Part shown: in pieces, positions 1 through 64,000 of the stretch | Layout of the letters: each line of letters begins with the position of its first letter | How positions within the stretch are numbered: the first letter of the stretch is position 1 | Source: Streptomyces changanensis | GTDB lineage: Bacteria > Actinomycetota > Actinomycetes > Streptomycetales > Streptomycetaceae | Length of the DNA: 64,000 nucleotides | Assembly: GCF_024600715.1 (NCBI RefSeq) | Contig: NZ_CP102332.1 | Span: 124,001-188,000, forward strand | Direction: 5' to 3' | The notes under the pieces: generated by a model | Seen by the model: the letters and a program-made list of their open reading frames with translations, nothing else | The model's database searches: none | Told to the model about the DNA's origin: nothing | Position numbers and translations under genes: made by a program

Positions 1-1179
1 CCCGTCGACCGCTCGGTACCGGCGAAGGCGAGGATCGAGGACCAGCTCGACTTCCTCTTCACGTACTACAAGGACCAGGTCGAGCAGCGCCGCTGGTACG
101 GCTTCTGGGACTACGGCGACATCATGCACACCTACGACGAGGACCGCCACCAGTGGCGGTACGACGTCGGGGGCTACGCCTGGGACAACTCCGAGCTCTC
201 GCCCGACCTCTGGCTCTGGTACGCCTACCTGCGATCGGGCCGCGGCGAGATCTTCCGGTTCGCGGAGGCCATGACCCGCCACACCGGCGAGGTCGACGTG
301 TACCACCTCGGGAAGTGGGCCGGGCTCGGCACCCGGCACGGCGTGCAGCACTTCGCGTGCAGCGCCAAGCAGCAGCGGATCTCGACCGCCGTCTACCGCC
401 GCCCGTACTACTTCCTCACCGCCGACGAGCGGGTCGGGGACCTCATGCACGACCTGGTCGACTCGGACGAGACGTTCCTCGTCCTCGACCCGATCCGCAA
501 GATCCGTACCGAGCCCTACACCCCGGACCGCAACGCCCTGTCCATCGGCTTCGGCACCGACTGGAGCGGTCTGGCGGCGGCCTGGCTCACCGAGTGGGAG
601 CGGCGGGGGCCCAAGGCCGCCAAGGCGGAGGCTCGGCTGCGTTCCACCATGGAGACCATCGGCGCCCAGCCCAACGGCTTCGTCCAGGGCACGGGCCTGT
701 ACGACCTCGACACCGGCCGTTTCGCGGTCCCGGCCCAACCCGTCGTCAATGTCTCCCACCTGTCGGCCATGTTCGGGCTCGTCGAGATGTGCGCCGAACT
801 CATCGACCTGATCGACATGCCCGCCTTCAAGGACGCCTGGCTGGACTACTGCCGCTACTTCAACGCGACCAGGGCGGAACAGGCGGCCCGGTACGGTGCG
901 CACTTCGGGAACCTGCTGCTCTTCCAGGGCCATTCGCGCCAGGACGCCTACGCGGCGGCCCAGTTGCGCGACGACGGGCTGGCGGCGCGCGCCTGGCGGA
1001 AGTTCCTGGACAGCGACGGCTACACCACCGCCATGACGTGGGAGAAGACACCCCTGGAGGGCCCGGCCGTCCTCGAACCGGGCTACGAGCACCTGGCGAT
1101 CAGCACCAACACCACGGCCCTGTTCGGTCTCGCGGCCATCCAGAACCTCGCACTGATCGGGGACCGGATCCCGCGCTGA
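1..1179 (+). CDS. C-terminal part of an exo-rhamnogalacturonan-lyase-like (PcRGLX family) protein
   Basis: The frame is open from the first base, so the gene starts outside the window and only about 392 C-terminal residues are present. The visible part is rich in Trp, Tyr and Asp, with motifs such as RRWYGFWDYGDIMHTYDEDR and WDNSELSPDLWLWYAYLRSG. This is the look of an alpha/alpha-barrel glycan lyase or hydrolase, and from memory it matches secreted Streptomyces proteins related to fungal PcRGLX exo-rhamnogalacturonan lyase. Such enzymes trim pectin rhamnogalacturonan outside the cell. The signal peptide and N-terminal domains are not visible. A hairpin lies just after the stop, followed by a convergent MFS gene. 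The family assignment is from recollection of conserved motifs, not a search. Confidence 0.55.
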   Translation, partial: PVDRSVPAKARIEDQLDFLFTYYKDQVEQRRWYGFWDYGDIMHTYDEDRHQWRYDVGGYAWDNSELSPDLWLWYAYLRSGRGEIFRFAEAMTRHTGEVDVYHLGKWAGLGTRHGVQHFACSAKQQRISTAVYRRPYYFLTADERVGDLMHDLVDSDETFLVLDPIRKIRTEPYTPDRNALSIGFGTDWSGLAAAWLTEWERRGPKAAKAEARLRSTMETIGAQPNGFVQGTGLYDLDTGRFAVPAQPVVNVSHLSAMFGLVEMCAELIDLIDMPAFKDAWLDYCRYFNATRAEQAARYGAHFGNLLLFQGHSRQDAYAAAQLRDDGLAARAWRKFLDSDGYTTAMTWEKTPLEGPAVLEPGYEHLAISTNTTALFGLAAIQNLALIGDRIPR

Positions 1180-1327
1180 ACCCGCCCCGGCGAGGGCGCG
1201 TCGGCCGGCGCACCGCGCGCGGGGCCCGCGTCGGCCGGCGTCCCGCCCGGCCGGGCGCGGTCCACGGCGTTCGTGGTCGGGCCGTGCACGAGGGGAACGC
1301 GTACGGGGCAGGCCGGCGGGATCGCCC

Positions 1328-1350
1328 ACGGCCGCCTGACGGGCGGCCGT
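1328..1350. terminator. Bidirectional hairpin terminator
   Basis: A 9-bp perfect inverted repeat (ACGGCCGCC / GGCGGCCGT) with a 5-nt loop lies between the convergent lyase and MFS genes. There is no U-tract, as is usual in Streptomyces. Confidence 0.5.
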
Positions 1351-1352
1351 CG

Positions 1353-2666
1353 CTAGCGGGCGGCCGTCGCCGCGTCGGCAGCCTCGGGAGCCGCCGCCGC
1401 GTCGGCGACCTCGGGCACAGTCGGCCCGTGGGTGGTGGACGGGGTGCGGTAGGCGCGGAGAGGGGCGTTGGCCGCGGCCACGGCGGCGACCGCCAGCGCG
1501 GCGGACAGCCCGCCGGTGACCAGGGCGAAGGGGGCGGAGGTGACGGACGCCAGCAGGCCGCCGCGGAAGTTGCCGAGTTCGGGGCCCGCGACGCCGATCA
1601 CGTGTTCCACGGAGGAGATCCGGCCCCGGTACGCGTCCGGGGTCTCCCACTGCACCAGGGCGCCTCGGGTGACCACCGACACCGTGTCGGCGGCGCCGGC
1701 CACGGCCAGGCAGCCGAGGGCCGCCCACAACGGCTCGGCCAGACCGAAGCCGGCCAGCGCCAGCCCCCAGGTGCCGGCCGCGGCCAGCTGCACCAGGCCG
1801 ACGCGCCGCCGGCGCGTCACCGTGCCGGAGAGGAGGCCGGCCGTGATGCCCCCGACCGCGACGGCCGAGAGGAACAGACCGAGGGTCCGCGGGTCGCCGT
1901 CGAACCGCATCTCGTTGACCAGCGGGAAGAGCGCGACCGGCATGGCGAGCAGCGTCGCCGACAGGTCGGTGGCCAACGAGCCCCACAGCGTCGGCCGACG
2001 CAGGGCGATCCGCAGGCCGCCGCGCTCCGGCCGGGGCCTGCCGCCCGCCGTGTCGGCGCCCTCGGGCCTCATGGCCGGGAGGTGGATCAGCGAGAGCAGC
2101 GCGACCACGCTGGTGACGGCCTGCGCGGCGTAGGCGGCGGGGAGGTCCCAGCGGGCGATCAGCAGTCCGGCCAGCGCGGGCCCGCCCAGCATCGCCACCT
2201 GGAAGGAGACGTTGGTCAGCGCGAGACCGGCCGCGACCTGGTCGGCGGGCAGCAGCCGGACCGGGAAGGTGCGCCGGGCGGGGGCGCCGAGTGCGCCGCA
2301 GGCGGCCCCCAGGGCGACCAGGGCGAGCAGCACCGGTACGTCGCGGTTGCCCGCCAGCGCCTGCGCGCACAGCCCCGCGGCCGCCAGCACTTGGCCGGCG
2401 GTGGTGGCCCGCACGATCGCCCGGCGGTCCACGGCGTCGGCCAACGCGCCGCCGAGCAGCCCGAACACCACCATCGGCAGACCGGTCGCGAGACCGATGG
2501 CACCCGTGCCGACCGGGCTGCCGGTCAGGTCCCAGACCTGGGCCAGCACCGCCACCAGGGCGATCTGCCCGCCGAGTTGGGAGGCTGCGGAGCCGATCCA
2601 CAGCGAGCGGAAGGCCCGGCTGCTCCGCAGCGGGCGGGTGTCGAGGAACCGGACGCGCTTCCTCAT
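1353..2666 (-). CDS. MFS transporter (EntS/MFS_3-like)
   Basis: A 437-residue major facilitator with about 12 hydrophobic segments, the usual length for the drug/siderophore-exporter-like MFS_3 branch. Near the N-terminus it has a typical loop 2-3 motif (GALADAVDRRAIV). A longer Pro/Arg-rich upstream extension is possible, but the ATG chosen begins a normal MFS N-terminus (MRKRVRFLDTRPL). That ATG overlaps the stop of the upstream MarR gene by 4 nt (ATGA), so the two are translationally coupled. Substrate unknown. The MarR partner suggests efflux of a small toxic or aromatic compound that also acts as inducer. The C-terminus is an Ala-rich tail of about 30 residues. Confidence 0.85.
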   Translation of the reverse strand: MRKRVRFLDTRPLRSSRAFRSLWIGSAASQLGGQIALVAVLAQVWDLTGSPVGTGAIGLATGLPMVVFGLLGGALADAVDRRAIVRATTAGQVLAAAGLCAQALAGNRDVPVLLALVALGAACGALGAPARRTFPVRLLPADQVAAGLALTNVSFQVAMLGGPALAGLLIARWDLPAAYAAQAVTSVVALLSLIHLPAMRPEGADTAGGRPRPERGGLRIALRRPTLWGSLATDLSATLLAMPVALFPLVNEMRFDGDPRTLGLFLSAVAVGGITAGLLSGTVTRRRRVGLVQLAAAGTWGLALAGFGLAEPLWAALGCLAVAGAADTVSVVTRGALVQWETPDAYRGRISSVEHVIGVAGPELGNFRGGLLASVTSAPFALVTGGLSAALAVAAVAAANAPLRAYRTPSTTHGPTVPEVADAAAAPEAADAATAAR

Positions 2667-3151
2667 CGCGGTGGCTCGACGAGGTGGTCGAGGATCCGCT
2701 GCCGCATCGACCGGCGTTCCAGCGCCCGCCGCAGGTCCCCGACGGCGGTGGTCAGCGCGTAAGGGATCTCCCCGTCCAGCTCGGTGACCGTGGCGTGGGT
2801 GGCGCGCCACTCGGCCTCCAGGAACGGCACCAGCGACCGGCCCCGCTCGGTCAGGTCGATGCGCCGGGTGCGGGCGTCGGGCCCGGGTTCGGAGGTGACC
2901 AGGCCCTCCTTGCGCAGGGCGGCGACCGTCTGGCTGGTCGCGGAGTGGGAGCGCCCCAGGGACTCCGCGAGCCGGCGGATGGTCATCGGTCCGGTGTGGG
3001 CGAGCCGGATCAGCGGATAGGCGAACCGCGGCCGTACCCCCTCGATGCCGCGCTCTCGGTAGACCTGCTCGATCTCGGCGTCCATGGCGGCCAGCAGTTC
3101 GTGCAGCGCCTGCCAGGGGTCGGGGAGGAGCGTGGGGTCGGAATTCGTCAC
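2663..3151 (-). CDS. MarR-family transcriptional regulator
   Basis: A 162-residue winged-helix regulator. The central HTH reads TIRRLAESLGRSHSATSQTV, followed by a basic wing (PGPDARTRRIDLTERG), the MarR DNA-binding core. The start chosen is GTG, with MTNSDP at the N-terminus. The start lies directly against a 20-bp palindrome, and a TATATT hexamer ends 6 nt before the GTG, so the transcript is probably leaderless. It is the first gene of a two-gene operon with the MFS transporter and very likely represses its own promoter, with the exporter substrate as inducer. The effector cannot be predicted. Confidence 0.88.
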   Translation of the reverse strand: MTNSDPTLLPDPWQALHELLAAMDAEIEQVYRERGIEGVRPRFAYPLIRLAHTGPMTIRRLAESLGRSHSATSQTVAALRKEGLVTSEPGPDARTRRIDLTERGRSLVPFLEAEWRATHATVTELDGEIPYALTTAVGDLRRALERRSMRQRILDHLVEPPR

Positions 3152-3171
3152 AGCGCTAATATAACAGCGCT
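3152..3171 (-). promoter_or_regulatory. MarR operator overlapping a leaderless -10 box
   Basis: A palindrome with AGCGCT arms around an AT-rich centre (AATATAAC) abuts the GTG start of the MarR gene. Read on the minus strand, the centre holds a -10-like TATATT, so a bound dimer would block transcription. The -35 is weak. Confidence 0.65.
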
Positions 3172-3506
3172 CATGCAACAGGCTGTGACGATGCCGCCCG
3201 TCGTCGGCGCCGGAACCGTCGGCCGGGCCACCCCTCCTCCCGCCCCTCGGCAACGTCGGCGCCACACCCCGGTCCACACCGGTCCGCACTGGGGTACGAG
3301 GGCTCCCGCGCACCCTGATCCACCGCGCGGCCGGTCGCGTGCCGGTGAACGACGGCGGGCGGTCCGCCCCCGCCCGTCCGCCGCACCGGAGGAGCCGGGG
3401 TACCGTCATGCCGGAGCCGTCCCGGCGAGGTGCGTACGGACCGGCGTCAGCGGCGGCACGGGGGGAAGGCGGATCTTCGAGTCGGACCGCCGTGGGAGGG
3501 GTGCGT
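3172..3506. other. Intergenic region, no gene seen
   Basis: About 335 bp between the divergent MarR gene and a small plus-strand gene. Apart from the MarR promoter/operator at its left edge, no conserved reading frame or clear promoter was seen. Confidence 0.5.
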
Positions 3507-3827
3507 GTGACGTCATCAGCCGTGGCGCGGCTTCGGGCCGCGGAGCGGAAACTGTCCGAAGCGCCCCCTGCGCGGCTCGACGGGCAGACCGCGATCCGCA
3601 TGGTGTGGCGCCAGGACGCGTTGTGGGACGACGGTGCCGCCGCTGGCGTGCCGTCCCCGCCGCAGGCGGCGGCCGAGCCGCGGCGGCAGCCGAAGGCCCG
3701 CCCGGCCCGGCGCCGTCGGCGGCGCCACACCTTCGACCACCCGGCCCGCCCGGTCACCCGGCCCCGCGGTGACTACACGACCGGCCGCCGCCTCACCACC
3801 GTGCCCCTGGTCGGCGGTCACCTCTGA
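3507..3827 (+). CDS. Small basic protein of unknown function
   Basis: A 106-residue protein starting at GTG (VTSSAVARLRAAERKL), 7 nt after a good GGGAGG ribosome site. The N-terminal 45 residues look like a folded helical segment (LDGQTAIRMVWRQDALWDD). The rest is Pro/Arg-rich and low in complexity, with a run of Arg residues. No family is recognised. A GC hairpin lies downstream, before the convergent DUF4139 genes. It could be spurious, but the ribosome site and codon bias support it moderately. Confidence 0.45.
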   Translation: MTSSAVARLRAAERKLSEAPPARLDGQTAIRMVWRQDALWDDGAAAGVPSPPQAAAEPRRQPKARPARRRRRRHTFDHPARPVTRPRGDYTTGRRLTTVPLVGGHL

Positions 3828-3924
3828 CGGCCGGTCGGGTGCGGCCCGCGACGTACAGCGCCCGGGCCGGCCGCTCCGGGTCCTGCGGCGCGCCGGGAGG
3901 GGCGTACGGGCCGCGCACGCGGCC

Positions 3925-3952
3925 GGCCGGCGGTAGCGCTCCGCCGCCGGCC
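3925..3952. terminator. Hairpin between convergent genes
   Basis: A 9-bp GC-only inverted repeat (GGCCGGCGG / CCGCCGGCC) with a 10-nt loop lies between the small protein gene and the DUF4139 operon end. Confidence 0.4.
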
Positions 3953-4016
3953 GCCGGACGCCCGAGCCCTCGGGCGGGACCGGGGCAGCGGCGCCGCGAG
4001 CGGCCCGGTGTCCGGG

Positions 4017-5585
4017 TCAGAGCCCGGTGACCTTGGCGCTCGCCGACAGCTCGTACACCAGGGTGACCGTACGGCGTCCGCCCGGCGGGAGGGTGACGTC
4101 CCATCGTGCGATGCCGTCGGCGTCGACCTCGTCGGGGCGCGGGGAACAGGCGTCGCCCCGCAGCCGCACCTCCACTGCCGCCACCTCGGAGACGGGGATG
4201 CGCTCCCGTACGACGACGACCCGGTCGCCGTGCTCGCCGGGGGCGGAGAACCGGGACAGGTCCAGCCGCACCGAGCGGGTGACCACGATCCGTTGGGTCA
4301 GGCCGGCGGTGTCGCGGGACTCCTCGGTGTGCCGGACCACGCGGTGGTCGTCGCAGCTGCCGAAGGCCAGTTCGACGGGGGCGCCCGGCGCGGTGAAGTC
4401 CAGCGAGCCGCGGCCGCCGGACCCGCTGCCGCGGACCAGGTCGACGGGCCCGGCCAGGAGCGCGTGCCCGGACCGGTTGTCGCACCGCACCACGCGGGTG
4501 ACCAGCGGGGACAGTTCGGGTGAGCAGGCGTACTCGCTGGTCGCGGCCGCGGTGAAGGAGGAGATCGGCACCCGGTGGGCACGGCCGTCCGCGCGTACGG
4601 AGACCGGCTCCGGGGAGTGGAGCACCCGCGTCCGGCCGCCGTCGTCGACGCCCGGCAGGCCGAGCACCGGGGTCGGACCCGGATCGCCGACCTCCTCGTC
4701 GCGGAGCTCGACGTCGACCGTGCGGCGATCCGCGGCGGAGCGGTCCGTGAGCGTCAGCCGGTCCTCGCCCAGCGACGGTGGGTCGGTGGCGAGGGCCGAG
4801 CGGGCCGTCGACAGCGTCAGCCGTACATCGGACCAGTCCTCGCCGGTGCGCTGCCAGACCATCGCGTCGGTCTCCAGCGTCAGGGCGTCCCCGTCGAGCA
4901 CGGCCCGGTAGGCGGGCCGCCACAACGCACACGGGGTGAGATGGGTGAGGCGCAGCGCGGCCGGTCCCGCGGCCGTGGCCTCCACGGTCAGTTCGATGTG
5001 GCCGATCAGCTCGGCCGGCTCCTCCTCGGTGCGGCCCATCGCCTGACGGACCGCGTGGAGTTCGGCGTCGAGTGCGGTCAACCGGGCGTCGGTGGTGCGC
5101 AGTCGCTCGGCGTACGAGGCCCGTTCGCCGTCCGTCCGGTCCAGTTCGCGGGTCCAGCGCGCCGTGTCGGTCTCGCCGGCGCCGGCGCCGGCGCCGATGT
5201 CCCGCAGCAGGTCGGCGGCGAGCCGGCCGAGCGCGTCGAGGCGGGCGTGCAGACGGTCGCGCCGGCGCTCCAGCTCGCGTCGCTCCTCGCCGAGGGCGTG
5301 TTCGCGGTGGCGCAGGGCGGAGTCGTCGCCGGCGGACGGCACCGGTCCGCGCGGCGTCCAGTCGCGGACGATCCGCACGTCGAGTACGGACGCGGGCTGG
5401 TCGGCGGTCAGCTCGGCGTGCAGGGTCCGGTCGACGGCCAGCGCGCTGACCGGTCCGAGGCGCAGCCGCTGGATCCCGGCCCGCAGGTCGAGCGCGGCGG
5501 CGCGCTCGACGTGGGCGCGGTCCTCCAGGCAGGTGACGGCGGTGACGGGGAGGGCGATCGGTCCGGGGGCCGGGGACGTGGTCAT
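4017..5585 (-). CDS. DUF4139/DUF4140 (MuiA-like) protein, shorter paralog
   Basis: A 522-residue protein with the two-part layout of the mucoidy inhibitor MuiA family. It has an N-terminal DUF4140 beta segment (roughly 5-100), a coiled coil of Arg/Glu/Leu-rich helices (about 95-190), and a C-terminal DUF4139 beta domain with the family signature WRPAYRAVLDG and a nearby WQRTGEDWSDVRLTLST. No signal peptide or membrane segment is visible. It starts 8 nt after the stop of the larger paralog, so both are in one operon and arose by tandem duplication. The molecular function of this family is unknown. The ATG is preceded by a fair purine-rich ribosome site. Confidence 0.8.
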   Translation of the reverse strand: MTTSPAPGPIALPVTAVTCLEDRAHVERAAALDLRAGIQRLRLGPVSALAVDRTLHAELTADQPASVLDVRIVRDWTPRGPVPSAGDDSALRHREHALGEERRELERRRDRLHARLDALGRLAADLLRDIGAGAGAGETDTARWTRELDRTDGERASYAERLRTTDARLTALDAELHAVRQAMGRTEEEPAELIGHIELTVEATAAGPAALRLTHLTPCALWRPAYRAVLDGDALTLETDAMVWQRTGEDWSDVRLTLSTARSALATDPPSLGEDRLTLTDRSAADRRTVDVELRDEEVGDPGPTPVLGLPGVDDGGRTRVLHSPEPVSVRADGRAHRVPISSFTAAATSEYACSPELSPLVTRVVRCDNRSGHALLAGPVDLVRGSGSGGRGSLDFTAPGAPVELAFGSCDDHRVVRHTEESRDTAGLTQRIVVTRSVRLDLSRFSAPGEHGDRVVVVRERIPVSEVAAVEVRLRGDACSPRPDEVDADGIARWDVTLPPGGRRTVTLVYELSASAKVTGL

Positions 5586-5593
5586 GGCGTGTG

Positions 5594-7801
5594 TCAGCTC
5601 CTGCGGTTGCCGCCGACCAGGGCCTTGCCGGCCGGGATGCGGATCTCGTAGCCGCCTTCGAGGGCGGCGGTGCCGCCCGCGGGCAGGTCCACCCGCCAGA
5701 CGCGGGTGCCCGGGGCGTGGCGGTCGGGCCCGGTGCCGTCGTCGGGGACGCTCCAATCGGCGCGTTCCTCGATCCGGACGTCCGGTTCGGAGGTGACGGG
5801 GACCCGTTCGCGGACCTCGACGGTCACGGGCCCCGTCAGGCTGTTGGCCAGTTCGACGTGGACTCGGTGGTCGAGCACGGTGGTGGTGCCGCGCAGGCCG
5901 GCGGTCGACTCGCGAAGGTGGGCGCCGCGGGTGACCCGGACGCCCTCGGCCGGGCCGAGCCCCAGAAGCCGGACACCGCCGGGGGCGAGCGTGGGCAGGG
6001 CCGCGGTGAGCAGGAACTCGTCGTCGACGGTGACGTCGACCGGGCCGGCCAGCAGGGCCTGGTCGGTGGCGTTGGAGAGGACCAGCGTCGCGTACACGGT
6101 CGGCTCCACGGACGGCACGCACAGGTACTCGGTGCGCAGGCCGACCGTGATCTCGCCGACGGTGACGGTGTGCCAGGTTCCGTCCGAGGGGATGTCGGCG
6201 CGGGCGGTGCAGTCGTAGCGGTGGTCGAAGGAGCCCGCCGACTCGCGGGGCCGCACGGCGTTCCCGGGGAGCGGCAACGCGGCGACCGCTTCGGCGTGGC
6301 GGCGATACTCGGCGGCCACCGGGTCGGGGGTGGGGTCGGGGAACAGCCGGCCGCGACGGTTGCGCCGGTCGTCGGGGCCGCACAGGACGAGGGCGGCGTA
6401 GTCGAGTTCGGCGCCGCTCGGCTGCGGCGGCCCCGCCGGTGCCGGAGAGGGTGGAGCCGCGGCCCGCCCGGGAGCGGCCGACCCCGCGGGAGCGGAGGGT
6501 CCCGCGGGAGGGGCCGCCCTGCCTCCCGTGCGCGGCCTGCCGTCCGGTCGCGACCGGACCGGTGCCGCGGGGGCGGAGGCGGCGCCGGCGAAGGGTTGCG
6601 GCGGGGCGCCGCCGGGCACCGCGAACGCGGCGGGCGGCGCCCCGTAGCCGAGCGGCGCCGGAGGCGGCGGGGGTACGGGACCGGCCGCGGAGGCGCGGGG
6701 AGCGGGAGCGGGACCCGCTCCGGCGGCCGCGCCCGCCGTGGCCGTGACCGCTCCGGCCGACGCCACCGTGGCCGCGCCTGCCGCCGTGGTGGTGGCGGTC
6801 GTGGCGGGGCGCGGGCCCGTGGCGTCGTACCCGGCGAACAGTTCACCGAGACCCGCCGGCGGCACGCGCCAACCGGAGGGCGCGGGGGCGGGCTGACGGC
6901 GTCCGATACGCAGCGAGCGGAGCCGCGGCAGGTCGGTGGCGCGCCGCAGGTCGGCGGTGGCCAGGGCCACGCGTACGCCGGTCCAGTCCTCGCCCGTGCG
7001 CTGGGCGACCGCGGCCCGCAGCAGCAGGAGGCCACCGGTGTCGCCCCGGCGGTGGGCGAGGCGGTAGGTCGGCACCCAGACGGCGCCGGGCACCCCGTAC
7101 TCCACCTCCACCTCGACCTCGGCCGTGGTGGTGTCGGTGCCGGGGGCGGCGCCGGTGGGGCGGGTGAGGGTCAGCAGCACCGAGACGGTGGTGTCCACGT
7201 GCGCTGCCGGCGCGTCGGTGGAGGCGCGCCCGAGTCGGTCCGCGGCGATGTCGAGCTCGTGCTCGACGCGGCGCACGTCCTCTTCCAGTTCGGCGAGGCG
7301 GGCGTGCAGCCCCGCCAGCCGTTCGTCGACGAAGTCGGCGAGCTCCAGCCAGGCGTCGACCGGTGTCCGCCGGTGCGGGTCGTCACGCCTGCGGACCGGC
7401 GGTACCGGGCGCAGCGCGGCGACCTCCCCGATCAGGCCCAGCTGCCGGTCGCGGCGCCCCCGCGTGGCCGCGCACTCGTCCCGCAGCCGCTCCACCTCCC
7501 GCCGCAGGGCGTCGGGTGTTCCGGCCTCTGAACCGGTGTCGGTACCGATGCCAGTGCCGGTCTCGGTGTCGGACGGTTCCGCCTCGACCGCCACCCGGGC
7601 CTCGGTGACGCGCACGCCGGAGGCGCCCACGACACGGGCCCGCAGCGAACCAGGGTCCAGCGTGCGCGGCAGTCCCGTCACCCGCACCCGGCCGTCCTGC
7701 GGCACGCCGCCGCGCGCCAGGCGCCGGCAGACCGCGCCTTGCGCGTACACCACGACCGCGTCGAGGACCGAAGTCCACCCCGGTGTCGTACCAGCCGTCA
7801 T
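5594..7801 (-). CDS. DUF4139 (MuiA-like) protein, longer paralog with Ala/Pro-rich insert
   Basis: A 735-residue member of the same family as the next gene. The N-terminal DUF4140-like part (about 10-75) is followed by a coiled coil (about 85-190) and the first half of DUF4139 (VWVPTYRLAHRRG and RTGEDWTGVRVALATADL near 240-280). A low-complexity Ala/Pro/Gly insert of about 150 residues (roughly 330-480) then separates it from the C-terminal beta half. The insert is absent from the shorter paralog and makes the protein longer than usual. It is first in the operon. Function unknown. A role with the shorter paralog, perhaps as a heteromer, is inference from adjacency. Confidence 0.8.
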   Translation of the reverse strand: MTAGTTPGWTSVLDAVVVYAQGAVCRRLARGGVPQDGRVRVTGLPRTLDPGSLRARVVGASGVRVTEARVAVEAEPSDTETGTGIGTDTGSEAGTPDALRREVERLRDECAATRGRRDRQLGLIGEVAALRPVPPVRRRDDPHRRTPVDAWLELADFVDERLAGLHARLAELEEDVRRVEHELDIAADRLGRASTDAPAAHVDTTVSVLLTLTRPTGAAPGTDTTTAEVEVEVEYGVPGAVWVPTYRLAHRRGDTGGLLLLRAAVAQRTGEDWTGVRVALATADLRRATDLPRLRSLRIGRRQPAPAPSGWRVPPAGLGELFAGYDATGPRPATTATTTAAGAATVASAGAVTATAGAAAGAGPAPAPRASAAGPVPPPPPAPLGYGAPPAAFAVPGGAPPQPFAGAASAPAAPVRSRPDGRPRTGGRAAPPAGPSAPAGSAAPGRAAAPPSPAPAGPPQPSGAELDYAALVLCGPDDRRNRRGRLFPDPTPDPVAAEYRRHAEAVAALPLPGNAVRPRESAGSFDHRYDCTARADIPSDGTWHTVTVGEITVGLRTEYLCVPSVEPTVYATLVLSNATDQALLAGPVDVTVDDEFLLTAALPTLAPGGVRLLGLGPAEGVRVTRGAHLRESTAGLRGTTTVLDHRVHVELANSLTGPVTVEVRERVPVTSEPDVRIEERADWSVPDDGTGPDRHAPGTRVWRVDLPAGGTAALEGGYEIRIPAGKALVGGNRRS

Positions 7802-7915
7802 GTGCCCGCCCCCCGCCGCCGTTTCCGTGCTGGGCGAAGCCTACGACGGGGTTGTCCACGCGTCCCCACCGCGTCCGGGGCACTTCTGCGGACCGCGGCG
7901 ACACCACAAACCCCC

Positions 7916-8217
7916 ATGCACACTCTTCACATTTGGACTCCCGGGACGAACCGAGGGCGCCGCCAGGATCATCGACCGGGTGCTGCGCCTCCGGGACGAG
8001 CGGCCCACCCCCGTGCGGCTCCTGCGGCTCCTCTTCCTGGCGCGCGGACGTCGCCGAACGCCTCGGGGACGACGAGACCGCGTCCTGCGCGCTCGCCCGG
8101 GCCGAGGCGGTCGCCCTGACCCCGGACGAGCGGCGGTCGGTGCGCGACGACCTCGACCGCCTCACGGGACTCCGGGGCAGGAGGGCCGCCCCGGCCTGTA
8201 CCGTGTCCGGCACCTGA
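7916..8217 (+). pseudogene. Frameshifted small gene (remnant or sequence error)
   Basis: Two adjacent frames carry what reads as one small helical protein. One frame gives RIIDRVLRLRDERPTPVRLL up to about 8040. The next frame over continues RADVAERLGDDETASCALAR and VALTPDERRSVRDDLDRLTG to a stop at 8217. The joined product has good amphipathic composition, and neither half alone forms a sensible gene. The shift lies near 8038-8048 in CTGGCGCGCGGAC, which is not a homopolymer run. No convincing start codon is seen in the first frame. An ATG at 7916 is in the third frame, so the N-terminus may be shifted too. Family not recognised. Confidence 0.45.
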
Positions 8218-8521
8218 ACCGCGCCGCCCGCCTCGACCGGCGTCGGACCGTCGTACGTCCGGTACCGCCCCTCCGTCCTTCCGTCATGCCCCGGACCGGG
8301 GCCTCCTCCGCGCGGGCCCCGATCCGGACTTTCCGCTCCCGGCACGGATGGCCGGGCGCTGAGGGGGCACGCGTAGTCCGTGCTCGCACACGGTCGGGCT
8401 GCGGCCTGCCGTCCGGCGCCGGGCGCGGTCCGGCAGTCATGCGGTCGGGCGACGGCCCGGCACGGACGTACGTGGGCGGGCGGACGGGAAGGTGTCAGCG
8501 GAACGCACGCAGGGAGCACAG
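8218..8521. other. Intergenic region before the kinase gene
   Basis: About 300 bp without a supported gene. It holds the AGGGAG ribosome site of the kinase at its right end. No clear promoter hexamers were found. Confidence 0.4.
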
Positions 8522-10006
8522 ATGAAGGTCCGCCCGTGGTCCATCCGACCGGATCTCCGGCTCACGGCCCATGTGGTCGCCGGCCGCTACCGGCTCGACG
8601 ACCTGCTCGGGCGCGGCGGTGCGGCTGACGTGTACGAGGGGCTGGACCTGCGCCTGCGACGGCCGATCGCGGTGAAGGTCTTCCGACCGGAGAGCGCGGT
8701 CCAGACGGAGGAGCGCTTCGACCACGAGGGCCGCTTGCTGGCCCGGCTGGAGCACCCCGGGCTGGTCACCGTGTACGACTCCGGCCAGGAGGACGGGCAG
8801 CCGTACCTGGTGATGCAGCTCATCAAGGGGACGACGTTGCGCCGGCGCATCGCCACGGCCCCCCTGACGCCCGGCGAGGCCGGCCGGACCGGTGCCGCAC
8901 TGGCCTCGGTCCTGGCCCACGTCCACGCGGCCGGTGTCGTGCACCGCGACGTCAAGCCGTCGAACATACTCCTGGACGGGGCGGGCGCCCCGCACCTCAC
9001 CGACTTCGGCATCTCCCGGCTGCTCGACACCACCGCCCACACCAGCACCGGCACACTCGTGGGCACGGCCGCGTACATGGCGCCCGAGCAGGTGCTGGGC
9101 CAGGGAGCCGGGCCGGCCGCGGACGTGTACAGCCTCGGTCTGGTCCTCCTGGAGTCCCTGAAGGGCGAACTGGAGTACGCGGGCGCTCCGATGGAAGCCG
9201 CGATCGCGCGGCTGCACCGGCCCCCCGTCATCCCCGCGGACCTCCCGCGTGACCTCGTCGCGCTGCTGGAGGCCATGACGGATCCGGACGAGAACAGCCG
9301 GCCGGACGCCGACGCCTGCTCCAGGGCGCTGGCCGCGGTGCCGGACGCGCGCCCGGCGCTGCCCCTCCCGGGCGCCCGCCCGCCGGGCGACGACCACGAT
9401 CCCGCGGACGACACGCTGCACTCGCAGGACACCGACGCGCGCACCGGTGGCGCCGGTGCGGTGGACGCGGCGGCACCGGGCGACGGCCGGGCCGCCCCGG
9501 AGCCGGCTGTCCCGGCGCCCGCTCCGTCGTTCCGTACCGGCCGGGCCCTGCTGACGGCGGGTGCGGCACTGGCCGTGTTCGGCGTCACCCTGACCGGATC
9601 GATCGACGGACGTCCCGTCGAGGGCGAGGGCGCGGTGCCCCCACCCCGAGTGGCCGTGACGGACCCGCCGTCGGCCTCGGTGGACCACCCCGACCCGTCG
9701 CCCCCCTCCCCCGCCGTACCGGCTTCCGACCCGGGCCCGCTCACGAGCTCCCCCACCGACACCTCCGACACGGCGGCCGGCCGGACCGGCCCGACGGCCG
9801 ACGAGCGTCCCGAGACCGGCACCGACGCCGACGCCGAAGGGGCTCCGGCCACCTACCGGGACGGGCAGGGCAATGCCCGGGGCAACGCGGCGGGGGGTCC
9901 TGGGCGTGACGAGACGGACGCGAAGCCGGCCAAGGTCAAGCCGCCGAAGGAGGAGAAGGGCCACAAACACGGCGGGGGGTCGCCGGGCGGCGGTCAGCGC
10001 AGGTAG
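8522..10006 (+). CDS. Membrane-anchored Ser/Thr protein kinase (PknB-like)
   Basis: A 494-residue Hanks-type kinase. The catalytic domain spans about 21-290, with Gly-rich loop GRGGAADVY (30-38), ATP lysine K52 (IAVKVF), catalytic loop HRDVKPSN with D143 and N148, DFG with D161, activation segment TSTGTLVGTAAYMAPEQ, and an APE motif. All catalytic residues are intact. An acidic/Pro-rich linker leads to one transmembrane helix (about 342-362, ALLTAGAALAVFGVTLTG) and an extracytoplasmic tail rich in Pro, Ser, Thr and Lys without PASTA repeats. The ATG follows AGGGAG by 5 nt; a GTG 30 nt upstream has no proper ribosome site. The 3' end overlaps the convergent regulator by 13 nt. Substrates are unknown. 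Confidence 0.92.
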   Translation: MKVRPWSIRPDLRLTAHVVAGRYRLDDLLGRGGAADVYEGLDLRLRRPIAVKVFRPESAVQTEERFDHEGRLLARLEHPGLVTVYDSGQEDGQPYLVMQLIKGTTLRRRIATAPLTPGEAGRTGAALASVLAHVHAAGVVHRDVKPSNILLDGAGAPHLTDFGISRLLDTTAHTSTGTLVGTAAYMAPEQVLGQGAGPAADVYSLGLVLLESLKGELEYAGAPMEAAIARLHRPPVIPADLPRDLVALLEAMTDPDENSRPDADACSRALAAVPDARPALPLPGARPPGDDHDPADDTLHSQDTDARTGGAGAVDAAAPGDGRAAPEPAVPAPAPSFRTGRALLTAGAALAVFGVTLTGSIDGRPVEGEGAVPPPRVAVTDPPSASVDHPDPSPPSPAVPASDPGPLTSSPTDTSDTAAGRTGPTADERPETGTDADAEGAPATYRDGQGNARGNAAGGPGRDETDAKPAKVKPPKEEKGHKHGGGSPGGGQRR

Positions 10007-10680
10007 TTGTACACGGTGGCGCGGGAGATGCCGAGGAGATCAGCAAGGGCCTGGACGGAGTGCTTCACCCTCAGGTACCCGCGGTCCTTGAGCGCGCGGA
10101 CGAGCTCGCGCCGGGCGGCCGTGTCCAGTCCGCGCGGCGTACTCCCCCGCGCGGCGGCGAACTCCTCGACCACCGCGCGAAGTTCGTCCACCGTCTGTGC
10201 CCGCAGTGTCTCCTCCACCGGCTCGTCCGACGGGTCGGTGCGCACCAGGTTGGCCAGGGTCCGGGCCGCGGTGCCGAGGAGGGACACGTCGAGGTTGAGG
10301 CAGATGGCCGCCACGTACTCGCCCCGGCTGTTCTTGAGCCCGATCGACGTGCTCTTGGCGGGTCGGCCGTCGGGGAAGCTGTTGGGGTAGTTCTGCAGGA
10401 TGCCCGGGTAGTCCGGGTCCTCGATGCGGGCGAGACCGAGCTCGGTGGCCCCGGCGCCGACCTGCCGGCCGGAGAGGTTGTTCTCGATGGCGCGCACGGC
10501 GTGCCGCGGGTCGCGCAGGTCGTGCAGCACCACCTCGCACAGTCCGGGGAACATGGCGCCCAGCGCGGTGACGATCTTCTCGGCCTCGCGCAGCAGCAGG
10601 TCGTCCTCGCTCATCGGCGGGGCGGGGTGGGAGGTGGCGCGCTCCGGCGCGGGCCCGGAGTCGCCCGGCCCGGCCGTCAT
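9994..10680 (-). CDS. YheO/DauR-type transcriptional regulator (PAS-like domain plus HTH)
   Basis: A 228-residue regulator with a YheO-like PAS domain (about 28-145; LCEVVLHDLRDPRHAVRAIE, GLKNSRGEYVAAICLNLDVS) and a C-terminal HTH of the HTH_22 type (about 175-228; QALADLLGISRATVYNYLR). DauR of Pseudomonas, a member of this family, controls D-arginine catabolism. Other members sit beside PLP-dependent amino-acid lyases. Here the ATG overlaps the stop of the upstream PLP enzyme by 4 nt (ATGA), so it probably senses the substrate or product of that enzyme and controls the operon promoter. It overlaps the convergent kinase gene at its 3' end. Confidence 0.88.
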   Translation of the reverse strand: MTAGPGDSGPAPERATSHPAPPMSEDDLLLREAEKIVTALGAMFPGLCEVVLHDLRDPRHAVRAIENNLSGRQVGAGATELGLARIEDPDYPGILQNYPNSFPDGRPAKSTSIGLKNSRGEYVAAICLNLDVSLLGTAARTLANLVRTDPSDEPVEETLRAQTVDELRAVVEEFAAARGSTPRGLDTAARRELVRALKDRGYLRVKHSVQALADLLGISRATVYNYLR

Positions 10681-11903
10681 GCGGCACCGTCCCCGGCCGG
10701 GGCCCCGGCTCCGCTGCCGTCGCCGGTTCCGGTACTGCCGCCGGTTCCCTTCCCCGTGCCGGCCGCCGACAGCAGGCGGTCCGTCGCGGCGGGGGCCTTG
10801 AGCCCCGAGCCGGTCAGCACGACCACCGTCGTCTCGCCGTCCCGGATCGCCCCCCGCTCGCGGAACAGCGTCACCGCCGCCGCGGCGGTCGCGCTGGTGG
10901 GCTCCGCGTACAGACCCGACGCCGCCAGGCGCCGGGCGGCGGCCATGATGGCCTCCTCGGACAGCGCGACGGTGTCCCCGCCCGAGCGGCGGATCGCGTC
11001 GACCACCTCCGGCTGCCGCACCGGCTCCCGGATCGCCGTGCCCTCGGCGACCGTCGGCCCGAAGGCGGGCGCCGGCAGACCCTGGAACGCCGCGTGCAGC
11101 GGGGCGCAGGCGGCGGGCTGCGCCACGAGCAGCCGGGGCAGCCGGGGGATCTGCCCGGTGGCGAGCAACTCGGAGAAGCCGAGGTCGCAGCCGAGGACGA
11201 TGCTGCCGGCCCCCGCGACCGTGACCACGGCGTCGGGGGCCCGGAAGCCGAGGTCCTCCCAGAGTTCGTAGGCGAGGGTCTTGGTGCCCTGCAGGAAAAA
11301 CGGGTGCCAGTTGTGCCCGGCGTAGCAGGTGTCGGCCGACCGGCGCAGGGCCTCGGCTGCGGTCTCGTCGCGACCGCCCGGCACCGTGTCGACGGCGGCG
11401 CCGTACGCCCGGGTCTGCAGGACCTTCGCCGGTGACGTGCCCTCGGGGACGAGGATGGTGACGCCGATCCCGGCGGCGGCACCGTAGGCGGCGACGGACG
11501 ACCCGCCGTTGCCCGAGCTGTCCTCGACGACCTCCCGCACCCCGCTCGCGGCCAGCGCGGAGACCATGACGCTGCTGCCCCGGTCCTTGAAGCTGCCGGT
11601 GGGGCTGAACCACTCCAGCTTGAACAGGACCCGCTCGCCGTCCCACGTCCCCTCGACGAGCGGGGTGCGGCCCTCGCCGAGGCTGACAGGCCGCTCCCCG
11701 CAGACGTCGGGCAGCGCGGCCCGGTACCGCCAGAGCGAGCGGGTGCCGGTGTCGACGCCGGAGGGGGTGAGGCCGGGCAGTGGCGACACTGTCAGCGGCG
11801 CGCCGTCGTCGCCGCGCCACCGCAGCGGGTCCAGCGCGTAGGTACGGCCGGAGCGTACGTCGACGAGGTGCGGACTGGTCCCCGGGGAGTCCTGCTGCGG
11901 CAC
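10677..11903 (-). CDS. PLP-dependent threonine synthase-like enzyme / amino-acid lyase
   Basis: A 408-residue fold type II PLP enzyme. The Schiff-base lysine lies in PTGSFKDRGSS (K106). SSGNGGSSVAAYGAAAGI forms the substrate-carboxylate loop and a Ser/Gly-rich motif near the C-terminus (VVVLTGSGLK) would bind the phosphate of PLP. These are features of threonine synthase, threonine dehydratase and diaminopropionate ammonia-lyase relatives. The GTG start follows a strong AAGGAGG by 6 nt. A Gly/Thr/Ala-rich C-terminal tail of about 30 residues is probably disordered. Its co-operonic YheO-type regulator points to catabolism of a free amino acid rather than housekeeping threonine synthesis; the exact substrate is not predictable. 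Confidence 0.82.
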   Translation of the reverse strand: MPQQDSPGTSPHLVDVRSGRTYALDPLRWRGDDGAPLTVSPLPGLTPSGVDTGTRSLWRYRAALPDVCGERPVSLGEGRTPLVEGTWDGERVLFKLEWFSPTGSFKDRGSSVMVSALAASGVREVVEDSSGNGGSSVAAYGAAAGIGVTILVPEGTSPAKVLQTRAYGAAVDTVPGGRDETAAEALRRSADTCYAGHNWHPFFLQGTKTLAYELWEDLGFRAPDAVVTVAGAGSIVLGCDLGFSELLATGQIPRLPRLLVAQPAACAPLHAAFQGLPAPAFGPTVAEGTAIREPVRQPEVVDAIRRSGGDTVALSEEAIMAAARRLAASGLYAEPTSATAAAAVTLFRERGAIRDGETTVVVLTGSGLKAPAATDRLLSAAGTGKGTGGSTGTGDGSGAGAPAGDGAA

Positions 11904-11939
11904 GGCTGCCCTCCTTCCGCGTCGACCGGGCGCCGACGA

Positions 11940-11978
11940 CTTGGACAGGCTATCCAAGTCTGGACAGAAGGTCCAAGG
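11940..11978 (-). promoter_or_regulatory. Promoter and paired inverted repeats of the PLP enzyme/YheO operon
   Basis: On the minus strand, TTGGAC (11971-11976) and TAGCCT (11947-11952) are separated by 18 nt, a good housekeeping promoter. Two inverted repeats overlay it: CTTGGA-N7-TCCAAG (11940-11958) and TGGAC-N5-GTCCA (11961-11975). They sit on the -10 and -35 respectively and are plausible binding sites for the YheO-type regulator encoded in the operon. Confidence 0.65.
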
Positions 11979-12014
11979 AAGAGGCAAGCCCCCGTCCCGG
12001 TCGTGCGCGGGCCG

Positions 12015-13631
12015 TCAGGAGACGAGGGGGGCGGCGTCCACTTCAGCCAGCCTGACCGTGCACAGGCCGCCGCGCTCCGCCGTCACGTCCGTCACCCGCA
12101 GCTGGGTGCCCGGCGCGAGGATGTACTCCTCCTCCCCGGTGAAGGCGGAGAAGCTCCGGATACCGACCGCGTGCGCGGGTGTGACCTCGAAGAGCGTCCG
12201 CTTGCCGCGGTTGCCCAGGAAGGATCGGGCCACGCCGAGCTCGGAGGTGCACGAGGAGACGCCCCACCAGGTCACCGTCCGCCCGACCGGGTACTGCGCC
12301 CGCAGGTCCAGCGACACGCCGCGCCACAGGGGCCGGGTGTGGGCGGGCAGCCCCGAGACCGCGGAGAACAGCAGCCGCAGGTACGGCAGGTACGGCACGA
12401 CCTTGGTCCGGTCCGGGGAGCGCAGGACGGCGTTGATCTCCCGGTAGAAGGCCGACTCGCAGGTGTACAGGTGGAGCGCGGCGATCGCGTGCGCGGACAG
12501 GCCGCCGGCCGTCTCGTCCGCGCGCCGCCTGCCGAACTCCCCGGACCGGTCGATGTGCCGGCCCAGCCCGGGCAGCACGCCGGCGACCGGGGCGACGGCG
12601 TCCCGGAAGTCCATCAGCGGGGTGTCGAACACCCCGGTGATCGCCGGGAGGACGAGTCCCTCGTCCTTGACGCTGGTGAGCCGCTCCAGATACAGCTGGT
12701 GCAGCTCCATCGTCGAGGCGATGAAGGCACCCATGCGGGCCGCGACGTCGCCGTCCGTACCGCCCGCGTCGACCGCCGCCTCGTCCCACCCCTTGCTCGG
12801 CAGCCAGTCGATCTCCTCGGCGCCCAGCGACGCGAGGGCCGCGTTGACCGTGGCGAAGTGGTCGCCCTCGCAGAAGAGGTCGCCCTGGGCCGCGGGGTTG
12901 GCGTGGTCGATGTGCCGGACCTCGACGTCCGGGTACTTCTTCTGCAGCCGCAGGACGATCCTCTTCAGGCTGCGCGCGTGCGCCCCCCACCAGGCGAAGA
13001 CGACGCCGCGGTCCTCCTCGTCGGCGTCCTGCTTGGCCTTGAGGATCTCCTCGACGATCCGTTCGGCGACGGGCCGCCAGAACGCGGTGTGCCGGTCGGC
13101 TCCCATCGCGCCGTCGCCACTGGCGGTGAGCGACGCGTTCAGCAGGAGCACGCCCTGCGTGAGCATCGCCTGGAACCACTCCGGCGGCTGGACCGTCTCC
13201 CGCTCCTTCAGCAGGGCCCGCACGTCCGCGATGGGGGTCTTCCGGGCGATGCCGTACTTCCACATGGCGGCCGCCTTGATGAGGCAGCGGATGCTGACGA
13301 CCCTGCCGAACTGGCTGTCCTTCCAGTCGTTGAAGGTGTTGTCGAACATCGCTATGCCGGTGGCGCTCTCCGGCCGCGGATACGGGTTCTGCCCGAAGAC
13401 GACCACCTTCCACTTGTGCGGAGGGTGCGGCTTGAGGGCCTGGAAGGTCAGTTCCCGGACGGGGACGACCTCCGGGCTCCGGCCCTGGCCGATGAACCCG
13501 GCCGCGTCCGGCTGCGCCTCGATGACGGGCTTGAGCAGCGGGAGCCAGGGCTCACCCCCGCCCTTGAAGAGGTCGGTGAGACCCAGCGGGTCGTCGGCGT
13601 CGGGCTGGGCCGGGGTGGTGGCGTCACTCAT
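12015..13631 (-). CDS. Uracil-DNA glycosylase-like domain fused to an arginine-type ADP-ribosyltransferase
   Basis: A 538-residue two-domain protein. Residues about 20-280 align throughout with family 1 uracil-DNA glycosylase: VVVFGQNPYP (77-85) replaces GQDPYH, GVLLLNASLT (160-169) and VFAWWGAHAR (211-220) are conserved, DHANP (242-246) replaces HPSP, and GDHFATVNAALASLGAEEIDW ends the domain as in Ung. The catalytic Asp is Asn82, as in the SMUG1/MUG families; His243 remains. Residues about 300-520 form a classical ADP-ribosyltransferase: LWRGV (R437), WWGVSSCTS (S459-S463), and TGEEEYILAPG with E500-x-E502, the R-S-ExE triad of arginine-specific enzymes. It lies 85 nt behind a macrodomain gene under a DNA-damage-type promoter. 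The role is inferred: modification of DNA or of a DNA-bound protein upon damage, reversed by the macrodomain. Confidence 0.85.
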   Translation of the reverse strand: MSDATTPAQPDADDPLGLTDLFKGGGEPWLPLLKPVIEAQPDAAGFIGQGRSPEVVPVRELTFQALKPHPPHKWKVVVFGQNPYPRPESATGIAMFDNTFNDWKDSQFGRVVSIRCLIKAAAMWKYGIARKTPIADVRALLKERETVQPPEWFQAMLTQGVLLLNASLTASGDGAMGADRHTAFWRPVAERIVEEILKAKQDADEEDRGVVFAWWGAHARSLKRIVLRLQKKYPDVEVRHIDHANPAAQGDLFCEGDHFATVNAALASLGAEEIDWLPSKGWDEAAVDAGGTDGDVAARMGAFIASTMELHQLYLERLTSVKDEGLVLPAITGVFDTPLMDFRDAVAPVAGVLPGLGRHIDRSGEFGRRRADETAGGLSAHAIAALHLYTCESAFYREINAVLRSPDRTKVVPYLPYLRLLFSAVSGLPAHTRPLWRGVSLDLRAQYPVGRTVTWWGVSSCTSELGVARSFLGNRGKRTLFEVTPAHAVGIRSFSAFTGEEEYILAPGTQLRVTDVTAERGGLCTVRLAEVDAAPLVS

Positions 13632-13716
13632 GGGGGTGGGGCTCCCGGTCGTCGTACCTGGGGGGTGGACGTGGTCGGCGGGCCCACCGGCCGGGGGGCC
13701 GGCGGGGTGGACGGGG

Positions 13717-14394
13717 TCAGGGGCGAAAGGGACGCCCTTTGGGCGGCACGATGCGCACCCGCTCCCCCACCTGGGCGTTCTCGATGCCGTCGAGCTGGGC
13801 GGTGATCGTGGCGCGCAGCTCGTCGTCGTCCTCGAACCAGTGGTCGTGGAAGAGCGTGTAGCCGGTCCACATCAAGTCGGCGCAGACCCGGGCCGGCACC
13901 CGGCCGGTCTGCGCGCCCATCCCGACCAGCGCCACCGAACGGACGCTGCCCGGCACCAGTCGGTTCTGCCGGTGGACGGCCTGGAAGGCGGCGGCGCACG
14001 CCAGCGCCACGTTCAGCGTGTCCCGCACGTTCTGGGAGGACCGGACCATGGTCGGCGTCGATATCAGGTACCGCGGGACGGCCGCGCCCGACGGGACGCA
14101 GACCGCGCTGCCCACCGGGAGGCTCCCGGCGAACCGGTCGCGGATCGCCCGCTGCACCCGCAGCTGGATGCCGGCTCCGAGGTGCCGCTTGATGGCGGCG
14201 TCGACCCCGCCGTCCATCCGACCCCGGGAGTTGGTCGGCGTGACCCACGCGTCGACGTTCTCGGCGAGGATCGAGCCCCGGCGGATCTCGATGCCGGGAG
14301 TGTCGGCGAAGGCCGCCCGCCACGCCTCGACCACACGCTCGTTGACATCGGTCAGCACCACCCTGAGCGCGGGCCCCACACGGTTCTCCGTCAT
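13717..14394 (-). CDS. Macrodomain protein (probable ADP-ribosyl hydrolase or binder)
   Basis: A 225-residue macrodomain. RGSILAENVDAWVTPTNSRG followed by MDGGVDAAIKRHLGAG corresponds to the ADP-ribose-binding core, usually DAIVNAAN...GGGVDGAI. The first loop reads VTPTN, so the usual first Asn is Thr, while the second Asn and the GG-V-D loop remain. A later loop (VALVGMGAQTGRVPARVCA) fits the second phosphate-binding loop. The ATG follows ACAGGAG with good spacing. It is the promoter-proximal gene of a two-gene operon with the glycosylase-ADP-ribosyltransferase fusion. That order suits an antidote made first. By analogy with DarG it may remove the ADP-ribose added by its neighbour; this is inference. 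Confidence 0.85.
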   Translation of the reverse strand: MTENRVGPALRVVLTDVNERVVEAWRAAFADTPGIEIRRGSILAENVDAWVTPTNSRGRMDGGVDAAIKRHLGAGIQLRVQRAIRDRFAGSLPVGSAVCVPSGAAVPRYLISTPTMVRSSQNVRDTLNVALACAAAFQAVHRQNRLVPGSVRSVALVGMGAQTGRVPARVCADLMWTGYTLFHDHWFEDDDELRATITAQLDGIENAQVGERVRIVPPKGRPFRP

Positions 14395-14434
14395 CGTCCA
14401 CTCCTGTCGGGAAACAGCCCTTCCAACACCCCGG

Positions 14435-14457
14435 ACGCTAGCCGCCACCACTGACAA
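14435..14457 (-). promoter_or_regulatory. RecA-NDp-type (DNA-damage, PafBC-class) promoter
   Basis: Read on the minus strand: TTGTCAGTG (14449-14457), 8 nt, TAGCGT (14435-14440). This matches every defined position of the consensus tTGTCRgtg-N8-TAnnnT described for LexA-independent DNA-damage genes in mycobacteria and Streptomyces. It leaves a 5' leader of about 35 nt before the macrodomain ATG. Confidence 0.8.
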
Positions 14458-14597
14458 CGCCGCTGCGACCAGGGGGGAGTGAGCCGTCGTCACGACCCCC
14501 GGAGGGCAGCGGGCGTCGGCGTCGGCCGATGATGGGTACGCAAGTACCGCCCGGCCCCGCCGCCCGCGCCCGGGCTTCCGTAGGAAGAGGACGTTTC

Positions 14598-14843
14598 GTG
14601 ATTCAGCCCCCCGCCCGGGTGTCGTGCCGGCTGTGCCTGATCCTGCGCATCGACAGGGCCACCTCGTCGGGCCCCTGGTTCATGGTGCTGATGGTGGTGC
14701 TCATGGGGCTGGGGTTCACGGATTCGCCCCTCGGGTACGCGGCTGCCGTCGCCCTCTTCGTCACCTGGGTCGGCCTCGGAACCATCGGCAAAAGGCACGA
14801 GGCGCGAGGCGAAGGGCACCACCACGCCGGGCACGAGCGGTGA
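14598..14843 (+). CDS. Small membrane protein of unknown function
   Basis: An 81-residue protein starting at GTG (VIQPPARVSCRLCLILRIDR), 7 nt after GGAAGAGG. It has two predicted transmembrane helices (WFMVLMVVLMGLGF and AAAVALFVTWVGLG) and a charged His-rich C-terminus. No family is recognised. It is divergent from the macrodomain operon and convergent with the phosphatase gene. An upstream ATG at 14529 would add an Arg/Ala-rich leader without a ribosome site. Confidence 0.55.
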   Translation: MIQPPARVSCRLCLILRIDRATSSGPWFMVLMVVLMGLGFTDSPLGYAAAVALFVTWVGLGTIGKRHEARGEGHHHAGHER

Positions 14844-14891
14844 CGGCCGCACACCGGCTCCGCGCGCCCCGCTCGCCCGGATCCCCCTCGG

Positions 14892-16103
14892 CTACGGGCG
14901 GGCGGGGCGGTCGCCCCAGTCGAGCCGGAGCACGGCGAGGTCGTCGGAGTGACGTCCGGCGTTGAGCTTGTGGGTCCGCTCGATGAGGAGGTCGACGTGA
15001 ACGGCCGGATCCGTCGGCGGCAGGTCCTCGATCAGCGTGAGCAGCCCTTCGACGCCGAGCCGTTCGCTCGACGCCCCGTTGTGCCCTTCGGTCAGGCCGT
15101 CGGTGTAGAGGGTCAGAGCCCCGGTGGGCGGGAGGGCGACCACCGTGGGCGGCCAGCTCCGCAGACCGGGGAGGATGCCGAGGGCGATGCCGTGCGCCGC
15201 GGCCACCTCCTGGGTCCCCTCGTCGGTGGTGAGGAGGGGTTCGTGGTGGCCGGCGAGGTGGAGCGTCGCGGTGCCGGCGCCCTGGTCGAGGGTGAGGAGG
15301 GTGCAGGTGGCGAACATGTGCCGGCCGCCGCGCTCGGCGATCAGGATGCGTTCCATCAGGTGCAGCAGGTCGTCGCCGCGGTGTCCGCCGAGGACGAGGG
15401 AGCGCCAGGCGATGCGCAGGCAGACGCCGAGTGCCGCGGCGTCGGGGCCGTGCCCGCTGACGTCGCCGACGACGGCGTGGAGCAGCCCGTCGTCACCCTC
15501 CACCACGTCGAGGAAGTCCCCGCCGAGCAGGGCCATGGCGGCGCCCGGCAGGTAGCGGGAGGTCACCCGCACCGTGGAGGTGTCGAGGATCGGCTGGGGC
15601 AGCAGGCCGCGCTCCAGGCGGGCGTTCTCCTCGGCCCGCAGCCGCGCGGCCTGGGCCTCGGCGCTCGCGCGTTCCGTCTTGCTGCGGTAGACGGCGTACC
15701 GCACCGTCCGGTGCAGCAGGTCCGCTTCGACCTTCCCCTTGACGAGGAAGTCCTGGGCGCCCGCGGCCATGGCGTCGGTGCCGGCCTGGGCCTCGGACAG
15801 CCCGGTCAGCACGATGACCGCGGTGTGCGGGGCCATGGCGCGGACGGCGGCGACCGCGTCGATGCCGGACACGTCGGGCAGGTGCAGGTCGAGGAGGATG
15901 CAGTCGATCGGCGCGCCGGCGGCCAGCCGGCTGCGGGCCTCGGCGAGCGTGGCCCTCGTGGTCAGTTCGAACCGCAGCCCCGTGTCGTGGAGGAGCTCCT
16001 CGACGAGCAGGGCGTCGCCCTCGTCGTCCTCGATGAGGAGGATGCGGTACGTCGTCCCGCCGGAGGCCGCGTCGGGACCGGCGGTCATCGCTGGGGTCAT
16101 CAT
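14892..16103 (-). CDS. Response regulator with PP2C/SpoIIE phosphatase output
   Basis: A 403-residue protein. The N-terminal receiver domain (about 18-140) has acidic LIEDDEGD, phospho-acceptor Asp in ILLDLHLPDVSG, and conserved Lys in FLVKGK. A coiled-coil linker (about 145-180) leads to a SpoIIE/RsbU-type PP2C phosphatase (about 190-395) with metal-binding motifs GGDFLDVV, VGDVSGHGPDA, LYTDGLTEG and SDDLAVL. Such proteins dephosphorylate anti-anti-sigma factors in partner-switching stress cascades. Its first ATG overlaps the stop of the upstream histidine kinase (ATGA), so the kinase is the likely phospho-donor. No anti-sigma/anti-anti-sigma pair is nearby, so the target lies elsewhere. Confidence 0.93.
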   Translation of the reverse strand: MMTPAMTAGPDAASGGTTYRILLIEDDEGDALLVEELLHDTGLRFELTTRATLAEARSRLAAGAPIDCILLDLHLPDVSGIDAVAAVRAMAPHTAVIVLTGLSEAQAGTDAMAAGAQDFLVKGKVEADLLHRTVRYAVYRSKTERASAEAQAARLRAEENARLERGLLPQPILDTSTVRVTSRYLPGAAMALLGGDFLDVVEGDDGLLHAVVGDVSGHGPDAAALGVCLRIAWRSLVLGGHRGDDLLHLMERILIAERGGRHMFATCTLLTLDQGAGTATLHLAGHHEPLLTTDEGTQEVAAAHGIALGILPGLRSWPPTVVALPPTGALTLYTDGLTEGHNGASSERLGVEGLLTLIEDLPPTDPAVHVDLLIERTHKLNAGRHSDDLAVLRLDWGDRPARP

Positions 16104-17704
16104 GCCTGCTCCGGGCCGGAGCGGCTGGCCTCCGGCAGGGTGGACGGGCCGGGGTTCTCCGGCGGCCGGGGTGCCAGGGTGAAGGTGATGCGCGCGCCGT
16201 CCCGGTACGTCGTGTCGACCGCGATGGTGCCGCCGTGGAACTCGACGATCTTCTTGCACATCGCGAGGCCGATACCGCTGCCGGAGTAGGTGTCCTTGGT
16301 GTGCAGCCGCTGGAAGATCACGAAGACCTTGTCGGCGTACTCCGGTGCGATGCCGATGCCGTTGTCCGTGACCGTGAAGCGCCACAGGTCGCCTTCCCGG
16401 GCGGCTGTGACGTGGATCTCCGGCGCCTGGTCCGGGCGGCGGAACTTGACGGCGTTGCCGATCAGGTTCTGCCAGAGCATGCCCATCTGGGTGGGGTCGG
16501 CGACCAGGGACGGCAGCGGTTCGTGGGTGACCAGCGCCCCGGACTCCTCGATGCCGACGCTCAGCGAGGACAGGGTCCGCTCCAGGACCTCGTCCAGGTC
16601 GACCTCCTCGTGGGCGTTGTGCAGGCGGCCGACGCGGGAGAAGTCGAGCAGGTCGTTGATGAGCGTCTGCATGCGGTTCGCGCCGTCGACCGCGAAGTCG
16701 ATGTACTGGTCGGCCCGCGCGTCCAGCTGCCCCCCGTAGCGCCGCTGGAGGAGCTGGGTGAAGCTGGACACCTTCCGCAGCGGCTCCTGCAGGTCGTGGG
16801 AGGCGACGTACGCGAACTGCTCCAGTTCGGCGTTGGACCGCTGCAGGTCCGCGGCCTGCGCGTCGAGGCGCAGACGCGCCTCCTCACTGAAGGCCAGCTC
16901 ACGCACCAGGCGCCTGCGCATGAAGTCGATCTCACCGCTGAGATGCCGCAGGTCGGCCGGGCCGGTCGGGGTGATGGGGTGGTCGAAGTCACCCCCGGCG
17001 ATGGTGCGGGCGTCCGTGCCGAGCTGCTCCAGCGGCTGGTTGATGCCGCGGCGCAGCCCTTCGAAGACGAAGGCGGTGAGGACGACGATCAGGACCGCGA
17101 TGGCGCTGAACACCCAGTTGCGCAGGGCTATCGTGGCCGTCAGGTCGTCCCTCGCCCGGTCGAGGTCCGCGCGCAGGCGCTCCTGCTGACCGCTCAGGGC
17201 GACCCGTACGGCGTCGAAGGCCGCCTTGCCGTCCGCCGCGCGCGCGGCGGCGAGCGGCGAGGGCGTGCCGGGCGGCGTGGCGGCGACCGGGCGGGCGATC
17301 ATCTCCTGCCACCTCGCCACACGGTCCTGCACGGCCTCGAGGTCGGCGAGGGCGGCCCGGTCGCCGCGCAGCAGCCCGGCCAGGTCGGCGGCGCTCGCCC
17401 GCTGCTCGGTGAGGCCCTGCTCGTACGGGGCTATGAACTCCGGAGTGCCGGTGAGTCCGTAGCCGCGGATGCCGGTCTCCTGGTTGAGGATGGCCGATTC
17501 CAGGCGGATCGCGGTGGTCAGCGCGGGGGACCGCACGTCGACGAGGTCCGTGCTGAGCGCCTGCGTCCGTGACAGGACCCACCCCCCCGCCGTCCCGAGC
17601 AGCGCCAGGACCACCAGGGACACGGCCGCCCCCACACGAAGCCACCGCCGGGTCGTCCATGTGGAGAGCCCTCGCGTACGCGGTTGCTTCTCTTCGCTGG
17701 TCAT
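16100..17704 (-). CDS. CHASE3/HAMP sensor histidine kinase
   Basis: A 534-residue membrane sensor kinase. TM1 is at about 22-44, followed by an extracellular four-helix CHASE3 domain (about 45-205; ILNQETGIRGYGLTGTPEF is its typical motif) and TM2 (about 210-232). HAMP, a HisKA helix with H near 303 in YVASHDLQEPLRKV, and an HATPase domain come next (N box QNLIGNAVKF, G1 DNGIGI, G2 GSGIGLAM). This architecture resembles Streptomyces light/redox-style sensors paired with receiver-PP2C proteins. The ATG follows GAGGAG. It is first gene of the operon and diverges from the HTH-receiver gene, which may be a third member of the circuit. Confidence 0.93.
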   Translation of the reverse strand: MTSEEKQPRTRGLSTWTTRRWLRVGAAVSLVVLALLGTAGGWVLSRTQALSTDLVDVRSPALTTAIRLESAILNQETGIRGYGLTGTPEFIAPYEQGLTEQRASAADLAGLLRGDRAALADLEAVQDRVARWQEMIARPVAATPPGTPSPLAAARAADGKAAFDAVRVALSGQQERLRADLDRARDDLTATIALRNWVFSAIAVLIVVLTAFVFEGLRRGINQPLEQLGTDARTIAGGDFDHPITPTGPADLRHLSGEIDFMRRRLVRELAFSEEARLRLDAQAADLQRSNAELEQFAYVASHDLQEPLRKVSSFTQLLQRRYGGQLDARADQYIDFAVDGANRMQTLINDLLDFSRVGRLHNAHEEVDLDEVLERTLSSLSVGIEESGALVTHEPLPSLVADPTQMGMLWQNLIGNAVKFRRPDQAPEIHVTAAREGDLWRFTVTDNGIGIAPEYADKVFVIFQRLHTKDTYSGSGIGLAMCKKIVEFHGGTIAVDTTYRDGARITFTLAPRPPENPGPSTLPEASRSGPEQA

Positions 17705-17764
17705 CCTCTGGGCTCCTCGCTGTGACAGCCGCTGCGTGGGGTACGGCCAGCCCACCTTAATCGG

Positions 17765-17806
17765 CGACAACGTTTGTTGTCGCACGGCTGTCCCGGGGCC
17801 TAGAGT
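17765..17806 (+). promoter_or_regulatory. Palindrome and leaderless promoter of the HTH-receiver gene
   Basis: TTGTCG (17777-17782) and TAGAGT (17801-17806) with an 18-nt spacer predict a start site at about 17813, i.e. at the GTG codon at 17814. The perfect inverted repeat CGACAAC-GTTT-GTTGTCG (17765-17782) covers the -35. It lies between the divergent kinase and HTH-receiver genes and is a likely operator. Confidence 0.6.
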
Positions 17807-17813
17807 GCCAGGT

Positions 17814-18584
17814 GTGCCAGGCAAAAACTTCCACATGCGGACCACTCCGCAGGAGACGGCCGGCCTCGCGGAGGCGGCGGTCGGCGCACTCGCGCAGCGC
17901 CTCGCCCACCAGCTGCTGGAAGCCTCCTCGCACCCGGCACCGGACGATCCGACGCGGGCCCTGGCCATGCTCCACGTGCTGGACCACCTCCAGCAGGCCA
18001 CCGAGCGGCTCCAGCGGGAGGCGGCCGTGGCCGCCGCGCGCGCGGGGGCCGGCTATCCGCAGCTCGGTGCCGCCTGCGGTCTGACCCGCCAGGGCGCCCG
18101 GCGCCGCTGGCCGGGGATCTACCACCACTCCCACGAGAAACCAACGGAGCTTCCGACGATGACCAGCCCCGCCCGCCCCTTCGACGTCCTGCTGGTCGAG
18201 GACGACGTCGCCGACGCCATGCTCATCGAGGAGGCCCTCTCCGAGCGCGGCGCCCGCAACCTGGTCCGGGTCACCGACGGGGTCGCCGCGCTGGAGCACC
18301 TGCGCGCGTCGGACACCGCGCGGCCCGACCTCATCGTCCTGGACCTCAACATGCCCCGGATGAACGGCCGCGAGCTGCTGAAGGTGCTGAAGACGGACGA
18401 GGACCTGCAGACGATCCCCGTGGTCGTGCTCACCACGTCCACCGCCCCGGACGACGTGACCGACGCCTACAGCAGCCACGCCAACGCCTACGTGACCAAG
18501 CCGGTCAACCTGGAGGAGTTCGAGCGGGCCGTCCAGAGCATCGACGCCTTCTACCTCGACACCGCCACCCGCCCGCGCCCCTGA
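17814..18584 (+). CDS. HTH-like domain fused to a CheY-like receiver
   Basis: One uninterrupted frame of 256 residues. The first part, about 115 residues, is helical and ends in a short HTH-like segment (GYPQLGAACGLTRQGARRRW) typical of small Streptomyces DNA-binding proteins. The second part is an Rcp1-like receiver starting at MTSPARPFDVLLVEDD, with phospho-acceptor Asp in LIVLDLNMPRMNG and conserved Lys in AYVTKPVN. An internal ATG at 18159 preceded by a weak GGAG could produce a stand-alone 141-residue receiver, the normal size for this family. The frame may therefore be a fusion or two products from one frame. The start chosen is a leaderless GTG; ATG 17835 is the alternative. It probably takes phosphate from the divergent histidine kinase. 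Confidence 0.75.
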   Translation: MPGKNFHMRTTPQETAGLAEAAVGALAQRLAHQLLEASSHPAPDDPTRALAMLHVLDHLQQATERLQREAAVAAARAGAGYPQLGAACGLTRQGARRRWPGIYHHSHEKPTELPTMTSPARPFDVLLVEDDVADAMLIEEALSERGARNLVRVTDGVAALEHLRASDTARPDLIVLDLNMPRMNGRELLKVLKTDEDLQTIPVVVLTTSTAPDDVTDAYSSHANAYVTKPVNLEEFERAVQSIDAFYLDTATRPRP

Positions 18585-18596
18585 CCCATCCGGGAG

Positions 18597-18619
18597 GCGG
18601 CGCCCCGCGCAGGCGCCGC
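18597..18619. terminator. Hairpin between convergent genes
   Basis: An 8-bp GC inverted repeat (GCGGCGCC / GGCGCCGC) with a 7-nt loop lies just after the receiver gene stop. Confidence 0.4.
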
Positions 18620-18678
18620 TCTGGTGTGCGCGGCCCGGTCCGAGGGGCGGCTCGCCGACCTGACCGGCGAGCTGTCTC

Positions 18679-19896
18679 TCAGGCCGACGGGCCCGGGTTT
18701 CGGGCCGAGGCCTTCGCCAGCGCCTGCTCCAGGTCGGCCCACAGGTCCTCGACGTGCTCGATGCCGACGGACATCCGTACCGTGCCCGGGCCGATGCCCG
18801 CCGCGTCGAGGGCCGCCGCGTCGAGCCGGCGGTGCGAGGTGGAGGCCGGGTGCATGACCAGGGTCTTCACGTCGCCGAGCGACGCGGTCAGGGCGGCCAG
18901 GCGAACCCCCTCGATGAAGGCGCGGCCCGCCGCGCGTCCGCCCGCCAGGTCGAAGGAGACGACCCCGCCCCCGCCCCGGGGCAGCAGCCGCCGCGCCACG
19001 GCGTGATCGGGGTGCCCGGGGAGTGCCGGGTGGCGTACGGCCGCCACCGCCGGGTGTGCGGCGAGCCGGCCGGCCAGGTCGACGGCGCTCGCGCTCTGCC
19101 GCTCGATCCGCAGCGGCATCGTCTGCAGGCCGCGCAGGGTCAGCCAGGCCGCGAAGGGGTCGGTGACGGCGCCCTGGTCGACCGCGTGGTGGCGGATGCG
19201 GCCGTACAGCCCGGGGTCCGCGAAGACGGCGATCCCGCCGAGGACATCCGCGTGCCCGGCGAGGTACTTGGTCGCGGAGTGGATGACGACGTCGGCGCCG
19301 TACTCGATCGGCCGGCACAGCAGCGGCGAGGCGAAGGTGTTGTCGACGGCGCTGGGGATTCCCGCCTCGGTGGCCACGGCGATCAGGGCGGGCAGGTCGG
19401 AGACCCGGGTGGTGGGGTTGGCGATGGTCTCCAGGTACAGCAGCCGCGTCTTCGGCCGCAGCGCCCGCCGGACCTCCTCCGGGTCGGTCCCGGAGACGTA
19501 CGTCACCTCGACGCCCCAGCGCTCGGCGAGGTCGGTGAGGACCGCGTACGTGCCGCCGTAGAGGCAGCGCTGCGCGACGACGTGGTCCCCGGCGGCGAGG
19601 AGCCCGAGCAGGAGGCCGTTGATGGCGCCCATGCCGGAGGCGTAGGAGAGGGCCGCGACTCCGCCTTCGAGGCGGGCGACGGCGTCCTCCAGGGCGCGGA
19701 CCGTCGGGTTGCCGAGGCGGCTGTAGACGAAGGTGTCGGGCGAGTGGAAGGCGTCGGCCATCGCGTCGGCGCTGTCGAAGGCGAAGATGTGCCCCTGGTG
19801 CAGCGGGACACCCAGGGGCGTGCTGCCGGTGATGGGCACCCGGGGAGGGTGGACGGCGAGCGTCTCGGGACGGAGGGCGGTCGTGTCGTCGTTCAT
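18679..19896 (-). CDS. Trans-sulfuration family PLP enzyme (methionine gamma-lyase-like)
   Basis: A 405-residue Cys/Met-metabolism enzyme, the usual length. The PLP lysine is in VIHSATKYLAGHADV. YSRLGNPTVRALE and SYASGMGAINGLL near residues 50-90 supply the phosphate-binding loop, and AVDNTFASP contains the Asp that pairs with the pyridine nitrogen. The family includes cystathionine gamma-synthase, gamma-lyase and methionine gamma-lyase; sequence alone does not settle which. The divergent MocR regulator and shared palindrome suggest a substrate-inducible catabolic enzyme, so methionine or homocysteine gamma-lyase is favoured. The ATG has no strong ribosome site. A leaderless or short-leader transcript is possible. 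Confidence 0.88.
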   Translation of the reverse strand: MNDDTTALRPETLAVHPPRVPITGSTPLGVPLHQGHIFAFDSADAMADAFHSPDTFVYSRLGNPTVRALEDAVARLEGGVAALSYASGMGAINGLLLGLLAAGDHVVAQRCLYGGTYAVLTDLAERWGVEVTYVSGTDPEEVRRALRPKTRLLYLETIANPTTRVSDLPALIAVATEAGIPSAVDNTFASPLLCRPIEYGADVVIHSATKYLAGHADVLGGIAVFADPGLYGRIRHHAVDQGAVTDPFAAWLTLRGLQTMPLRIERQSASAVDLAGRLAAHPAVAAVRHPALPGHPDHAVARRLLPRGGGGVVSFDLAGGRAAGRAFIEGVRLAALTASLGDVKTLVMHPASTSHRRLDAAALDAAGIGPGTVRMSVGIEHVEDLWADLEQALAKASARNPGPSA

Positions 19897-19932
19897 GGGA
19901 CCCAGTGAACGGGCGATCCGCTTGCGGTCACA

Positions 19933-19956
19933 GGACCAATCCCGGCAGATTGGTCC
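19933..19956. promoter_or_regulatory. MocR operator in the divergent promoter region
   Basis: A perfect inverted repeat, GGACCAATC-N6-GATTGGTCC, lies 5 nt before the MocR ATG and 37 nt before the divergent gamma-lyase ATG. A further CCAATC half-site starts at 19967 inside the MocR gene, 31 bp downstream of the first one, in the same orientation. MocR proteins commonly bind such repeated half-sites. Confidence 0.7.
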
Positions 19957-19960
19957 GGCG

Positions 19961-21439
19961 ATGAAGCCAATCCCCCTCCCCCTCGACGAACTCGTCGCCC
20001 GGCTCGGCCGCTGGTCGGCCGGGCGGGGCCCGCTGTACCTGCTCCTCGCCGCCCGTTTCCGGCAGTTGATCGATGAGGGAGTGCTGGTCCCGGGTGCCCT
20101 GCTGCCGCCCGACCGGCGGCTCGCCGGGGCCCTGGCGGTGGGCCGGACGACGGTCGTGGCGGCGTACGACACGCTCCGTCAGGAGGGGCGGCTCGTACGG
20201 AGGCAGGGCAGTGGGACGCGTGTCGCGTCCGCCGCGCTCCCGCCCGGGCCCCGTGTGCGCGAGACGTCGAACCCGCTGTTCCTGCATCTGCTGGAGGCGC
20301 CCGACGACGTGATCCTGATGAGCTGCGCGGCCCCGCTGGACCCACCGCCCGAACTGGCGGAGGCGTACCGGACGGTGACGCTCCCGCCGGGCGACCTGGG
20401 CTACCACCCGGCGGGCCTGCCGGTGTTGCGGGAGGCGGTCGCGGAGCGGTACCGGGCGCGGGGCGTACCGACCGGGCCGGAACAGGTCCTGGTCACCACG
20501 GGCGCCCAGCAGGGACTTTCGCTGCTGGTCCGGATGCTGGTGGCGCCCGGGGACGGGGTGCTGGTCGAGGCGCCGACGTACCCGGGGGCGCTGGACCTGT
20601 TCCGGGAGGCGGCCGCCGTCCTGCACCCGGTGGCGGTGGGGCCGGACGGGGTCGACGTGGCGGGCGCGGTCGCGGTGATGGAGCGTCATCGACCCGCGTT
20701 CGCGTACGTGGTGCCCCGGTTCCAGAACCCGACCGGGTCCCTGCTGCCGCCGTTGGCCGGCCGTCGGCTCGTCGAGGCGGCGAACGGGCTCGGGGTGCCG
20801 CTGGTGGACGACGAGGTGCTGACCGACCTCGCGTTCGCGCCGGGCACGCCGCCGCCGTCGCTCTCCTCCTACGGAGAGGTGATCGGGGTCGGCTCGCTGA
20901 GCAAGGTGGTGTGGGGCGGGCTGCGGATCGGCTGGGTGCGCGGCCCGGCACCGCTGATCGCCCGGCTGGCCCGGCTCAAGGCCATCCACGACCTCGGGTC
21001 CGACGTGCCGGCGCAGCGGGTGGCCGCGCAGATGCTGGGCGGCTTCGCGCCGATCGTGGCGGCCCGCGTGCGGGCGCTGCGCGCCGGCCACGACCACCTG
21101 CGGGCCGAGCTGGCGCGGCTGCTCCCGTCGTGGAGCTGTCCGCCGGCCGAGGGCGGCCAGACGCTCTGGGTGCGCCTCCCCCACGGCGACGGCGTCGCCT
21201 TCGCGCAGGTCGCGCTCCGGCACGGGGTGGCGGTGCTGCCGGGTGTCACGATGGACGCGCTGGGCGGCAGCACGCGCCGGCTGCGGCTGCACTTCCTGCT
21301 GCCTCCGGACGTCCTGTCGGAGGCGGTGGGCAGACTGGCGCGGGCGTGGAGTGAGTACGCGCCGCACGCCGCGGCGGCAGACCCCCCGTCCCCCCGTCCG
21401 GCGGCCCTGCCCGCGGCGCTGCACGCGATCGTGGTCTGA
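19961..21439 (+). CDS. MocR/PdxR-type regulator (GntR HTH plus aminotransferase domain)
   Basis: A 492-residue MocR-family regulator. The GntR-type winged helix occupies about 1-85 (LPPDRRLAGALAVGRTTVVA, then RLVRRQGSGTRVA). A linker leads to a fold type I aminotransferase domain (about 115-470) with FQNPTGSLLPPLAGR, DDEVLTDLAF and the PLP lysine K315 in GSLSKVVWGGLRIGW. In this family PLP or a PLP-amino acid adduct acts as effector. The ATG follows the palindrome by only 4 nt. The divergent trans-sulfuration enzyme, itself PLP-dependent, is the obvious target. The C-terminal 25 residues are Ala/Pro-rich. Confidence 0.92.
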   Translation: MKPIPLPLDELVARLGRWSAGRGPLYLLLAARFRQLIDEGVLVPGALLPPDRRLAGALAVGRTTVVAAYDTLRQEGRLVRRQGSGTRVASAALPPGPRVRETSNPLFLHLLEAPDDVILMSCAAPLDPPPELAEAYRTVTLPPGDLGYHPAGLPVLREAVAERYRARGVPTGPEQVLVTTGAQQGLSLLVRMLVAPGDGVLVEAPTYPGALDLFREAAAVLHPVAVGPDGVDVAGAVAVMERHRPAFAYVVPRFQNPTGSLLPPLAGRRLVEAANGLGVPLVDDEVLTDLAFAPGTPPPSLSSYGEVIGVGSLSKVVWGGLRIGWVRGPAPLIARLARLKAIHDLGSDVPAQRVAAQMLGGFAPIVAARVRALRAGHDHLRAELARLLPSWSCPPAEGGQTLWVRLPHGDGVAFAQVALRHGVAVLPGVTMDALGGSTRRLRLHFLLPPDVLSEAVGRLARAWSEYAPHAAAADPPSPRPAALPAALHAIVV

Positions 21440-21717
21440 GGGGCGGGACCGTCGGGCGGGGCTCGGCCGGACCGCGCGCCGCGCGGCCGGCGGGTGGGCC
21501 GCCCGGGGCGGTGGGCCGATGGTACGGAGACGGCTCGCGGGTGGTGCGTGGGGGGTGCGCGGGCGGGTGGTGCGTGGACGGCGGATGGGCGCCGTGCGGC
21601 CGCCGTCCCGTCGCGCCGGTGCGTACGTGCGGGGATTCGTCGGCCTACGGCTTCTCACCCGCCCGGCGACCGCGTTGAATGTGCGGGGAAGGCCGGCACC
21701 GAGGAAAGGGACGCACC

Positions 21718-22278
21718 GTGGGGCGGGGTGGCAGGAAGCAGCTGTGGGTGGGGGCGGGGATCGCCTTCGCGGTGGTGCTCGTGAGCGGTCTGGTGTGGTT
21801 CAAGCCCTGGGCGCTCTGGGTGGACGAGACGGTGACCGAGGGGCTTCCCTCGACCGTGCCGGCGGCTCCGCGGCCGTCGCACGCCCCGTCGGCGGGGGTG
21901 TCGACGGCGCCCTCACCGAGCGGGCCCACGACCCTGGCACAGGGCACGTTCATCAGCCACGAGCACACGACGACCGGCGCGGTGAAGCTCCTGCGCCTCG
22001 AGGACGGGACGCACGCCCTGCGTCTGGAGGGCCTCGACACCAGCAACGGCCCCGACCTGCGGGTCTGGCTGACGGACGCGCCGGTGAAGGAGGGCAAGGC
22101 CGGATGGGGCGTCTTCGATGACGGGAAGTACGTCAGCCTGGGGAAGCTCAAGGGCAACAAGGGTGACCAGAACTACGTGCTGCCGGCGGACGTCGACGTG
22201 CCGGCGTACACGAGCGTCAGCATCTGGTGCGACCGGTTCGACGTGTCCTTCGGGGCCGCCGAACTCGTCCGCGCCTGA
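21718..22278 (+). CDS. DM13 domain membrane-anchored protein
   Basis: A 186-residue protein with one N-terminal transmembrane anchor (about 8-28, LWVGAGIAFAVVLVSGLVWF), a Pro/Ser-rich linker, and a DM13 domain (about 78-186). The DM13 core is visible as TLAQGTFISHEHTTTGAVKL, GPDLRVWLTD, LGKLKGNKGDQNYVLP, and a terminal SIWCDRFDVSFGAAEL with a conserved Cys. DM13 is a beta-sandwich proposed to serve in extracytoplasmic electron transfer. The GTG start follows GAGGAAAGG by 8 nt. A strong hairpin terminator lies downstream. Confidence 0.85.
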   Translation: MGRGGRKQLWVGAGIAFAVVLVSGLVWFKPWALWVDETVTEGLPSTVPAAPRPSHAPSAGVSTAPSPSGPTTLAQGTFISHEHTTTGAVKLLRLEDGTHALRLEGLDTSNGPDLRVWLTDAPVKEGKAGWGVFDDGKYVSLGKLKGNKGDQNYVLPADVDVPAYTSVSIWCDRFDVSFGAAELVRA

Positions 22279-22354
22279 CACGTGTCGGGGCCGGGGCCCG
22301 AAAGGCGCTCGGCACACCGTGCGTCCCTGGGTCCCGGCCCCTGGTCGGTCCTCC

Positions 22355-22387
22355 GCCACGCTCGGCCCCGGCGGGGCCGAGCGTGGC
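22355..22387. terminator. Strong bidirectional hairpin terminator
   Basis: A perfect 15-bp inverted repeat (GCCACGCTCGGCCCC and its complement) with a 3-nt loop lies between the convergent DM13 and SnoaL-like genes. Confidence 0.8.
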
Positions 22388-22453
22388 GGCCCGGCGGCCC
22401 CGGCGGCATGGGCGGCCCGGCGGTCCCGGCGGCATGGGCGGCCCGGCGGTCCG
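22385..22453. repeat. 26-bp tandem repeat, 2.6 copies
   Basis: Two copies of a 26-bp unit that begins GGCGGCCCGGCGG and ends GGCGGCATG differ at one base; a 17-bp third partial copy follows. It is non-coding and lies beside the terminator. Confidence 0.75.
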
Positions 22454-22498
22454 TGCTGGGCGACGGCCCGTGCGACCCGTGCGGGGCGACGGCGGTGG

Positions 22499-23194
22499 CT
22501 AGCCCTCCACGACGCCCAACTGCCGCATGACGCCCATGTCGTCGACGTTCCACCAGCTCTCCGCGATCTTCCCGCCGCGGCAGCGGAAGGTCGCGTGACC
22601 CGTGCCGGTGACGTCCCGGCCCGTGGGTTCGACGCCCTGGTAGGGGCCGACGTGACGGCCCTTGAAGGACATCCGCAGACAGACGGTGTCGCCCTCGGCG
22701 ACGAGCCCCTCGATGGTGCACGTCGGCCGGAACGCCTCCATGATCTCCCGGTTCGCCTCCTTGGCGGTGGCCAGGTCCACGTCGTACGAGGGCTGGGACG
22801 GGTCGTGCTCGCGGTAGTCCGCGGTGCACAGCCGGTCGGCCGCCCCGATGTCACCCTTGTTGATCACCTCGTCCACGAAGCTCCGGACGACGAGCTTGTT
22901 GAGCTGCTCGTCCCGGACGACGTCCAGGTCCGTGAAGGTGGGCTCCCCGTCGCACAGGGCCACCATCTCCCGGAAGATCCGGTCGGTCTCCGGCAGCTTC
23001 GAGTTCTCCATCGCCTCCTCGTACGAGGGGAATTCCACGATCTCCAGGACGTGGGTGGAGTCGGAACGGTCCCGCGCCATCAACGAGTGCGTGGCCGTGC
23101 GCTTACCCTGTGTGGCCTCGACCCAGCTGTCCATCAGCCGGCTCATCTCGTCGACCCTGTCGGTCTTGCAGTCGATGATCTGGACGAATGTCAT
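22499..23194 (-). CDS. SnoaL-like / NTF2-fold protein with N-terminal ferredoxin-like domain
   Basis: A 231-residue two-domain protein. Residues about 1-95 (MTFVQIIDCKTDRVDEMSRL ... HVLEIVEFPSYEEAMENS) look like a dimeric alpha/beta-barrel monooxygenase-type fold. Residues about 105-231 (SFVDEVINKGDIGAADRLCT, REHDP, WWNVDDMGVMRQLG) are a SnoaL-like NTF2 fold. Similar domains bind small hydrophobic ligands or act as ester cyclases. No catalytic role can be assigned here. The ATG at 23194 follows GGGAGG; another ATG lies 15 nt upstream. The gene is monocistronic and diverges from trxA. Confidence 0.78.
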   Translation of the reverse strand: MTFVQIIDCKTDRVDEMSRLMDSWVEATQGKRTATHSLMARDRSDSTHVLEIVEFPSYEEAMENSKLPETDRIFREMVALCDGEPTFTDLDVVRDEQLNKLVVRSFVDEVINKGDIGAADRLCTADYREHDPSQPSYDVDLATAKEANREIMEAFRPTCTIEGLVAEGDTVCLRMSFKGRHVGPYQGVEPTGRDVTGTGHATFRCRGGKIAESWWNVDDMGVMRQLGVVEG

Positions 23195-23300
23195 GACGCC
23201 TCCCGCCATAGGAGCGACTGCGCTGCTCTCAGCCTATGCCGGTCGCCCGTACCCGGCAGGGGTGGCAGCGCGGCCCACCGGAGGGGCCTGTCGGGCCCGC

Positions 23301-23336
23301 GGGCGGGCACCGGCCGGCGGGCGGGCACCGGCCGGC
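23301..23336. repeat. 18-bp tandem duplication in the trxA upstream region
   Basis: Two exact copies of GGGCGGGCACCGGCCGGC lie in the spacer between the SnoaL-like gene and trxA. A TTGACT hexamer at 23412 could be a -35 for trxA, but no good -10 was found. Confidence 0.6.
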
Positions 23337-23477
23337 GGGCCGTCCACAGCGGCGTCGCGGGGTCGGCCGCGGCTTTCCGTGTCCCGGCGGGACGCGACCC
23401 GCGGGCGGGTGTTGACTGGCCGCCTGGCCGGGAAGGCCTGAGCTGTCCAGCGCGGAACGACGTGAAGGAGGCCCCCT

Positions 23478-23804
23478 GTGGCCCTCAAGACGGTGACCGA
23501 CGCCTCGTTCGACGAGGACGTCCTCAAGAGCGACAAGCCCGTCCTGGTGGACTTCTGGGCGGAGTGGTGCGGGCCCTGCCGCCAGATCGCCCCGTCCCTC
23601 GAAGCGATCGCCCAGGAACACGGCGACAAGATCGAGATCGTCAAGCTCAACATCGACCAGAACCCGACGACCGCGGCCAAGTACGGCGTCATGTCCATTC
23701 CCACCCTGAACGTCTACCAGGGGGGTGAAGTGGTGCAGACCATCGTCGGCGCCAAGCCGAAGGTCGCCCTCGAACGGGAGCTGTCCTCCTTCCTCCAGGA
23801 CTGA
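23478..23804 (+). CDS. trxA: Thioredoxin
   Basis: A 108-residue classical thioredoxin. The redox site is WCGPC (W30, C31, C34), preceded by VDFWAEW, with the cis-proline motif SIPTLNVYQGG and a conserved acidic residue in LVDFWAE. Length and motifs match cytosolic TrxA. The GTG start follows a strong AAGGAGG. It reduces disulfides in ribonucleotide reductase, peroxiredoxins and others, using thioredoxin reductase, which is not in this window. Streptomyces genomes carry several trx copies, so this may be a secondary one. Confidence 0.93.
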   Translation: MALKTVTDASFDEDVLKSDKPVLVDFWAEWCGPCRQIAPSLEAIAQEHGDKIEIVKLNIDQNPTTAAKYGVMSIPTLNVYQGGEVVQTIVGAKPKVALERELSSFLQD

Positions 23805-23886
23805 GCGCGCCTCGCGGGCTCCGGGTGCCGAGCGCCGGGGCTCGGGGGTGACGGGCGCCAGGGCGCCGGCCCCGCGGGTACGGGTG

Positions 23887-23975
23887 CCTGCGTCGGGAGC
23901 TCCGGGTTCCTGCGTCGGGGGCTACCGGGGGCCTACGTCGGGAGCTCCGGGGGCCTGCGTCGGGGGCTGCCGGTG
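23887..23975. repeat. 22-23-bp imperfect tandem repeat, four copies
   Basis: Units starting CCTGCGTCGGGAGCTCCGGG begin at 23887, 23909, 23932 and 23954. The units differ mainly by A/G and T/A changes. They lie in the non-coding stretch after trxA, before the glycosyltransferase remnant. Confidence 0.75.
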
Positions 23976-24109
23976 CCGCCACGTCGGGTGGTGGGGACAG
24001 CCGGGCGCTCGGCGCGCGGCGCTGCCCGCCCGTCGGGACGGGCCCGGCGCCCGAGGCGGCGGCGGTGTCGCACCCGTGTCGCCCGACGCAGCGGCACGCG
24101 GTGGAGCGG

Positions 24110-24496
24110 CGTGGGGACAGCGTCAGCGCCGCCAGCCGCGCCTCCACCCCGGGTGGGGCGACGCGCCGCTCGCGCAGCACCCACGGCAGTGCGGCCAGGG
24201 CCGGTCCGAACGCGCGCGGCGACGGCAGGTCGCGCGGGACGGTACGGGCCAGGAAGACCGTCCGGCGCGGCGCGGCGCCGGCCGGGCGGCGCAGCCGGCA
24301 GGACCACAGCGTGCCGCGCGGGCCGTGGACGCGTCGCAGCGTGGAGTCCCTGGTGGCCGAGGGGGCTGGTGGACCGTCACGTCGGAGGCGTACACCAGCC
24401 ACCACCCGCGTGACGCCCTGTCCGTCGCGAGGATGACGACCGTGGTGCGCGGGTCGGGCCCGGGGCGGTACGGGCGTCGGTGCCGACGTGGCTCAC
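24110..24496 (-). pseudogene. Decayed GT2 glycosyltransferase (internal deletion plus frameshifts)
   Basis: It begins with GTG overlapping the stop of the intact glycosyltransferase (GTGA), as a coupled second gene would. The N-terminus reads VSHVGTDARTAPGP. One frame over it continues PDPRTTVVILATDRASRGWW, parallel to DARTTVIVITHNRRDQ in the intact neighbour, then jumps to DVTVHQP. In a third frame comes a typical GT2 C-terminal tail: PSATRDSTLRRVHGPRGTLW, LRRPAGAAPRRTVFLARTVP and LAALPWVLRERRV. The central catalytic region of about 180 residues, with the DxD motif, is missing. It is a genuine remnant, since a sequencing error would not delete the core. Confidence 0.75.
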
Positions 24497-25368
24497 AGGA
24501 GGGCTCCTCGGGCGTCCAGGCGGCGGGCCGCGGCCTCCACGGCGGCGGGCAGCGGTCGTCGGTCCCGCAGTGCCGCCGGGAGTCGCCGGAGCATCTGGCG
24601 CAGGGCGGCACGGGCGTCCGGGTCGCGCCCGGCCTCTTGGAGGAGCTCCCGGGTGTGCCGCAGCGCGACGGGCAGGGGGCGGCGCAGCCAGGCCGTCAGG
24701 GCGGCGTTGCGGAGCTGGACGGCGGGGCGCCCCGGCCGGACGCCGCCGGTCGGGCTGTGGACGGCGACGACGTCGGGGCAGTGGCACACGCCCCAGCCGC
24801 GGGCCGTCAGGTCGTAGGCGAGGAGCGTCTCCTCGCCGCCGAGGAACAGGAGCGGGTGGTAACCGCCCGCCGCCAGGAAGGCCTTCCGTCGCGCCACGGC
24901 GGCGCAGGCGAGGAACCCGAAGACCTGGGGTCCCGGGAGGTCTTCGGCACGGCCGAGGGGTGAGGAGGCGAGCACATCGTTCATGGGGTCGGGTTCGCCC
25001 GCCGGGCCGACGTGGATCCGCGCCGCGACCAGCCCGAGCCTCTCGTGCCGGTCCAGGAGGTCCGCCGCGCGCCGCAGCGAGCCCGGCTCCCACCAGGAGT
25101 CGTCGTCGCTGAAGGCCACGTACGGAGTGCGGGCCCGCCGCACGCCCAGGGTGCGGCCGGGTGCCCCGAGGTTGCGGCCCGGGGTCAGCACCGTCGTCCC
25201 GGGGTGGTGGGCGGCCACGGCGTCCGGGGTGCCGTCGGTCGACGCGTTGTCCACGACGATGACCGGCGGCTCCTCTGGGAGGGCTGCGAGCCGGTCGAGT
25301 GAGCGCAGCAGCTGATCACGGCGGTTGTGGGTGATCACGATGACGGTGGTGCGGGCGTCAGGGCTCAC
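24493..25368 (-). CDS. Family 2 glycosyltransferase
   Basis: A 291-residue GT-A fold enzyme. The N-terminus has the nucleotide-binding strand TTVIVITHNRRDQLLRSLD and VIVVDNASTDGTPDAV. The metal/sugar motif is FSDDDSWWEPGSL, and the acceptor-side GGEETLLAYDL follows, as in bacterial GT2 sugar transferases. The C-terminus carries basic amphipathic helices but no transmembrane span. The GTG start is placed after GGAGG with 8-nt spacing; upstream in-frame codons have no support. Its stop overlaps the start of a decayed paralog. It may act in cell-surface glycan synthesis; donor and acceptor are unknown. Confidence 0.85.
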   Translation of the reverse strand: MSPDARTTVIVITHNRRDQLLRSLDRLAALPEEPPVIVVDNASTDGTPDAVAAHHPGTTVLTPGRNLGAPGRTLGVRRARTPYVAFSDDDSWWEPGSLRRAADLLDRHERLGLVAARIHVGPAGEPDPMNDVLASSPLGRAEDLPGPQVFGFLACAAVARRKAFLAAGGYHPLLFLGGEETLLAYDLTARGWGVCHCPDVVAVHSPTGGVRPGRPAVQLRNAALTAWLRRPLPVALRHTRELLQEAGRDPDARAALRQMLRRLPAALRDRRPLPAAVEAAARRLDARGALL

Positions 25369-25497
25369 GGGCGGGGCCTCCGAGACGTCGGACAGCAGCC
25401 GCCAGCATAGACAAATCGCCCCTGGGTGCGTCTTTTCTGCGCTTTCGCGAGGCGTGTTCACCGAGCGGGGTGGGCTTCGGGTGCCCGGCGGGAGAGG

Positions 25498-25556
25498 CCG
25501 GCGACCGCGGCGACCGGCGACCGCGGGGACCGGCGGCCGGCGGCCGGCGACCGCGG
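25498..25556. repeat. Three copies of a 13-bp GC repeat
   Basis: CCGGCGACCGCGG occurs exactly at 25498, 25514 and 25544 in the spacer between the glycosyltransferase and hydrolase genes. No gene or promoter was recognised in this spacer (25369-25604). Confidence 0.6.
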
Positions 25557-25604
25557 GGGACGGCCGGCCGTGCGCTCCCGTTTTCCGGTTGTCGAGCGGC
25601 CGAG

Positions 25605-26354
25605 TCAGCCGTCGGCGAGGGCGTGGCGGAGGAGCGGGAGCAGGCGGTCCCAGTGGCGCTGGAGCGCCGAGGGGTCGAAGGCGGCGGTGTCGGCCATGGT
25701 GAAGCCGTGGACGGTACCGGGATGGACCTCGGTGGTGTGGCGGACACCCGCGGCGTCGAGGGTCCGGTCGAGCTCGCCGATGGCCTCCGCCGACATGTCG
25801 TTCTCGGCGAGGCCGATGTGGACGCGGGCGGTGAGCCGGGGGGCCAGGCGGTGCGGACTGTCGGGCGCGTCGGTGACCAGGGGGCTCGGGTGGAAGCCGG
25901 CGACGGCGGCCACCCGGTCGGGGTGGGCCGCCGCGGTGCGCAGCGCCAGGACGGCGCCCATGCAGTAGCCGATCACGCCGACCGGCCCGGCGCCGACTTG
26001 GGGCTGGGCGGTGAGGAAGTCGAGGTAGGCGTCGGCGTCGCGCAGGGCCCGCTCGGTGGTGTGCGCCTCGACCAGCGGCATGAGCCGGGCGAAGAGCCCG
26101 GGTCGCGCCTCTTCTCCGATGTACTCGGGGAGTTCGACCACCGGCGCCGGGCCGTGCCGGTAGTAGAGGTTGGGGACGAGCACGTAGTAGCCGTGCGCGG
26201 ACAGTTCGCGGGCCATCTCCCGCAGCACGGGCCGCAGTCCGATGGCGTCCATGTACAGCAGGACCCCCGGGTGCCGCCCGTCACCGTCGGGGAAGGCGGC
26301 GAAGGCGTCGGCCCGGCCGTCCGCGGTGGGTATCTGCAACGTCTTCGTGGGCAT
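25605..26354 (-). CDS. Dienelactone hydrolase family protein
   Basis: A 249-residue alpha/beta hydrolase of the DLH family. The triad is Cys in VIGYCMGAVLA, Asp in GLAENDMSAEA and His in PGTVHGFTM. The N-terminal half has the expected LLYMDAIGLRPVLREMARELS and YYVLVPNLYYR. DLH hydrolyses dienelactones in chlorocatechol breakdown, but most Streptomyces homologs have unknown ester or lactone substrates. It is downstream of, and in the same direction as, the AraC-type regulator. A palindrome lies between them, so it may have its own promoter. Confidence 0.9.
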   Translation of the reverse strand: MPTKTLQIPTADGRADAFAAFPDGDGRHPGVLLYMDAIGLRPVLREMARELSAHGYYVLVPNLYYRHGPAPVVELPEYIGEEARPGLFARLMPLVEAHTTERALRDADAYLDFLTAQPQVGAGPVGVIGYCMGAVLALRTAAAHPDRVAAVAGFHPSPLVTDAPDSPHRLAPRLTARVHIGLAENDMSAEAIGELDRTLDAAGVRHTTEVHPGTVHGFTMADTAAFDPSALQRHWDRLLPLLRHALADG

Positions 26355-26453
26355 GCCGGATGTCCCTTCCCTGGGCTGGGGTCACCGTAGCAGGGGAGAT
26401 CAAACACCGCTGGTCCGTGTCGAGTTGGCAGAGCGTGCGACCTGCCGGGCGCC

Positions 26454-26469
26454 ACACATGACAATGTGT
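26454..26469. promoter_or_regulatory. Palindrome upstream of the dienelactone hydrolase gene
   Basis: The perfect inverted repeat ACACAT-GACA-ATGTGT lies at the 3' edge of the AraC gene, 100 bp before the hydrolase ATG. It may be an operator; the regulator is unknown. Confidence 0.35.
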
Positions 26470-27430
26470 CAGGCGGGTCCGCGGGTCCGGACGCGGTGTT
26501 CGGTGGGGCGGATGCCCAGGGTTCGCTTGAAGGCGGCACTGAGGGCGTACGCGTTGGCGTACCCGACCTGGCGGGAGATCGCGTCGACGGTGGCGTCGGT
26601 GCGGGCCAGCAGGTCGGCGGCGTGGGAGATCCGCCATTCGGTGAGGTAGGCCATCGGCGGCCGGCCGACGACGTCGTGGAAGCGTTGGGCGAACCGGGCG
26701 CGGGACATGCCGGCCGCCGCGGCCAGCGAGGCGACCGTCCAGGGGCGGGCCGGGTCGCCGTGGATCAGTTTCAGCACCCCGCCGACCGCGGGGTCGCGGT
26801 GGGCGCGGTACCAGGCGGGGGCGTGGGCGTCCGAGTGGTCGAACCAGGCGCGGAGGCTGGAGAGGAGCAGCAGGTCGAGCAGTCGGTCGAGGATGACCTG
26901 GCGGCCGGGAGCGTCCGTGCGCAACTCGTTCTCGATCATCGTGAGCGGGAGGTGGCCCTCCGCGGCGGCGGGGACCAGGGCCAGGCGCGGCAGGGCGGTG
27001 AGGACCCGCTCCGAGACGTGGCCCCGGACCGGGTAGGTGCTCTTGAGGAGGACGGTGCCGGGGTCGGCGGGGTCCGCGGCGCCGGGCCCGCACATGGGCA
27101 GGACGTCACCCACGATGAGGGCCCCGTCGGGCGTGGCGCACCGGTAGCCGTCGCCGTCCGGGGCGTCCAGGAGGGCCATCGGCGGCGCCCGCGGGTCGTC
27201 CGCGACGGTGTAGGGCTCGGGTCCCGCCACGATCGCCACGTCCCCCTGCCGCAGCGGTACCGGATCCGCGCCGTCCGGGGTCAGCCAGGCGTCGCCGCGG
27301 AGCATCGTCAGCAGGGAGAGCGGCGCCCCGTCGAGGCACCGCAACGACCACGGGGGGTTGAGGACCGACTGGTCGAAGAGTGCCCTCGGGCGCGGACGTC
27401 CTGCAGCAGTCCGGACAGCGCGTCATCCAT
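26469..27430 (-). pseudogene. AraC-family regulator with a 1-nt frameshift near the N-terminus
   Basis: The main frame gives a cupin-type sensor (LSLLTMLRGDAWLTPDG ... LRQGDVAIVAGP) and a full AraC HTH pair (SLAAAAGMSRARFAQRFHDV, AISRQVGYANAYALSAAFKR). It has no proper start: only a TTG at 27344 in mid-domain. The expected N-terminus is in another frame: MDDALSGLLQDVRARG from ATG 27430. Adding one C to the CCC run at 27383-27385 joins them as RARGALFDQSVLNPPWSLRC, exactly the usual family N-terminus. So either the gene is inactivated by a one-base deletion or the base was lost in sequencing. The divergent NmrA-type oxidoreductase is the typical target of this regulator subfamily. Confidence 0.8.
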
Positions 27431-27534
27431 GCCGGCCGAGCCTGCGCGGCCGTTCCCCGCGCGGGCCCGGCGAGGGGAGACGCCCGGACATCGGAACGAG
27501 ATGATCAGCCATCGCCCGTCCCGCCCCCGCGCCG

Positions 27535-27547
27535 TGTACTGAGTACA
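27535..27547. promoter_or_regulatory. Short palindrome at the oxidoreductase start
   Basis: TGTAC-TGA-GTACA ends at the ATG of the NmrA-family gene, in the divergent region with the AraC gene. It is a candidate operator. Confidence 0.3.
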
Positions 27548-28395
27548 TGATCACTGACAACACCCCTCGCATCCTCGTCCTCGGCGGCACCGGCAAGTCC
27601 GGCAGCCGCGTGGCCACCGCGCTCCGCCGTGGCGGCCTGTCCCCCGCCGTCGCCTCCCGCCGCGGCCCCGTCCGCTTCGACTGGGCCGACCGCTCGACCT
27701 GGAAGCCGGCCCTCGACGGCGTCGACGCCGTGTACGTGGTGGACTCCCAGGGCCCCGACGCGCCCGCCAAGGTCCGCGACTTCGCCGGCGCCGCCGCCCG
27801 AGCCGGGGTACGGCGGCTGGTGCTGCTGTCCGCCCGCATCTGGGGCGAGCTGGGCGGCGGCCGTCTCGCCACCGAGCAGGCCGTACGGGCGTCGGGCAGG
27901 GAATGGACGATCCTGCGCCCCACCTGGTTCGCCCAGGACTTCACCGAACTGGAGAGCCTGGCCTCCCCGCTGGACGCCCCGGGCGAGCTGCGGCTGCCCA
28001 CCGGGGAGGGCCGGGAGGCGTTCGTCGACCTGGAGGACCTCGCGGACGTGGCGGTGGCGGCGCTGACGGAGGACGCGCACGCGGGGCGTACGTACGTCCT
28101 GTCGGGCGCCCGGTCCCTCGGCTTCGGGGAGGCGGTCGCGGAGATCGCCCGTGCGACGGGCCGACCGCTGCGCTTCGTCCCGGTCTCCGAGGACGCCTAC
28201 CGGGCGGAGTTCACCGCACGGGGATACCCGGACGCCGTGGCCGACGAACTGCCGGCCATGTACCGGCACATCCGGGAGGAGCGCGGGGCGACGGTGACCG
28301 ACGGCGTCCGCGAGGCGCTGGGCCGCGCGCCGCGCGACTTCGCGGAGTACGTCGCCCGGACCGACTTCGACGCCGCCCGAGCCTCCGTCTCCTGA
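27547..28395 (+). CDS. NmrA/atypical SDR family NAD(P)-binding protein
   Basis: A 282-residue Rossmann-fold protein. The N-terminal dinucleotide motif is ILVLGGTGKSGSRVATALRR. VVDSQGPDAPAKVRDFAGAAARAG and EWTILRPTWFAQDF follow the NmrA/NAD(P)H-azoreductase-like pattern. The YxxxK catalytic pair of classical SDRs is missing, as usual in this branch. The protein may be an oxidoreductase (quinone or azo type) or a redox-sensing protein. It is divergent from the frameshifted AraC regulator, an arrangement found repeatedly in Streptomyces, which suggests regulation by it. A long hairpin lies downstream. Confidence 0.85.
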   Translation: MITDNTPRILVLGGTGKSGSRVATALRRGGLSPAVASRRGPVRFDWADRSTWKPALDGVDAVYVVDSQGPDAPAKVRDFAGAAARAGVRRLVLLSARIWGELGGGRLATEQAVRASGREWTILRPTWFAQDFTELESLASPLDAPGELRLPTGEGREAFVDLEDLADVAVAALTEDAHAGRTYVLSGARSLGFGEAVAEIARATGRPLRFVPVSEDAYRAEFTARGYPDAVADELPAMYRHIREERGATVTDGVREALGRAPRDFAEYVARTDFDAARASVS

Positions 28396-28456
28396 CGGGA
28401 TCGGCCCGCGCCCGGGCACCCGATGACGACTCCCGGCCGGAGCGGGAGCTCGCCCC

Positions 28457-28500
28457 GCGCGCCGCACACCGTCGCCGTGGGGCCCCGGTGTGCGGCGCGC
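28457..28500. terminator. Hairpin terminator after the NmrA-family gene
   Basis: A perfect 15-bp inverted repeat (GCGCGCCGCACACCG and its complement) with a 14-nt loop. Confidence 0.7.
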
Positions 28501-28866
28501 TCGTGGCGCGGGAGCGACGGAGACGGATCAGAGGCCGGCGGACCTGTCGCCGGCCTGCGGAGGGGCCGGCGGGGCGGGTGCGCGCGCCGTGGGCCCCGTC
28601 CGCCGGGTGCGGGCCGGGGCCGACGCCGCGTCGGCGCGAATCGGACACGGCCCGCTCGGGCCCGGTCTGCGGTGAGGGGCATTCGGGCCCTACTGACCAG
28701 TACTTTCCGGCTCGGGTGCGGCCGGCGCCCCACAGCGCATTCACGCCGCTCATTCCGCCGTACACGGCACGCCGCATTCTTCCGGTAAGCGGTCGCTTTC
28801 CGCTCCTGGTCCTCCGGCTTCCTCCGACTTCGCCCGCGCCGCCACCGTCGGATCAGGGACGGAGCG

Positions 28867-28895
28867 TTGACCCTTCAGTAACTTGGCGCTAGTTT
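28867..28895 (+). promoter_or_regulatory. Sigma-HrdB-like promoter of the PKS operon
   Basis: TTGACC, a 17-nt spacer and TAGTTT form one of the best housekeeping promoter matches in the window. It predicts a 5' leader of about 115 nt before the first PKS gene. No regulator gene lies inside the operon. Confidence 0.75.
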
Positions 28896-29015
28896 CGCTA
28901 CGTTCACCGAAAGGCCCGAATTCCCGCTCCGGGCCCGCGCGACCTTGCGCCTTCCCGCGGCCTTTTGTGGCCGAAATCCCCCCTCCGGGCAACGCCATCG
29001 CACATTCGGAGAATT

Positions 29016-32000
29016 ATGACGTCGGCAGAGCACGTCCTGAATCCGGTCATCGGACTGACCCCCTTCGGCGAGCCCGACGCGCGTCTCGCGGCCGCGGTCA
29101 CCCGCGGCGGTGGGCTCGGCGTCCTGGACCTCGGCCCCGGTGACCGCGCCGCCCGTGCGGCCCTCGGCGACCTGCGCGGGTGGCTCCCCGGGCGGTACGG
29201 CGTGCGGATCGGGCCGCGGTGCCGATTACGCTCCGGCGACGTGGCCGGGCTCCTCGGCGGTCCGGGCGGGCCCCGTACCGTGCTCCTGGGCGCCGGGGCG
29301 GCTCCGCGCGCCGCCGACCTGCCGCCCGGCGTACGGGTGCTGGCGGAGGTCACCGGCCTGGCGGAGGCCCGGGCCGCCCTGGACGACGGCGCGCACGGCC
29401 TGGTCGCCCGGGGCAGCGAGTGCGGCGGCCGGATCGGCGACCTGGGCACCTTCGTCCTGCTGCAGCAGCTCCTCGACGCCACCGGTCCCGACGGGCCGCC
29501 GATATGGGCCTGCGGGGGCATGGCACCGGGCACGGCCGCCGCGGCCGTCGTCGGCGGCGCGGCGGGCGTCGTCCTCGACACGCAGCTGGCCCTCCTCGCG
29601 GAGTCGTCCCTCCCCGCGTCCGTCGCGGCCGTCCTGCGGTCCGTGGACGGTTCCGAGACCACGGTGCGGGGCGGGCACCGCTTCCTGCCCCGCCGCCGGC
29701 CCGGTGGCGATCCGCCGGAGGCGGATGCCCCCGCCGACGAGGACCGCGTCGCCGCGATGCTCGGCGGGCGCGACCCGGACACCCGGCTCCTGCCGGTCGG
29801 ACAGGACGCTTTCCTCGCCGCCCTCTTCGCCGACCGCCACCGCGACGCGGCCGGCGCCGTCCGCGCCGTCACCGCAGCCGTCCGGGCCGCGACCGAGGAC
29901 GACGCCGCCGCCCGCGGCCTGCGCGCCGGGGCGCCCATGAGCCGCGCGCTCGGCACGGCGCTGCCGGTCGCCCAGGGCCCGATGACCCGGGTCAGCGACG
30001 GAGCGGACTTCGCCCGCGTTGTCGCCGACGGCGGGGCCCTGCCCTTCCTCGCCCTGGCCCTCGCCGACCGCGGCCGGGCCGACGCCCTGCTCTCCGAGGC
30101 CGCCGCAGCGCTCCGGGGCCGCCCCTGGGGCGTGGGGATCCTCGGCTTCGCGCCGGAACGGACCCGTGCGGCGCAGCTCGACGCGGTGCGCGCGCACCGG
30201 CCCAGCCACGCCGTCATCGCCGGGGGCAGGCCCTCGCAGGCCCGCGCCCTGGAGGCGGACGGCATCCGCACCTTCCTCCACGTGCCCTCCCCCGGGCTGC
30301 TGCGCCAGTACCTCGCGCAGGGCACGCGCCGGTTCGTCTTCGAGGGCGCCGAGTGCGGCGGCCACGTCGGGCCGCGCAACAGCTTCCCGCTGTGGGAGGC
30401 GCAGACCGGCGTCCTGCTCGACCACCTGGCGGACGACCCCGGCGCCGCACCGGGGATCGAGGTGTTCTTCGCGGGCGGCGTGCACGACGCCCGCTCCGCC
30501 GCCATGGTGGCCGCCCTGGCCGCGCCGCTCACCGCTCGCGGCTGCGCGGTCGGCGTGCTGATGGGCACCGCCTACCTGTTCACCCGGGAGGCCGTCACCC
30601 ACGGCGCCGTGCGCCCCCTGTTCCAGCGGCAGGTGCTCGCCGCCGAGCGGACCGCGCTGCTGCGCACGGCACCCGGGCACGCCACCCGGTGCGTACCGAG
30701 TCCGTTCAGCGACGGTTTCCGCGACCTCGCGGCGGGCCTGCGCGCCGAGGGCCTCCCCGAGCGCGAGGTCTGGGAGCGGCTGGAGCGCCTGAACGTCGGC
30801 CGGCTGCGGCTGGCGAGCAAGGGCGTCGAGCGCACCGGCACCGGTGCCCTGATCCCGGTCGACGAGGAACGGCAGTACGCCGAGGGGATGTTCATGGCCG
30901 GCGAGGTGGCGGTGCTGCGCGACGCCACCACCACCGTCGCCGCGCTGCACGCGTCCGTCACCGAGGGGGCCGCCGCCTTCCTGGACCGGCGGCGCGCCGC
31001 CCTGCGGGCCGGTCGGGACACGGCCCGCGCCGGGGACGGCCCCGGGGCGCCGGCTCCGCTGGACGTGGCCGTCGTCGGCATGGCCTGCATGTTCCCCCAG
31101 GCCCCGGACCTGGCGTCCTTCTGGGCGCAGGTGCTGGACGGCCGCGACGCCGTCACCGAGGTGCCGCCGGAGCGCTGGGACCCGGCCGTGCACTGCTCCC
31201 CCGGCCCGGACGGCGCCGACGCGCCCAGCGCGTCCCGGTGGGGCGGGTTCCTGCCGCGCGTCCCCTTCGACCCGCTGCGCTACGGCATCCCGCCGGCGTC
31301 GCTGGGCAGCATCGAACCGGTGCAGCTGCTCGCCCTGGAAGCGTCCCGGCGCGCCCTGGAGGACGCCGGCTACGGCGAGGGGGGCCGCCCCTTCGACCGT
31401 ACGCGGACCGGTGTGGTGTTCGGCACGGAGGCCGGCAGCGACCTGTCCCACGCGACCACGCTGCGGACCGTGCTGCCCTCCTACTACGGGCAGGTGCCCG
31501 CGGCGCTGGACGGGCAGCTGCCGCGGCTCACCGAGGACACCTTCCCCGGGCTGCTCGCCAACGTCGTCGCCGGCCGGGTCGCCAACCGCCTGGACCTGCG
31601 CGGCCCCAACTACACGGTGGACGCCGCCTGCGCGTCCTCCCTGGCGGCCGTGGACGTGGCGTGCAAGGAACTCGTCCTCGGCACGAGCGACGTGATGCTG
31701 TGCGGTGGCGCCGACCTGCACAACGGCATCAACGACTACGCCCTCTTCACCTCCGTGCACGCCCTGTCCCCGACCGGCCGCTCCCGCGCCTTCGACGGTG
31801 CCGCCGACGGCATCGCGCTCGGGGAGGGCGTCGCCTGCGTCGTCCTCAAGCGCCTCGCGGACGCCGAGCGGGACGGGGACCGCGTGTACGGGGTCATCAA
31901 AGGGGTGGGTGCCTCCAGCGACGGCCGCTCCCTGGGACTGACCGCACCCCGGCCGGAGGGCCAGCGCGCCGCCCTGGAACGTGCCTACCGGAGCGCCGGC

Positions 32001-35000
32001 GTGTCCCCCGCCGAAGTGGGCCTGCTGGAGGCGCACGGCACCGGGACCGTGGTCGGCGACCGCACCGAACTGGGCGTGCTGACAGACGTCTTCAGCGAGG
32101 CGGGAGCCCCCGGCGGGAGCTGCGTGCTGGGCTCGGTGAAATCGCAGATCGGGCACACGAAGTGCGCGGCGGGACTGGCCGGACTCGTCAAGACCGCGCT
32201 GGCCCTGTACACCGGGGTGCGGCCCCCCACCCTGCACCTGGAGCGGCCGAACTCCGCCTGGCGGGCCGGCGACAGCCCCTTCGTCTTCCACCGCGAGGCC
32301 CTGCCGTGGCCGGCCGCCCCGGAGCGGCGGTACGCGGGGCTGAGCGCCTTCGGGTTCGGCGGCACGAACTTCCACGCGGTGCTGGCCGCCCACCGCGCGG
32401 CCGGGCCCCCACCGGCGCACGCCCGGGACGCCTGGCCGGCGGAGCTCTTCCTGTTCCGCGGGGCCGACCCCGCGGCCGCCCGACACGCCGCGGCCGAGAT
32501 GCTCGCCCCGGCCGCCGCGGCCGCCCGCGGTGAGGCCCCGTGGCGGCTGCGCGACCTGGCGGCGACGGCGGCCCACCGCGCGGCGCGGGCCCGGGGGGCG
32601 GTCCGGATCGCCTTCGTCGCCACGGACGTCGAGGACCTGTGCCGGTTGCTGCGGGCGGCCGTGGAGACGGATGGTCGGGCGGACGGCGGGACCGACGGCC
32701 GGGCGGGCGCGGGTGCCGGGGACGGCGTGCACCGGGCGGTCGGGGGAGGTGGGGAGGCCGGGTGTACGGCGTTCCTCTTCCCCGGGCAGGGCAGTCAGCG
32801 GCCCGGGATGTCCGCCCACCTCTTCACCACCTTCCCCGACCTCGGCCGGCTGCTCGGCGCCGACACGGACGGCCGGGCGGTCGCGGCGCTGTACCCGCCC
32901 GCCGCCTTCGACGACGCCGCCCGGGAGGAGGCGCGGCGGGCCCTCACCGACACGCGGGCCGCCCAGCCGGCCCTGGGCGTGGTGGAGCTGGCGGCGTACG
33001 AGCTGCTCACCCGCTGCGGGATCCGCCCCGACATGGCCGCCGGCCACAGCTACGGCGAGCTGGTCGCCCTGTGCGCGGCGGGCGTGGTCGACGCCGAGGC
33101 GCTGCCGCGGCTGAGCTCCGCCCGCGCCGCGGCCATCCTGGACGCGGCCGGGGACGAACCCGGCGCCATGGCGGCGGTGGCCGCCGCGCCGGACGACATC
33201 GGCCGGGTCCTGGGCGGCCCGCCGCTGCCGGGCGGGCTGGTGGTCGCCAACCACAACGCGCCCCGGCAGAGCGTCCTGTCCGGACCGACGCACGCGGTCG
33301 AGGCGGCGGCGCGCCGGCTGCGGGACGCGGGGCTGGGAGTGAGGCGGCTGCCGGTGGCGTGCGCCTTCCACAGCCCGCTCGTGGCCGGGGCAGGGCCCGC
33401 CTTCGGCCGGGTCCTGGACGAACAGCCGCTGCGCGAGCCGGAGTTCACCGTGTGGGCCAACCGCACCGCCCGTCCGTACGGGTCCGGGTCGCAGGCGGTG
33501 CGTGAGGAGCTCGCCGCGCAGATCGGGGCCCCGGTACGGTTCGCGGCGCAGATCGAGGCGATGTACGGCGCCGGGGCCCGGACCTTCGTCGAGGTCGGCC
33601 CCGGTCGGGTGCTGACCCGGCTCGTCTCGGACGTCCTGGGCGACCGGCCGCACCGCGTCGTCGCCTGCGAACCACACGTCGGCAGCGGGCTCCCCGGCTT
33701 CCTCGACGCGCTCGCCAGGCTCGCGGTGGCCGGGGTGCCGGTGGCCCACGACTGGATGTTCCGCGGACGGGACGCCGTCGACGTCGACGTCACCGCCCCA
33801 CCCCGCACACCCGGCTGGACGGTGGACGGACACCTCGTCCGCACCGCGTCCGGCGAGCCGCTCCCCGGCGCCCTCGCGCCGGCCCGACGAGTCGTGGAGG
33901 CCCCCGTGACGACGAACCCCGACGAGGCGCCGGGCGGCGCGTCGGACGCGCTGATCGCCGAGTTCCTGCGCAGCAGCCGGGAGGTGATCGCCGCCCAGCG
34001 GGACGTGCTGCTGACGTACTTCGGCGGCGTGCCGGAGGGGGCGGCCCCCGGCCGGAGGGACCCCGTACCGCTGTCCCCGCCCCTGGTGTCGCCGGTGTCG
34101 GTGTCCGGGCCCGTGGCGCCGCCGCGGTACGAGGCCGGGCCGGTGCCGGAGCACGGGGCCGGGCGGTCGGACGGTACCGGCGTAGCGGAACCGGCGGCGC
34201 CGGCCGCGTACGGCGCGGTACCCGTCCCGCCGGGCGACGGGGCGGCGGAAGCCCCCGCGCCGCGGACCGCCGCGCGGCTCACGGAGGAGACGGTGCTGCG
34301 GGCGGTCCTGGAGCTGATCAGCGAACGGACCGGCTACCCCCTGGACATGGTCGAGCCGGGCCTCGACCTGGAAGCCGACCTCAGCGTGGACTCCATCAAG
34401 CGCGCCGAGATCGCGGGCGAACTCGCGCGGCGTCTCGGCGGCTCGGGGGGCCCGACGCCGGCGGCGCTGGACGACACGGAACTGGAGGAGCTGACGCGGG
34501 CGCGGACCGCCTCCGAGATCGCCCGGTGGCTGGTGGCCCGCGCGGCCCCCGCCGGCCCGGAAGAGGACCCGCCCGCCCCACCCGGGGCTCCGGTCACCGC
34601 GCCCGGTGCGGTCCGGGGCGACGCCCCGTCGACGTACGAGGAGCCGGGCTCCACCGCCCCGGACGGTGACGGCCTCGGCGCGGGTCGCACCGCGTGGCCC
34701 GGGTGGGCGCCGGGTACCGGAGCGGCCGTCCCTCCCCGTGCCATGGCCGGTGCACGGGCCACCGACCCCCTGCCCGCCGGGGCAGCCACGCCGGCCGCGG
34801 AGGCACCGGACCCGGCGGAGCCGGTCGTGGCCGCTCCCCGGCGGTACCGGGTCGTCCAGCGGGCCCTGGCCGGTGCGGGCGGCGCGGCGGCGGACCTCGC
34901 CGGTACCCGGTGGGTGCTGCTCGGGGACGGGACCGGGGCCTGGCGCGGGACCGCCGCCGAGCTGCGGGCCCGGCTGGCGGCGCGGGGCGCGCACGCGGTG

Positions 35001-36392
35001 ACGGCGGCGGACACGGACCTGACGGCCGTGGCGGACGGCCCGCCGGACGGTGTCGTCCTGCTGGGCGCGCTGGGCGACGACGGCGGGCCGCCCTTCCTGC
35101 CGGCCGGTTTCCCCGTCGTGCGCGCCGCCCTGCGGGCCGCCCCGCGGCGCCTGATCCTCGCCCGGGAGGCCGGATACGGGGCGCGGGCGGCCGGTACGGA
35201 CGGCCTGCTGCGGTCCGCCGCCCGCGAGTACCCCGACGTCACGGTGCGCTGCGTCGCGCTCACCCCGGGCGGCGCACTCGACGCGGACGGTCCCGACACC
35301 CCGGTCGGGATGTCCGGCGGGGCCGGGGCACCCGGTGGGGGCGGTGTGTCCGGTGCGGTGGCGGCCGCGGAGGCGCTGCTGGACGAGCTGACCGCGGACG
35401 GTACCGAACCCGTGGTGGTGCGTACGCCCGCCGGGCGGTTCGCGCCGGGGCTCGTCGAGGCGCCCCTCGGCCCGCTCGCCGGTACCGGCGCGGGGCCGGC
35501 CGGCGAGGGCGCCGCCGAGGCGCAGGCCCTGGGACTGGACCGCGACAGCGTGCTGGTCGTCGTCGGCGGGGCCCGCGGGATCACCGCGCGGTGCGTCACC
35601 GCGCTGGCGGCCGCCGCCCACTGCCGGATCGAGCTCCTCGGCCGCACCCCGGCGCCCGCGGGCCCCGAGGAGCCGGTGACCGCCGTGGCGCCCGACCGCG
35701 CCGCCCTGCGGGGCGCACTGGCCCGTACCGGGCGCCACGCCTCGCCCGCCGACGTGAACCGCGCCGCCGACCTGATCCTCGCCCAGCGGGAGGTCGCCGC
35801 GACGCTGGACGCCGTGCGCGCCGCCGGCGGCCGGGCCGCGTACCGCAGCGTCGACTGCCGGGACGCGTCCGCCGTGCTCCAGGCCATCAAGGAGATCCAT
35901 TCCGAACACGGCCGCGTCGACGGGGTGGTCCACGCCGCCGGGATCATCGAGGACCGGCTGATCGAGGACAAGTCGGAAGCGTCGTTCCGCCGCGTCCACG
36001 GCACCAAGGCGGAGGGCGCGGCCGCGCTGCTCACGGCGGTCGAGCAGCTGCCCGAGGCGGAACGCCCCTCCTTCGCCGTCCTGTTCGGCAGCGTCGCCGC
36101 CGTCCTCGGCAACCGCGGTCAGGCCGACTACGCCGCCGCCAACGACGCGCTGGAGACGTACGGCGCCGCCTGGGCCGCCCGCACGGGGCGCCGTGCGCTG
36201 ACCGTGCACTGGGGGCCGTGGGCCCCTTCCGAGGGACACGGCGGCATGGTCGGCCCGGAGCTGGCGCGGCACTACGCCCGGCGCGGGGTGCGCCTGATCG
36301 ATCCGGAGGAGGGCGCCCTGGCCCTGTTGCGGGAGCTCGCCTGGGGCGACCCGGCGGAGCGGGCGGTCGTCCTGACCGCCTCGGAGTGGTGA
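29016..36392 (+). CDS. PUFA-synthase-like type I PKS: NPD-NPD-KS-AT-ACP-KR
   Basis: A 2458-residue megasynthase. Two nitronate-monooxygenase-fold (NPD/PfaD-like) domains come first (about 8-240 and 305-670), each with an ECGG flavin/active-site loop. PVAQGPMTRVSDGADF in the second is typical of PfaD, the enoyl reductase of PUFA synthases. Then KS (about 680-1110; C872, H1007, H1047 intact), AT (about 1250-1590; GHSYGE, S1345; CAFHSP fits malonyl), one ACP (about 1750-1830; DSIKR, S1793) and a KR (about 1945-2450; GGARGITARC, Tyr2372 in ADYAAAND). The ATG is 5 nt after GGAG. From memory it resembles the S. coelicolor SCO0124-SCO0129 locus, annotated as a PUFA/EPA-like cluster. It probably builds a reduced or partly unsaturated chain iteratively with the next protein. 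Confidence 0.88.
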   Translation: MTSAEHVLNPVIGLTPFGEPDARLAAAVTRGGGLGVLDLGPGDRAARAALGDLRGWLPGRYGVRIGPRCRLRSGDVAGLLGGPGGPRTVLLGAGAAPRAADLPPGVRVLAEVTGLAEARAALDDGAHGLVARGSECGGRIGDLGTFVLLQQLLDATGPDGPPIWACGGMAPGTAAAAVVGGAAGVVLDTQLALLAESSLPASVAAVLRSVDGSETTVRGGHRFLPRRRPGGDPPEADAPADEDRVAAMLGGRDPDTRLLPVGQDAFLAALFADRHRDAAGAVRAVTAAVRAATEDDAAARGLRAGAPMSRALGTALPVAQGPMTRVSDGADFARVVADGGALPFLALALADRGRADALLSEAAAALRGRPWGVGILGFAPERTRAAQLDAVRAHRPSHAVIAGGRPSQARALEADGIRTFLHVPSPGLLRQYLAQGTRRFVFEGAECGGHVGPRNSFPLWEAQTGVLLDHLADDPGAAPGIEVFFAGGVHDARSAAMVAALAAPLTARGCAVGVLMGTAYLFTREAVTHGAVRPLFQRQVLAAERTALLRTAPGHATRCVPSPFSDGFRDLAAGLRAEGLPEREVWERLERLNVGRLRLASKGVERTGTGALIPVDEERQYAEGMFMAGEVAVLRDATTTVAALHASVTEGAAAFLDRRRAALRAGRDTARAGDGPGAPAPLDVAVVGMACMFPQAPDLASFWAQVLDGRDAVTEVPPERWDPAVHCSPGPDGADAPSASRWGGFLPRVPFDPLRYGIPPASLGSIEPVQLLALEASRRALEDAGYGEGGRPFDRTRTGVVFGTEAGSDLSHATTLRTVLPSYYGQVPAALDGQLPRLTEDTFPGLLANVVAGRVANRLDLRGPNYTVDAACASSLAAVDVACKELVLGTSDVMLCGGADLHNGINDYALFTSVHALSPTGRSRAFDGAADGIALGEGVACVVLKRLADAERDGDRVYGVIKGVGASSDGRSLGLTAPRPEGQRAALERAYRSAGVSPAEVGLLEAHGTGTVVGDRTELGVLTDVFSEAGAPGGSCVLGSVKSQIGHTKCAAGLAGLVKTALALYTGVRPPTLHLERPNSAWRAGDSPFVFHREALPWPAAPERRYAGLSAFGFGGTNFHAVLAAHRAAGPPPAHARDAWPAELFLFRGADPAAARHAAAEMLAPAAAAARGEAPWRLRDLAATAAHRAARARGAVRIAFVATDVEDLCRLLRAAVETDGRADGGTDGRAGAGAGDGVHRAVGGGGEAGCTAFLFPGQGSQRPGMSAHLFTTFPDLGRLLGADTDGRAVAALYPPAAFDDAAREEARRALTDTRAAQPALGVVELAAYELLTRCGIRPDMAAGHSYGELVALCAAGVVDAEALPRLSSARAAAILDAAGDEPGAMAAVAAAPDDIGRVLGGPPLPGGLVVANHNAPRQSVLSGPTHAVEAAARRLRDAGLGVRRLPVACAFHSPLVAGAGPAFGRVLDEQPLREPEFTVWANRTARPYGSGSQAVREELAAQIGAPVRFAAQIEAMYGAGARTFVEVGPGRVLTRLVSDVLGDRPHRVVACEPHVGSGLPGFLDALARLAVAGVPVAHDWMFRGRDAVDVDVTAPPRTPGWTVDGHLVRTASGEPLPGALAPARRVVEAPVTTNPDEAPGGASDALIAEFLRSSREVIAAQRDVLLTYFGGVPEGAAPGRRDPVPLSPPLVSPVSVSGPVAPPRYEAGPVPEHGAGRSDGTGVAEPAAPAAYGAVPVPPGDGAAEAPAPRTAARLTEETVLRAVLELISERTGYPLDMVEPGLDLEADLSVDSIKRAEIAGELARRLGGSGGPTPAALDDTELEELTRARTASEIARWLVARAAPAGPEEDPPAPPGAPVTAPGAVRGDAPSTYEEPGSTAPDGDGLGAGRTAWPGWAPGTGAAVPPRAMAGARATDPLPAGAATPAAEAPDPAEPVVAAPRRYRVVQRALAGAGGAAADLAGTRWVLLGDGTGAWRGTAAELRARLAARGAHAVTAADTDLTAVADGPPDGVVLLGALGDDGGPPFLPAGFPVVRAALRAAPRRLILAREAGYGARAAGTDGLLRSAAREYPDVTVRCVALTPGGALDADGPDTPVGMSGGAGAPGGGGVSGAVAAAEALLDELTADGTEPVVVRTPAGRFAPGLVEAPLGPLAGTGAGPAGEGAAEAQALGLDRDSVLVVVGGARGITARCVTALAAAAHCRIELLGRTPAPAGPEEPVTAVAPDRAALRGALARTGRHASPADVNRAADLILAQREVAATLDAVRAAGGRAAYRSVDCRDASAVLQAIKEIHSEHGRVDGVVHAAGIIEDRLIEDKSEASFRRVHGTKAEGAAALLTAVEQLPEAERPSFAVLFGSVAAVLGNRGQADYAAANDALETYGAAWAARTGRRALTVHWGPWAPSEGHGGMVGPELARHYARRGVRLIDPEEGALALLRELAWGDPAERAVVLTASEW

Positions 36393-36393
36393 G

Positions 36394-39300
36394 GTGACCC
36401 GCCCTCCGCACGGGACCGGCGCCCCCGCCGCCGCGCCCGTCGCCATCACCGGCATGGCCGTACTGCTGCCGGGCGCGCCCGACATGGACGCGTACTGGCA
36501 CAACCTGCGCGCGGGCGTGGACGTCATCGGCGAGGTCCCGCCGGGCCGCTGGGACGCCGCCTACTACCACCCCGGCACCGCGCCGGAGCCCGCGACGGCC
36601 GACCGGGTCTACTGCCGGCGCGGCGGGTTCGTGGACGCCGTCGCGGAGGTCGACGTCACGCGCTGGGGGGTCATGCCGCGTTCCGTGCCCGGCACCGAGC
36701 CGGACCAGCTGATCGCCCTCCACGTGGCCGCGGCCGCGCTCGCCGACGCGGGGGGCGCCGACCGGCTGCCCGACCGCGACCGGGTCGGGATCGTCCTCGG
36801 GCGGGGCGGCTACCTCACCCCCGGCCTGGTCCGCCTCGACCAGCGGGTCCGCACCGCCCATCAGTTGGTGCACACCCTCGGCGAGCTGGTGCCCGGGCTG
36901 GACGCGGACCGACTGGACCGGGTGCGGGAGGCGTTCACCGCGCGCCTGGGCCCGGACCGGCCGGAGGACGCCATCGGGCTCGTGCCCAACCTCGCCGCCT
37001 CGCGGGTCGCCAACCGCCTGGACCTGCGGGGCCCCGCCTACACCGTCGACGCCGCCTGCGCGTCGTCGCTGCTGGCCGTGGACCAGGCCGTCGCCGCGCT
37101 CGCCTCCGGACGGTGCGACCTGATGCTCGCGGGGGGCGTGCACCACTGCCACGACATCACGCTGTGGAGCGTCTTCTCGCAGCTGCGCGCCCTCTCCCCC
37201 AGCGAACGGATCCGCCCCTTCCACCGCGGCGCCGACGGCCTCCTCATCGGCGAGGGCACGGGGGTGGTGGTGCTCAAGCGCCTCGCCGACGCGCAGCGCG
37301 ACGGCGACCGGGTCTACGCCGTCATCCGCGGTACCGGGGTGAGCAGCGACGGCCGCGCCTCGGGCCTGGTGAACCCCGATCCGGCCGGGCAGGCCCGCGC
37401 GGTGCGGGCGGCCTGGCGGGCCGCCGGCCTGGACCCCGCGGCGCCCGGCGCGCTGGGGATGCTGGAGGCGCACGGCACGGGCACCCCCGCCGGCGACGCC
37501 GCCGAACTGGCCACGCTGCGGGAGGTGTTCGGCCCGGCGGACACCGGTGCGTCCGCGCACCGGGCGGTGATCGGATCGGTGAAGTCCATGATCGGGCACG
37601 CCATGCCCGCCGCGGGGGTGGCGGGGCTCGTCAAGGCGGCACTGGCCGTCCACCACGGCGTGCTGCTGCCGACCCTGCACTGCGAGGACCCCCATCCGGC
37701 GCTGGCCGGGACCCGCTTCCGGCCGCTCGCGCAGGCGGCCCCCTGGGAGCCCGCACCGGGTGGCGGGCCGCGCCGGGCCGCGGTCAACGCCTTCGGGTTC
37801 GGCGGGATCAACGCGCACGTCGTCCTCGAACAGGCCCCGCGCCGGGCGGGCGCCGTACCGGCCGGATCACCGGCGCCGCCCGCCGCCACGGCGGGGGCGG
37901 GGCGGCGGGGGCGGGCGGTGGTCGACGAGCCGGAGCGGGTCCTGCTGCTGGCCGCCGCGACGCCCGACGCCCTCGCCGGCCTCCTCGACGAGCACCAGGC
38001 CGCAGCAGCGGCGGGCGCGGTGGGTGGCGTGGTCGGGGTCCCGGCCGGTGCGGACGCCGGCCCGGTGCGGCTGGGCGTCGTCGGTCCCACCCCCAAGCGG
38101 CTCGCCCTGGCCCGGCGGGCCGTCGCCAAGGGCGAACCCTGGCACGGGCGCGGCGACGTGTGGTTCCGGCCGTACCCGCTGGTGGGTGCCGGCGCGTCCG
38201 GGGCCGGGGCGGGCGCGGCCGGCCGGACGGTCTTCCTCTTCCCCGGTCTCGAGGCGGAGTTCGCGCCCCACGTGGACGACGTCGCCGACCGGTTCGGCCT
38301 CCCCCGCCCACCGACCGCCCCCGCCGGGCCCCCGGACGGCGGCCCGGACGGACGGAACGGACCCGACGGATCGGGCGGGTCGGGCGGGCTGGGCGGGTCG
38401 GGCGGGTCGGCCGGGTCGGCCGGGTCGGGCGGGCTGGGCGGGCTGGGCCGGCACGGGCTCGGTGTCGTCGCCGTCGGCCGCCTGATGGACGCCGTGCTGC
38501 GCCGCATGGGCGTCGTCCCGGACGCGGTCGCCGGACACAGCGTCGGCGAGTGGACGGCGATGGCCGCGGGCGGCCTCTACGAGGAGGAGGCGGTCGACGC
38601 GTTCATGGCCGCCCTCGACCCGGAGACGGTCCGGGGCGCCGACCTGGCGTACGCGGCCGTCGGCGCGCACGCCGACCGGGTCGCCGGACGGCTGGCCTCC
38701 GGAGACCACCCGGGTGTGGTCGTCTCGCACGACAACGCCCCCCGCCAGTCCATGGTCTGCGGGCCGCCCGCCGCGGTGGAGCGGTTCGCCGCCGTGCTGC
38801 GCGCCGAAGGGGTACTGGTCCGCACGCTGCCGTTCCGCTCCGGCTTCCACACCCCGATGCTCGCGCCCTGTCTCGGGCCGTTCCGGGACGCCGCCGAGCG
38901 ACTGCCGCTGCGCACCCCGCACACGCCCGTCTGGTCCGGTACGACGGCGGCGCCGTTCCCGGCCGACGAGGCGGGCGTCCGGGAGCTGTTCGTACGCCAC
39001 CTCCTCGAACCGGTCCGCTTCCGCGCGCTGACCGGGGCGCTGTACGCGGCGGGCTTCCGGGTCTTCGTCCAGGCGGGGCCCGGGCAGCTCGGCTCCCTGG
39101 TGGGTGACTCGCTCGCCGAGCGGGACCACCTGGTGGTGGCCGCCAACTCCGCGCAGCGCGGCGGGCTCGACCAGCTCCGGCGGGTGGCCACCGCCCTGTG
39201 GACGGCGGGCGTCGCCACCGGCCCGCACGCGGTCGACGCGCCCGACGGGCCCCACGCGACCGGGCGCGCCGCCCACCGCCCCGCTCCCGTCGTCGTCGAC

Positions 39301-41493
39301 GGGCGGGCCGGGCGGCCCGGGCGGCGGGACCAGCCGGTCCGGCTGGACCTCGGCGGCGCGCTGGTGACCCTGCCGCCGTCCGCCCGCCCGTCCCTGACCC
39401 CGCACGCCTCCCCCGGCGCCGGACCCGTTGTGCCGGCCGCCGCCGACCCGGCCGTCGGCGCCCCCGCCGTCGCGCCCGCGCCGGCGGCCGCCGGCCCCGT
39501 CGCGGTGGAGCTGGCGGCCCTGCTGCACGAGACCGCGCAGGCCGCGCGCACCGCCGCCGCGCTGCTCGGCGCGGACCGTACCGCCGCGCCCGCACGCCGC
39601 CCGGCACCGGCGGCCGTCACACCGCCGGAGCGGCGGCCGGGACGGATCCCGGGAGGCGGGACGGGGCGCGGCACGGGGCAGGGGGCGGGTCAGCGTCCCG
39701 CGGACGCCGTCCGCTCGGAGGGCGTACCGCGCCGGCCGGGTGCCGCCCCGACGGGTCCCGCGCGGCGCGAGACGGTACGGCACGAGACGGTGCGGGTGTC
39801 GGTCGAGCACACGCCGTACCTGCTGGACCACTGCTTCTTCCCGCAGCGCGCGGACTGGCCGGACGTCGCCGACCGGTGGCCGGTGGTGCCGGCGACGACG
39901 ATCGTGGCGCACCTGACGGCGGCGGCGGAGCGGGCCGTGCCGGGGCGGGTGGCCGTGGCGGTGCACGACGCGTGCTTCGACCGGTGGCTCACGGCGTCCG
40001 AACCGGTGGACGTCCCGGTCACCGTCACCCCGCGCGGGCCGGGGCGGGTGGCGGTGTCGTTCGGACCGCACGCCCGCGCCGTCGTGGAACTGGCCGACCG
40101 TCACCCCGCGGCGCCTCCGCCGCCCGCACCGCCGAACCCGGCCTCCGAGCGCGCGCCCGACCACACCGCCGAGCAGGTTTACCGGGAGCGCTGGATGTTC
40201 CACGGACCGGCCTACCAGGGCCTGAGCCGGCTCACCGCCATCGGTGACCGACACGTGCGGGCCACCCTCACCACGCCGCCCGCGCCGGGCGCGCTGCTGG
40301 ACAACGTCGGCCAGGTCCTCGGCTACTGGATCATGGCGACCCGTACCGAGCGGACCGTGGTCTTCCCCGTACGGATGCGGCGGCTGCGCTTCTTCGGCCC
40401 TGAACCGCGGCCCGGGACGCCGGTGGAGTGCCTGGTGCGGATCGGCTCCCTCACGGACACCGTCCTGGAGGCCGACGCGGTGCTGACGGTGGCGGGACGG
40501 GTGTGGGCGGAGCTGACCGGCTGGCAGGACCGCCGCTTCGACAACGACCCGCACACCCGGCCGGTGGAACGCTTCCCCGAGCGCCACACCCTGTCGGCGA
40601 CCGGGCCCGGCGGCTGGTCGCTGGTGTTCGAGCGCTGGCCCGACCTGGCGTCCCGGGAGCTGATCATGCGCAACGCGCTGGGCGGTCCCGAGCGGGCCGC
40701 CTACGCCGCCAGACCGCCGCGCGGCCGCCGGCAGTGGCTGCTGGGCCGGATCGCCGCGAAGGACGCCGTGCGCCGTCTGCTGTGGGACGCCGGGGAGGGG
40801 CCCGTCTTCCCGGCCGAGCTCCTCGTGGAGAACGAGCCGTCGGGGCGGCCGCGGGTCACCGGTCGGCACGGGCGCTCGCTCCCGCCGCTGGCGGTGTCGC
40901 TGGCGCACCGCGCCGAGGCGGGTGTCGCGCTCGCCCTCCCCGGACGCCCGCCGGACGCGGTGGACGCGGTGGACGCGTCGGGCTCGGTGGGCGGCGTGGG
41001 GGCGGGGGCCTGTCGGCCGGGGCCGGGGATCGACATCGAGGAGATCGCCGTGCCGGCCGGGGCCACCGTGGCCACCGCGCTCGGACCGGAGGAGTACGCG
41101 CTGCTGACGGCCTGCCAGGCACGGTCCGGGGAACCGCCCGAGGTGTGGTTCACCCGCTTCTGGGCGGCGAAGGAGGCCGTCGCCAAGGCGGAGGGCACCG
41201 GCTTCGGCGGCCGCCCCCGGGACATCGCGGTGACGGCCGCCGACCCGGACCGGTTGACGGTCCACGTCCACCGGCCGGACACGCTGCGGATCACCACCGG
41301 TACACCGGACGGGTCCGGCGCGTCCGGCACGCCGCGCACACGGGTCCCGGCCCGCGTGTACCGGGTCGACTGCGCCCGGGTCGCCAACCCGCCGGGGCTG
41401 CCGCCGCGCGCGTACGTCGTGGCGTGGACGACCGGCCCGGACCCGGAACCGCCGGGTACGGGCGCCGACCGTGACGAGGGGGACCAGTCGTGA
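36394..41493 (+). CDS. PUFA-synthase-like type I PKS: KS-AT-DH-phosphopantetheinyl transferase
   Basis: A 1699-residue partner synthase starting with GTG 1 nt after the previous stop. KS is at about 10-470 with catalytic C222, H360 and H402 all present, so it is not a chain-length-factor-type decarboxylase-dead KS. AT (about 610-950) has GHSVGEW with S716. After an Ala/Pro-rich linker comes a double-hotdog dehydratase (about 1120-1400) with H1146 in LLDHCFF and D1303 in LLDNVGQVLG. An integral Sfp/AcpS-like phosphopantetheinyl transferase ends the protein (about 1440-1690): GIDIEEI with D1547 and WFTRFWAAKEAVAKAEG. The PPTase would activate the ACPs of this system. A Gly/Ser repeat tract (residues about 650-690) may have expanded by slippage. 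It has no thioesterase. Confidence 0.88.
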   Translation: MTRPPHGTGAPAAAPVAITGMAVLLPGAPDMDAYWHNLRAGVDVIGEVPPGRWDAAYYHPGTAPEPATADRVYCRRGGFVDAVAEVDVTRWGVMPRSVPGTEPDQLIALHVAAAALADAGGADRLPDRDRVGIVLGRGGYLTPGLVRLDQRVRTAHQLVHTLGELVPGLDADRLDRVREAFTARLGPDRPEDAIGLVPNLAASRVANRLDLRGPAYTVDAACASSLLAVDQAVAALASGRCDLMLAGGVHHCHDITLWSVFSQLRALSPSERIRPFHRGADGLLIGEGTGVVVLKRLADAQRDGDRVYAVIRGTGVSSDGRASGLVNPDPAGQARAVRAAWRAAGLDPAAPGALGMLEAHGTGTPAGDAAELATLREVFGPADTGASAHRAVIGSVKSMIGHAMPAAGVAGLVKAALAVHHGVLLPTLHCEDPHPALAGTRFRPLAQAAPWEPAPGGGPRRAAVNAFGFGGINAHVVLEQAPRRAGAVPAGSPAPPAATAGAGRRGRAVVDEPERVLLLAAATPDALAGLLDEHQAAAAAGAVGGVVGVPAGADAGPVRLGVVGPTPKRLALARRAVAKGEPWHGRGDVWFRPYPLVGAGASGAGAGAAGRTVFLFPGLEAEFAPHVDDVADRFGLPRPPTAPAGPPDGGPDGRNGPDGSGGSGGLGGSGGSAGSAGSGGLGGLGRHGLGVVAVGRLMDAVLRRMGVVPDAVAGHSVGEWTAMAAGGLYEEEAVDAFMAALDPETVRGADLAYAAVGAHADRVAGRLASGDHPGVVVSHDNAPRQSMVCGPPAAVERFAAVLRAEGVLVRTLPFRSGFHTPMLAPCLGPFRDAAERLPLRTPHTPVWSGTTAAPFPADEAGVRELFVRHLLEPVRFRALTGALYAAGFRVFVQAGPGQLGSLVGDSLAERDHLVVAANSAQRGGLDQLRRVATALWTAGVATGPHAVDAPDGPHATGRAAHRPAPVVVDGRAGRPGRRDQPVRLDLGGALVTLPPSARPSLTPHASPGAGPVVPAAADPAVGAPAVAPAPAAAGPVAVELAALLHETAQAARTAAALLGADRTAAPARRPAPAAVTPPERRPGRIPGGGTGRGTGQGAGQRPADAVRSEGVPRRPGAAPTGPARRETVRHETVRVSVEHTPYLLDHCFFPQRADWPDVADRWPVVPATTIVAHLTAAAERAVPGRVAVAVHDACFDRWLTASEPVDVPVTVTPRGPGRVAVSFGPHARAVVELADRHPAAPPPPAPPNPASERAPDHTAEQVYRERWMFHGPAYQGLSRLTAIGDRHVRATLTTPPAPGALLDNVGQVLGYWIMATRTERTVVFPVRMRRLRFFGPEPRPGTPVECLVRIGSLTDTVLEADAVLTVAGRVWAELTGWQDRRFDNDPHTRPVERFPERHTLSATGPGGWSLVFERWPDLASRELIMRNALGGPERAAYAARPPRGRRQWLLGRIAAKDAVRRLLWDAGEGPVFPAELLVENEPSGRPRVTGRHGRSLPPLAVSLAHRAEAGVALALPGRPPDAVDAVDASGSVGGVGAGACRPGPGIDIEEIAVPAGATVATALGPEEYALLTACQARSGEPPEVWFTRFWAAKEAVAKAEGTGFGGRPRDIAVTAADPDRLTVHVHRPDTLRITTGTPDGSGASGTPRTRVPARVYRVDCARVANPPGLPPRAYVVAWTTGPDPEPPGTGADRDEGDQS

Positions 41494-41855
41494 CGACCAG
41501 CCGGCCCGGCGTGTCCGGGGCCACCGACGAGGCGGACGAGGCGGACGAGGCACGGATACTCGCCGAACTGACCGCCATGATCCAGCAGGTGCTGGAGGGG
41601 TACGAGCTGGAGGAGGGCGAGGTCACCCCGGCGACCCGCTTCGGCAGGGACCTCGAACTGGAGAGCATCGACCTGGTGACGCTCGCCGGGCTGCTGGAGG
41701 AGCGCTACGGCGGTGCGGTCAACTTCGCCGCCTTCGTGGCCGACATGGAGCTCGAGGAGATCATCGAGCTGGACGTGGGCCGACTGGTCGGGCACATCCG
41801 CCGGTGCCTGGAGGCCGCGGACGGAGTCCGGTCGGACGGAGTCCGGTCGCGATGA
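41490..41855 (+). CDS. Free acyl carrier protein
   Basis: A 121-residue acidic carrier protein. The phosphopantetheine site is Ser59 in RDLELESIDLVTLAG, where Glu replaces the usual Asp before Ser. The start is GTG overlapping the PKS stop (GTGA). The C-terminal helices read LEERYGGAVNFAAFVADMEL. It is the second ACP of the pathway, since the megasynthase has only one, and may serve chain transfer to, or release by, the following hydrolase. The fused PPTase of the upstream gene likely loads it. Confidence 0.88.
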   Translation: MTTSRPGVSGATDEADEADEARILAELTAMIQQVLEGYELEEGEVTPATRFGRDLELESIDLVTLAGLLEERYGGAVNFAAFVADMELEEIIELDVGRLVGHIRRCLEAADGVRSDGVRSR

Positions 41856-42700
41856 CCTTCCTCGACACCGGCCGGGTCCGGCTGCACGTGCAGCGCCTCA
41901 CCCCCACCGGCGGTGGCCCGGCGCGCGCGACCGTGGTCCTGCTCCACGGCCTGCTCACCGACAGCCTCGCCAGCTACTACTTCACCGTGGCCCCGGCCTT
42001 CGCCGCCGCCGGTCTGGACGTGGTCATGTACGACCACCGGGGGCACGGCCGCAGCGGACGTCCGGCGTCCGGCTACGGGCTCGACGCGTTCACCGACGAT
42101 CTGGAGGCGGTGCTCACCGGGGTCGGGGTGCCCGGGCCGGTGCACCTGGTGGGCAATTCGTACGGCGGCACGGTCGCCTTCTCCTACGCCCAACGGCGCC
42201 CGGAGCGGGTGGCGAGCCTGGTGGTCGTCGAGTCGGAACCCGCCACCGCGGCGTGGGCGGTCAAACTGGCCGGGTTGCTGGAGCGGGTCCGCCACGCGAT
42301 GAGCACCGACGAGGAGGCCGCCCTCGACTGGATCGCCGCCCACCACGGCGGCCACACCGCCCGCCTGGCGAGGTCCGCCGGACGGCTGGTGCGGGACACC
42401 ACCATCGCCCGGGACGTTCCGGCCGGCCCGGTGCTCGACGACGCGCGGATCCGCGCGATCCGCTGCCCCGTCCTCGCCCTCTACGGCGCCGACTCCGACC
42501 TGGCGGCACAGGCGCCCCGGCTGCGCTCGCTGCTGCCGCGCTGCACCACGGAACTGCTGCCGGGGCTGCGGCACTCGGTGCTGGTGGAGGCGCCCGGCCT
42601 CGTGCGGGACGCGGTCCTCGACTGGGTCACCCGCCACGCCCCGCCGCCGGAGACCGCGCCGAAGGCGGTCGCGGCGGGGGCGGAGGTGGGCTCGCGGTGA
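41852..42700 (+). CDS. Alpha/beta hydrolase (candidate chain-releasing thioesterase)
   Basis: A 282-residue alpha/beta hydrolase. The oxyanion motif is VVLLHGLLTDS, the nucleophile Ser is in LVGNSYGGTVAF, the acid is in ALYGADSDL, and His is in LRHSVLVEAPG. The ATG overlaps the ACP stop (ATGA). Since neither PKS protein has a thioesterase and no other release enzyme is in the operon, the natural role is hydrolysis or esterification of the ACP-bound chain. Its sequence is closer to general esterases and menaquinone-type hydrolases than to PKS type II thioesterases. The role is inferred from context. Confidence 0.82.
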   Translation: MTFLDTGRVRLHVQRLTPTGGGPARATVVLLHGLLTDSLASYYFTVAPAFAAAGLDVVMYDHRGHGRSGRPASGYGLDAFTDDLEAVLTGVGVPGPVHLVGNSYGGTVAFSYAQRRPERVASLVVVESEPATAAWAVKLAGLLERVRHAMSTDEEAALDWIAAHHGGHTARLARSAGRLVRDTTIARDVPAGPVLDDARIRAIRCPVLALYGADSDLAAQAPRLRSLLPRCTTELLPGLRHSVLVEAPGLVRDAVLDWVTRHAPPPETAPKAVAAGAEVGSR

Positions 42701-43989
42701 GTTCCTACCTGTTCGTGGTGCCACCGCTGGTCGGACACGTCAACCCGCTCGTCGGGGTGGCGTCCGCGCTCACCGCCCGCGGGCACCGGGTGGCCTGGGC
42801 AGGCGAACCCGCGCTGGTACGCCGCCTGGCCGGCCCGGACGCGGACGTCCACGCCTGCCCGCCGCCCCACCCGCCGGCCGGGACGGCCGGGACTGCCGGG
42901 GCGAGTGGGTCAGGTGAGCGGGGTGGGCTGTCAGGGCCCGCCGGAAACGTGGCGCGCACCGGGGACGTGGCGCACGCCGGCGCGGTGGCGCACGCCGTCC
43001 GGCCGCCGGACCTCCGGGGCCCCGAGGCCCTGCGCTTCCTGTGGGAACGCTTCCTGGTCCCGCTCGCCGAGGCGATGGCGCCGGGGGTGCGGCAGGCGGT
43101 CCACGCCTTCCGGCCGGACGTGGTCGTCGCCGACCAACAGGCGCTCGCGGGGGCGCTGGTGGCGGAGGACCTCGGCGTGCCGTGGGCCACGTCGGCCACG
43201 ACGTCCGCGGAGTTCGCGGACGTGCTCGCCCCGATGCCGCGGGTCGCCGCCTGGAACGCCGCGCTCCTGGGCGACCTGCGGAAGAGGATCGGGCGGCCGG
43301 ACGGCACCTGTGACCCCCGGTTCTCCCCGTACCTCGTGCTCGCCTTCACCACCCCCGAACTGGCCGGGCCCGCGCTGCGCGGCGGAGAACGGATCCGCTG
43401 GGTCGGTCCTTCGCTGGCCGCCCGGCCGCGCCCCGCCGCGTTCCCCTGGCACCGGCTCGACCCCGGCCGCTCCCTGGTGCTGGTGACGCTCGGCACCGCG
43501 AACGCCGGTACCGGCGGGCGCTTCCTCACCGGGGCGGCCGACGCGGTACGGGCCCGGGCCGGACGGGTGCAGGCCGTGGTGGCCGACCCGGAGGGGGTGA
43601 TCCGCGGGCGGCCCGACGACCCGGACGTCATCGCCCTGCCCGTCGTCCCCCAGCTCGACCTGCTGGAACGCGCCGCCGCGGTGGTCTGCCACGCGGGCCA
43701 CAACACCGTGTGCGAGGCCCTGTGGCATGGGGTCCCGCTCGTCGTGGCGCCCATCCGCGACGACCAGCCGGTGGTCGCCGCGCAGGTGGCGAGGGCCGGG
43801 GTGGGCGTCCGGATCCGCTTCGGGCGGGCCGGCGCCGCCGTGATCGGCGCGGCGCTGGACACCGTACTGGGCGAGCCGCACGTCCGGGCCGCGGCCGCCG
43901 GGGTCTCCGCCGCCTTCCGTGCGGCGGGGGGCGCGGGTGCCGCGGCGGACCACCTCGAACGACTGGCACGGCAGGAGGACCACGGATGA
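42697..43989 (+). CDS. GT1-family (MGT-like) glycosyltransferase
   Basis: A 430-residue GT-B glycosyltransferase. The N-terminal acceptor domain begins SSYLFVVPPLVGHVNPLVG with the usual GHVNP loop. The C-terminal donor domain has VLVTLGTANAGTGG and the nucleotide-sugar signature VVCHAGHNTVCEALWHGVPL followed by RDDQPVVAAQV, as in macrolide and sterol GT1 enzymes. The GTG overlaps the hydrolase stop (GTGA). A Gly/Ala-rich insertion near residues 50-90 is unusual and probably a loop. It should attach a sugar to a hydroxyl of the PKS product. No deoxysugar genes are nearby, so a common NDP-sugar is likely the donor. Confidence 0.88.
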   Translation: MSSYLFVVPPLVGHVNPLVGVASALTARGHRVAWAGEPALVRRLAGPDADVHACPPPHPPAGTAGTAGASGSGERGGLSGPAGNVARTGDVAHAGAVAHAVRPPDLRGPEALRFLWERFLVPLAEAMAPGVRQAVHAFRPDVVVADQQALAGALVAEDLGVPWATSATTSAEFADVLAPMPRVAAWNAALLGDLRKRIGRPDGTCDPRFSPYLVLAFTTPELAGPALRGGERIRWVGPSLAARPRPAAFPWHRLDPGRSLVLVTLGTANAGTGGRFLTGAADAVRARAGRVQAVVADPEGVIRGRPDDPDVIALPVVPQLDLLERAAAVVCHAGHNTVCEALWHGVPLVVAPIRDDQPVVAAQVARAGVGVRIRFGRAGAAVIGAALDTVLGEPHVRAAAAGVSAAFRAAGGAGAAADHLERLARQEDHG

Positions 43990-45152
43990 GCTCCGCACCG
44001 CGCACGGACCCGGGCGAGGCGCCCGACGGCCCCGGCACGCCCGGCCCCTCCCCCGCCACGGCCGGCGCCGCCCCCGGTCGCTCGGGCCACGGGGCGCGCG
44101 CCGCACGGGTGGCCGCACTGCGCCCCGGCTACCGGCGGGAACTCGCCGACGGCACCGCCGTGTTCTTCGAGGCCCTCCGGCACCGGTGCCCCTGGTGCGG
44201 CTCCGCCCGGCTCGGCGGCCGGCTGCGCACCACCGATCTCCTGCAGCACAAACCGGGCGTGTTCGCCCTGGACCGCTGCCACGACTGCGGGCACGTCTTC
44301 CAGAACCCCCGGCTCAACGAGCGCGGACTCGCCTTCTACTACCGGGACTTCTACGACGGCCTCGGCGAGGACCGCCTCGACGGGGTGTTCGCGGGCCGCA
44401 CCGCGTCCTACCGGGCGCGGGCCGCCTCGGTGCGCCCGCACCTGACCGGCCCGGCCGAGTGGCTGGACGTGGGCACCGGGCACGGGCACTTCTGCGCGAG
44501 CGCCGCGGAGGTCCTGCCACAGGTGGTGTTCGACGGCCTCGACCGATCCGACGGCGCGGAAATCGCCCGGCGCGCCGGCCGGGTCCGCCACGGGCACCGC
44601 GGGACGTTCACGGCACTGGCGGCGCGGCGGCCCGGGACGTACGACGTGGTGAGCATGTTCCACTACCTGGAGCACGCGACCGACCCGCAGGAGGAGCTGG
44701 AGGCGGCGCGCGCCACGCTGCGGCCCGGTGGGCTGCTGGTGATCGACGTACCGGACCCGGAGTGCCGCTTCGCCCGGCTGCTGGGCCGCTGGTGGCTGCC
44801 GTGGCTCCAGCCGCAGCACCTGCACCTGGCGCCGGTGGGCAACCTGCGCCGACGGCTGGAGGGGACGGGTTTCACGGTACTGGCGCAGGAGCACGCCCGG
44901 GCTCACGACGCGGTTGACCTGGTGGCGGCCGCGTGGCTGGCCCTGGACGCGCTGGCGCCGCGCGAGGACCTGCCGTGGCTGCCCGAGCCACCGGGGGCGG
45001 TGCGCCGGGCGGCGCGCGGTGCGGCCTTGCTGGCCGGGGTGCCGTTGCTGCTGGCGGCCGCCCTCCTGGACCGGGCGGTGGCGGGACCGCTCGCGGGGCG
45101 GCTGGGACTGACCAACGCCTACCGGTTGATCGCGCGGCGGGAGGGCCCCTAG
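43986..45152 (+). CDS. Zinc-ribbon SAM-dependent methyltransferase
   Basis: A 388-residue class I methyltransferase. After a disordered Pro/Ala leader it has a zinc ribbon (CPWCGSARL ... CHDCGHVFQNPR, about 60-100). A SAM-binding domain follows (about 155-300) with WLDVGTGHGHFC, DGLDRSDG and VSMFHYLEHATDPQEEL, the pattern of Methyltransf_23 proteins. The C-terminal 120 residues contain hydrophobic helices (ALLAGVPLLLAAALLDRAVA) that could touch the membrane. The ATG overlaps the glycosyltransferase stop (ATGA). It is the last gene of the operon. The substrate is presumably the acyl chain or the sugar. The order with GT cannot be told. Confidence 0.85.
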   Translation: MSSAPRTDPGEAPDGPGTPGPSPATAGAAPGRSGHGARAARVAALRPGYRRELADGTAVFFEALRHRCPWCGSARLGGRLRTTDLLQHKPGVFALDRCHDCGHVFQNPRLNERGLAFYYRDFYDGLGEDRLDGVFAGRTASYRARAASVRPHLTGPAEWLDVGTGHGHFCASAAEVLPQVVFDGLDRSDGAEIARRAGRVRHGHRGTFTALAARRPGTYDVVSMFHYLEHATDPQEELEAARATLRPGGLLVIDVPDPECRFARLLGRWWLPWLQPQHLHLAPVGNLRRRLEGTGFTVLAQEHARAHDAVDLVAAAWLALDALAPREDLPWLPEPPGAVRRAARGAALLAGVPLLLAAALLDRAVAGPLAGRLGLTNAYRLIARREGP

Positions 45153-45180
45153 AGAGGCCCGGCGACCCGACGGGCGTACG

Positions 45181-45311
45181 GGAGCAGTCCGAGGCCGACC
45201 GCCCGGGAGCAGTCGGAGGCCGACACTCAGGGGCAGCCGGGGCCCGGAGCAGCCCGAGGTCCGGCCCGGAGCTGCCGGGGGCCCGGCTCGGAGCAGCCGG
45301 AGGTCCGGCGG
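45181..45311. repeat. 22-bp degenerate tandem repeats after the PKS operon
   Basis: Copies of GGAGCAGCCSGAGGTCCGG-like units begin at 45181, 45206, 45246, 45268 and 45290; the last three are spaced exactly 22 bp. A 17-bp direct repeat CCCGACGGGCGTACGGG flanks the array on both sides. The stretch 45153-45462 holds no other gene. Confidence 0.65.
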
Positions 45312-45462
45312 CCCGACGGGCGTACGGGGCCTTCCCCCGGGGCAGACGGCAGACACCGCGTCGGAGGGGTGGCCGCGGCCGCCCCTCCCCCCGTCCATGA
45401 GGTGGACCCCCACCGCGCGGGACGCGGCGGAGGAGCTGCCGGAGTCCGGCGGAAGGGACGAC

Positions 45463-46428
45463 ATGGGCACGGTCGTGCATGTGCCGCAGACGCGGGACAT
45501 GGTCGGGGAGGAGCTCTCCGGGGACGAGGCGTTCACCGCGCTGCGGCGGTACGGGGGGCGCGAGCTGGTCCTCGACTCGTTCGCCCGCTTCCGGTACGCG
45601 GACGGCTTCAGCTCCGCCCGCTCCCTCGGCTACCAGGTGGTCCTCGGCATCGTGCCCTTCACGATCGCCCTGGTCGGGGTGGCCACGACCATGCACACGG
45701 AGGGCGTCGGCCGGGTCATCGAACTGACGCTGGCGCGGATCGTGCCGGGCACCAGCGCGGACCTGGTCCGGCAGGCCCTCGCGGACACCCGGCGCAGTGC
45801 GGGGGCGGACGTCGCGGGTGCCGTGGCCATGTGGCTGGGCCTCGGTTTCGCCGTGCTCAACCTCGCCTCCGCCATGGCGCAGATCGAGCGCGGCTGCAAC
45901 CGGATCTACGGCATCGAACGCGACCGCCCCTTCCTCGCCAAGTACGGTCGGGGCGTGGTGCTCGCCGTGTGCGCGGGGCTCCCGCTCGGCGGTGGTTTCC
46001 TGGCGGTCGTCGCCGGCCGGGACATCGGCGAGTCGGTGGTCCGGGCGTTGCACTGGCCGCCCGCGCTCCTCGGCTGGTGGCAGCCGCTGCACGTCCCGCT
46101 CGGGGTGCTGCTCGCGGCGGTGGCGTCGGCCGTGATCTTCCGCTGGGCGCCCCGCCGCGACCAGCCCGGCTACACGTGGCTCGTGTTCGGCTCGGGCGTC
46201 CACCTCCTCCTCTGGGTCGTCGCCACCTGGCTGCTCGCCCTGTACGTGGGCCGGAGCGGCTCGTTCGGCGCCGTGTACGGCCCGCTCACCGCGTTCGTGG
46301 CGCTGCTGCTGTGGGCCAACGTGACGGGTGTCGCCCTGTTCCTCGGGGTGGCCTTCGCCGCGCAGCTGGAGGCCGCGAGGGCGGGTGTCACGGAGCCGGT
46401 CCACCCGGACCCGGGCCCCGGTGCGTGA
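45463..46428 (+). CDS. YihY/BrkB family inner membrane protein
   Basis: A 321-residue polytopic membrane protein with about six transmembrane helices. The family hallmarks are SARSLGYQVVLGIVPFTIAL, the NLASAMAQIERGCNRIYGIE segment, and the C-terminal YGPLTAFVALLLWANVTGVA. Members were once called ribonuclease BN but are not RNases; their function is unclear. The ATG at 45463 follows GGAAGGG by 5 nt and was preferred over ATG 45397, which has no ribosome site. It stands alone after the repeat array and ends at a strong hairpin. Confidence 0.9.
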   Translation: MGTVVHVPQTRDMVGEELSGDEAFTALRRYGGRELVLDSFARFRYADGFSSARSLGYQVVLGIVPFTIALVGVATTMHTEGVGRVIELTLARIVPGTSADLVRQALADTRRSAGADVAGAVAMWLGLGFAVLNLASAMAQIERGCNRIYGIERDRPFLAKYGRGVVLAVCAGLPLGGGFLAVVAGRDIGESVVRALHWPPALLGWWQPLHVPLGVLLAAVASAVIFRWAPRRDQPGYTWLVFGSGVHLLLWVVATWLLALYVGRSGSFGAVYGPLTAFVALLLWANVTGVALFLGVAFAAQLEAARAGVTEPVHPDPGPGA

Positions 46429-46446
46429 CGGCACGGGACGACGGCG

Positions 46447-46479
46447 AGCCCCGTCCGGCTCGACGTACCGGACGGGGCT
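46447..46479. terminator. Bidirectional hairpin terminator
   Basis: A perfect 12-bp inverted repeat (AGCCCCGTCCGG and complement) with a 9-nt loop lies between convergent genes. Confidence 0.75.
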
Positions 46480-46565
46480 GCGACGTGCTCAGCCGCGGCG
46501 GACGCACGGCTCGGCCCCGGGTCGCCCGGGGCCGGCTCCGGGACGCCGTGCGCGGCTCGCGGCCG

Positions 46566-47156
46566 TCACCCCACGGGGACCTGACCGGTCACGGTCACGC
46601 CGGCCTCACGGAAGTCCTCCAGCGAGGCGGCCGTGGTGTCCGGGGTGACCCCGACCGAGTACTCCAGGAGCACCCGCGTGCGGAACCCGGCCGCGACGGC
46701 GTCCAGCGCGGTCGCGCGGACGCAGTGCTCCGTGCCGATGCCGACCACGTCGACGTCCTCCACCCCGCGGGCGCGCAGCCAGTCCCCGAGGGACGTGCCC
46801 TGCGCGTCGGCGCCTTCGAAGCCGCTCTTGGAGGCGCTGCGCTCGCCCTTGAAGAAGACGGCGTCGACCTTGCCGGCGGTGACGACCGGGGCGAAGCCGG
46901 GGTGGAACTCGCTGCCCGGGTCTCCGGCCAGGCAGTGGACCGGGAAGCTCTCCTGGAAGTCGGGCTCGTCGGAGAAGTGGTCGCCGGGGTCGACGTGGTG
47001 GTCGCGCGTCGCGACGACGTACCGGTAGTCGCCGCCGGCGGTCCGCTCGACCAGCTCGGCGATCGCCGTCGCGATCCGGGCACCTCCGGTGACGGGCACG
47101 CGGCCCCCTTCACAGAGGTCGTTCTGTACATCCACGACGATCAGACTGCGGCTCAT
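46566..47156 (-). CDS. pncA: Nicotinamidase
   Basis: A 196-residue isochorismatase-fold hydrolase. The triad D9 (IVVDVQNDL), K103 (FFKGE) and C145 (GIGTEHCVRATA) matches nicotinamidase. The metal ligands D52, H54, H60 and H74 have the same spacing as D49, H51, H57 and H71 of the M. tuberculosis enzyme. It converts nicotinamide to nicotinic acid in NAD salvage and can activate pyrazinamide-like amides. The ATG at 47156 follows GAAGGG by 8 nt. It is monocistronic. The identification is strong from motif and spacing. Confidence 0.93.
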   Translation of the reverse strand: MSRSLIVVDVQNDLCEGGRVPVTGGARIATAIAELVERTAGGDYRYVVATRDHHVDPGDHFSDEPDFQESFPVHCLAGDPGSEFHPGFAPVVTAGKVDAVFFKGERSASKSGFEGADAQGTSLGDWLRARGVEDVDVVGIGTEHCVRATALDAVAAGFRTRVLLEYSVGVTPDTTAASLEDFREAGVTVTGQVPVG

Positions 47157-47520
47157 GGTGAACACCCTTCAAGAACACAAATGGGGGATTACGACCCGTA
47201 CGCACCGGCACCGGGACGGGCGCCGGGGCGCCGCGCCCGTCCCGTGTGCAGTTCCGGGCCACACCGCGTTGTACCGGCCGGTTCACATTCGGCCGAAACC
47301 CAACGGCCCTCCGCTCACTCGTTTGGCGGAAAAGGTTCACCGCAGTAACGGTTCACGCCGTCGCGAGCACGGTCACCGGCGCGGAGGGCGGCACAATAGC
47401 GCCTCGCCCCTCAGCCGTCCCCGTCATCGACACGATCCCCGGTACGGAGTGGCGGCGGGGGCACGCGATCCGGCCGTCGTGTGTGCCGTACGGCACCGGT
47501 GCCGCACGGCGCCCCGGGTC
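47157..47520. other. Intergenic region between nicotinamidase and RNA ligase genes
   Basis: This 364-bp region is relatively AT-richer near 47290-47350. It must hold the pncA promoter. No gene, hairpin or clear hexamer pair was recognised. Confidence 0.4.
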
Positions 47521-48069
47521 TCAGGCGGGCGGGCCGAGGCGGGTGGTCGTGCGGGTCACCGAGTCGTAGGTGCGGGCGTCGACCCACCGGCCCGTGAGGA
47601 CGCCCGGTGGGCCGCCGCCGGGCGCCGCGCCGAAGAGCGTCCCGTCCGGGACGGGCCAGGCGGCGCCTCGCCCACGGCCGAGGGTGACGTGGGGGTTCCA
47701 CCGCGCGGGGTCGTGGAGCGGATGGAGCCGTCCGCACGCCGGCGCGTCGCGCAGGGCGCGCCACACCGCTTCGTGCAGGCGCAGCAGGGCGTCGTCCCGC
47801 CGGACGGCCCAGGCCAGTACGTGCGTCCGCCCGGTGAACCGGACGCTGCCCCGGAGGACCAGGGGGACCGGGAGGGCCGTGAGCAGCTCGCCCACCCGCG
47901 TGCGGGTCGCCGGTGCGAGGGTGTCCGCCGCGGCGAGGGTGAGGTGCGGGCGGTTGGTCGGGTGCCGGTGGGCGGCCTGGCTGGGCAGGCCCGCGTGCAG
48001 CAGCCGGTCCCACACGGCGCGGACGGCCCGCTCGGTCGCCTCGTCGGGCAGCAGCTCCACACTGTGCAC
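47521..48069 (-). CDS. 2'-5' RNA ligase / 2H phosphoesterase family protein
   Basis: A 182-residue 2H-superfamily protein. The two catalytic HxTx motifs are HLTL (H42) and HVTL (H127), with the expected spacing. The fold starts VHSVELLPDEATERAVRAVW and includes FTGRTHVLAWAV. LigT-type proteins hydrolyse or ligate 2'-5' and cyclic phosphodiester bonds in RNA or nucleotides; the physiological role in actinomycetes is unknown. The GTG has no ribosome site. TACGCT ends 6 nt before it, so a leaderless transcript is likely. Confidence 0.86.
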   Translation of the reverse strand: MHSVELLPDEATERAVRAVWDRLLHAGLPSQAAHRHPTNRPHLTLAAADTLAPATRTRVGELLTALPVPLVLRGSVRFTGRTHVLAWAVRRDDALLRLHEAVWRALRDAPACGRLHPLHDPARWNPHVTLGRGRGAAWPVPDGTLFGAAPGGGPPGVLTGRWVDARTYDSVTRTTTRLGPPA

Positions 48070-48186
48070 CGGGTCAGCGTACGTCCGCCGGTCACGCCCC
48101 CTCGGGCCGCGGCTCGCCGGCCGGCTCGTGCGGCCGGCTCTCCGGCCCCCGTCCACTTCCCCGCGGGCGTGCCCGCGGTGCGGGGG

Positions 48187-48516
48187 TCACGTGCCGGGCG
48201 CCTCCCGGTCGAGCGCCGCCAGGCCCTCGCTCCAGCGGGTGCGGCGCTGCGCGGCGTCCTGCTCCCACCAGGGCGTGCCGCGCTCGCCGAGGGCGACCTT
48301 CGCCGTGTGCACCCGGGCCCGGGCGGCGCTTTCCGCCTCGGGGTCCCGGGCGCGCCGGGCGGCGCCGACCGCGCGGCGCGCCGCCATCAGGTGGGCTCGC
48401 AGGCGCGCGGCCGCGTCGTCGGGAACGTCCGGGTCGGTCGCCCGCCATCGCCTCCCGTCGACGACGATGTACCGCCCGTCGGGTGTGCGGTCGGGCTGCC
48501 GCGCGTCGGCTGTCAC
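48187..48516 (-). CDS. Small conserved actinomycete protein of unknown function
   Basis: A 109-residue protein with a compact N-terminal beta segment (RTPDGRYIVVDGRRWRATDP) followed by a long basic helical region (RARVHTAKVALGERGTPWWE). From memory, similar small proteins are widespread in Streptomyces and carry no name. Several GTG codons precede it; the one at 48516 is chosen for a GG-rich site upstream, and the start is uncertain by two to three codons. It has no membrane segment. Neighbouring genes give no clue to function. Confidence 0.65.
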   Translation of the reverse strand: MTADARQPDRTPDGRYIVVDGRRWRATDPDVPDDAAARLRAHLMAARRAVGAARRARDPEAESAARARVHTAKVALGERGTPWWEQDAAQRRTRWSEGLAALDREAPGT

Positions 48517-48626
48517 CCGCACCACCCTGCCAGAGGAACGGCCCGGCAACGGCCCGGCACACGGCGGCCACGGCCGACCCTCCCCGCCGCCCCTCCGTAC
48601 GTACGCGAGGACGTCCGGGAGCGGCC

Positions 48627-49922
48627 TCAGGGTGTCGTGTGGTGACCGGAGCCCGCCGTGCGGCCCGCGCCGTCCCCAAGGGAGCCGACCGAGGCTCCGA
48701 CCACGACCGGCTCCCGGCGCCGGCCCGGCGCCGCGGCACCGGGAACGACCGCGGACGCCGCCACCGGGGCCTGCGCCGCCCGCGCCCCGGGGACGCCCGG
48801 ATTCCCGCGTGCGCCGACCTGCTCGGCACGCCCCGCCGCGTCCTTGATGCCGGCCCGGACCCGCGGCTTCAGCCACCGGCCGAGGGGCTCCTCGACGATC
48901 CGGTGGACCAGGTAGGCCGCCGTCATCATGGCGCCGATCAGCCCACCGAGCAGGACGGTCGGGTCGACCTGGTAGGTGTTCTCGACGTACGTGACGACCT
49001 CCCACCCGATGTACTGGTGCAGCAGGTACAGCGGGTAGGTGAGCGATCCGGCGACCGGCAGCCACCGCCACGTGATCCAGCCGGTCCTCCCGGTCGCCAC
49101 CAGGGCCATCATCAGGAACGACACCGTCAGCACGGCCATGACCGGCCAGAAGGGGACCCACTGTTCCATGTTCCTGATCGACGCCCGCCACGTCAGCCGC
49201 GCGCTCGGCACCGCGGCCGCGAACGACACCGCGACGACGCCCCAGAGGACGACCGTGGGCCGGAAGCGGTACATGAGGTAGAACGCCATGCCGGCGATGA
49301 AGTACCAGCAGTGCTCGGGCATGAGGAACTGGCCGAACGAGCCCCACCCGAACCGGTTGAACGCGAGCGCGGCCGATCCCCACAGGCAGCAGAACAGCAG
49401 CACGCGCCGGTACGTCAGGCCGCCCCACGCCACGATCGCGAACAGCAGGTAGAACCGCAGCTCGGCGAAGAGGGTCCAGTAGACCGGGTCCACCGGCTCC
49501 ACCCCGAGGAACGCCTGCACCATGGTCAGGTTCGTCACCACGTCGGCCCACGCGAGCCGGGTGTACCCGCCCGGCACGAGCACCAGGACGGCCGTGGTGG
49601 CCAGGACGCAGAACCAGTACGCCGGGTACAGCCGCACGACCCGCGACGTGAAGAAGTCCCCCAGCGAACGGCCCCAGCAGCTCATGCAGATGACGAACCC
49701 GCTGATGAGGAAGAACAGCTGCACCCCCAGCCACCCGTAGGCCGCGAACGGAAAGACGTGCGGGAACAGCACCCCACTGTCGATCCGCCACCCGTGGCCG
49801 AGGCCCACGTAGTGGTAGAGCACCACCATCAACGCGGCGACGAGCCGCAGACCGTCGAGCGCCGCCAGCCGTGGACGGCGCCGGGGGGCGGGCGGCCGAA
49901 CCGGACGGGAAAGCTGTACCAC
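48627..49922 (-). CDS. Acyltransferase 3 family membrane protein (OafA/YrhL-like)
   Basis: A 431-residue integral membrane O-acyltransferase with about ten transmembrane helices. It has the N-terminal signature RLAALDGLRLVAALMVVLYH, with the conserved His in the first helix, then GWLGVQLFFLISGFVICMS, RVVRLYPAYW and a C-terminal EEPLGRWLKP. Such proteins acylate surface polysaccharides, lipids or antibiotics using acyl-CoA. The last 80 residues are an Ala/Gly/Pro-rich cytoplasmic tail. GTG follows GAGG with 7-8 nt spacing. No glycan cluster is nearby, so the acceptor is unknown. Confidence 0.9.
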   Translation of the reverse strand: MVQLSRPVRPPAPRRRPRLAALDGLRLVAALMVVLYHYVGLGHGWRIDSGVLFPHVFPFAAYGWLGVQLFFLISGFVICMSCWGRSLGDFFTSRVVRLYPAYWFCVLATTAVLVLVPGGYTRLAWADVVTNLTMVQAFLGVEPVDPVYWTLFAELRFYLLFAIVAWGGLTYRRVLLFCCLWGSAALAFNRFGWGSFGQFLMPEHCWYFIAGMAFYLMYRFRPTVVLWGVVAVSFAAAVPSARLTWRASIRNMEQWVPFWPVMAVLTVSFLMMALVATGRTGWITWRWLPVAGSLTYPLYLLHQYIGWEVVTYVENTYQVDPTVLLGGLIGAMMTAAYLVHRIVEEPLGRWLKPRVRAGIKDAAGRAEQVGARGNPGVPGARAAQAPVAASAVVPGAAAPGRRREPVVVGASVGSLGDGAGRTAGSGHHTTP

Positions 49923-50682
49923 GGAAGATCCTCATGTTCTCCGGCCCCGGAACCGGCCGCGCCAGACGTCACGTGCGTGTCGGCGCGGGGCGTCGCCACC
50001 CTTTTCCGGATGTGCGTCGACACGGAGGGGCGACCGGGGAGTCGGTCACATCCTCCCGGCAGCGCCTTGTACCCGTATGACAGCCGGTGCACGCGAACGG
50101 TTGTGCGCTGGACAACGACTTGTCCCCGCACGCTACACAGCGCCCCCGTCACCGTCCCGCCGCGCGTTTCGGCCGCGGGACGGCGACGGACGGCGGACGC
50201 CGACGGCGCACGGCCGGCCCCGGGACACGGCGGGCGCGGCCACCGCTCCCCCAACGCGGCGGAAACAAGGGCCCGTTGTCGACGTTCCGGCACGCCCCGG
50301 CTCCCGGCCGCAGCCCTCCTGACGACCGGCAGACGGTGACGCGAGCCCGACGGCACGGTGAACACGAGGTGACGCAGAACACCTCGCCCCCTCCGCGTGC
50401 ACCGGTTGCGCCCACCGGGGCGAGCACGGATCCGCAGGCCGAGGGCAACGGCGCCCAGCAGGGACGCCCGGCCGCCGCGGCCCGGTTCGCCGCGCCGACT
50501 TCCCGGAGTTCGGCGCCGCCCGGCGGGCCGTGGCGCACATCGTGCGGAGGGGCCACCCGCCGGGTCACCGGGTCGCCGTCAGCGGCCTGGACACCGGGCC
50601 ACCGTCAGCGGCCTGACCACCGGGGACCACCTGCGGGTGCGGGGGGCACCGGACTGCAGGTCCTCCACCACCACGCCGCGCT
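49923..50682. other. Long intergenic region with possible gene debris
   Basis: This 760-bp region holds the acyltransferase promoter region and no intact gene. Between about 50490 and 50740, fragments in different plus-strand frames could be one decayed protein: RRADFPEFGAARRAVAHIVR, then TTGDHLRVRG, then TGLQVLHHHAALYRPDAEP. The shift coincides with a 26-bp-spaced duplication of CCGTCAGCGGCCTG at 50576 and 50602. No family was recognised. Confidence 0.3.
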
Positions 50683-51810
50683 CTACCGCCCTGACGCGGA
50701 GCCGGGGCTCCACCCGTGCGTCCACGCCCGACGCCCCGCCCGGGACTCGTGGACGGCGGCGCCTTCCCCGTGACGCCCCTGCAGGAACCGCCGTTGGTCC
50801 TCCAGGAACCGGTCGGCGAAGAGCGCGCGCGGGCGGAAGAGCGCGGTGAGCACCGTCCGGAGCTCCGACCGTTCGACGGAGTGCCTGACCAGGGCGTGGG
50901 TCGCGTCCGGGTAGTGCTCGACGGTCAGCGCGCCACCCGGGTCCAGTATCCGGCGGTAGACGCGTTCCGTGTCGGCGGTGTCGACGTTGACGTCGTGGCC
51001 CGCCAGGGTGAGGAGCACCGGTACGCCACGCAGCGCGTCGAGGTCCCGGGTGGCGTCCGCGGTGTGGTTCCGGGAGACGAAGCGCCAGCGGTCGGCGGTC
51101 ATGCCGCGTGTGTCGCCGTGCACGGCCGCGGCGTACTCCTCGAAGGTCGCGCGGCGTCGCAGCAGGCGGCGGACGGCGTCGCTCCTGGCGACCTCGGCCT
51201 CGACGCGGGCGGGGGGCGCGCCCTCGGCGCGCAGCTCGGCGAGCAGGTGGTAGCGACCCTGGCGCAGCCAGTTGACCGCGGGTGAGACGGCGACGACGAA
51301 GCTCACGGGTGTCCTGGCGGCCACCTTCGGCAGGACCCAGCCCGCCTGGCTCGCGCCCCAGAGCCCGATCCGGTCGCCGTCGACGTCCGGGCGGGCGCGT
51401 GCCCAGGCGATGGCGGCGGCGGCCTCGTCGGCGCGGTCGTCCATGGACTGGTGGAGCCAGTTGCCGGGTGCGCCGTCGACGCCGGGCTTGTCCCAGGAGA
51501 GGGAGGCGTACCCGGCTCGCGCGTTCGCCTCCCACAGGGGTCGGTACCCGCCGTCGTGGGTGGCGTCGACGGGGCCGTCGCCGTGGAGGTACACGACGAG
51601 GCCGTGGCGGGTGCGGCCGTCCCTGGGGGTGGCCAGTACGCCGTGGAGGGTGTGGCCGCCGTGGCGGATCGAGACCCGCCGCTCGTCCATGGCGTAGGAG
51701 TGCTGCCACAGCACCACACCGGTCGGCCCGGCGGCCACGGCCAGGACCGCGACGAGTATCCACGTGAGGGTGCGGAGCGCGCGCCGTGAGGGCCAGGTCG
51801 GGGGGCGCAT
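50683..51810 (-). CDS. Membrane-anchored alpha/beta hydrolase
   Basis: A 375-residue protein with an N-terminal signal anchor (ALRTLTWILVAVLAVAAG, about 11-30) and an extracytoplasmic alpha/beta hydrolase domain. The motifs are LVVYLHGDGPVDAT (oxyanion loop), GLWGASQAGW (nucleophile Ser), LTLAGHDVNVDT (acid) and DATHALVRHS (His). The last 40 residues are low-complexity. The ATG at 51810 was preferred since longer extensions read through the divergent promoter region. It diverges from a GNAT-PaaX pair across a shared long palindrome, so the PaaX-like protein may control it. Substrate unknown; it resembles peptidase/esterase S9-like hydrolases. Confidence 0.85.
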   Translation of the reverse strand: MRPPTWPSRRALRTLTWILVAVLAVAAGPTGVVLWQHSYAMDERRVSIRHGGHTLHGVLATPRDGRTRHGLVVYLHGDGPVDATHDGGYRPLWEANARAGYASLSWDKPGVDGAPGNWLHQSMDDRADEAAAAIAWARARPDVDGDRIGLWGASQAGWVLPKVAARTPVSFVVAVSPAVNWLRQGRYHLLAELRAEGAPPARVEAEVARSDAVRRLLRRRATFEEYAAAVHGDTRGMTADRWRFVSRNHTADATRDLDALRGVPVLLTLAGHDVNVDTADTERVYRRILDPGGALTVEHYPDATHALVRHSVERSELRTVLTALFRPRALFADRFLEDQRRFLQGRHGEGAAVHESRAGRRAWTHGWSPGSASGR

Positions 51811-51872
51811 GGAATCTGACCGCCTCTGCTCGGGTGGCTTGGGTCGGACCGCACGGGCTGCCCGACAGCGTG

Positions 51873-51914
51873 AAACTATCATCTCTCTCACGATCGTTCC
51901 ATGCGTGATAGTTT
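51873..51914. promoter_or_regulatory. Symmetric 42-bp operator between the hydrolase and GNAT-PaaX genes
   Basis: AAACTATCA (51873-51881) and TGATAGTTT (51906-51914) form perfect 9-bp arms. The palindrome ACGATCGT (51890-51897) sits exactly at their centre of symmetry. Each arm contains a -10-like TAGTTT facing outward. It is a likely binding site of the adjacent PaaX-type regulator. Confidence 0.7.
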
Positions 51915-51943
51915 TGGAGCTCGTCGAGCGGAGGGAGCGGGAC

Positions 51944-52585
51944 ATGGGTGGGGACGCGACGGAGGCGGGCACCGACCCGGGACCGGTGACGGTCCGGCGG
52001 GGCGTTCCGGCGGGGGCGGAGCGTCGGGCGGCCGACCTCTACTGGGAGGCCTTCGGCCGCAAGCTCGGCCCCGCCCTCGACCCGCCGGAGAAGGCGGTGC
52101 CCTTTCTCGCCGCGCACCTGAACGCCGACCGCGCGGTCTGCGCCCTCGTCGACGGGCGGCTCGTCGGCCTCGCCGGCTACGGGCTCGACGGCCGGTCCCT
52201 CACCGGAGGATCGGCCTCCGACGTGTTGCGCGCGTACGGGCACCTCCGGGGACTGCACCGCCTCGCCCTGCTCGCGCTCTTCGAACGCCGCCCCGCACCC
52301 GGGCAGCTCGTCATGGACGGCATCGCCGTCGACGCCGGCGTGCGCGGCCGCGGGATCGGGGGACTGCTCCTGGAGGAGGTGGCGGCCGTCGCGGCGGAGT
52401 CCGGCTGCCGGGAGGTCAGACTGGACGTCATCGACACGAACCCGCGCGCCCGGGCCCTGTACGAGCGGCGTGGCTTCCGGGCCGTGCGGACCGAACGGAC
52501 GCCCTACCTGCGCGGGCTGCTGGGGTTCGGCGCGGTGACCACCATGCGCCGCGCCGTCGCGGTGCGAGAGGAGGGAGCGCTGTGA
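51944..52585 (+). CDS. GNAT family N-acetyltransferase
   Basis: A 213-residue GNAT protein. The acetyl-CoA pyrophosphate loop is GVRGRGIGGLLLEEV, preceded by LVMDGIAVDAGV. The C-terminal motif NPRARALYERRGFRAVRTER completes the fold. The ATG follows GGAGGG by 8 nt. Its stop overlaps the PaaX-type gene (GTGA), and both lie behind the symmetric operator. Substrate unknown; adjacency suggests it modifies the same compound that the divergent hydrolase acts on, or the regulator's effector. Confidence 0.88.
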   Translation: MGGDATEAGTDPGPVTVRRGVPAGAERRAADLYWEAFGRKLGPALDPPEKAVPFLAAHLNADRAVCALVDGRLVGLAGYGLDGRSLTGGSASDVLRAYGHLRGLHRLALLALFERRPAPGQLVMDGIAVDAGVRGRGIGGLLLEEVAAVAAESGCREVRLDVIDTNPRARALYERRGFRAVRTERTPYLRGLLGFGAVTTMRRAVAVREEGAL

Positions 52586-53466
52586 GCGCCGGGAGCGACC
52601 ACGTCGAGGTACCCACCCGCATGCTCGTCCACGCGCTGGTACGCGAGGACGGCACCGTCGCCGCGGACGAGCTGTACACCGTCGCCGCCACCCTCGGCAT
52701 GAGCGACCAGCAGGTGCGGCTGTGCGTCAAACGCCTCGTCGCCGAGGGGCGGTTCACCCATGAGGGCCGGGGCCGCCGGGCGACGCTGCACGCGGCCGAG
52801 GAGACCACGCGCGCCCTCGCCCCCCGCGCGGACTTCGTCCGGCACGCGTTCCGGCAGGACGCCGGGCTCGCGCCCTGGGACGGGGTGTGGCACCTGGCCG
52901 CCTTCGCGGTCCCGGAGTCGGCGCGCGCCGCACGGGACGGCCTGCGGGAGGCGCTCGTCCACCTGGGCGGAGCCCCGCTCCAGGGCGGGCTGTACGTCAG
53001 CGCCAACGCCTGGGAGCCGTACGTCGAGGAGGCCGCCCACCGACTGGGCGCCCACGACGCGCTCACCCTCCTCACCACGGCGGACCTGCGCAGGGGCGAC
53101 ACGCGGGACCCCGCCGCGCTCGCGCGGAGCCTGTGGCCCCTGGAGGAGGTCGCCGACCGCTACCACCGCCTCGACCGCGTCGCCCGGGCCCGCCTCGACC
53201 GGCTCACCGGCACCGCCGAGCTCACGCCGCCCGCGCTCCTGACCATCGCGGTCGAGCTGGCCGCCGAGCTCACCCGGGCCATGGAACCCGACCCGCTGCT
53301 CCCGCCCAAGCTCCTTCCGCGACCGTGGCCCGGCGCCCGCGCCCGTGAGGTCGTCGCCCGGTGCTGGGCGGCCCTGCACCGGCGCGACCACGACGGGGCC
53401 CGCCCGGCCCTCTTCCGCCTCTACGCCGACATCACCCGGGAAGCCGCGGCGCGGACCACGGGCTGA
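52582..53466 (+). CDS. PaaX-family transcriptional regulator
   Basis: A 294-residue regulator with PaaX layout. An N-terminal winged helix (TRMLVHALVREDGTVAADEL, MSDQQVRLCVKRLVAEGRFT) is followed by a central domain (WDGVWHLAAFAVPESARAAR, ALVHLGGAPLQGGLYVSANA) and a PaaX C-terminal domain (YHRLDRVARARLDRL onwards). PaaX itself represses phenylacetate catabolism and binds phenylacetyl-CoA; no paa genes are present here, so the effector differs. GTG start overlaps the GNAT stop. It likely autoregulates the GNAT-PaaX operon and the divergent hydrolase through the palindrome. Confidence 0.85.
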   Translation: MSAGSDHVEVPTRMLVHALVREDGTVAADELYTVAATLGMSDQQVRLCVKRLVAEGRFTHEGRGRRATLHAAEETTRALAPRADFVRHAFRQDAGLAPWDGVWHLAAFAVPESARAARDGLREALVHLGGAPLQGGLYVSANAWEPYVEEAAHRLGAHDALTLLTTADLRRGDTRDPAALARSLWPLEEVADRYHRLDRVARARLDRLTGTAELTPPALLTIAVELAAELTRAMEPDPLLPPKLLPRPWPGARAREVVARCWAALHRRDHDGARPALFRLYADITREAAARTTG

Positions 53467-53518
53467 CGGAGCGTCGCCCGGTCCGTGCCGCCCCTTGTCC
53501 CGCCGCCCCTTGTCCCGC

Positions 53519-53986
53519 TCAGCAGCGCGTGTCCGCGCCGTCCGGCGGGCCCGACGCCACGATGCCGTAGTCCGACGTCGGTCCGCGGTCCGTGGCGAAG
53601 ACGAGGAGCAGGACCCGGTCGCCCTGGTCCTCCCGGGCGAAGCACAGGCGGCCCCACGAGTCGGGTGGTTCCGAGGGCGTCCAGCCCTTCGCGGCGGCGG
53701 CGGACCTGTAGAAGTCGTACACCTCGCCCCGCGAGCCGGAGAACGTGTACGACCGGTCGGCGTACACGGATGCCTCACCGCCGTCGTCGGTGCACCCCGC
53801 GTCGCGGCCCGCCGGCTCCGCGCCGCGCGGGAAAACGTCAAGGACGGGCTCGGCACGCAGCTGCTCGGCCCGCTCCGCCGTGCCGTCGCAGGCGGACGCG
53901 CCCGACGGGCCGGTGCAGCCGGTGAACCCCGCGACCGGCAGGGCGAACGGCAGCAACGCCGCGGTGAGCCGCGTTCGTATGATCAC
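53519..53986 (-). CDS. Putative lipoprotein
   Basis: A 155-residue exported protein. The N-terminus has two Arg, a hydrophobic stretch (LTAALLPFALPVAGF) and a lipobox-like FTGC at about residue 20-23, consistent with lipid attachment though not ideal at the -3 position. The mature part contains additional Cys residues and a small alpha/beta domain (YRSAAAAKGWTPSEPPDSWG, VLLLVFATDRGPTSDYGIV). No family is recognised. The GTG is not preceded by a ribosome site; CATTCT lies 6 nt upstream, so a leaderless transcript is possible. Confidence 0.65.
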   Translation of the reverse strand: MIIRTRLTAALLPFALPVAGFTGCTGPSGASACDGTAERAEQLRAEPVLDVFPRGAEPAGRDAGCTDDGGEASVYADRSYTFSGSRGEVYDFYRSAAAAKGWTPSEPPDSWGRLCFAREDQGDRVLLLVFATDRGPTSDYGIVASGPPDGADTRC

Positions 53987-54201
53987 CGGGACAGAATGCC
54001 ACGACGGCCGGCCGGTCCCCCGAGGGGCGGGGGCGCCCGGTGGCACCCCACCGCGGGAGGGCCGAGGGCGGGCGGCCCCCGCGCCGCGTCGGACGGTCCG
54101 CCGCAGGTCCCGGCCCCGTCGGGCACAGGGTGCCGCGCTGCCGGGTCCGGTCGGGTGCGCGCCGCCCGGCGTGATGGGCACGAGGAGGAAGGGGACCGCG
54201 C

Positions 54202-55068
54202 GTGCTGGAGCGGCTCAACGAGGTCATGGACCACATCGAGGGCCGTCTCGACCAGTCGATCGACGTGGCCGGCCTGGCGCGCGTCGCGGCCACGTCGGAG
54301 TACCACCTGCGCCGGATGTTCTCCGCGCTCGCGGGCATGCCGCTGTCGGAGTACGTCCGACGCCGGCGGCTGACCGTCGCGGGCGCCGAAGTGCTGGCGG
54401 GGCGCGGGTCGCTGCTGGAGATCGCGGTGCGGTACGGCTACGGCTCGGGTGAGGCCTTCGCGCGGGCCTTCCGCGCCGTGCACGGCGTGGGGCCCGGCGA
54501 GGCCCGGCGCACCGGTGCGGCGCTCGTCTCCCAGTCCCGGTTGACCTTTCGCCTCACCGTCGAGGGGAGCGGCAGCATGCGTTACCGGGTGGTGGACCGG
54601 CCGGCGTTCACCGTCGTCGGCCTGAAGGCCCGGGTGCCACTGGTACACGCGGGGCCCAACCAGGCGATCATCGACTTCGTGCGCGGACTCGCGCCGCGCA
54701 CCCTGAAGCGTCTGGAGGAGCTGTCCGACCAGGAGCCCCGGGGCCTCGTCGCGGTCTGTGACGACCTGGACCCGAGCCGCGCCGAGGGCACCGAGCTCGA
54801 CTACCACCACGGGGTCGTCACGTCCGCGGCCGCTCCGGCGGGTACGACGTCCCTGGCCGTCCCCGCCGGCACCTGGGCGGTGTTCGGCACGTCCGGTCCG
54901 GCACCGGGCGCCATCCAGGAACTGTGGCGGGACGTGTTCACGGAGTGGTTTCCCTCGAACCCGTACCGCAGCCGCCCCGGGCCGGAGATCCTGCGCACCC
55001 GGCTGTCGCCGGACGGGGCGGAGGCTGACGCCGAGCTGTGGCTGCCCGTGGAGCGGGAACAGGGGTGA
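54202..55068 (+). CDS. AraC-family regulator with GyrI-like effector domain
   Basis: A 288-residue protein. The N-terminal AraC HTH pair (about 5-105: LARVAATSEYHLRRMFSALA and IAVRYGYGSGEAFARAFRAV) is followed by a GyrI-like small-molecule binding domain (about 125-288: RVVDRPAFTVVGLKARVPLV, VPAGTWAVFGTSGPAP, ELWRDVFTEWFPSNPYR). This layout matches SoxS/Rob-like multidrug sensors of Gram-positive and high-GC bacteria. The start is GTG at 54202 after GGAGGAAGGGG. It probably responds to a lipophilic cation or drug; no exporter gene is adjacent. Confidence 0.9.
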   Translation: MLERLNEVMDHIEGRLDQSIDVAGLARVAATSEYHLRRMFSALAGMPLSEYVRRRRLTVAGAEVLAGRGSLLEIAVRYGYGSGEAFARAFRAVHGVGPGEARRTGAALVSQSRLTFRLTVEGSGSMRYRVVDRPAFTVVGLKARVPLVHAGPNQAIIDFVRGLAPRTLKRLEELSDQEPRGLVAVCDDLDPSRAEGTELDYHHGVVTSAAAPAGTTSLAVPAGTWAVFGTSGPAPGAIQELWRDVFTEWFPSNPYRSRPGPEILRTRLSPDGAEADAELWLPVEREQG

Positions 55069-55184
55069 ACCGCACGGCCCGTCGGCGGGCCGGGGTGATC
55101 CGTCACCGCGCGCCGCGCGGCGCGTGGGCGGTCACGCGGTCACGGGACCGGCCAGGAGCGGCCGCCAGCGCGGCCAGGGTCCGG

Positions 55185-55227
55185 CGTCAGCCGGTGGGGG
55201 CGCCGACGTCAGCCGGTGGGGGCGCCG
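55185..55227. repeat. 21-bp direct duplication (period 22) covering a stop codon
   Basis: Two exact copies of CGTCAGCCGGTGGGGGCGCC plus G are separated by one base. The stop codon of the small XRE-type gene (55209-55211) lies inside the second copy. Confidence 0.75.
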
Positions 55228-55442
55228 GCGAGGGTGCCGGGGAGGAGCTCCGTGAGAGGCAGGTCGAGGGCGTCGGCGAGTTCGCGCAACTCCTGCTCCG
55301 TGGGGTGGACGGGCCCTTCGGCCCCGTCCTGGACGAAGACCCTGATGCGCGGGGTCCGGATACCGGTGCGGTCCGCGAGCCCTTGCACACTGAGGTGCCG
55401 GCGGCGCATCGCTGCTTGGAGGACGTGCGACAGTTCGGCCAT
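55209..55442 (-). CDS. Small XRE-like HTH protein
   Basis: A 77-residue single-domain HTH protein. LSVQGLADRTGIRTPRIRVF is the recognition helix pair and ELRELADALDLPLTELLPG the last helix, as in Cro/C1-type domains. The ATG is close to a GGGGAGA site. It is upstream of no partner gene in the same direction; the next minus-strand gene to the right is a membrane protein. The terminal APTG sequence is encoded by the duplicated 21-bp unit, so its C-terminus may have changed recently. Target unknown. Confidence 0.72.
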   Translation of the reverse strand: MAELSHVLQAAMRRRHLSVQGLADRTGIRTPRIRVFVQDGAEGPVHPTEQELRELADALDLPLTELLPGTLAGAPTG

Positions 55443-55518
55443 TCTCCCCGCCTGCCCCCGGAGGCGGCGTTCACACGGTCAGTGGCCCGCCCGGCCCACC
55501 CCGGCGCCGCCGAGGGGT

Positions 55519-55890
55519 TCACCGGGTGGCGGCGGTGGCCGGCGCGGGCCGGGGCCGGGCGGCACGCGCGGGGACGGGGTCCTCCGCGGGGCGCCGGCCC
55601 GCCAGGCGGCAGCCGAGGCAGTCGCGGTGCCCGTGCCGCGCCCCCCGGTCCCGCACGCGCCAGGGCCACTCCTCCGGCGGACGGGGACCGCTCGGCTTCC
55701 CCCAGCCGGCGAGGTGCAGCGCCCACGTGACGAGGACCGCCCCGGTCAGGGCACCGGCGCCGATGAGGGCGAGCGGGAGCGACACGGCGACCACGGCGAG
55801 GCCGGTGACGCACAGGCCGGCGAGGCCGATCGCCGTACCGGTCCAGCCCGCCACGGTGTGGCCCAGGTCGACGTCCCCGTGTGCGCTCAT
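55519..55890 (-). CDS. HGxxPAAW-like small membrane protein
   Basis: A 123-residue protein. The N-terminus MSAHGDVDLGHTVAGWTGT is a variant of the HGxxPAAW signature widespread in Streptomyces; here the Pro-Ala pair is Thr-Val. Two transmembrane helices follow (TAIGLAGLCVTGLAVVAVSL and LALIGAGALTGAVLVTWALH) and a Pro/Arg-rich cytoplasmic tail with a CLGC motif. Function of the family is unknown. It shares a short palindromic intergenic region with the divergent MarR gene. Confidence 0.75.
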   Translation of the reverse strand: MSAHGDVDLGHTVAGWTGTAIGLAGLCVTGLAVVAVSLPLALIGAGALTGAVLVTWALHLAGWGKPSGPRPPEEWPWRVRDRGARHGHRDCLGCRLAGRRPAEDPVPARAARPRPAPATAATR

Positions 55891-55946
55891 GGCATGCCCT
55901 CCCGGTCCGGAGATACGCTCACCTCGAAGGCGCTTTATCTCGCAAG

Positions 55947-55959
55947 CTAAGTTACTTAG
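55947..55959. promoter_or_regulatory. MarR-type palindrome in a divergent promoter region
   Basis: CTAAGT-T-ACTTAG, a perfect 6-bp-arm palindrome, lies 19 bp before the MarR GTG and 56 bp before the divergent HGxxPAAW start, in a locally AT-rich stretch. It is a candidate autoregulatory operator. Confidence 0.6.
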
Positions 55960-55978
55960 AGACTAAGGGAATCTTCCG

Positions 55979-56467
55979 GTGGATGGCAAACGGCGCTCCC
56001 CCGCCACGGCGGCACAGGCTCACGCCCAGATGGATCGCCTCGTCGCGTCCGGCATCGTGGCCCAGCACGACATCGCCCAACGGCTGGGGCTGAACGTCAC
56101 CGACCTCACCTGCCTCGGCTTCGTCCTCGAGGCGGAGGGAGCGGGGGAACCGATCAGCGCCGGCGACCTGGCCCAGCGGGCGAACCTGACGACGGGGGCG
56201 ATCACCGGCGTCATCAACCGGCTGGAGCGCGCCGGCTACGCCCACCGCCGCAACGACCCCGGCGACCGCAGGCGCGTCCGCGTCGTCGCGGACGCCACCG
56301 CGGCGGCACGCGTGTACGAGGTCTACGAGGGCAACCACCGGCGGATCGCGCAGCTGTTCGCCGAGTACACCCCCGAGGAGCTCGCGGTCCTGTCCGACTG
56401 GCTCACCCGCGCGACCGACATCCTGCGCGCGTCCCTGCGCGAGGTCCGCGACGGCGGGGCCGGCTGA
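55979..56467 (+). CDS. MarR-family transcriptional regulator
   Basis: A 162-residue MarR protein. HTH: ISAGDLAQRANLTTGAITGV, with wing NDPGDRRRVRVVADATAAAR. The C-terminal dimerisation helix holds YTPEELAVLSDWLTRATDIL. GTG start; GGGA lies 10 nt upstream. The palindrome in front suggests autoregulation and control of the divergent small membrane protein. Its stop codon lies in a strong hairpin shared with the convergent sigma factor gene. Confidence 0.88.
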   Translation: MDGKRRSPATAAQAHAQMDRLVASGIVAQHDIAQRLGLNVTDLTCLGFVLEAEGAGEPISAGDLAQRANLTTGAITGVINRLERAGYAHRRNDPGDRRRVRVVADATAAARVYEVYEGNHRRIAQLFAEYTPEELAVLSDWLTRATDILRASLREVRDGGAG

Positions 56468-56494
56468 CGGGCCGTCGCCGGGCGGCCCGTCAGC
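56463..56494. terminator. Bidirectional hairpin terminator
   Basis: A perfect 12-bp inverted repeat (GCTGACGGGCCG and complement) with an 8-nt loop overlaps the MarR stop codon. Confidence 0.75.
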
Positions 56495-56530
56495 GGCGTG
56501 GTCCGACCCCGCGCCGGCGGGCGGATCGGC

Positions 56531-57469
56531 TCAGCGCGGCTGCCGGCGGGCCCGCTTCACCTCGCGGGAGAGGGCCCAGGCGTCGGCCACCGGGCCCACG
56601 TGCCGAAGCTTGTCCGGGTTGAGGACGCAGCGGACGGTCATGATCCGCCCGTCGACCACGTCGAGCACCAGCGTGTTGAGCACCCTGCCGTCCCGGTCCC
56701 GGGAGATGACACCCGGCTGGCCGTTGACCTCGCGCGACTCGAACGTCACGCCGGCCCGGGCCATCGCGGGGAAGGCGGAGGCGAGCAGCCGGGCCGTCCT
56801 CCCGGCGCCGACGAGGGTCCTCGGCAGCTGGGGGGCCTTGCCCCCGCCGTCCCCCACGAGCCGCACGTCGGCGGCGAGCAGGTCCTGCAACCCGTCCACG
56901 TCCCCGTCCTTCAGCGCGACAAGGAACCGCGACGCCAGCTCCCGCCGCTCCCGACGGTCCGCCGTGAACCGGGGCCGCGCGTCCTCCATGTGCCGCCGCG
57001 CCCGTACGACCAGTTGTCGGCACGCCGCCTCCGACCGCCCCACCGCCGAGGCGACCTCGTCGTACCCGAAGCCGAAGACCTCCCGCAGCACGAACACCGC
57101 CCGCTCCAGAGGGCTGAGGCGTTCCAGCAGGAGGAGCGCCGCCATGGACACGGAGTCGGCCAGTTCCGCCGACCGCGCCGGGTCCTGGTACGGGTCGCTC
57201 AGCAGCGGCTCGGGGAACCAGGGGCCCACGTACTGCTCCCGCCGCACCCGTGCGGAACGCAGCACGTCGATCGCGATCCGCGTCACCGTCGCCGACAGGA
57301 AGGACTTCGTCGACGTGGGCCGGGTGGCCGCGCCGTCGTAACGCAGCCACGTCTCCTGCACCGCGTCCTCGGCCTCCCCCACCCCGCCCAGGATCCGGTA
57401 GGCGATCGAGAACAGCAGCGGCCGCAGCTCCTCGAACTCCTCGACCTTGCTCGCGTGGTTCACGCGCAT
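56531..57469 (-). CDS. ECF41-type RNA polymerase sigma factor (SigJ-like)
   Basis: A 312-residue ECF sigma factor with the fused C-terminal SnoaL-like domain that defines group ECF41. Sigma-2 spans about 8-75 (ELRPLLFSIAYRILGGVGEA, DAVQETWLRYD), sigma-4 about 110-165 (LSPLERAVFVLREVFGFGYD), and the SnoaL domain about 180-300. All three ECF41 marks are present: WFPEPLL in the linker, DGGGK, and NPDKL. No anti-sigma factor is nearby; in ECF41 the C-terminal domain itself regulates activity. The ATG follows GGGGAGG by about 8 nt. The AhpD-like gene lies upstream in the same direction with a perfect ECF41 promoter, the usual ECF41/COE pairing. Confidence 0.93.
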   Translation of the reverse strand: MRVNHASKVEEFEELRPLLFSIAYRILGGVGEAEDAVQETWLRYDGAATRPTSTKSFLSATVTRIAIDVLRSARVRREQYVGPWFPEPLLSDPYQDPARSAELADSVSMAALLLLERLSPLERAVFVLREVFGFGYDEVASAVGRSEAACRQLVVRARRHMEDARPRFTADRRERRELASRFLVALKDGDVDGLQDLLAADVRLVGDGGGKAPQLPRTLVGAGRTARLLASAFPAMARAGVTFESREVNGQPGVISRDRDGRVLNTLVLDVVDGRIMTVRCVLNPDKLRHVGPVADAWALSREVKRARRQPR

Positions 57470-57653
57470 GCGTCTTTCCTCCCCGCACACCTTCCCACCC
57501 GGCCGTACGCGGCGGCGCGGGCGGCTCCCGTCGATCGGCCGGCCGGTACCGGGCCGCGGCGCGGCGCCGGTCCGAGCCGGGCACGGTGCCCGCCGACCGG
57601 GCCCGTGCCGCTCGTTCCGGCGCCCCGTCGGTGACCCGGGTGCCGGCGCCCCG

Positions 57654-58130
57654 TCAGTGGGCCCGGCCGGACTCGTACGTGCCGGTGGCCGGCTGCCTGG
57701 TGATGACGTTCATCCGGTTCGCCGCGTTCATGAAGGAGATCAGCAGCACCAGCGTGGCGAGCTGCTCCTCGTCGAAGTGCCGGGCGGCCCGCTCCCACAC
57801 GGCGTCGCCGACCCCGCCGACCGCGTCGGCGACACGGGTGCCCTCCTCCGCCAGCTCCAGCGCGGCCCGTTCGGCCTCGGTGAAGACGGTGGCCTCCCGC
57901 CACGCCGCGACCAGGTGCAGCCGCACCGGCGTCTCGCCGGCGGCGGTGGCGTCCTTGGTGTGCATGTCGATGCAGACGGCGCAGCCGTTGATCTGGCTCA
58001 CGCGCAGCGCCACCAGCTCCTGCGTCGCGGCCGGCAGCGGCGCCTCCTTGAACACCCTGCCCGCCGACATGAAGTGCTTGAGGACCGTGCCCGACGTCCG
58101 GTGGGCGAAGAAGTCCAGTCGCGTGTCCAT
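57654..58130 (-). CDS. AhpD-like carboxymuconolactone decarboxylase family protein (ECF41 target)
   Basis: A 158-residue CMD/AhpD-fold protein. The redox-type site is INGCAVCIDMHTKDA (CxxC followed by His). The C-terminal helix reads LATLVLLISFMNAANRMNVI. It is the C member of the COE set (carboxymuconolactone decarboxylase, oxidoreductase, epimerase) that accompanies ECF41 sigma factors. The ATG follows AGGGAGC by 6 nt. Its promoter matches the ECF41 consensus exactly, so it is expected to be the direct target of the downstream sigma factor. A 183-nt gap to that gene leaves cotranscription open. Substrate unknown, perhaps a peroxide or quinone. Confidence 0.92.
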   Translation of the reverse strand: MDTRLDFFAHRTSGTVLKHFMSAGRVFKEAPLPAATQELVALRVSQINGCAVCIDMHTKDATAAGETPVRLHLVAAWREATVFTEAERAALELAEEGTRVADAVGGVGDAVWERAARHFDEEQLATLVLLISFMNAANRMNVITRQPATGTYESGRAH

Positions 58131-58170
58131 CGTGTGCTCCCTGCGGTGGCGAAGTGGCTGACACACCCGA

Positions 58171-58197
58171 GACGACACAGACCGACCGCCTGTGACA
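58171..58197 (-). promoter_or_regulatory. Perfect ECF41 promoter
   Basis: On the minus strand TGTCACA (58191-58197), 16 nt, CGTC (58171-58174) reproduces the published ECF41 consensus TGTCACA-N16-CGTC without mismatch. It lies 41 bp upstream of the AhpD-like ATG. Confidence 0.9.
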
Positions 58198-58243
58198 CGG
58201 CCGGCTGTGACCTGAGTCTCACGCACCGAAGGGGGCGTGCCGA

Positions 58244-58290
58244 GGCCGGCGCCGGGGGTGGAGTCGAGGTCTCCACCCCCGGCGCCGGCC
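58244..58290. terminator. Very strong hairpin terminator
   Basis: A perfect 20-bp inverted repeat (left arm 58244-58263, right arm 58271-58290) with a 7-nt loop. It ends the LuxC-like operon and insulates the ECF41 promoter just downstream. Confidence 0.8.
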
Positions 58291-58320
58291 GGGGTGTGCT
58301 CCGCTGGGGCCGTGGCCGCG

Positions 58321-59748
58321 CTACCGCCCCGCCCCCGGTGTCGCGGACGAAGCGGACGCCACCGGCGCGGTGGACGCCGAGGCGGGTGTGAACGTCTTGC
58401 AGCGCATCAGGAACTCCCCCAGGTAACCGTCGTGCGGCAGCCCGGGGACCAGCACGTGCGTCGGGTGGTCGCCGACGTGGAGGCTCCGGATGGTCGGCTC
58501 GTCGAGCAGCTCCCCCACGAGCTCCGGGTCGGACGTCAGGGCGGTGAGCACCACCGTGTCGCGCAGCGGGGCCACGCCGTCGGCGCGGGTCCACGGCGCG
58601 ACCCACACGCAGGGGAACGGCATCTCCGCGCGGGTCTGCGGCGCGTCGGCGCGGTCCAGCTGGAACACCGCCGGGCGCAGCACCGCGGAGCCGTCCCCGA
58701 GCTCGTCGACGATGGTGTCGCCGCCGAGCCACGCCCTGGCACCGGCGGCCTCGGAGCGCACGTACTTCTCCAGGGTCCGGGCGGCGTCCAGCCGCCGGAC
58801 CGGCAGCACGGCCCGGTCGTCCTCCGGCGGCAGCGAGGGGAGGGCGGCGAGGCGTTCGGCGATGGCCCGGGCGACCGGCGCGGGGTCCCCTTCGACGAAG
58901 ACGGCCGTGGCGTTCACGCACGCGGCGCCGGCCTGCCGGCTGATCGAGTCGACGATCGTGTCGAGGTGCCGGGTGACGTCGGTGTCGGCGGTGAGGAGGA
59001 TCTTGGCGCGTCCCGGTCCGTGCGGCAGCACGCTCGTGCTGCCGCGGTACTTGGCGATGACGTCGTCGCCGCCGTAGACCATGGCGAGGTCGGCGCCGTC
59101 GACCAGGTCGTCGGCGACGCCATGGTCGGTGGGCAGCATGACGACGTGGTCCGTGCCGAAGCCCGCCGCGTGCAGGGCGGTGACCAGGCGGTGCGCGGTC
59201 AGCGGTTCGCGGCGTGAGGGGCGTACGGCGACGCGGTAGCCCAGTGCCAGCGCCTCCACCCACTGCACGTGGATCCCGGGGTGGTTGCCTGCGGTGACGA
59301 CGGCGAGGACGTCGGCGCGGCGGATCCACACCGCCGTGCCGGCCCCGTTCGACGTGTCGCGGCTGCCGCGCGGTCGGGCCTGGCCGGCGGAGCCGTACGC
59401 GCCGGCCAGGCCCGCGGCGGTGTTCCCGGTGGCTTCCCGCACCAGCGCGACGGGCAGGCCGCTCACGCGGGCGACGGCGTGCTCGTACTCGTCGACGCTC
59501 AGGCCGCCGAGGGTGGCGGTGGCGAACAGCCGGCCGGCCTCGGCCAGCGCCGCCGTCCGCTCGTCGGTGGGGAGCGTGCGGGCCCGCTTCAGGGCGGTCA
59601 GGCCGCGCCGCACGTACAGCCGCGGCACCATGCTCAGCTCGGCGACCGGTCGGCCGGTGACGTCGGTGACGACCTCCCGCGCCTGCGCCCGGTAGGGCCC
59701 GCCGGGGCCGAGGGCGTCGAGGTGGACGACTGCCGGAGAGCCGGGCAC
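58321..59748 (-). CDS. LuxC-like acyl reductase (aldehyde dehydrogenase fold)
   Basis: A 475-residue member of the LuxC/EhpG acyl-CoA reductase family. The nucleotide-binding and active-site parts are VLAVVTAGNHPGIHVQWVEA, LALGYRVAVRPSRREPLTAH, VYGGDDVIAKYRG and catalytic Cys277 in SRQAGAACVNATAVF. Such enzymes reduce acyl thioesters or acyl adenylates to aldehydes with NADPH. GTG begins 1 nt after the stop of the aminotransferase-adenylase fusion, so the two are one operon. With that partner it would reduce an activated carboxylate. No luciferase genes are present, so a bioluminescence role is excluded. Confidence 0.85.
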   Translation of the reverse strand: MPGSPAVVHLDALGPGGPYRAQAREVVTDVTGRPVAELSMVPRLYVRRGLTALKRARTLPTDERTAALAEAGRLFATATLGGLSVDEYEHAVARVSGLPVALVREATGNTAAGLAGAYGSAGQARPRGSRDTSNGAGTAVWIRRADVLAVVTAGNHPGIHVQWVEALALGYRVAVRPSRREPLTAHRLVTALHAAGFGTDHVVMLPTDHGVADDLVDGADLAMVYGGDDVIAKYRGSTSVLPHGPGRAKILLTADTDVTRHLDTIVDSISRQAGAACVNATAVFVEGDPAPVARAIAERLAALPSLPPEDDRAVLPVRRLDAARTLEKYVRSEAAGARAWLGGDTIVDELGDGSAVLRPAVFQLDRADAPQTRAEMPFPCVWVAPWTRADGVAPLRDTVVLTALTSDPELVGELLDEPTIRSLHVGDHPTHVLVPGLPHDGYLGEFLMRCKTFTPASASTAPVASASSATPGAGR

Positions 59749-59749
59749 G

Positions 59750-62224
59750 TCAGTACACCCCCTCGATGACGGTGGTGCCGTCGAACGTCGGGACCGGCTT
59801 GATGTCGGCGACCGCGTCCCCGCCGAACCCCGCGGTGGGGGGCCTGCGGATCGCGGTGTCCCGTTCGAGGTTGTTCGGTATGAGCATGCTGCGGCTGACG
59901 TGGTGCATGACGACCTGGCCGCGTTCACCGTACGGCACGGTCTCCCCGGTGTCCGGGTCGACGACCCGCATGCTGACGAACGGGTATGGCGGGTCGAACG
60001 TCGACGGCTCGTCCTCGGCGAGTCCCGCCCGCTCGTACATGCCGCAGCCGACCATGGTGCTGCCGTAGAAGCCGAGCAGCTGCGCCTCGGGGAACACCTC
60101 CGTGCGGAACAGGCTGCGGGTGTCGACGTCCATGGAGGCGCCGCCCCAGATGAGGGTGCGGACCTTCCGGTTGACGAGGTCGGCCAGCTCCTCGTCGCCC
60201 GCCAGGGCCTCCAGGAGGGGCGGAGTGGTGAAGACGACGCCGACGTCCTGGCTTCGCAGGATCCACCGGACCTGGTCGAGGACGTGCTCCAGGTACCTCT
60301 TGGTGTCGTCGTGGCGGCCTTCGGCGACGCATTTCTTCACCCAGCGCGGGTCCAGGTCGACGGTGAGGGGGTGGCCGCCGCGGCGGTGTGCCAGGGTCCG
60401 GCCCATGGGGCCGAACATGTGCGGTCCGCTCGGGCCGATCGTCAGCCAGTTGACCCCGCGGGGGACACCGCGGTCGTCCAGGACGCCGCAGTGCCACGCG
60501 TTCAGCTGCTCGTGCAGGTCGGGCAGCCAGGCGACGCGCTTGGGCGCGCCGGTCGTGCCGCCGCTCTCGAAGACGTCCAGCGGGATCGGCCCGTCCCCGT
60601 ACCCGCGCGGCACGAGGTCCTCGGCGCGGACGTCGCGCAGCTCGTCGACGACGTTCGGGAACAGCGCCAGGTCGGCTTCGGTGTGGACGTCCTTGCGCGG
60701 GTCGAAGTCGAGGGTCCTGGCCCGCTCCAGCCAGAACCGGGAGCCCGTCTTCGGGTCGAAGTGCCACTCCATGGCGGCGGCCAGCAGGTCCGGCATCGAC
60801 GGCGGCCGGTCCCACGGCGCGTCGAGCACCGACGGCTCGCGGGTCGGCGCGCCGGATACGCCGGCCTTGCCCCCGGCCGCGCGTGTGCGGGCGGCCCTGG
60901 TGGAGTGCTCGGTGAGGACGTCGATGACCGCGGCCGCGACCTGGTCGGCCTCGTCGAGCCCCATCACCAGCGGCGGGCTCAGCAGGACGGTGTTCGGGTT
61001 GTTGCGGATGATGATGCCGCTGCGCTCCCGGACCAGGGGCGGTACCCAGTCGGCGGACAGCGGTTCCCCGGTGGCCGGGTCCTGGGCCAGCTCGATGCCG
61101 ATCATGAGGCCGACCTGCCGTACCTGGCCGACGGTGGGCAGCTCCTCCAGGCGGCGCAGCTGGGTGCCGAGGTGGTCGCCGACCTTCACGGCGGCCCCGA
61201 GGAGGCCCTCCCGCTCCATGATGTCGAGGTTCTCCAGGGCGACCGCGCAGCCCGTCGCGTGGCCGCTGTAGGTGTAGCCGCCGATGAACCCCTCGTCGCG
61301 GGTGACGACGTCGACGACGTGGTCGGCGACGAGCAGGGCGCCCATCGGGAAGTAGCCGGAGGTCAGCCCCTTGGCCGTGACGAGGAAGTCCGGTGTGACG
61401 CCCATCCGTTCGGCGGCGAACCAGTGCCCGGTCCTGCCGAACGCCGTGATGACCTCGTCGAGGATGAGGAGGATCCCGTGCTCGGCGAGGAGTTCACGGA
61501 CCCGCGGCCAGTAGTCGGCCGGCGGTTCGATGACGCCGGCGACGCCGAGGATCGGCTCGCCGATCATGACGGCGATACGGTGGGCGCCGATCTCCTCGAT
61601 GGTCTCCCGCAGCTCGCGCAGGCAGAATTCGGTGGGGTCCTCGCCGCCGTACATCTCGGGGTGGAAGGGCATCGGGGGCGTCAGGTGCCGGACGTCGGGC
61701 AGCATGGGTCCGAAACCCTGGTGGAACATCGGCATTCCGGTCGCCGCGCCGCCGCCGTAGGTGATTCCGTGGTACCCGAAGTTCCGGGCGAGGACCCAGG
61801 TGCGTTCCGGTTCGCCGCGCCGGTGGTGGTAGAGGCGGGCCATGCGCAGCGCGGCGTCGACGGATTCCGCACCGCCGCTGGTGAAGTACACGCGCTCCAT
61901 CGGGGACGGCGCCAGATCGATGAGGCGTTCGGCCAGTTTGATCGAGGGTTCGTTGGTGAACTCGTGGAAGCTGCTGAAGTATTCCAGTTTCCCCATCTGC
62001 CCGGCCGCGGCCTCGATCATCTCGCGCCGTCCGTGGCCCACGTGCGCCAGCATGAGCCCGCCGGTGGCGTCCAGGTACTCGCGGCCGTGCGCGTCGCGTA
62101 AGCGACAACCGGAACCCGCCACCATCACGATGCGATCGGTGACGTCACCGGGCAGGTGCGGGTGGATCAACCGGGATCGATCCTTCTTGACCAGGGCGTC
62201 TGCTTCTACCAGTGGTCCCGTCAT
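59750..62224 (-). CDS. Fusion of class III aminotransferase and EhpF/LuxE-like adenylating enzyme
   Basis: An 824-residue fusion. Residues about 15-440 are a class III omega-transaminase: [34 protein letters not shown] (D256) and K285 in [15 protein letters not shown]. Residues about 465-824 are a compact ANL adenylation domain like EhpF or LuxE: P-loop [15 protein letters not shown] (552-566), [23 protein letters not shown] and LERDTA. The separate C-terminal ANL subdomain with the A10 lysine is missing, as in EhpF. The ATG at 62224 follows GAGG; ATG 62260 with GGAGAA is an alternative. With the LuxC-like reductase it could convert carboxylate to adenylate, aldehyde and amine. This is inferred from the domain set. 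Confidence 0.85.
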
Positions 62225-62280
62225 CGCATCCTCACATCGGGAATCGGCCGAATTTTCCATTCCAGGCGTTCTCCGCGTGG

Positions 62281-62286
62281 ATGCTA
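62281..62286 (-). promoter_or_regulatory. Candidate -10 of the aminotransferase-adenylase operon
   Basis: TAGCAT on the minus strand lies about 20 bp before ATG 62260. A TTTCCC hexamer 17 nt upstream is only a weak -35. Confidence 0.35.
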
Positions 62287-62448
62287 GTGCGCGGTGGAAG
62301 GAAGGGAAACGCTGTTCAAGTGAAGCGGTTCCCGAGGGAATACGGACGGGTGGATTCCCCCGTGCCGCTTCGGATCTCCCGAAGACTACGGCGCGGCGAT
62401 CGGCGGTGAATTCCGCACGGCGGCGAAAAACACCGATTCCCGATCCGG

Positions 62449-62664
62449 TCAGGGGGGCGACGGGGCGTTCGGGTCCTCGTCGGCCGTCGGGAGGCGCGCC
62501 TGGCCCTGGGCCCAGTCGTCGACCCAACCGCACACCCCGCACGCGTACCGGCCGTTGAGCCCGGACACCTGTGACCCGCACGCCTCGCACATCGTCGTCG
62601 TGATCTCCGGCGTGGTCGGCCGCGTCCCGGCCGCTTCACGCTCCGGCTCCCACCTCCTGGCCAT
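62449..62664 (-). CDS. Small zinc-ribbon protein
   Basis: A 71-residue protein with a double-CxxC zinc ribbon ([20 protein letters not shown] then CGWVDD). It has an Arg/Glu-rich N-terminus and an acidic C-terminus. The ATG at 62664 lies inside the 3' end of the upstream zinc-ribbon gene, overlapping it by 29 nt with AGGAGG-like purines nearby. Function unknown; the pair may arise from duplication of a ribbon unit. The protein is too small for an enzymatic role and may bind nucleic acid or a partner protein. Confidence 0.65.
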
Positions 62665-62779
62665 CGCCGCTCGACCCTCCCCCCGGCGACGGGGTCACGC
62701 GCGACCAGCCGCAGCCCTGCGAGCACGTCCACCGCGGGCCCTGCTGTAACGCCTGCGCACCGCACCGCTGACAGTTCAC
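62636..62779 (-). CDS. Very small zinc-ribbon protein
   Basis: A 47-residue protein starting at GTG (VNCQRCGAQALQQGPRWTCS) after GGAGG with 7-nt spacing. The first Cys pair is CQRCG and the second is CSQGC followed by GWSR, so the second knuckle has one extra residue. The tail is Gly/Ser-rich. Its 3' end overlaps the next zinc-ribbon gene by 29 nt, so the two are coupled. The similar CGW motif in both suggests common origin. No known family name. Confidence 0.65.
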   Translation of the reverse strand: MNCQRCGAQALQQGPRWTCSQGCGWSRVTPSPGGGSSGDGQEVGAGA

Positions 62780-63114
62780 ATCCGTCCTCCGATCGGTCGC
62801 CGCCGGTCGCACCCGTCCGGTCCCCTCCAGTCTCACAGCGCGACGGCGTGACGGGGATGCCGCCCGGCGACCGCCACCCTTCCGTGGGAGCCCGCGGCGG
62901 GGAGCCGGTGCGGGCGCGCTCCTGTCACGGCGTCCCGGGGTGCGCGCTCCGGCCGGGCTCGCCAGAAATTCCGGTGCGGGCACCGCCGTTGGGGCCCAGT
63001 ATGTGCGGGGCGACGTCCTCGGCCCGTCACTCTCCCTCCGTCTTGGCAGGAACAGGGCAACCTTTTGCGGGGGGCGCGAGTCTACGGACCGATCACATCT
63101 ACGAGGAGACCACC
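62780..63114. other. Intergenic region before the lipoprotein gene
   Basis: This 335-bp region carries the divergent promoters of the zinc-ribbon pair and the lipoprotein gene. It also holds an in-frame ATG at 63001 that could start a longer lipoprotein reading frame, though with no ribosome site. No other gene was seen. Confidence 0.45.
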
Positions 63115-64000
63115 ATCACCGCCATACGCAAGACCCTCACCGCCACCGCAGTCGTCGGCGCCGTCCTCGCGGGTTCGGCCGCGTGCGGCACGGTGGAGCA
63201 GCTGTCCGCGGGACAGAAGCTCGACCGGGCCTTCGAGAAGCTCGACAAGGAGAAGTCGCTCTCCTTCGAGCTGTCCCTGGACACCGACGCGGCGTCGCTG
63301 AAGGCGCTGGACGACACGTCGGACCCCGAGCCCGGCGACGAGATCCCGGACGAGGCGGTGGAGCTGCTCCGCGGAGCGAAGGTCAGCGTCACCGTGCAGT
63401 CGAAGAAGCCGTTCGGCGAGGCCGGTGAGAAGGACTTCGACGGCATGGCCATGAAGGTCAGCACCCCGGACGGGGACCTCCTGGAGTACCGGGTCGTCGG
63501 CGACCACACCTACTTCCGCTCCGACGTGGACACTCTCGGCAAGGCCATGGGCAGCCCCCTGCCGAAGGCGGGGGACCTGCCCCCGGAGGCCGGCGCGCTC
63601 AAGAAGGTGCTCGAGGGCGAGTGGGTGAAGATCGACAACAAGAAGATGGAGGAGCTCGCGGCCGAGAAGGGCGGGGAGCCCGGTGCGAAGCCCTCGCCGG
63701 AGCCCAGCCTCGACGCCGCGACACAGAAGAAGCTCGTGGAGGCCCTGCGCGAGGTCGTCGCGCGCGAGGTCGACTTCGCGACGGCCGGAGGCGAGGGCGG
63801 CACCGAGCACATCACCGCCACGGCCCCCTTCCGCACGCTGATCACCGAGATGATCGGCGAGATCCGCCCGCTGGCGAAGGACCTCCCGCCGGGTGTGGAA
63901 CTGCCGACGGACAAGGACCTGAAGGACGCCCCGAACACCAAGGTGACGGCGGACTTCACGCTGAAGAACGGTGAGCTGACCGAGGTCCGCGTCGACCTCG
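63115..64000 (+). CDS. Lipoprotein (LppX/LprG-like size), C-terminus outside window, apparent ATC start
   Basis: At least 295 residues; the gene runs off the window. It opens with a clean lipoprotein signal: ITAIRKTLTATAVVGAVLAG followed by SAAC, where the Cys is the lipidation site. The mature part is a soluble alpha/beta domain with Lys/Glu-rich helices (KLDRAFEKLDKEKSLSFELS) and YRVVGDHTYFRSDVDTLGKA, in the style of LppX/LprG-like Streptomyces lipoproteins. The codon at the natural start is ATC, not ATG, placed 6 nt after a strong GAGGAG. The nearest in-frame ATG (63001) lies 114 nt upstream without a ribosome site and would hide the signal peptide. It is either a rare ATC start or a mutated ATG. 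Confidence 0.7.
   Translation, partial: MTAIRKTLTATAVVGAVLAGSAACGTVEQLSAGQKLDRAFEKLDKEKSLSFELSLDTDAASLKALDDTSDPEPGDEIPDEAVELLRGAKVSVTVQSKKPFGEAGEKDFDGMAMKVSTPDGDLLEYRVVGDHTYFRSDVDTLGKAMGSPLPKAGDLPPEAGALKKVLEGEWVKIDNKKMEELAAEKGGEPGAKPSPEPSLDAATQKKLVEALREVVAREVDFATAGGEGGTEHITATAPFRTLITEMIGEIRPLAKDLPPGVELPTDKDLKDAPNTKVTADFTLKNGELTEVRVDL

Follow-up and report, generated by a model that had tools for sequence, protein, structure and literature searches.

A damage-type promoter, a macrodomain and a UDG-like/ADP-ribosyltransferase fusion in Streptomyces: a possible bacterial counterpart of PARP1

DNA-damage-activated ADP-ribosylation is a textbook alarm of eukaryotes. For Streptomyces, passages of two reports describe the S. 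coelicolor macrodomain SCO6735 as a hydrolase with a RecA-NDp promoter in front of its gene (PMC5087735, PMC9411070); this DarG-like macrodomain strips ADP-ribose off thymidine in DNA (PMC9411070), and the authors of the former call the transferases relevant to damage-induced ADP-ribose hydrolysis “yet to be discovered” in a passage of that report (PMC5087735). Here we describe a cassette from Streptomyces changanensis that is a concrete candidate for the sought transferase: behind a damage promoter stand a macrodomain and a transferase with a lesion-type sensor half. The reading that we prefer, and to which we give about an even chance, is that it would be an accessory, probably horizontally mobile, damage-induced cassette for lesion-targeted, reversible protein ADP-ribosylation with its own reader or eraser.

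The window analysed is a stretch of 64,000 nucleotides (contig NZ_CP102332.1, positions 124,001 to 188,000), and both genes lie on its minus strand, the macrodomain gene first and the gene of the UDG-like/ADP-ribosyltransferase (UDG-ART) fusion second (Table 1). The preliminary description had reported this gene pair with its domains and residues, all of which are recovered in place, and residues invariant across 41 relatives rule out chance or wrong-frame open reading frames. The macrodomain matches PF01661 with 43.1 bits against a curated cut-off of 22; the best row of its fold comparison, from a low-confidence model, is Ymx7, and no SCO6735 entry was recognised among its PDB matches at E ≤ 1.

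Table 1. Features of the cassette, numbered from the first letter of the window.
Feature	Position	Strand	Description
UDG-like / ADP-ribosyltransferase fusion	12015..13631	-	538 aa
Macrodomain gene	13717..14394	-	225 aa, ATG start, AGGAGTGG upstream; N55, G62-G63 and D65 invariant
RecA-NDp (PafBC-type) promoter	14435..14457	-	TTGTCAGTGG-N7-TAGCGT, 40 nt upstream of macrodomain ATG
Family-1 UDG-like domain	12801..13565	-	residues 23-277; phmmer vs PDB, NCBIfam UNG models
UDG motif A	13374..13394	-	G80-Q-N82-P-Y-P-R; Asn in place of catalytic Asp
UDG motif B	12885..12905	-	H243-A-N-P-A-A-Q; His retained, Ala247 in place of intercalating Leu
R-S-ExE ADP-ribosyltransferase domain	12042..12527	-	residues 369-530
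NAD-binding Arg437	12321..12323	-	invariant (alignment A4, n=41)
S459-S-C-T462 motif, after W455-W456	12246..12257	-	invariant (alignment A4, n=41)
ARTT loop S495-A-F497-T-G-E500-E-E502	12126..12149	-	matches X-X-aromatic-X-X-E-X-E; E500 and E502 invariant (A4)

Related loci were taken as the closest 80 of 204, three of which were excluded as their upstream flank ends at a contig edge; in all 77 with a readable flank the macrodomain adjoins UDG-ART. Within the order, both genes occur in the same 44 of 245 genomes, always adjacent: the layout is tandem in 16, divergent in 12 and, judged by reading frame and open length, fused in 16. The two sets share organisms and are not independent. Loss of the macrodomain from most homologs, which the preliminary description had named as evidence against its proposal, is thus absent from 77 of 77 loci and 44 of 44 genomes. 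The macrodomain is also kept with UDG-ART in both genomes of another family and in four of four records of a plasmid collection, two of which, from Embleya (5.7 Mb) and Nonomuraea (11.9 Mb), are chromosome-sized, the latter probably being a chromosome. The survey covered the Streptomyces-like clade, with the UDG-ART proteins of metagenomes, Myxococcota and dinoflagellates lying outside it. Natural macro-UDG-ART single chains exist as well: 78 of 120 proteins listed (the best 120 of 1110) exceed 700 aa, and in one example, P0025, the macro, UDG and ART domains are all detected. Pairwise distances of macrodomain and fusion correlate with r 0.833, a value equalled in 0 of 1000 permutations, and linkage and correlated distances together rule out the macrodomain as a passing neighbour. 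Besides the partner, a crude gene caller found no neighbour gene in more than five of the 77 loci, which excludes a larger operon. The cassette is present in 31 of 199 Streptomyces genomes sampled, about one in six, and its distribution is patchy across the genus and order samples (16-18%). It is, in short, an accessory, self-contained two-gene unit of some soil bacteria that is sometimes a single gene.

The pattern TTGTCAGTGG-N7-TAGNNT has five exact matches in the 6.9 Mb genome, and the reversed control pattern has none; one of the five sits before recA, with the identical TAGCGT -10, and one likewise precedes the canonical ung. The promoter that the preliminary description called a perfect RecA-NDp site is indeed present, but “perfect” was slightly strong, since base 11 is T and the RecA-NDp consensus has C. 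A site matching at least 12 of 14 bases stands at the corresponding place in 72 of the 77 loci (closest 80 of 204): 40-110 bp before the macrodomain gene, 33 loci reach 14/14, 34 reach 13/14 and 5 reach 12/14, compared with 0, 5 and 10 such sites in 993,336 bases of background outside that place. The five loci without such a site are L024, a locus truncated by its contig edge, L056, L058, L064 and L071. The promoter typically lies about 63 bp upstream of the macrodomain in tandem, divergent and fused layouts alike, and a second one, facing the transferase, is frequent in divergent loci: of 38, 37 have a macrodomain-facing site (at least 10/13) and 21 a transferase-facing one, where shuffles expect 0.2. 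Both the placement of the promoter and the linkage of macrodomain and fusion are far beyond chance. By its RecA-NDp pattern, common to recA and ung, the cassette promoter is of the damage type. The genome also has a same-strand pair of WYL genes separated by about 1 kb, tandem regulators that we take to be pafB and pafC. A loose SOS-box pattern in just 2 of the 77 upstream regions rules out SOS control as the main signal, and scans for sigma-70 promoters and terminators gave nothing useful.

Could the cassette instead be a fused or paired anti-phage toxin-antitoxin, with the UDG-like half as phage sensor or decoy? Capture of uracil-rich phage DNA or of a DNA-mimicking UDG inhibitor protein would then let the transferase modify an essential host protein, growth would halt, and the macrodomain would be the antidote. 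On the whole we think this main rival unlikely. It is favoured by the obligate linkage with the macrodomain first in tandem and fused layouts, by the patchy, self-contained occurrence and the copies on plasmid records (two of the four chromosome-sized), by remnants with joint decay of both genes in two of five cases examined, and by the near fold match 6drh, an ADP-ribosyltransferase toxin/immunity pair; single-chain toxin-antitoxins are, moreover, known. However, the damage-type promoter suits a repair response better, no family of the PADLOC 2023 anti-phage models matches up to E 1, and the transferase is related, among the proteins listed (120 of 1279), to PARP1-like ones from protists. Nor does any relative come from viral contigs, and phage cargo is ruled out: six phage records match the UDG part alone, and 15 viral-contig stretches that match a pattern encode no relative.

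For lesion-targeted protein ADP-ribosylation, our preferred reading, the UDG-like half would be the part that finds the lesion. The family 1 UDG-like domain of the preliminary description is borne out by homology to solved UNGs (phmmer against the PDB: 5x3g, E 2.9e-13, plus many UNGs). NCBIfam UNG models are matched at E 4e-20, yet at 72.5 bits versus a cut-off of 162 and 61.1 versus 185.75, far from the curated equivalog level. Because the model of this half is poor, the lack of a UDG row in its fold list is no evidence against a UDG fold. All 22 distinct ordinary UNGs compared (23 rows, L117 repeating L099) have Asp at the motif-A position, and the 538-aa protein has Asn82. Among 357 proteins fetched (the protein lists covering 120 of 1110, 120 of 145 and 120 of 1279 entries), GQNPYPR occurs in 120 and GQDPY in 0, and N82 is invariant in the S. 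changanensis protein and the 80 loci closest among 204. At the place of Ala247, the 23 ordinary UNG rows have 17 Leu, 5 Met and 1 Arg. Because the catalytic Asp is absent, the half is probably disarmed and probably a binding module. If it still excised a base, the transferase could act on the remainder or on itself and pass the abasic site to repair, which we regard as improbable: Gln81, Tyr84, Asn165 and His243 are retained, the latter, the motif B His, also in 23 of 23 UNG rows, and 5x3g, the closest solved relative, is named a uracil-DNA glycosylase, but Asn replaces Asp in all copies seen and Ala replaces Leu in the insertion loop. Asn in motif A is also found in the MUG and SMUG1 families.

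The transferase half matches PF01129 (E 3.9e-10, 39.9 bits versus a curated cut-off of 22.3). The complete R-S-ExE transferase reported earlier holds, as R437, S459-S460-C461-T462 and E500-E501-E502 are read straight from the translation, and R437, S459-T462, E500 and E502 are invariant in alignment A4 (41 diverse relatives). According to passages of PMC7827354, Glu at the target-specifying place of the ARTT rule X-X-aromatic-X-X-E-X-E marks the arginine type, and in ScARP, which acts on DNA, this residue is Gln. The loop of the 538-aa protein has Glu at this place and F497 as the aromatic residue. By sequence and fold, the best solved matches are Vis, 6dre/6drh (presumably Tre1), ExoS/T, XopAI, HopU1 and ART2.2, which are arginine-specific, and the fold comparison agrees with an arginine ADP-ribosyltransferase. 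Judged by its ARTT loop the half is of the arginine-modifying type, and because of this loop and these matches the DNA marking proposed in the preliminary description is not supported. A DarTG-like system, in which the transferase would mark DNA where the UDG half points and the macrodomain would remove the mark, is accordingly very improbable: transferase and macrodomain do occur together, and passages of PMC9411070 describe release of ADP-ribose from DNA thymidine by the DarG-like SCO6735, whose gene also has a RecA-NDp promoter, but the ART is a PF01129 enzyme with a Glu-type loop where ScARP has Gln, its best fold matches are protein-modifying enzymes, and the Pfam matches up to E 1 include no DarT model, the ones listed being PF01129, PF07471 and PF03496.

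The transferase half shows 44% identity across 177 aa (E 5e-42) to the Symbiodinium natans “PARP2” P0261, whose architecture is zf-PARP-WGR-PARP_reg-ART, and 41% across 217 aa to P0240. The Symbiodinium match shows that relatives of the transferase use other DNA-break sensors; Pfam matches of the 538-aa protein up to E 1 include no WGR, PARP_reg or zf-PARP.

Our preferred reading would work as follows. Upon DNA damage, a PafBC-type activator may switch on the macrodomain and the fusion. Being disarmed, the UDG-like half would bind but not cut DNA that contains uracil, is abasic, is damaged in another way or is single-stranded, and would hold or activate the transferase at the lesion. The transferase could then add ADP-ribose to arginines of lesion proteins, be it repair or replication proteins or itself. 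The macrodomain, which some species carry within the same polypeptide, would read or remove the mark and restrain the enzyme. The whole might be a functional analogue of PARP1, made of lesion sensor, transferase and macrodomain. The more specific claim, that a bacterial PARP1 counterpart uses a disarmed UDG fold to sense the lesion and activate an arginine transferase, with a macrodomain reader or eraser on the same operon or chain, we rate at somewhat less than even. If it is true, DNA-damage sensors that are unrelated to each other have been coupled to one transferase on at least two occasions, since the protist proteins share it behind PARP1 zinc-finger, WGR and regulatory sensors. The loss of the UDG Asp, the natural single-chain macro-UDG-ART proteins and the protist PARP1-like kin of the transferase, as read from the sequences, are new with respect to the preliminary description. 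Neither the UDG-transferase-macrodomain combination nor that of the protist transferase with PARP1 sensors was found in the open-licence PMC literature, which is weak evidence of absence because the search covered such papers only.

The cassette resembles several known systems in part. SCO6735 is likewise a Streptomyces macrodomain gene with a RecA-NDp promoter but, as its published passages describe it, a TARG1/ALC1-like protein of 161 aa with an amino-acid permease as neighbour gene. DarT/DarG also pairs an ADP-ribosyltransferase obligately with a macrodomain; DarT, however, modifies DNA bases, whereas the cassette has an arginine-type PF01129 R-S-ExE enzyme, a UDG half and a damage promoter. 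Among solved structures the UDG half matches 5x3g best; this protein, which we take to be BdiUNG, has the PYPRPESA stretch in common but retains the motif-A Asp and lacks a transferase in the chain that was solved. The arginine mARTs ART2.2, Tre1, HopU1, XopAI, ExoS/T and Vis are ecto-enzymes or delivered toxins, whereas the cassette ART shares its chain with a UDG-like domain and has a linked macrodomain. Macro-PARPs (PARP9/14) carry macrodomain and transferase on one chain, like the fused layout, but have a PARP-type catalytic domain and no UDG half. Finally, the protist PARP1-like proteins (P0233, P0241-P0357), dinoflagellate wherever the organism is named, have the same ART family likewise fused to a DNA-damage recognition part. 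Considered as proteins alone, they list no macrodomain among their Pfam domains, and their sensor part combines WGR and PARP_reg, to which some add zf-PARP, BRCT or SAP, where the cassette has a UDG-like domain; bacterial and protist damage-sensing transferases would thus be connected by one catalytic family.

The fusion of a UDG-like domain to an ADP-ribosyltransferase (ART), the macrodomain gene and the damage-type promoter reported in the preliminary description were all confirmed. The macrodomain protein reaches 43.1 bits against PF01661, where the cut-off is 22; for the fusion the PF01129 score is 39.9 bits (cut-off 22.3). The UDG half has no Pfam match up to an E-value of 1; solved uracil-DNA glycosylases match it (best E-value 2.9e-13), and so do UNG models, with an E-value of 4e-20 and far below their cut-offs. 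Among the matches listed, a Streptomyces kanasensis protein is the closest named relative (98% identity). The window covers 124-188 kb of a 6.82-Mb contig and lies close to the chromosome end if this contig is the chromosome.

Features of the window and exact RecA-NDp sites elsewhere in the genome (G000)
Feature	Position	Strand	Remark
RecA-NDp promoter	14457-14435	minus	
Macrodomain gene	14394-13717	minus	downstream of promoter
Fusion gene (UDG-like/ART)	13631-12015	minus	85-base gap after macrodomain gene
Polyketide/fatty-acid synthase cluster	28965-43989	plus	NMO-KS-AT-KR and KS-AT-DH-phosphopantetheinyl transferase, then glycosyltransferase
Exact site before canonical ung (L003)	G000:C1:836802-836824	minus	ung start 39 or 54 nt downstream
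Exact site L002	G000:C1:263521-263543		ORF of 312 aa directly downstream
Exact site L005	G000:C1:6480050-6480072		ORF of 284 aa directly downstream

The closest 80 of 204 related loci were compared, of which three end at a contig edge; in all 77 readable ones the macrodomain lies directly upstream of the fusion (in 38 the genes diverge, in 17 they are in tandem and in 22 they share one reading frame), a figure that genome relatedness inflates, as it does the other linkage figures. Among 245 genomes of the order, our own included, the fusion is present in 44, exactly those that have a macrodomain above 400 bits; the two are always adjacent, in 16 tandem, 16 fused (called from frame and open length) and 12 divergent arrangements. 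In another twelve genomes of this sample the macrodomain matches are all weak (30-42 bits), and we take them to be other macrodomains. The pair is also present in 4/4 fusion-bearing records of a plasmid collection and in 2/2 genomes from another family. The layout changes three times on the fusion-protein tree (the minimum possible is two) with the pair kept, and therefore gene order and strand are variable while the partnership is constant. Distances of the macrodomain and the fusion correlate at 0.833, which none of 1000 permutations reach. For linkage, a cleaner argument than counts inflated by kinship comes from these changes of layout, together with the natural fusions. In one further genome of the order sample, G723, the models used find macrodomain fragments only, adjoined by a scrap of the UDG part. 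Two loci, L171 (genome G090) and L175 (G723), are cassette remnants in which the macrodomain and UDG-ART pieces are both shortened by internal deletions.

The pattern TTGTCAGTGG-N7-TAGNNT matches five times in the genome, and its backwards-read version not once. One site belongs to the window macrodomain gene; the other four lie upstream of recA, of two functionally uncharacterised genes and of the canonical ung, the last of these suggesting that ung may be under damage control in this Streptomyces. The genome encodes tandem WYL regulators similar to pafC and pafB. A RecA-NDp-like site (at least 12/14) is found 40-110 bp upstream of the macrodomain gene in 72/77 loci, in all layouts, at a distance of 61-104 bp (median 63; 58-68 bp in 65/72). 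In the rest of the 993,336 bases scanned, 15 more sites reach at least 12/14, and nine of these lie between divergent genes, pointing toward the fusion. When the 38 divergent loci were searched for sites of at least 10/13, 37 had one toward the macrodomain and 21 toward the transferase, where shuffles expect 0.2; a damage-type promoter is thus often present for both genes, with the transferase side lacking such a site in 17. Damage-type regulation goes along with the macrodomain-fusion partnership, whatever the layout. For mycobacterial PafBC, one study names single-stranded DNA as the activator (PMC11804915). Counter-evidence comes from another, according to which the mycobacterial motif is apparently not conserved in S. 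venezuelae (PMC9380542).

The UDG half retains Gln81, Tyr84, Asn165 and His243. Asn82 replaces the Asp of GQDPY in 120/120 proteins showing the motif (357 fetched) and in 80/80 loci; GQDPY itself occurs in none of the 357, and 22 of 22 distinct ordinary UNGs have Asp at this position. The motif-B Leu is replaced by Ala247. Met95 occupies the position of the UNG stacking Phe in the HMMER alignment, a soft point because MAFFT places a gap there. The AlphaFold2 model of this half is poor. The simplest reading of these residues is a binding domain in which base cutting would be poor or absent. Other UDG families use Asn at the Asp position, so residual activity is possible. Two other UNG-like genes are present in the genome, one of which exceeds the curated cut-off and has GQDPYH.

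The fusion was found in 31/199 genomes of the genus (30 whole, one split across two contigs), with scraps in three more. A class sample (n = 394) gave 13 whole copies, two of them outside Streptomyces, and one remnant, and a phylum sample (n = 396) three copies, all in Streptomyces; outside this genus the fusion is rare. Of 72,556 plasmid-collection records, four carry a copy, and the sizes of two of these (335 kb and 1.5 Mb) are clearly those of plasmids; another copy is in a Nocardia record (L059) that is possibly contaminated. The most recurrent other neighbour appears in at most 5/77 loci. Because of this patchy distribution we keep phage defence as a somewhat less probable rival to the proposed repair signalling. 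A damage-linked transferase paired with a macrodomain is supported; the version of the earlier proposal in which it marks DNA itself is disfavoured.

A search with the ART half alone returned, among the matches listed, mostly UDG-ART proteins or pieces, plus proteins with PARP_reg and WGR. UDG-ART proteins or their C-terminal parts (P0221, P0224, P0226, P0202) come from a Sandaracinaceae genome, Symbiodinium and other eukaryotic or unnamed data sets, and transfer between bacteria and protists is possible. Two further proteins, P0216 and P0218, carry the same ART domain behind a different, third type of N-terminal region; in P0216 Pfam finds the ART domain only. The PARP_reg/WGR protein P0233 belongs with P0241-P0357 to a large PARP1-like family whose catalytic domain is the arginine-type transferase PF01129, some members having zf-PARP, BRCT or SAP. 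Of the best 120 of 1279 matches to P0233, 118 by our own count combine WGR, PARP_reg and ART and two PARP_reg and ART, with zf-PARP in 21 and BRCT in 23. Where organisms are named, these relatives are dinoflagellates (Symbiodinium, Crypthecodinium, Durusdinium, Prorocentrum, Effrenium); the others are metagenomic. P0261, in which Pfam finds zf-PARP, ankyrin, WGR, PARP_reg and ART domains, shares 44% identity with the window fusion across 177 residues. The strongest hint that the UDG half may be a damage sensor is this shared catalytic family, which in the PARP1-like protist proteins sits behind PARP1-type break sensors, whereas in the window protein it sits behind a UDG-like domain.
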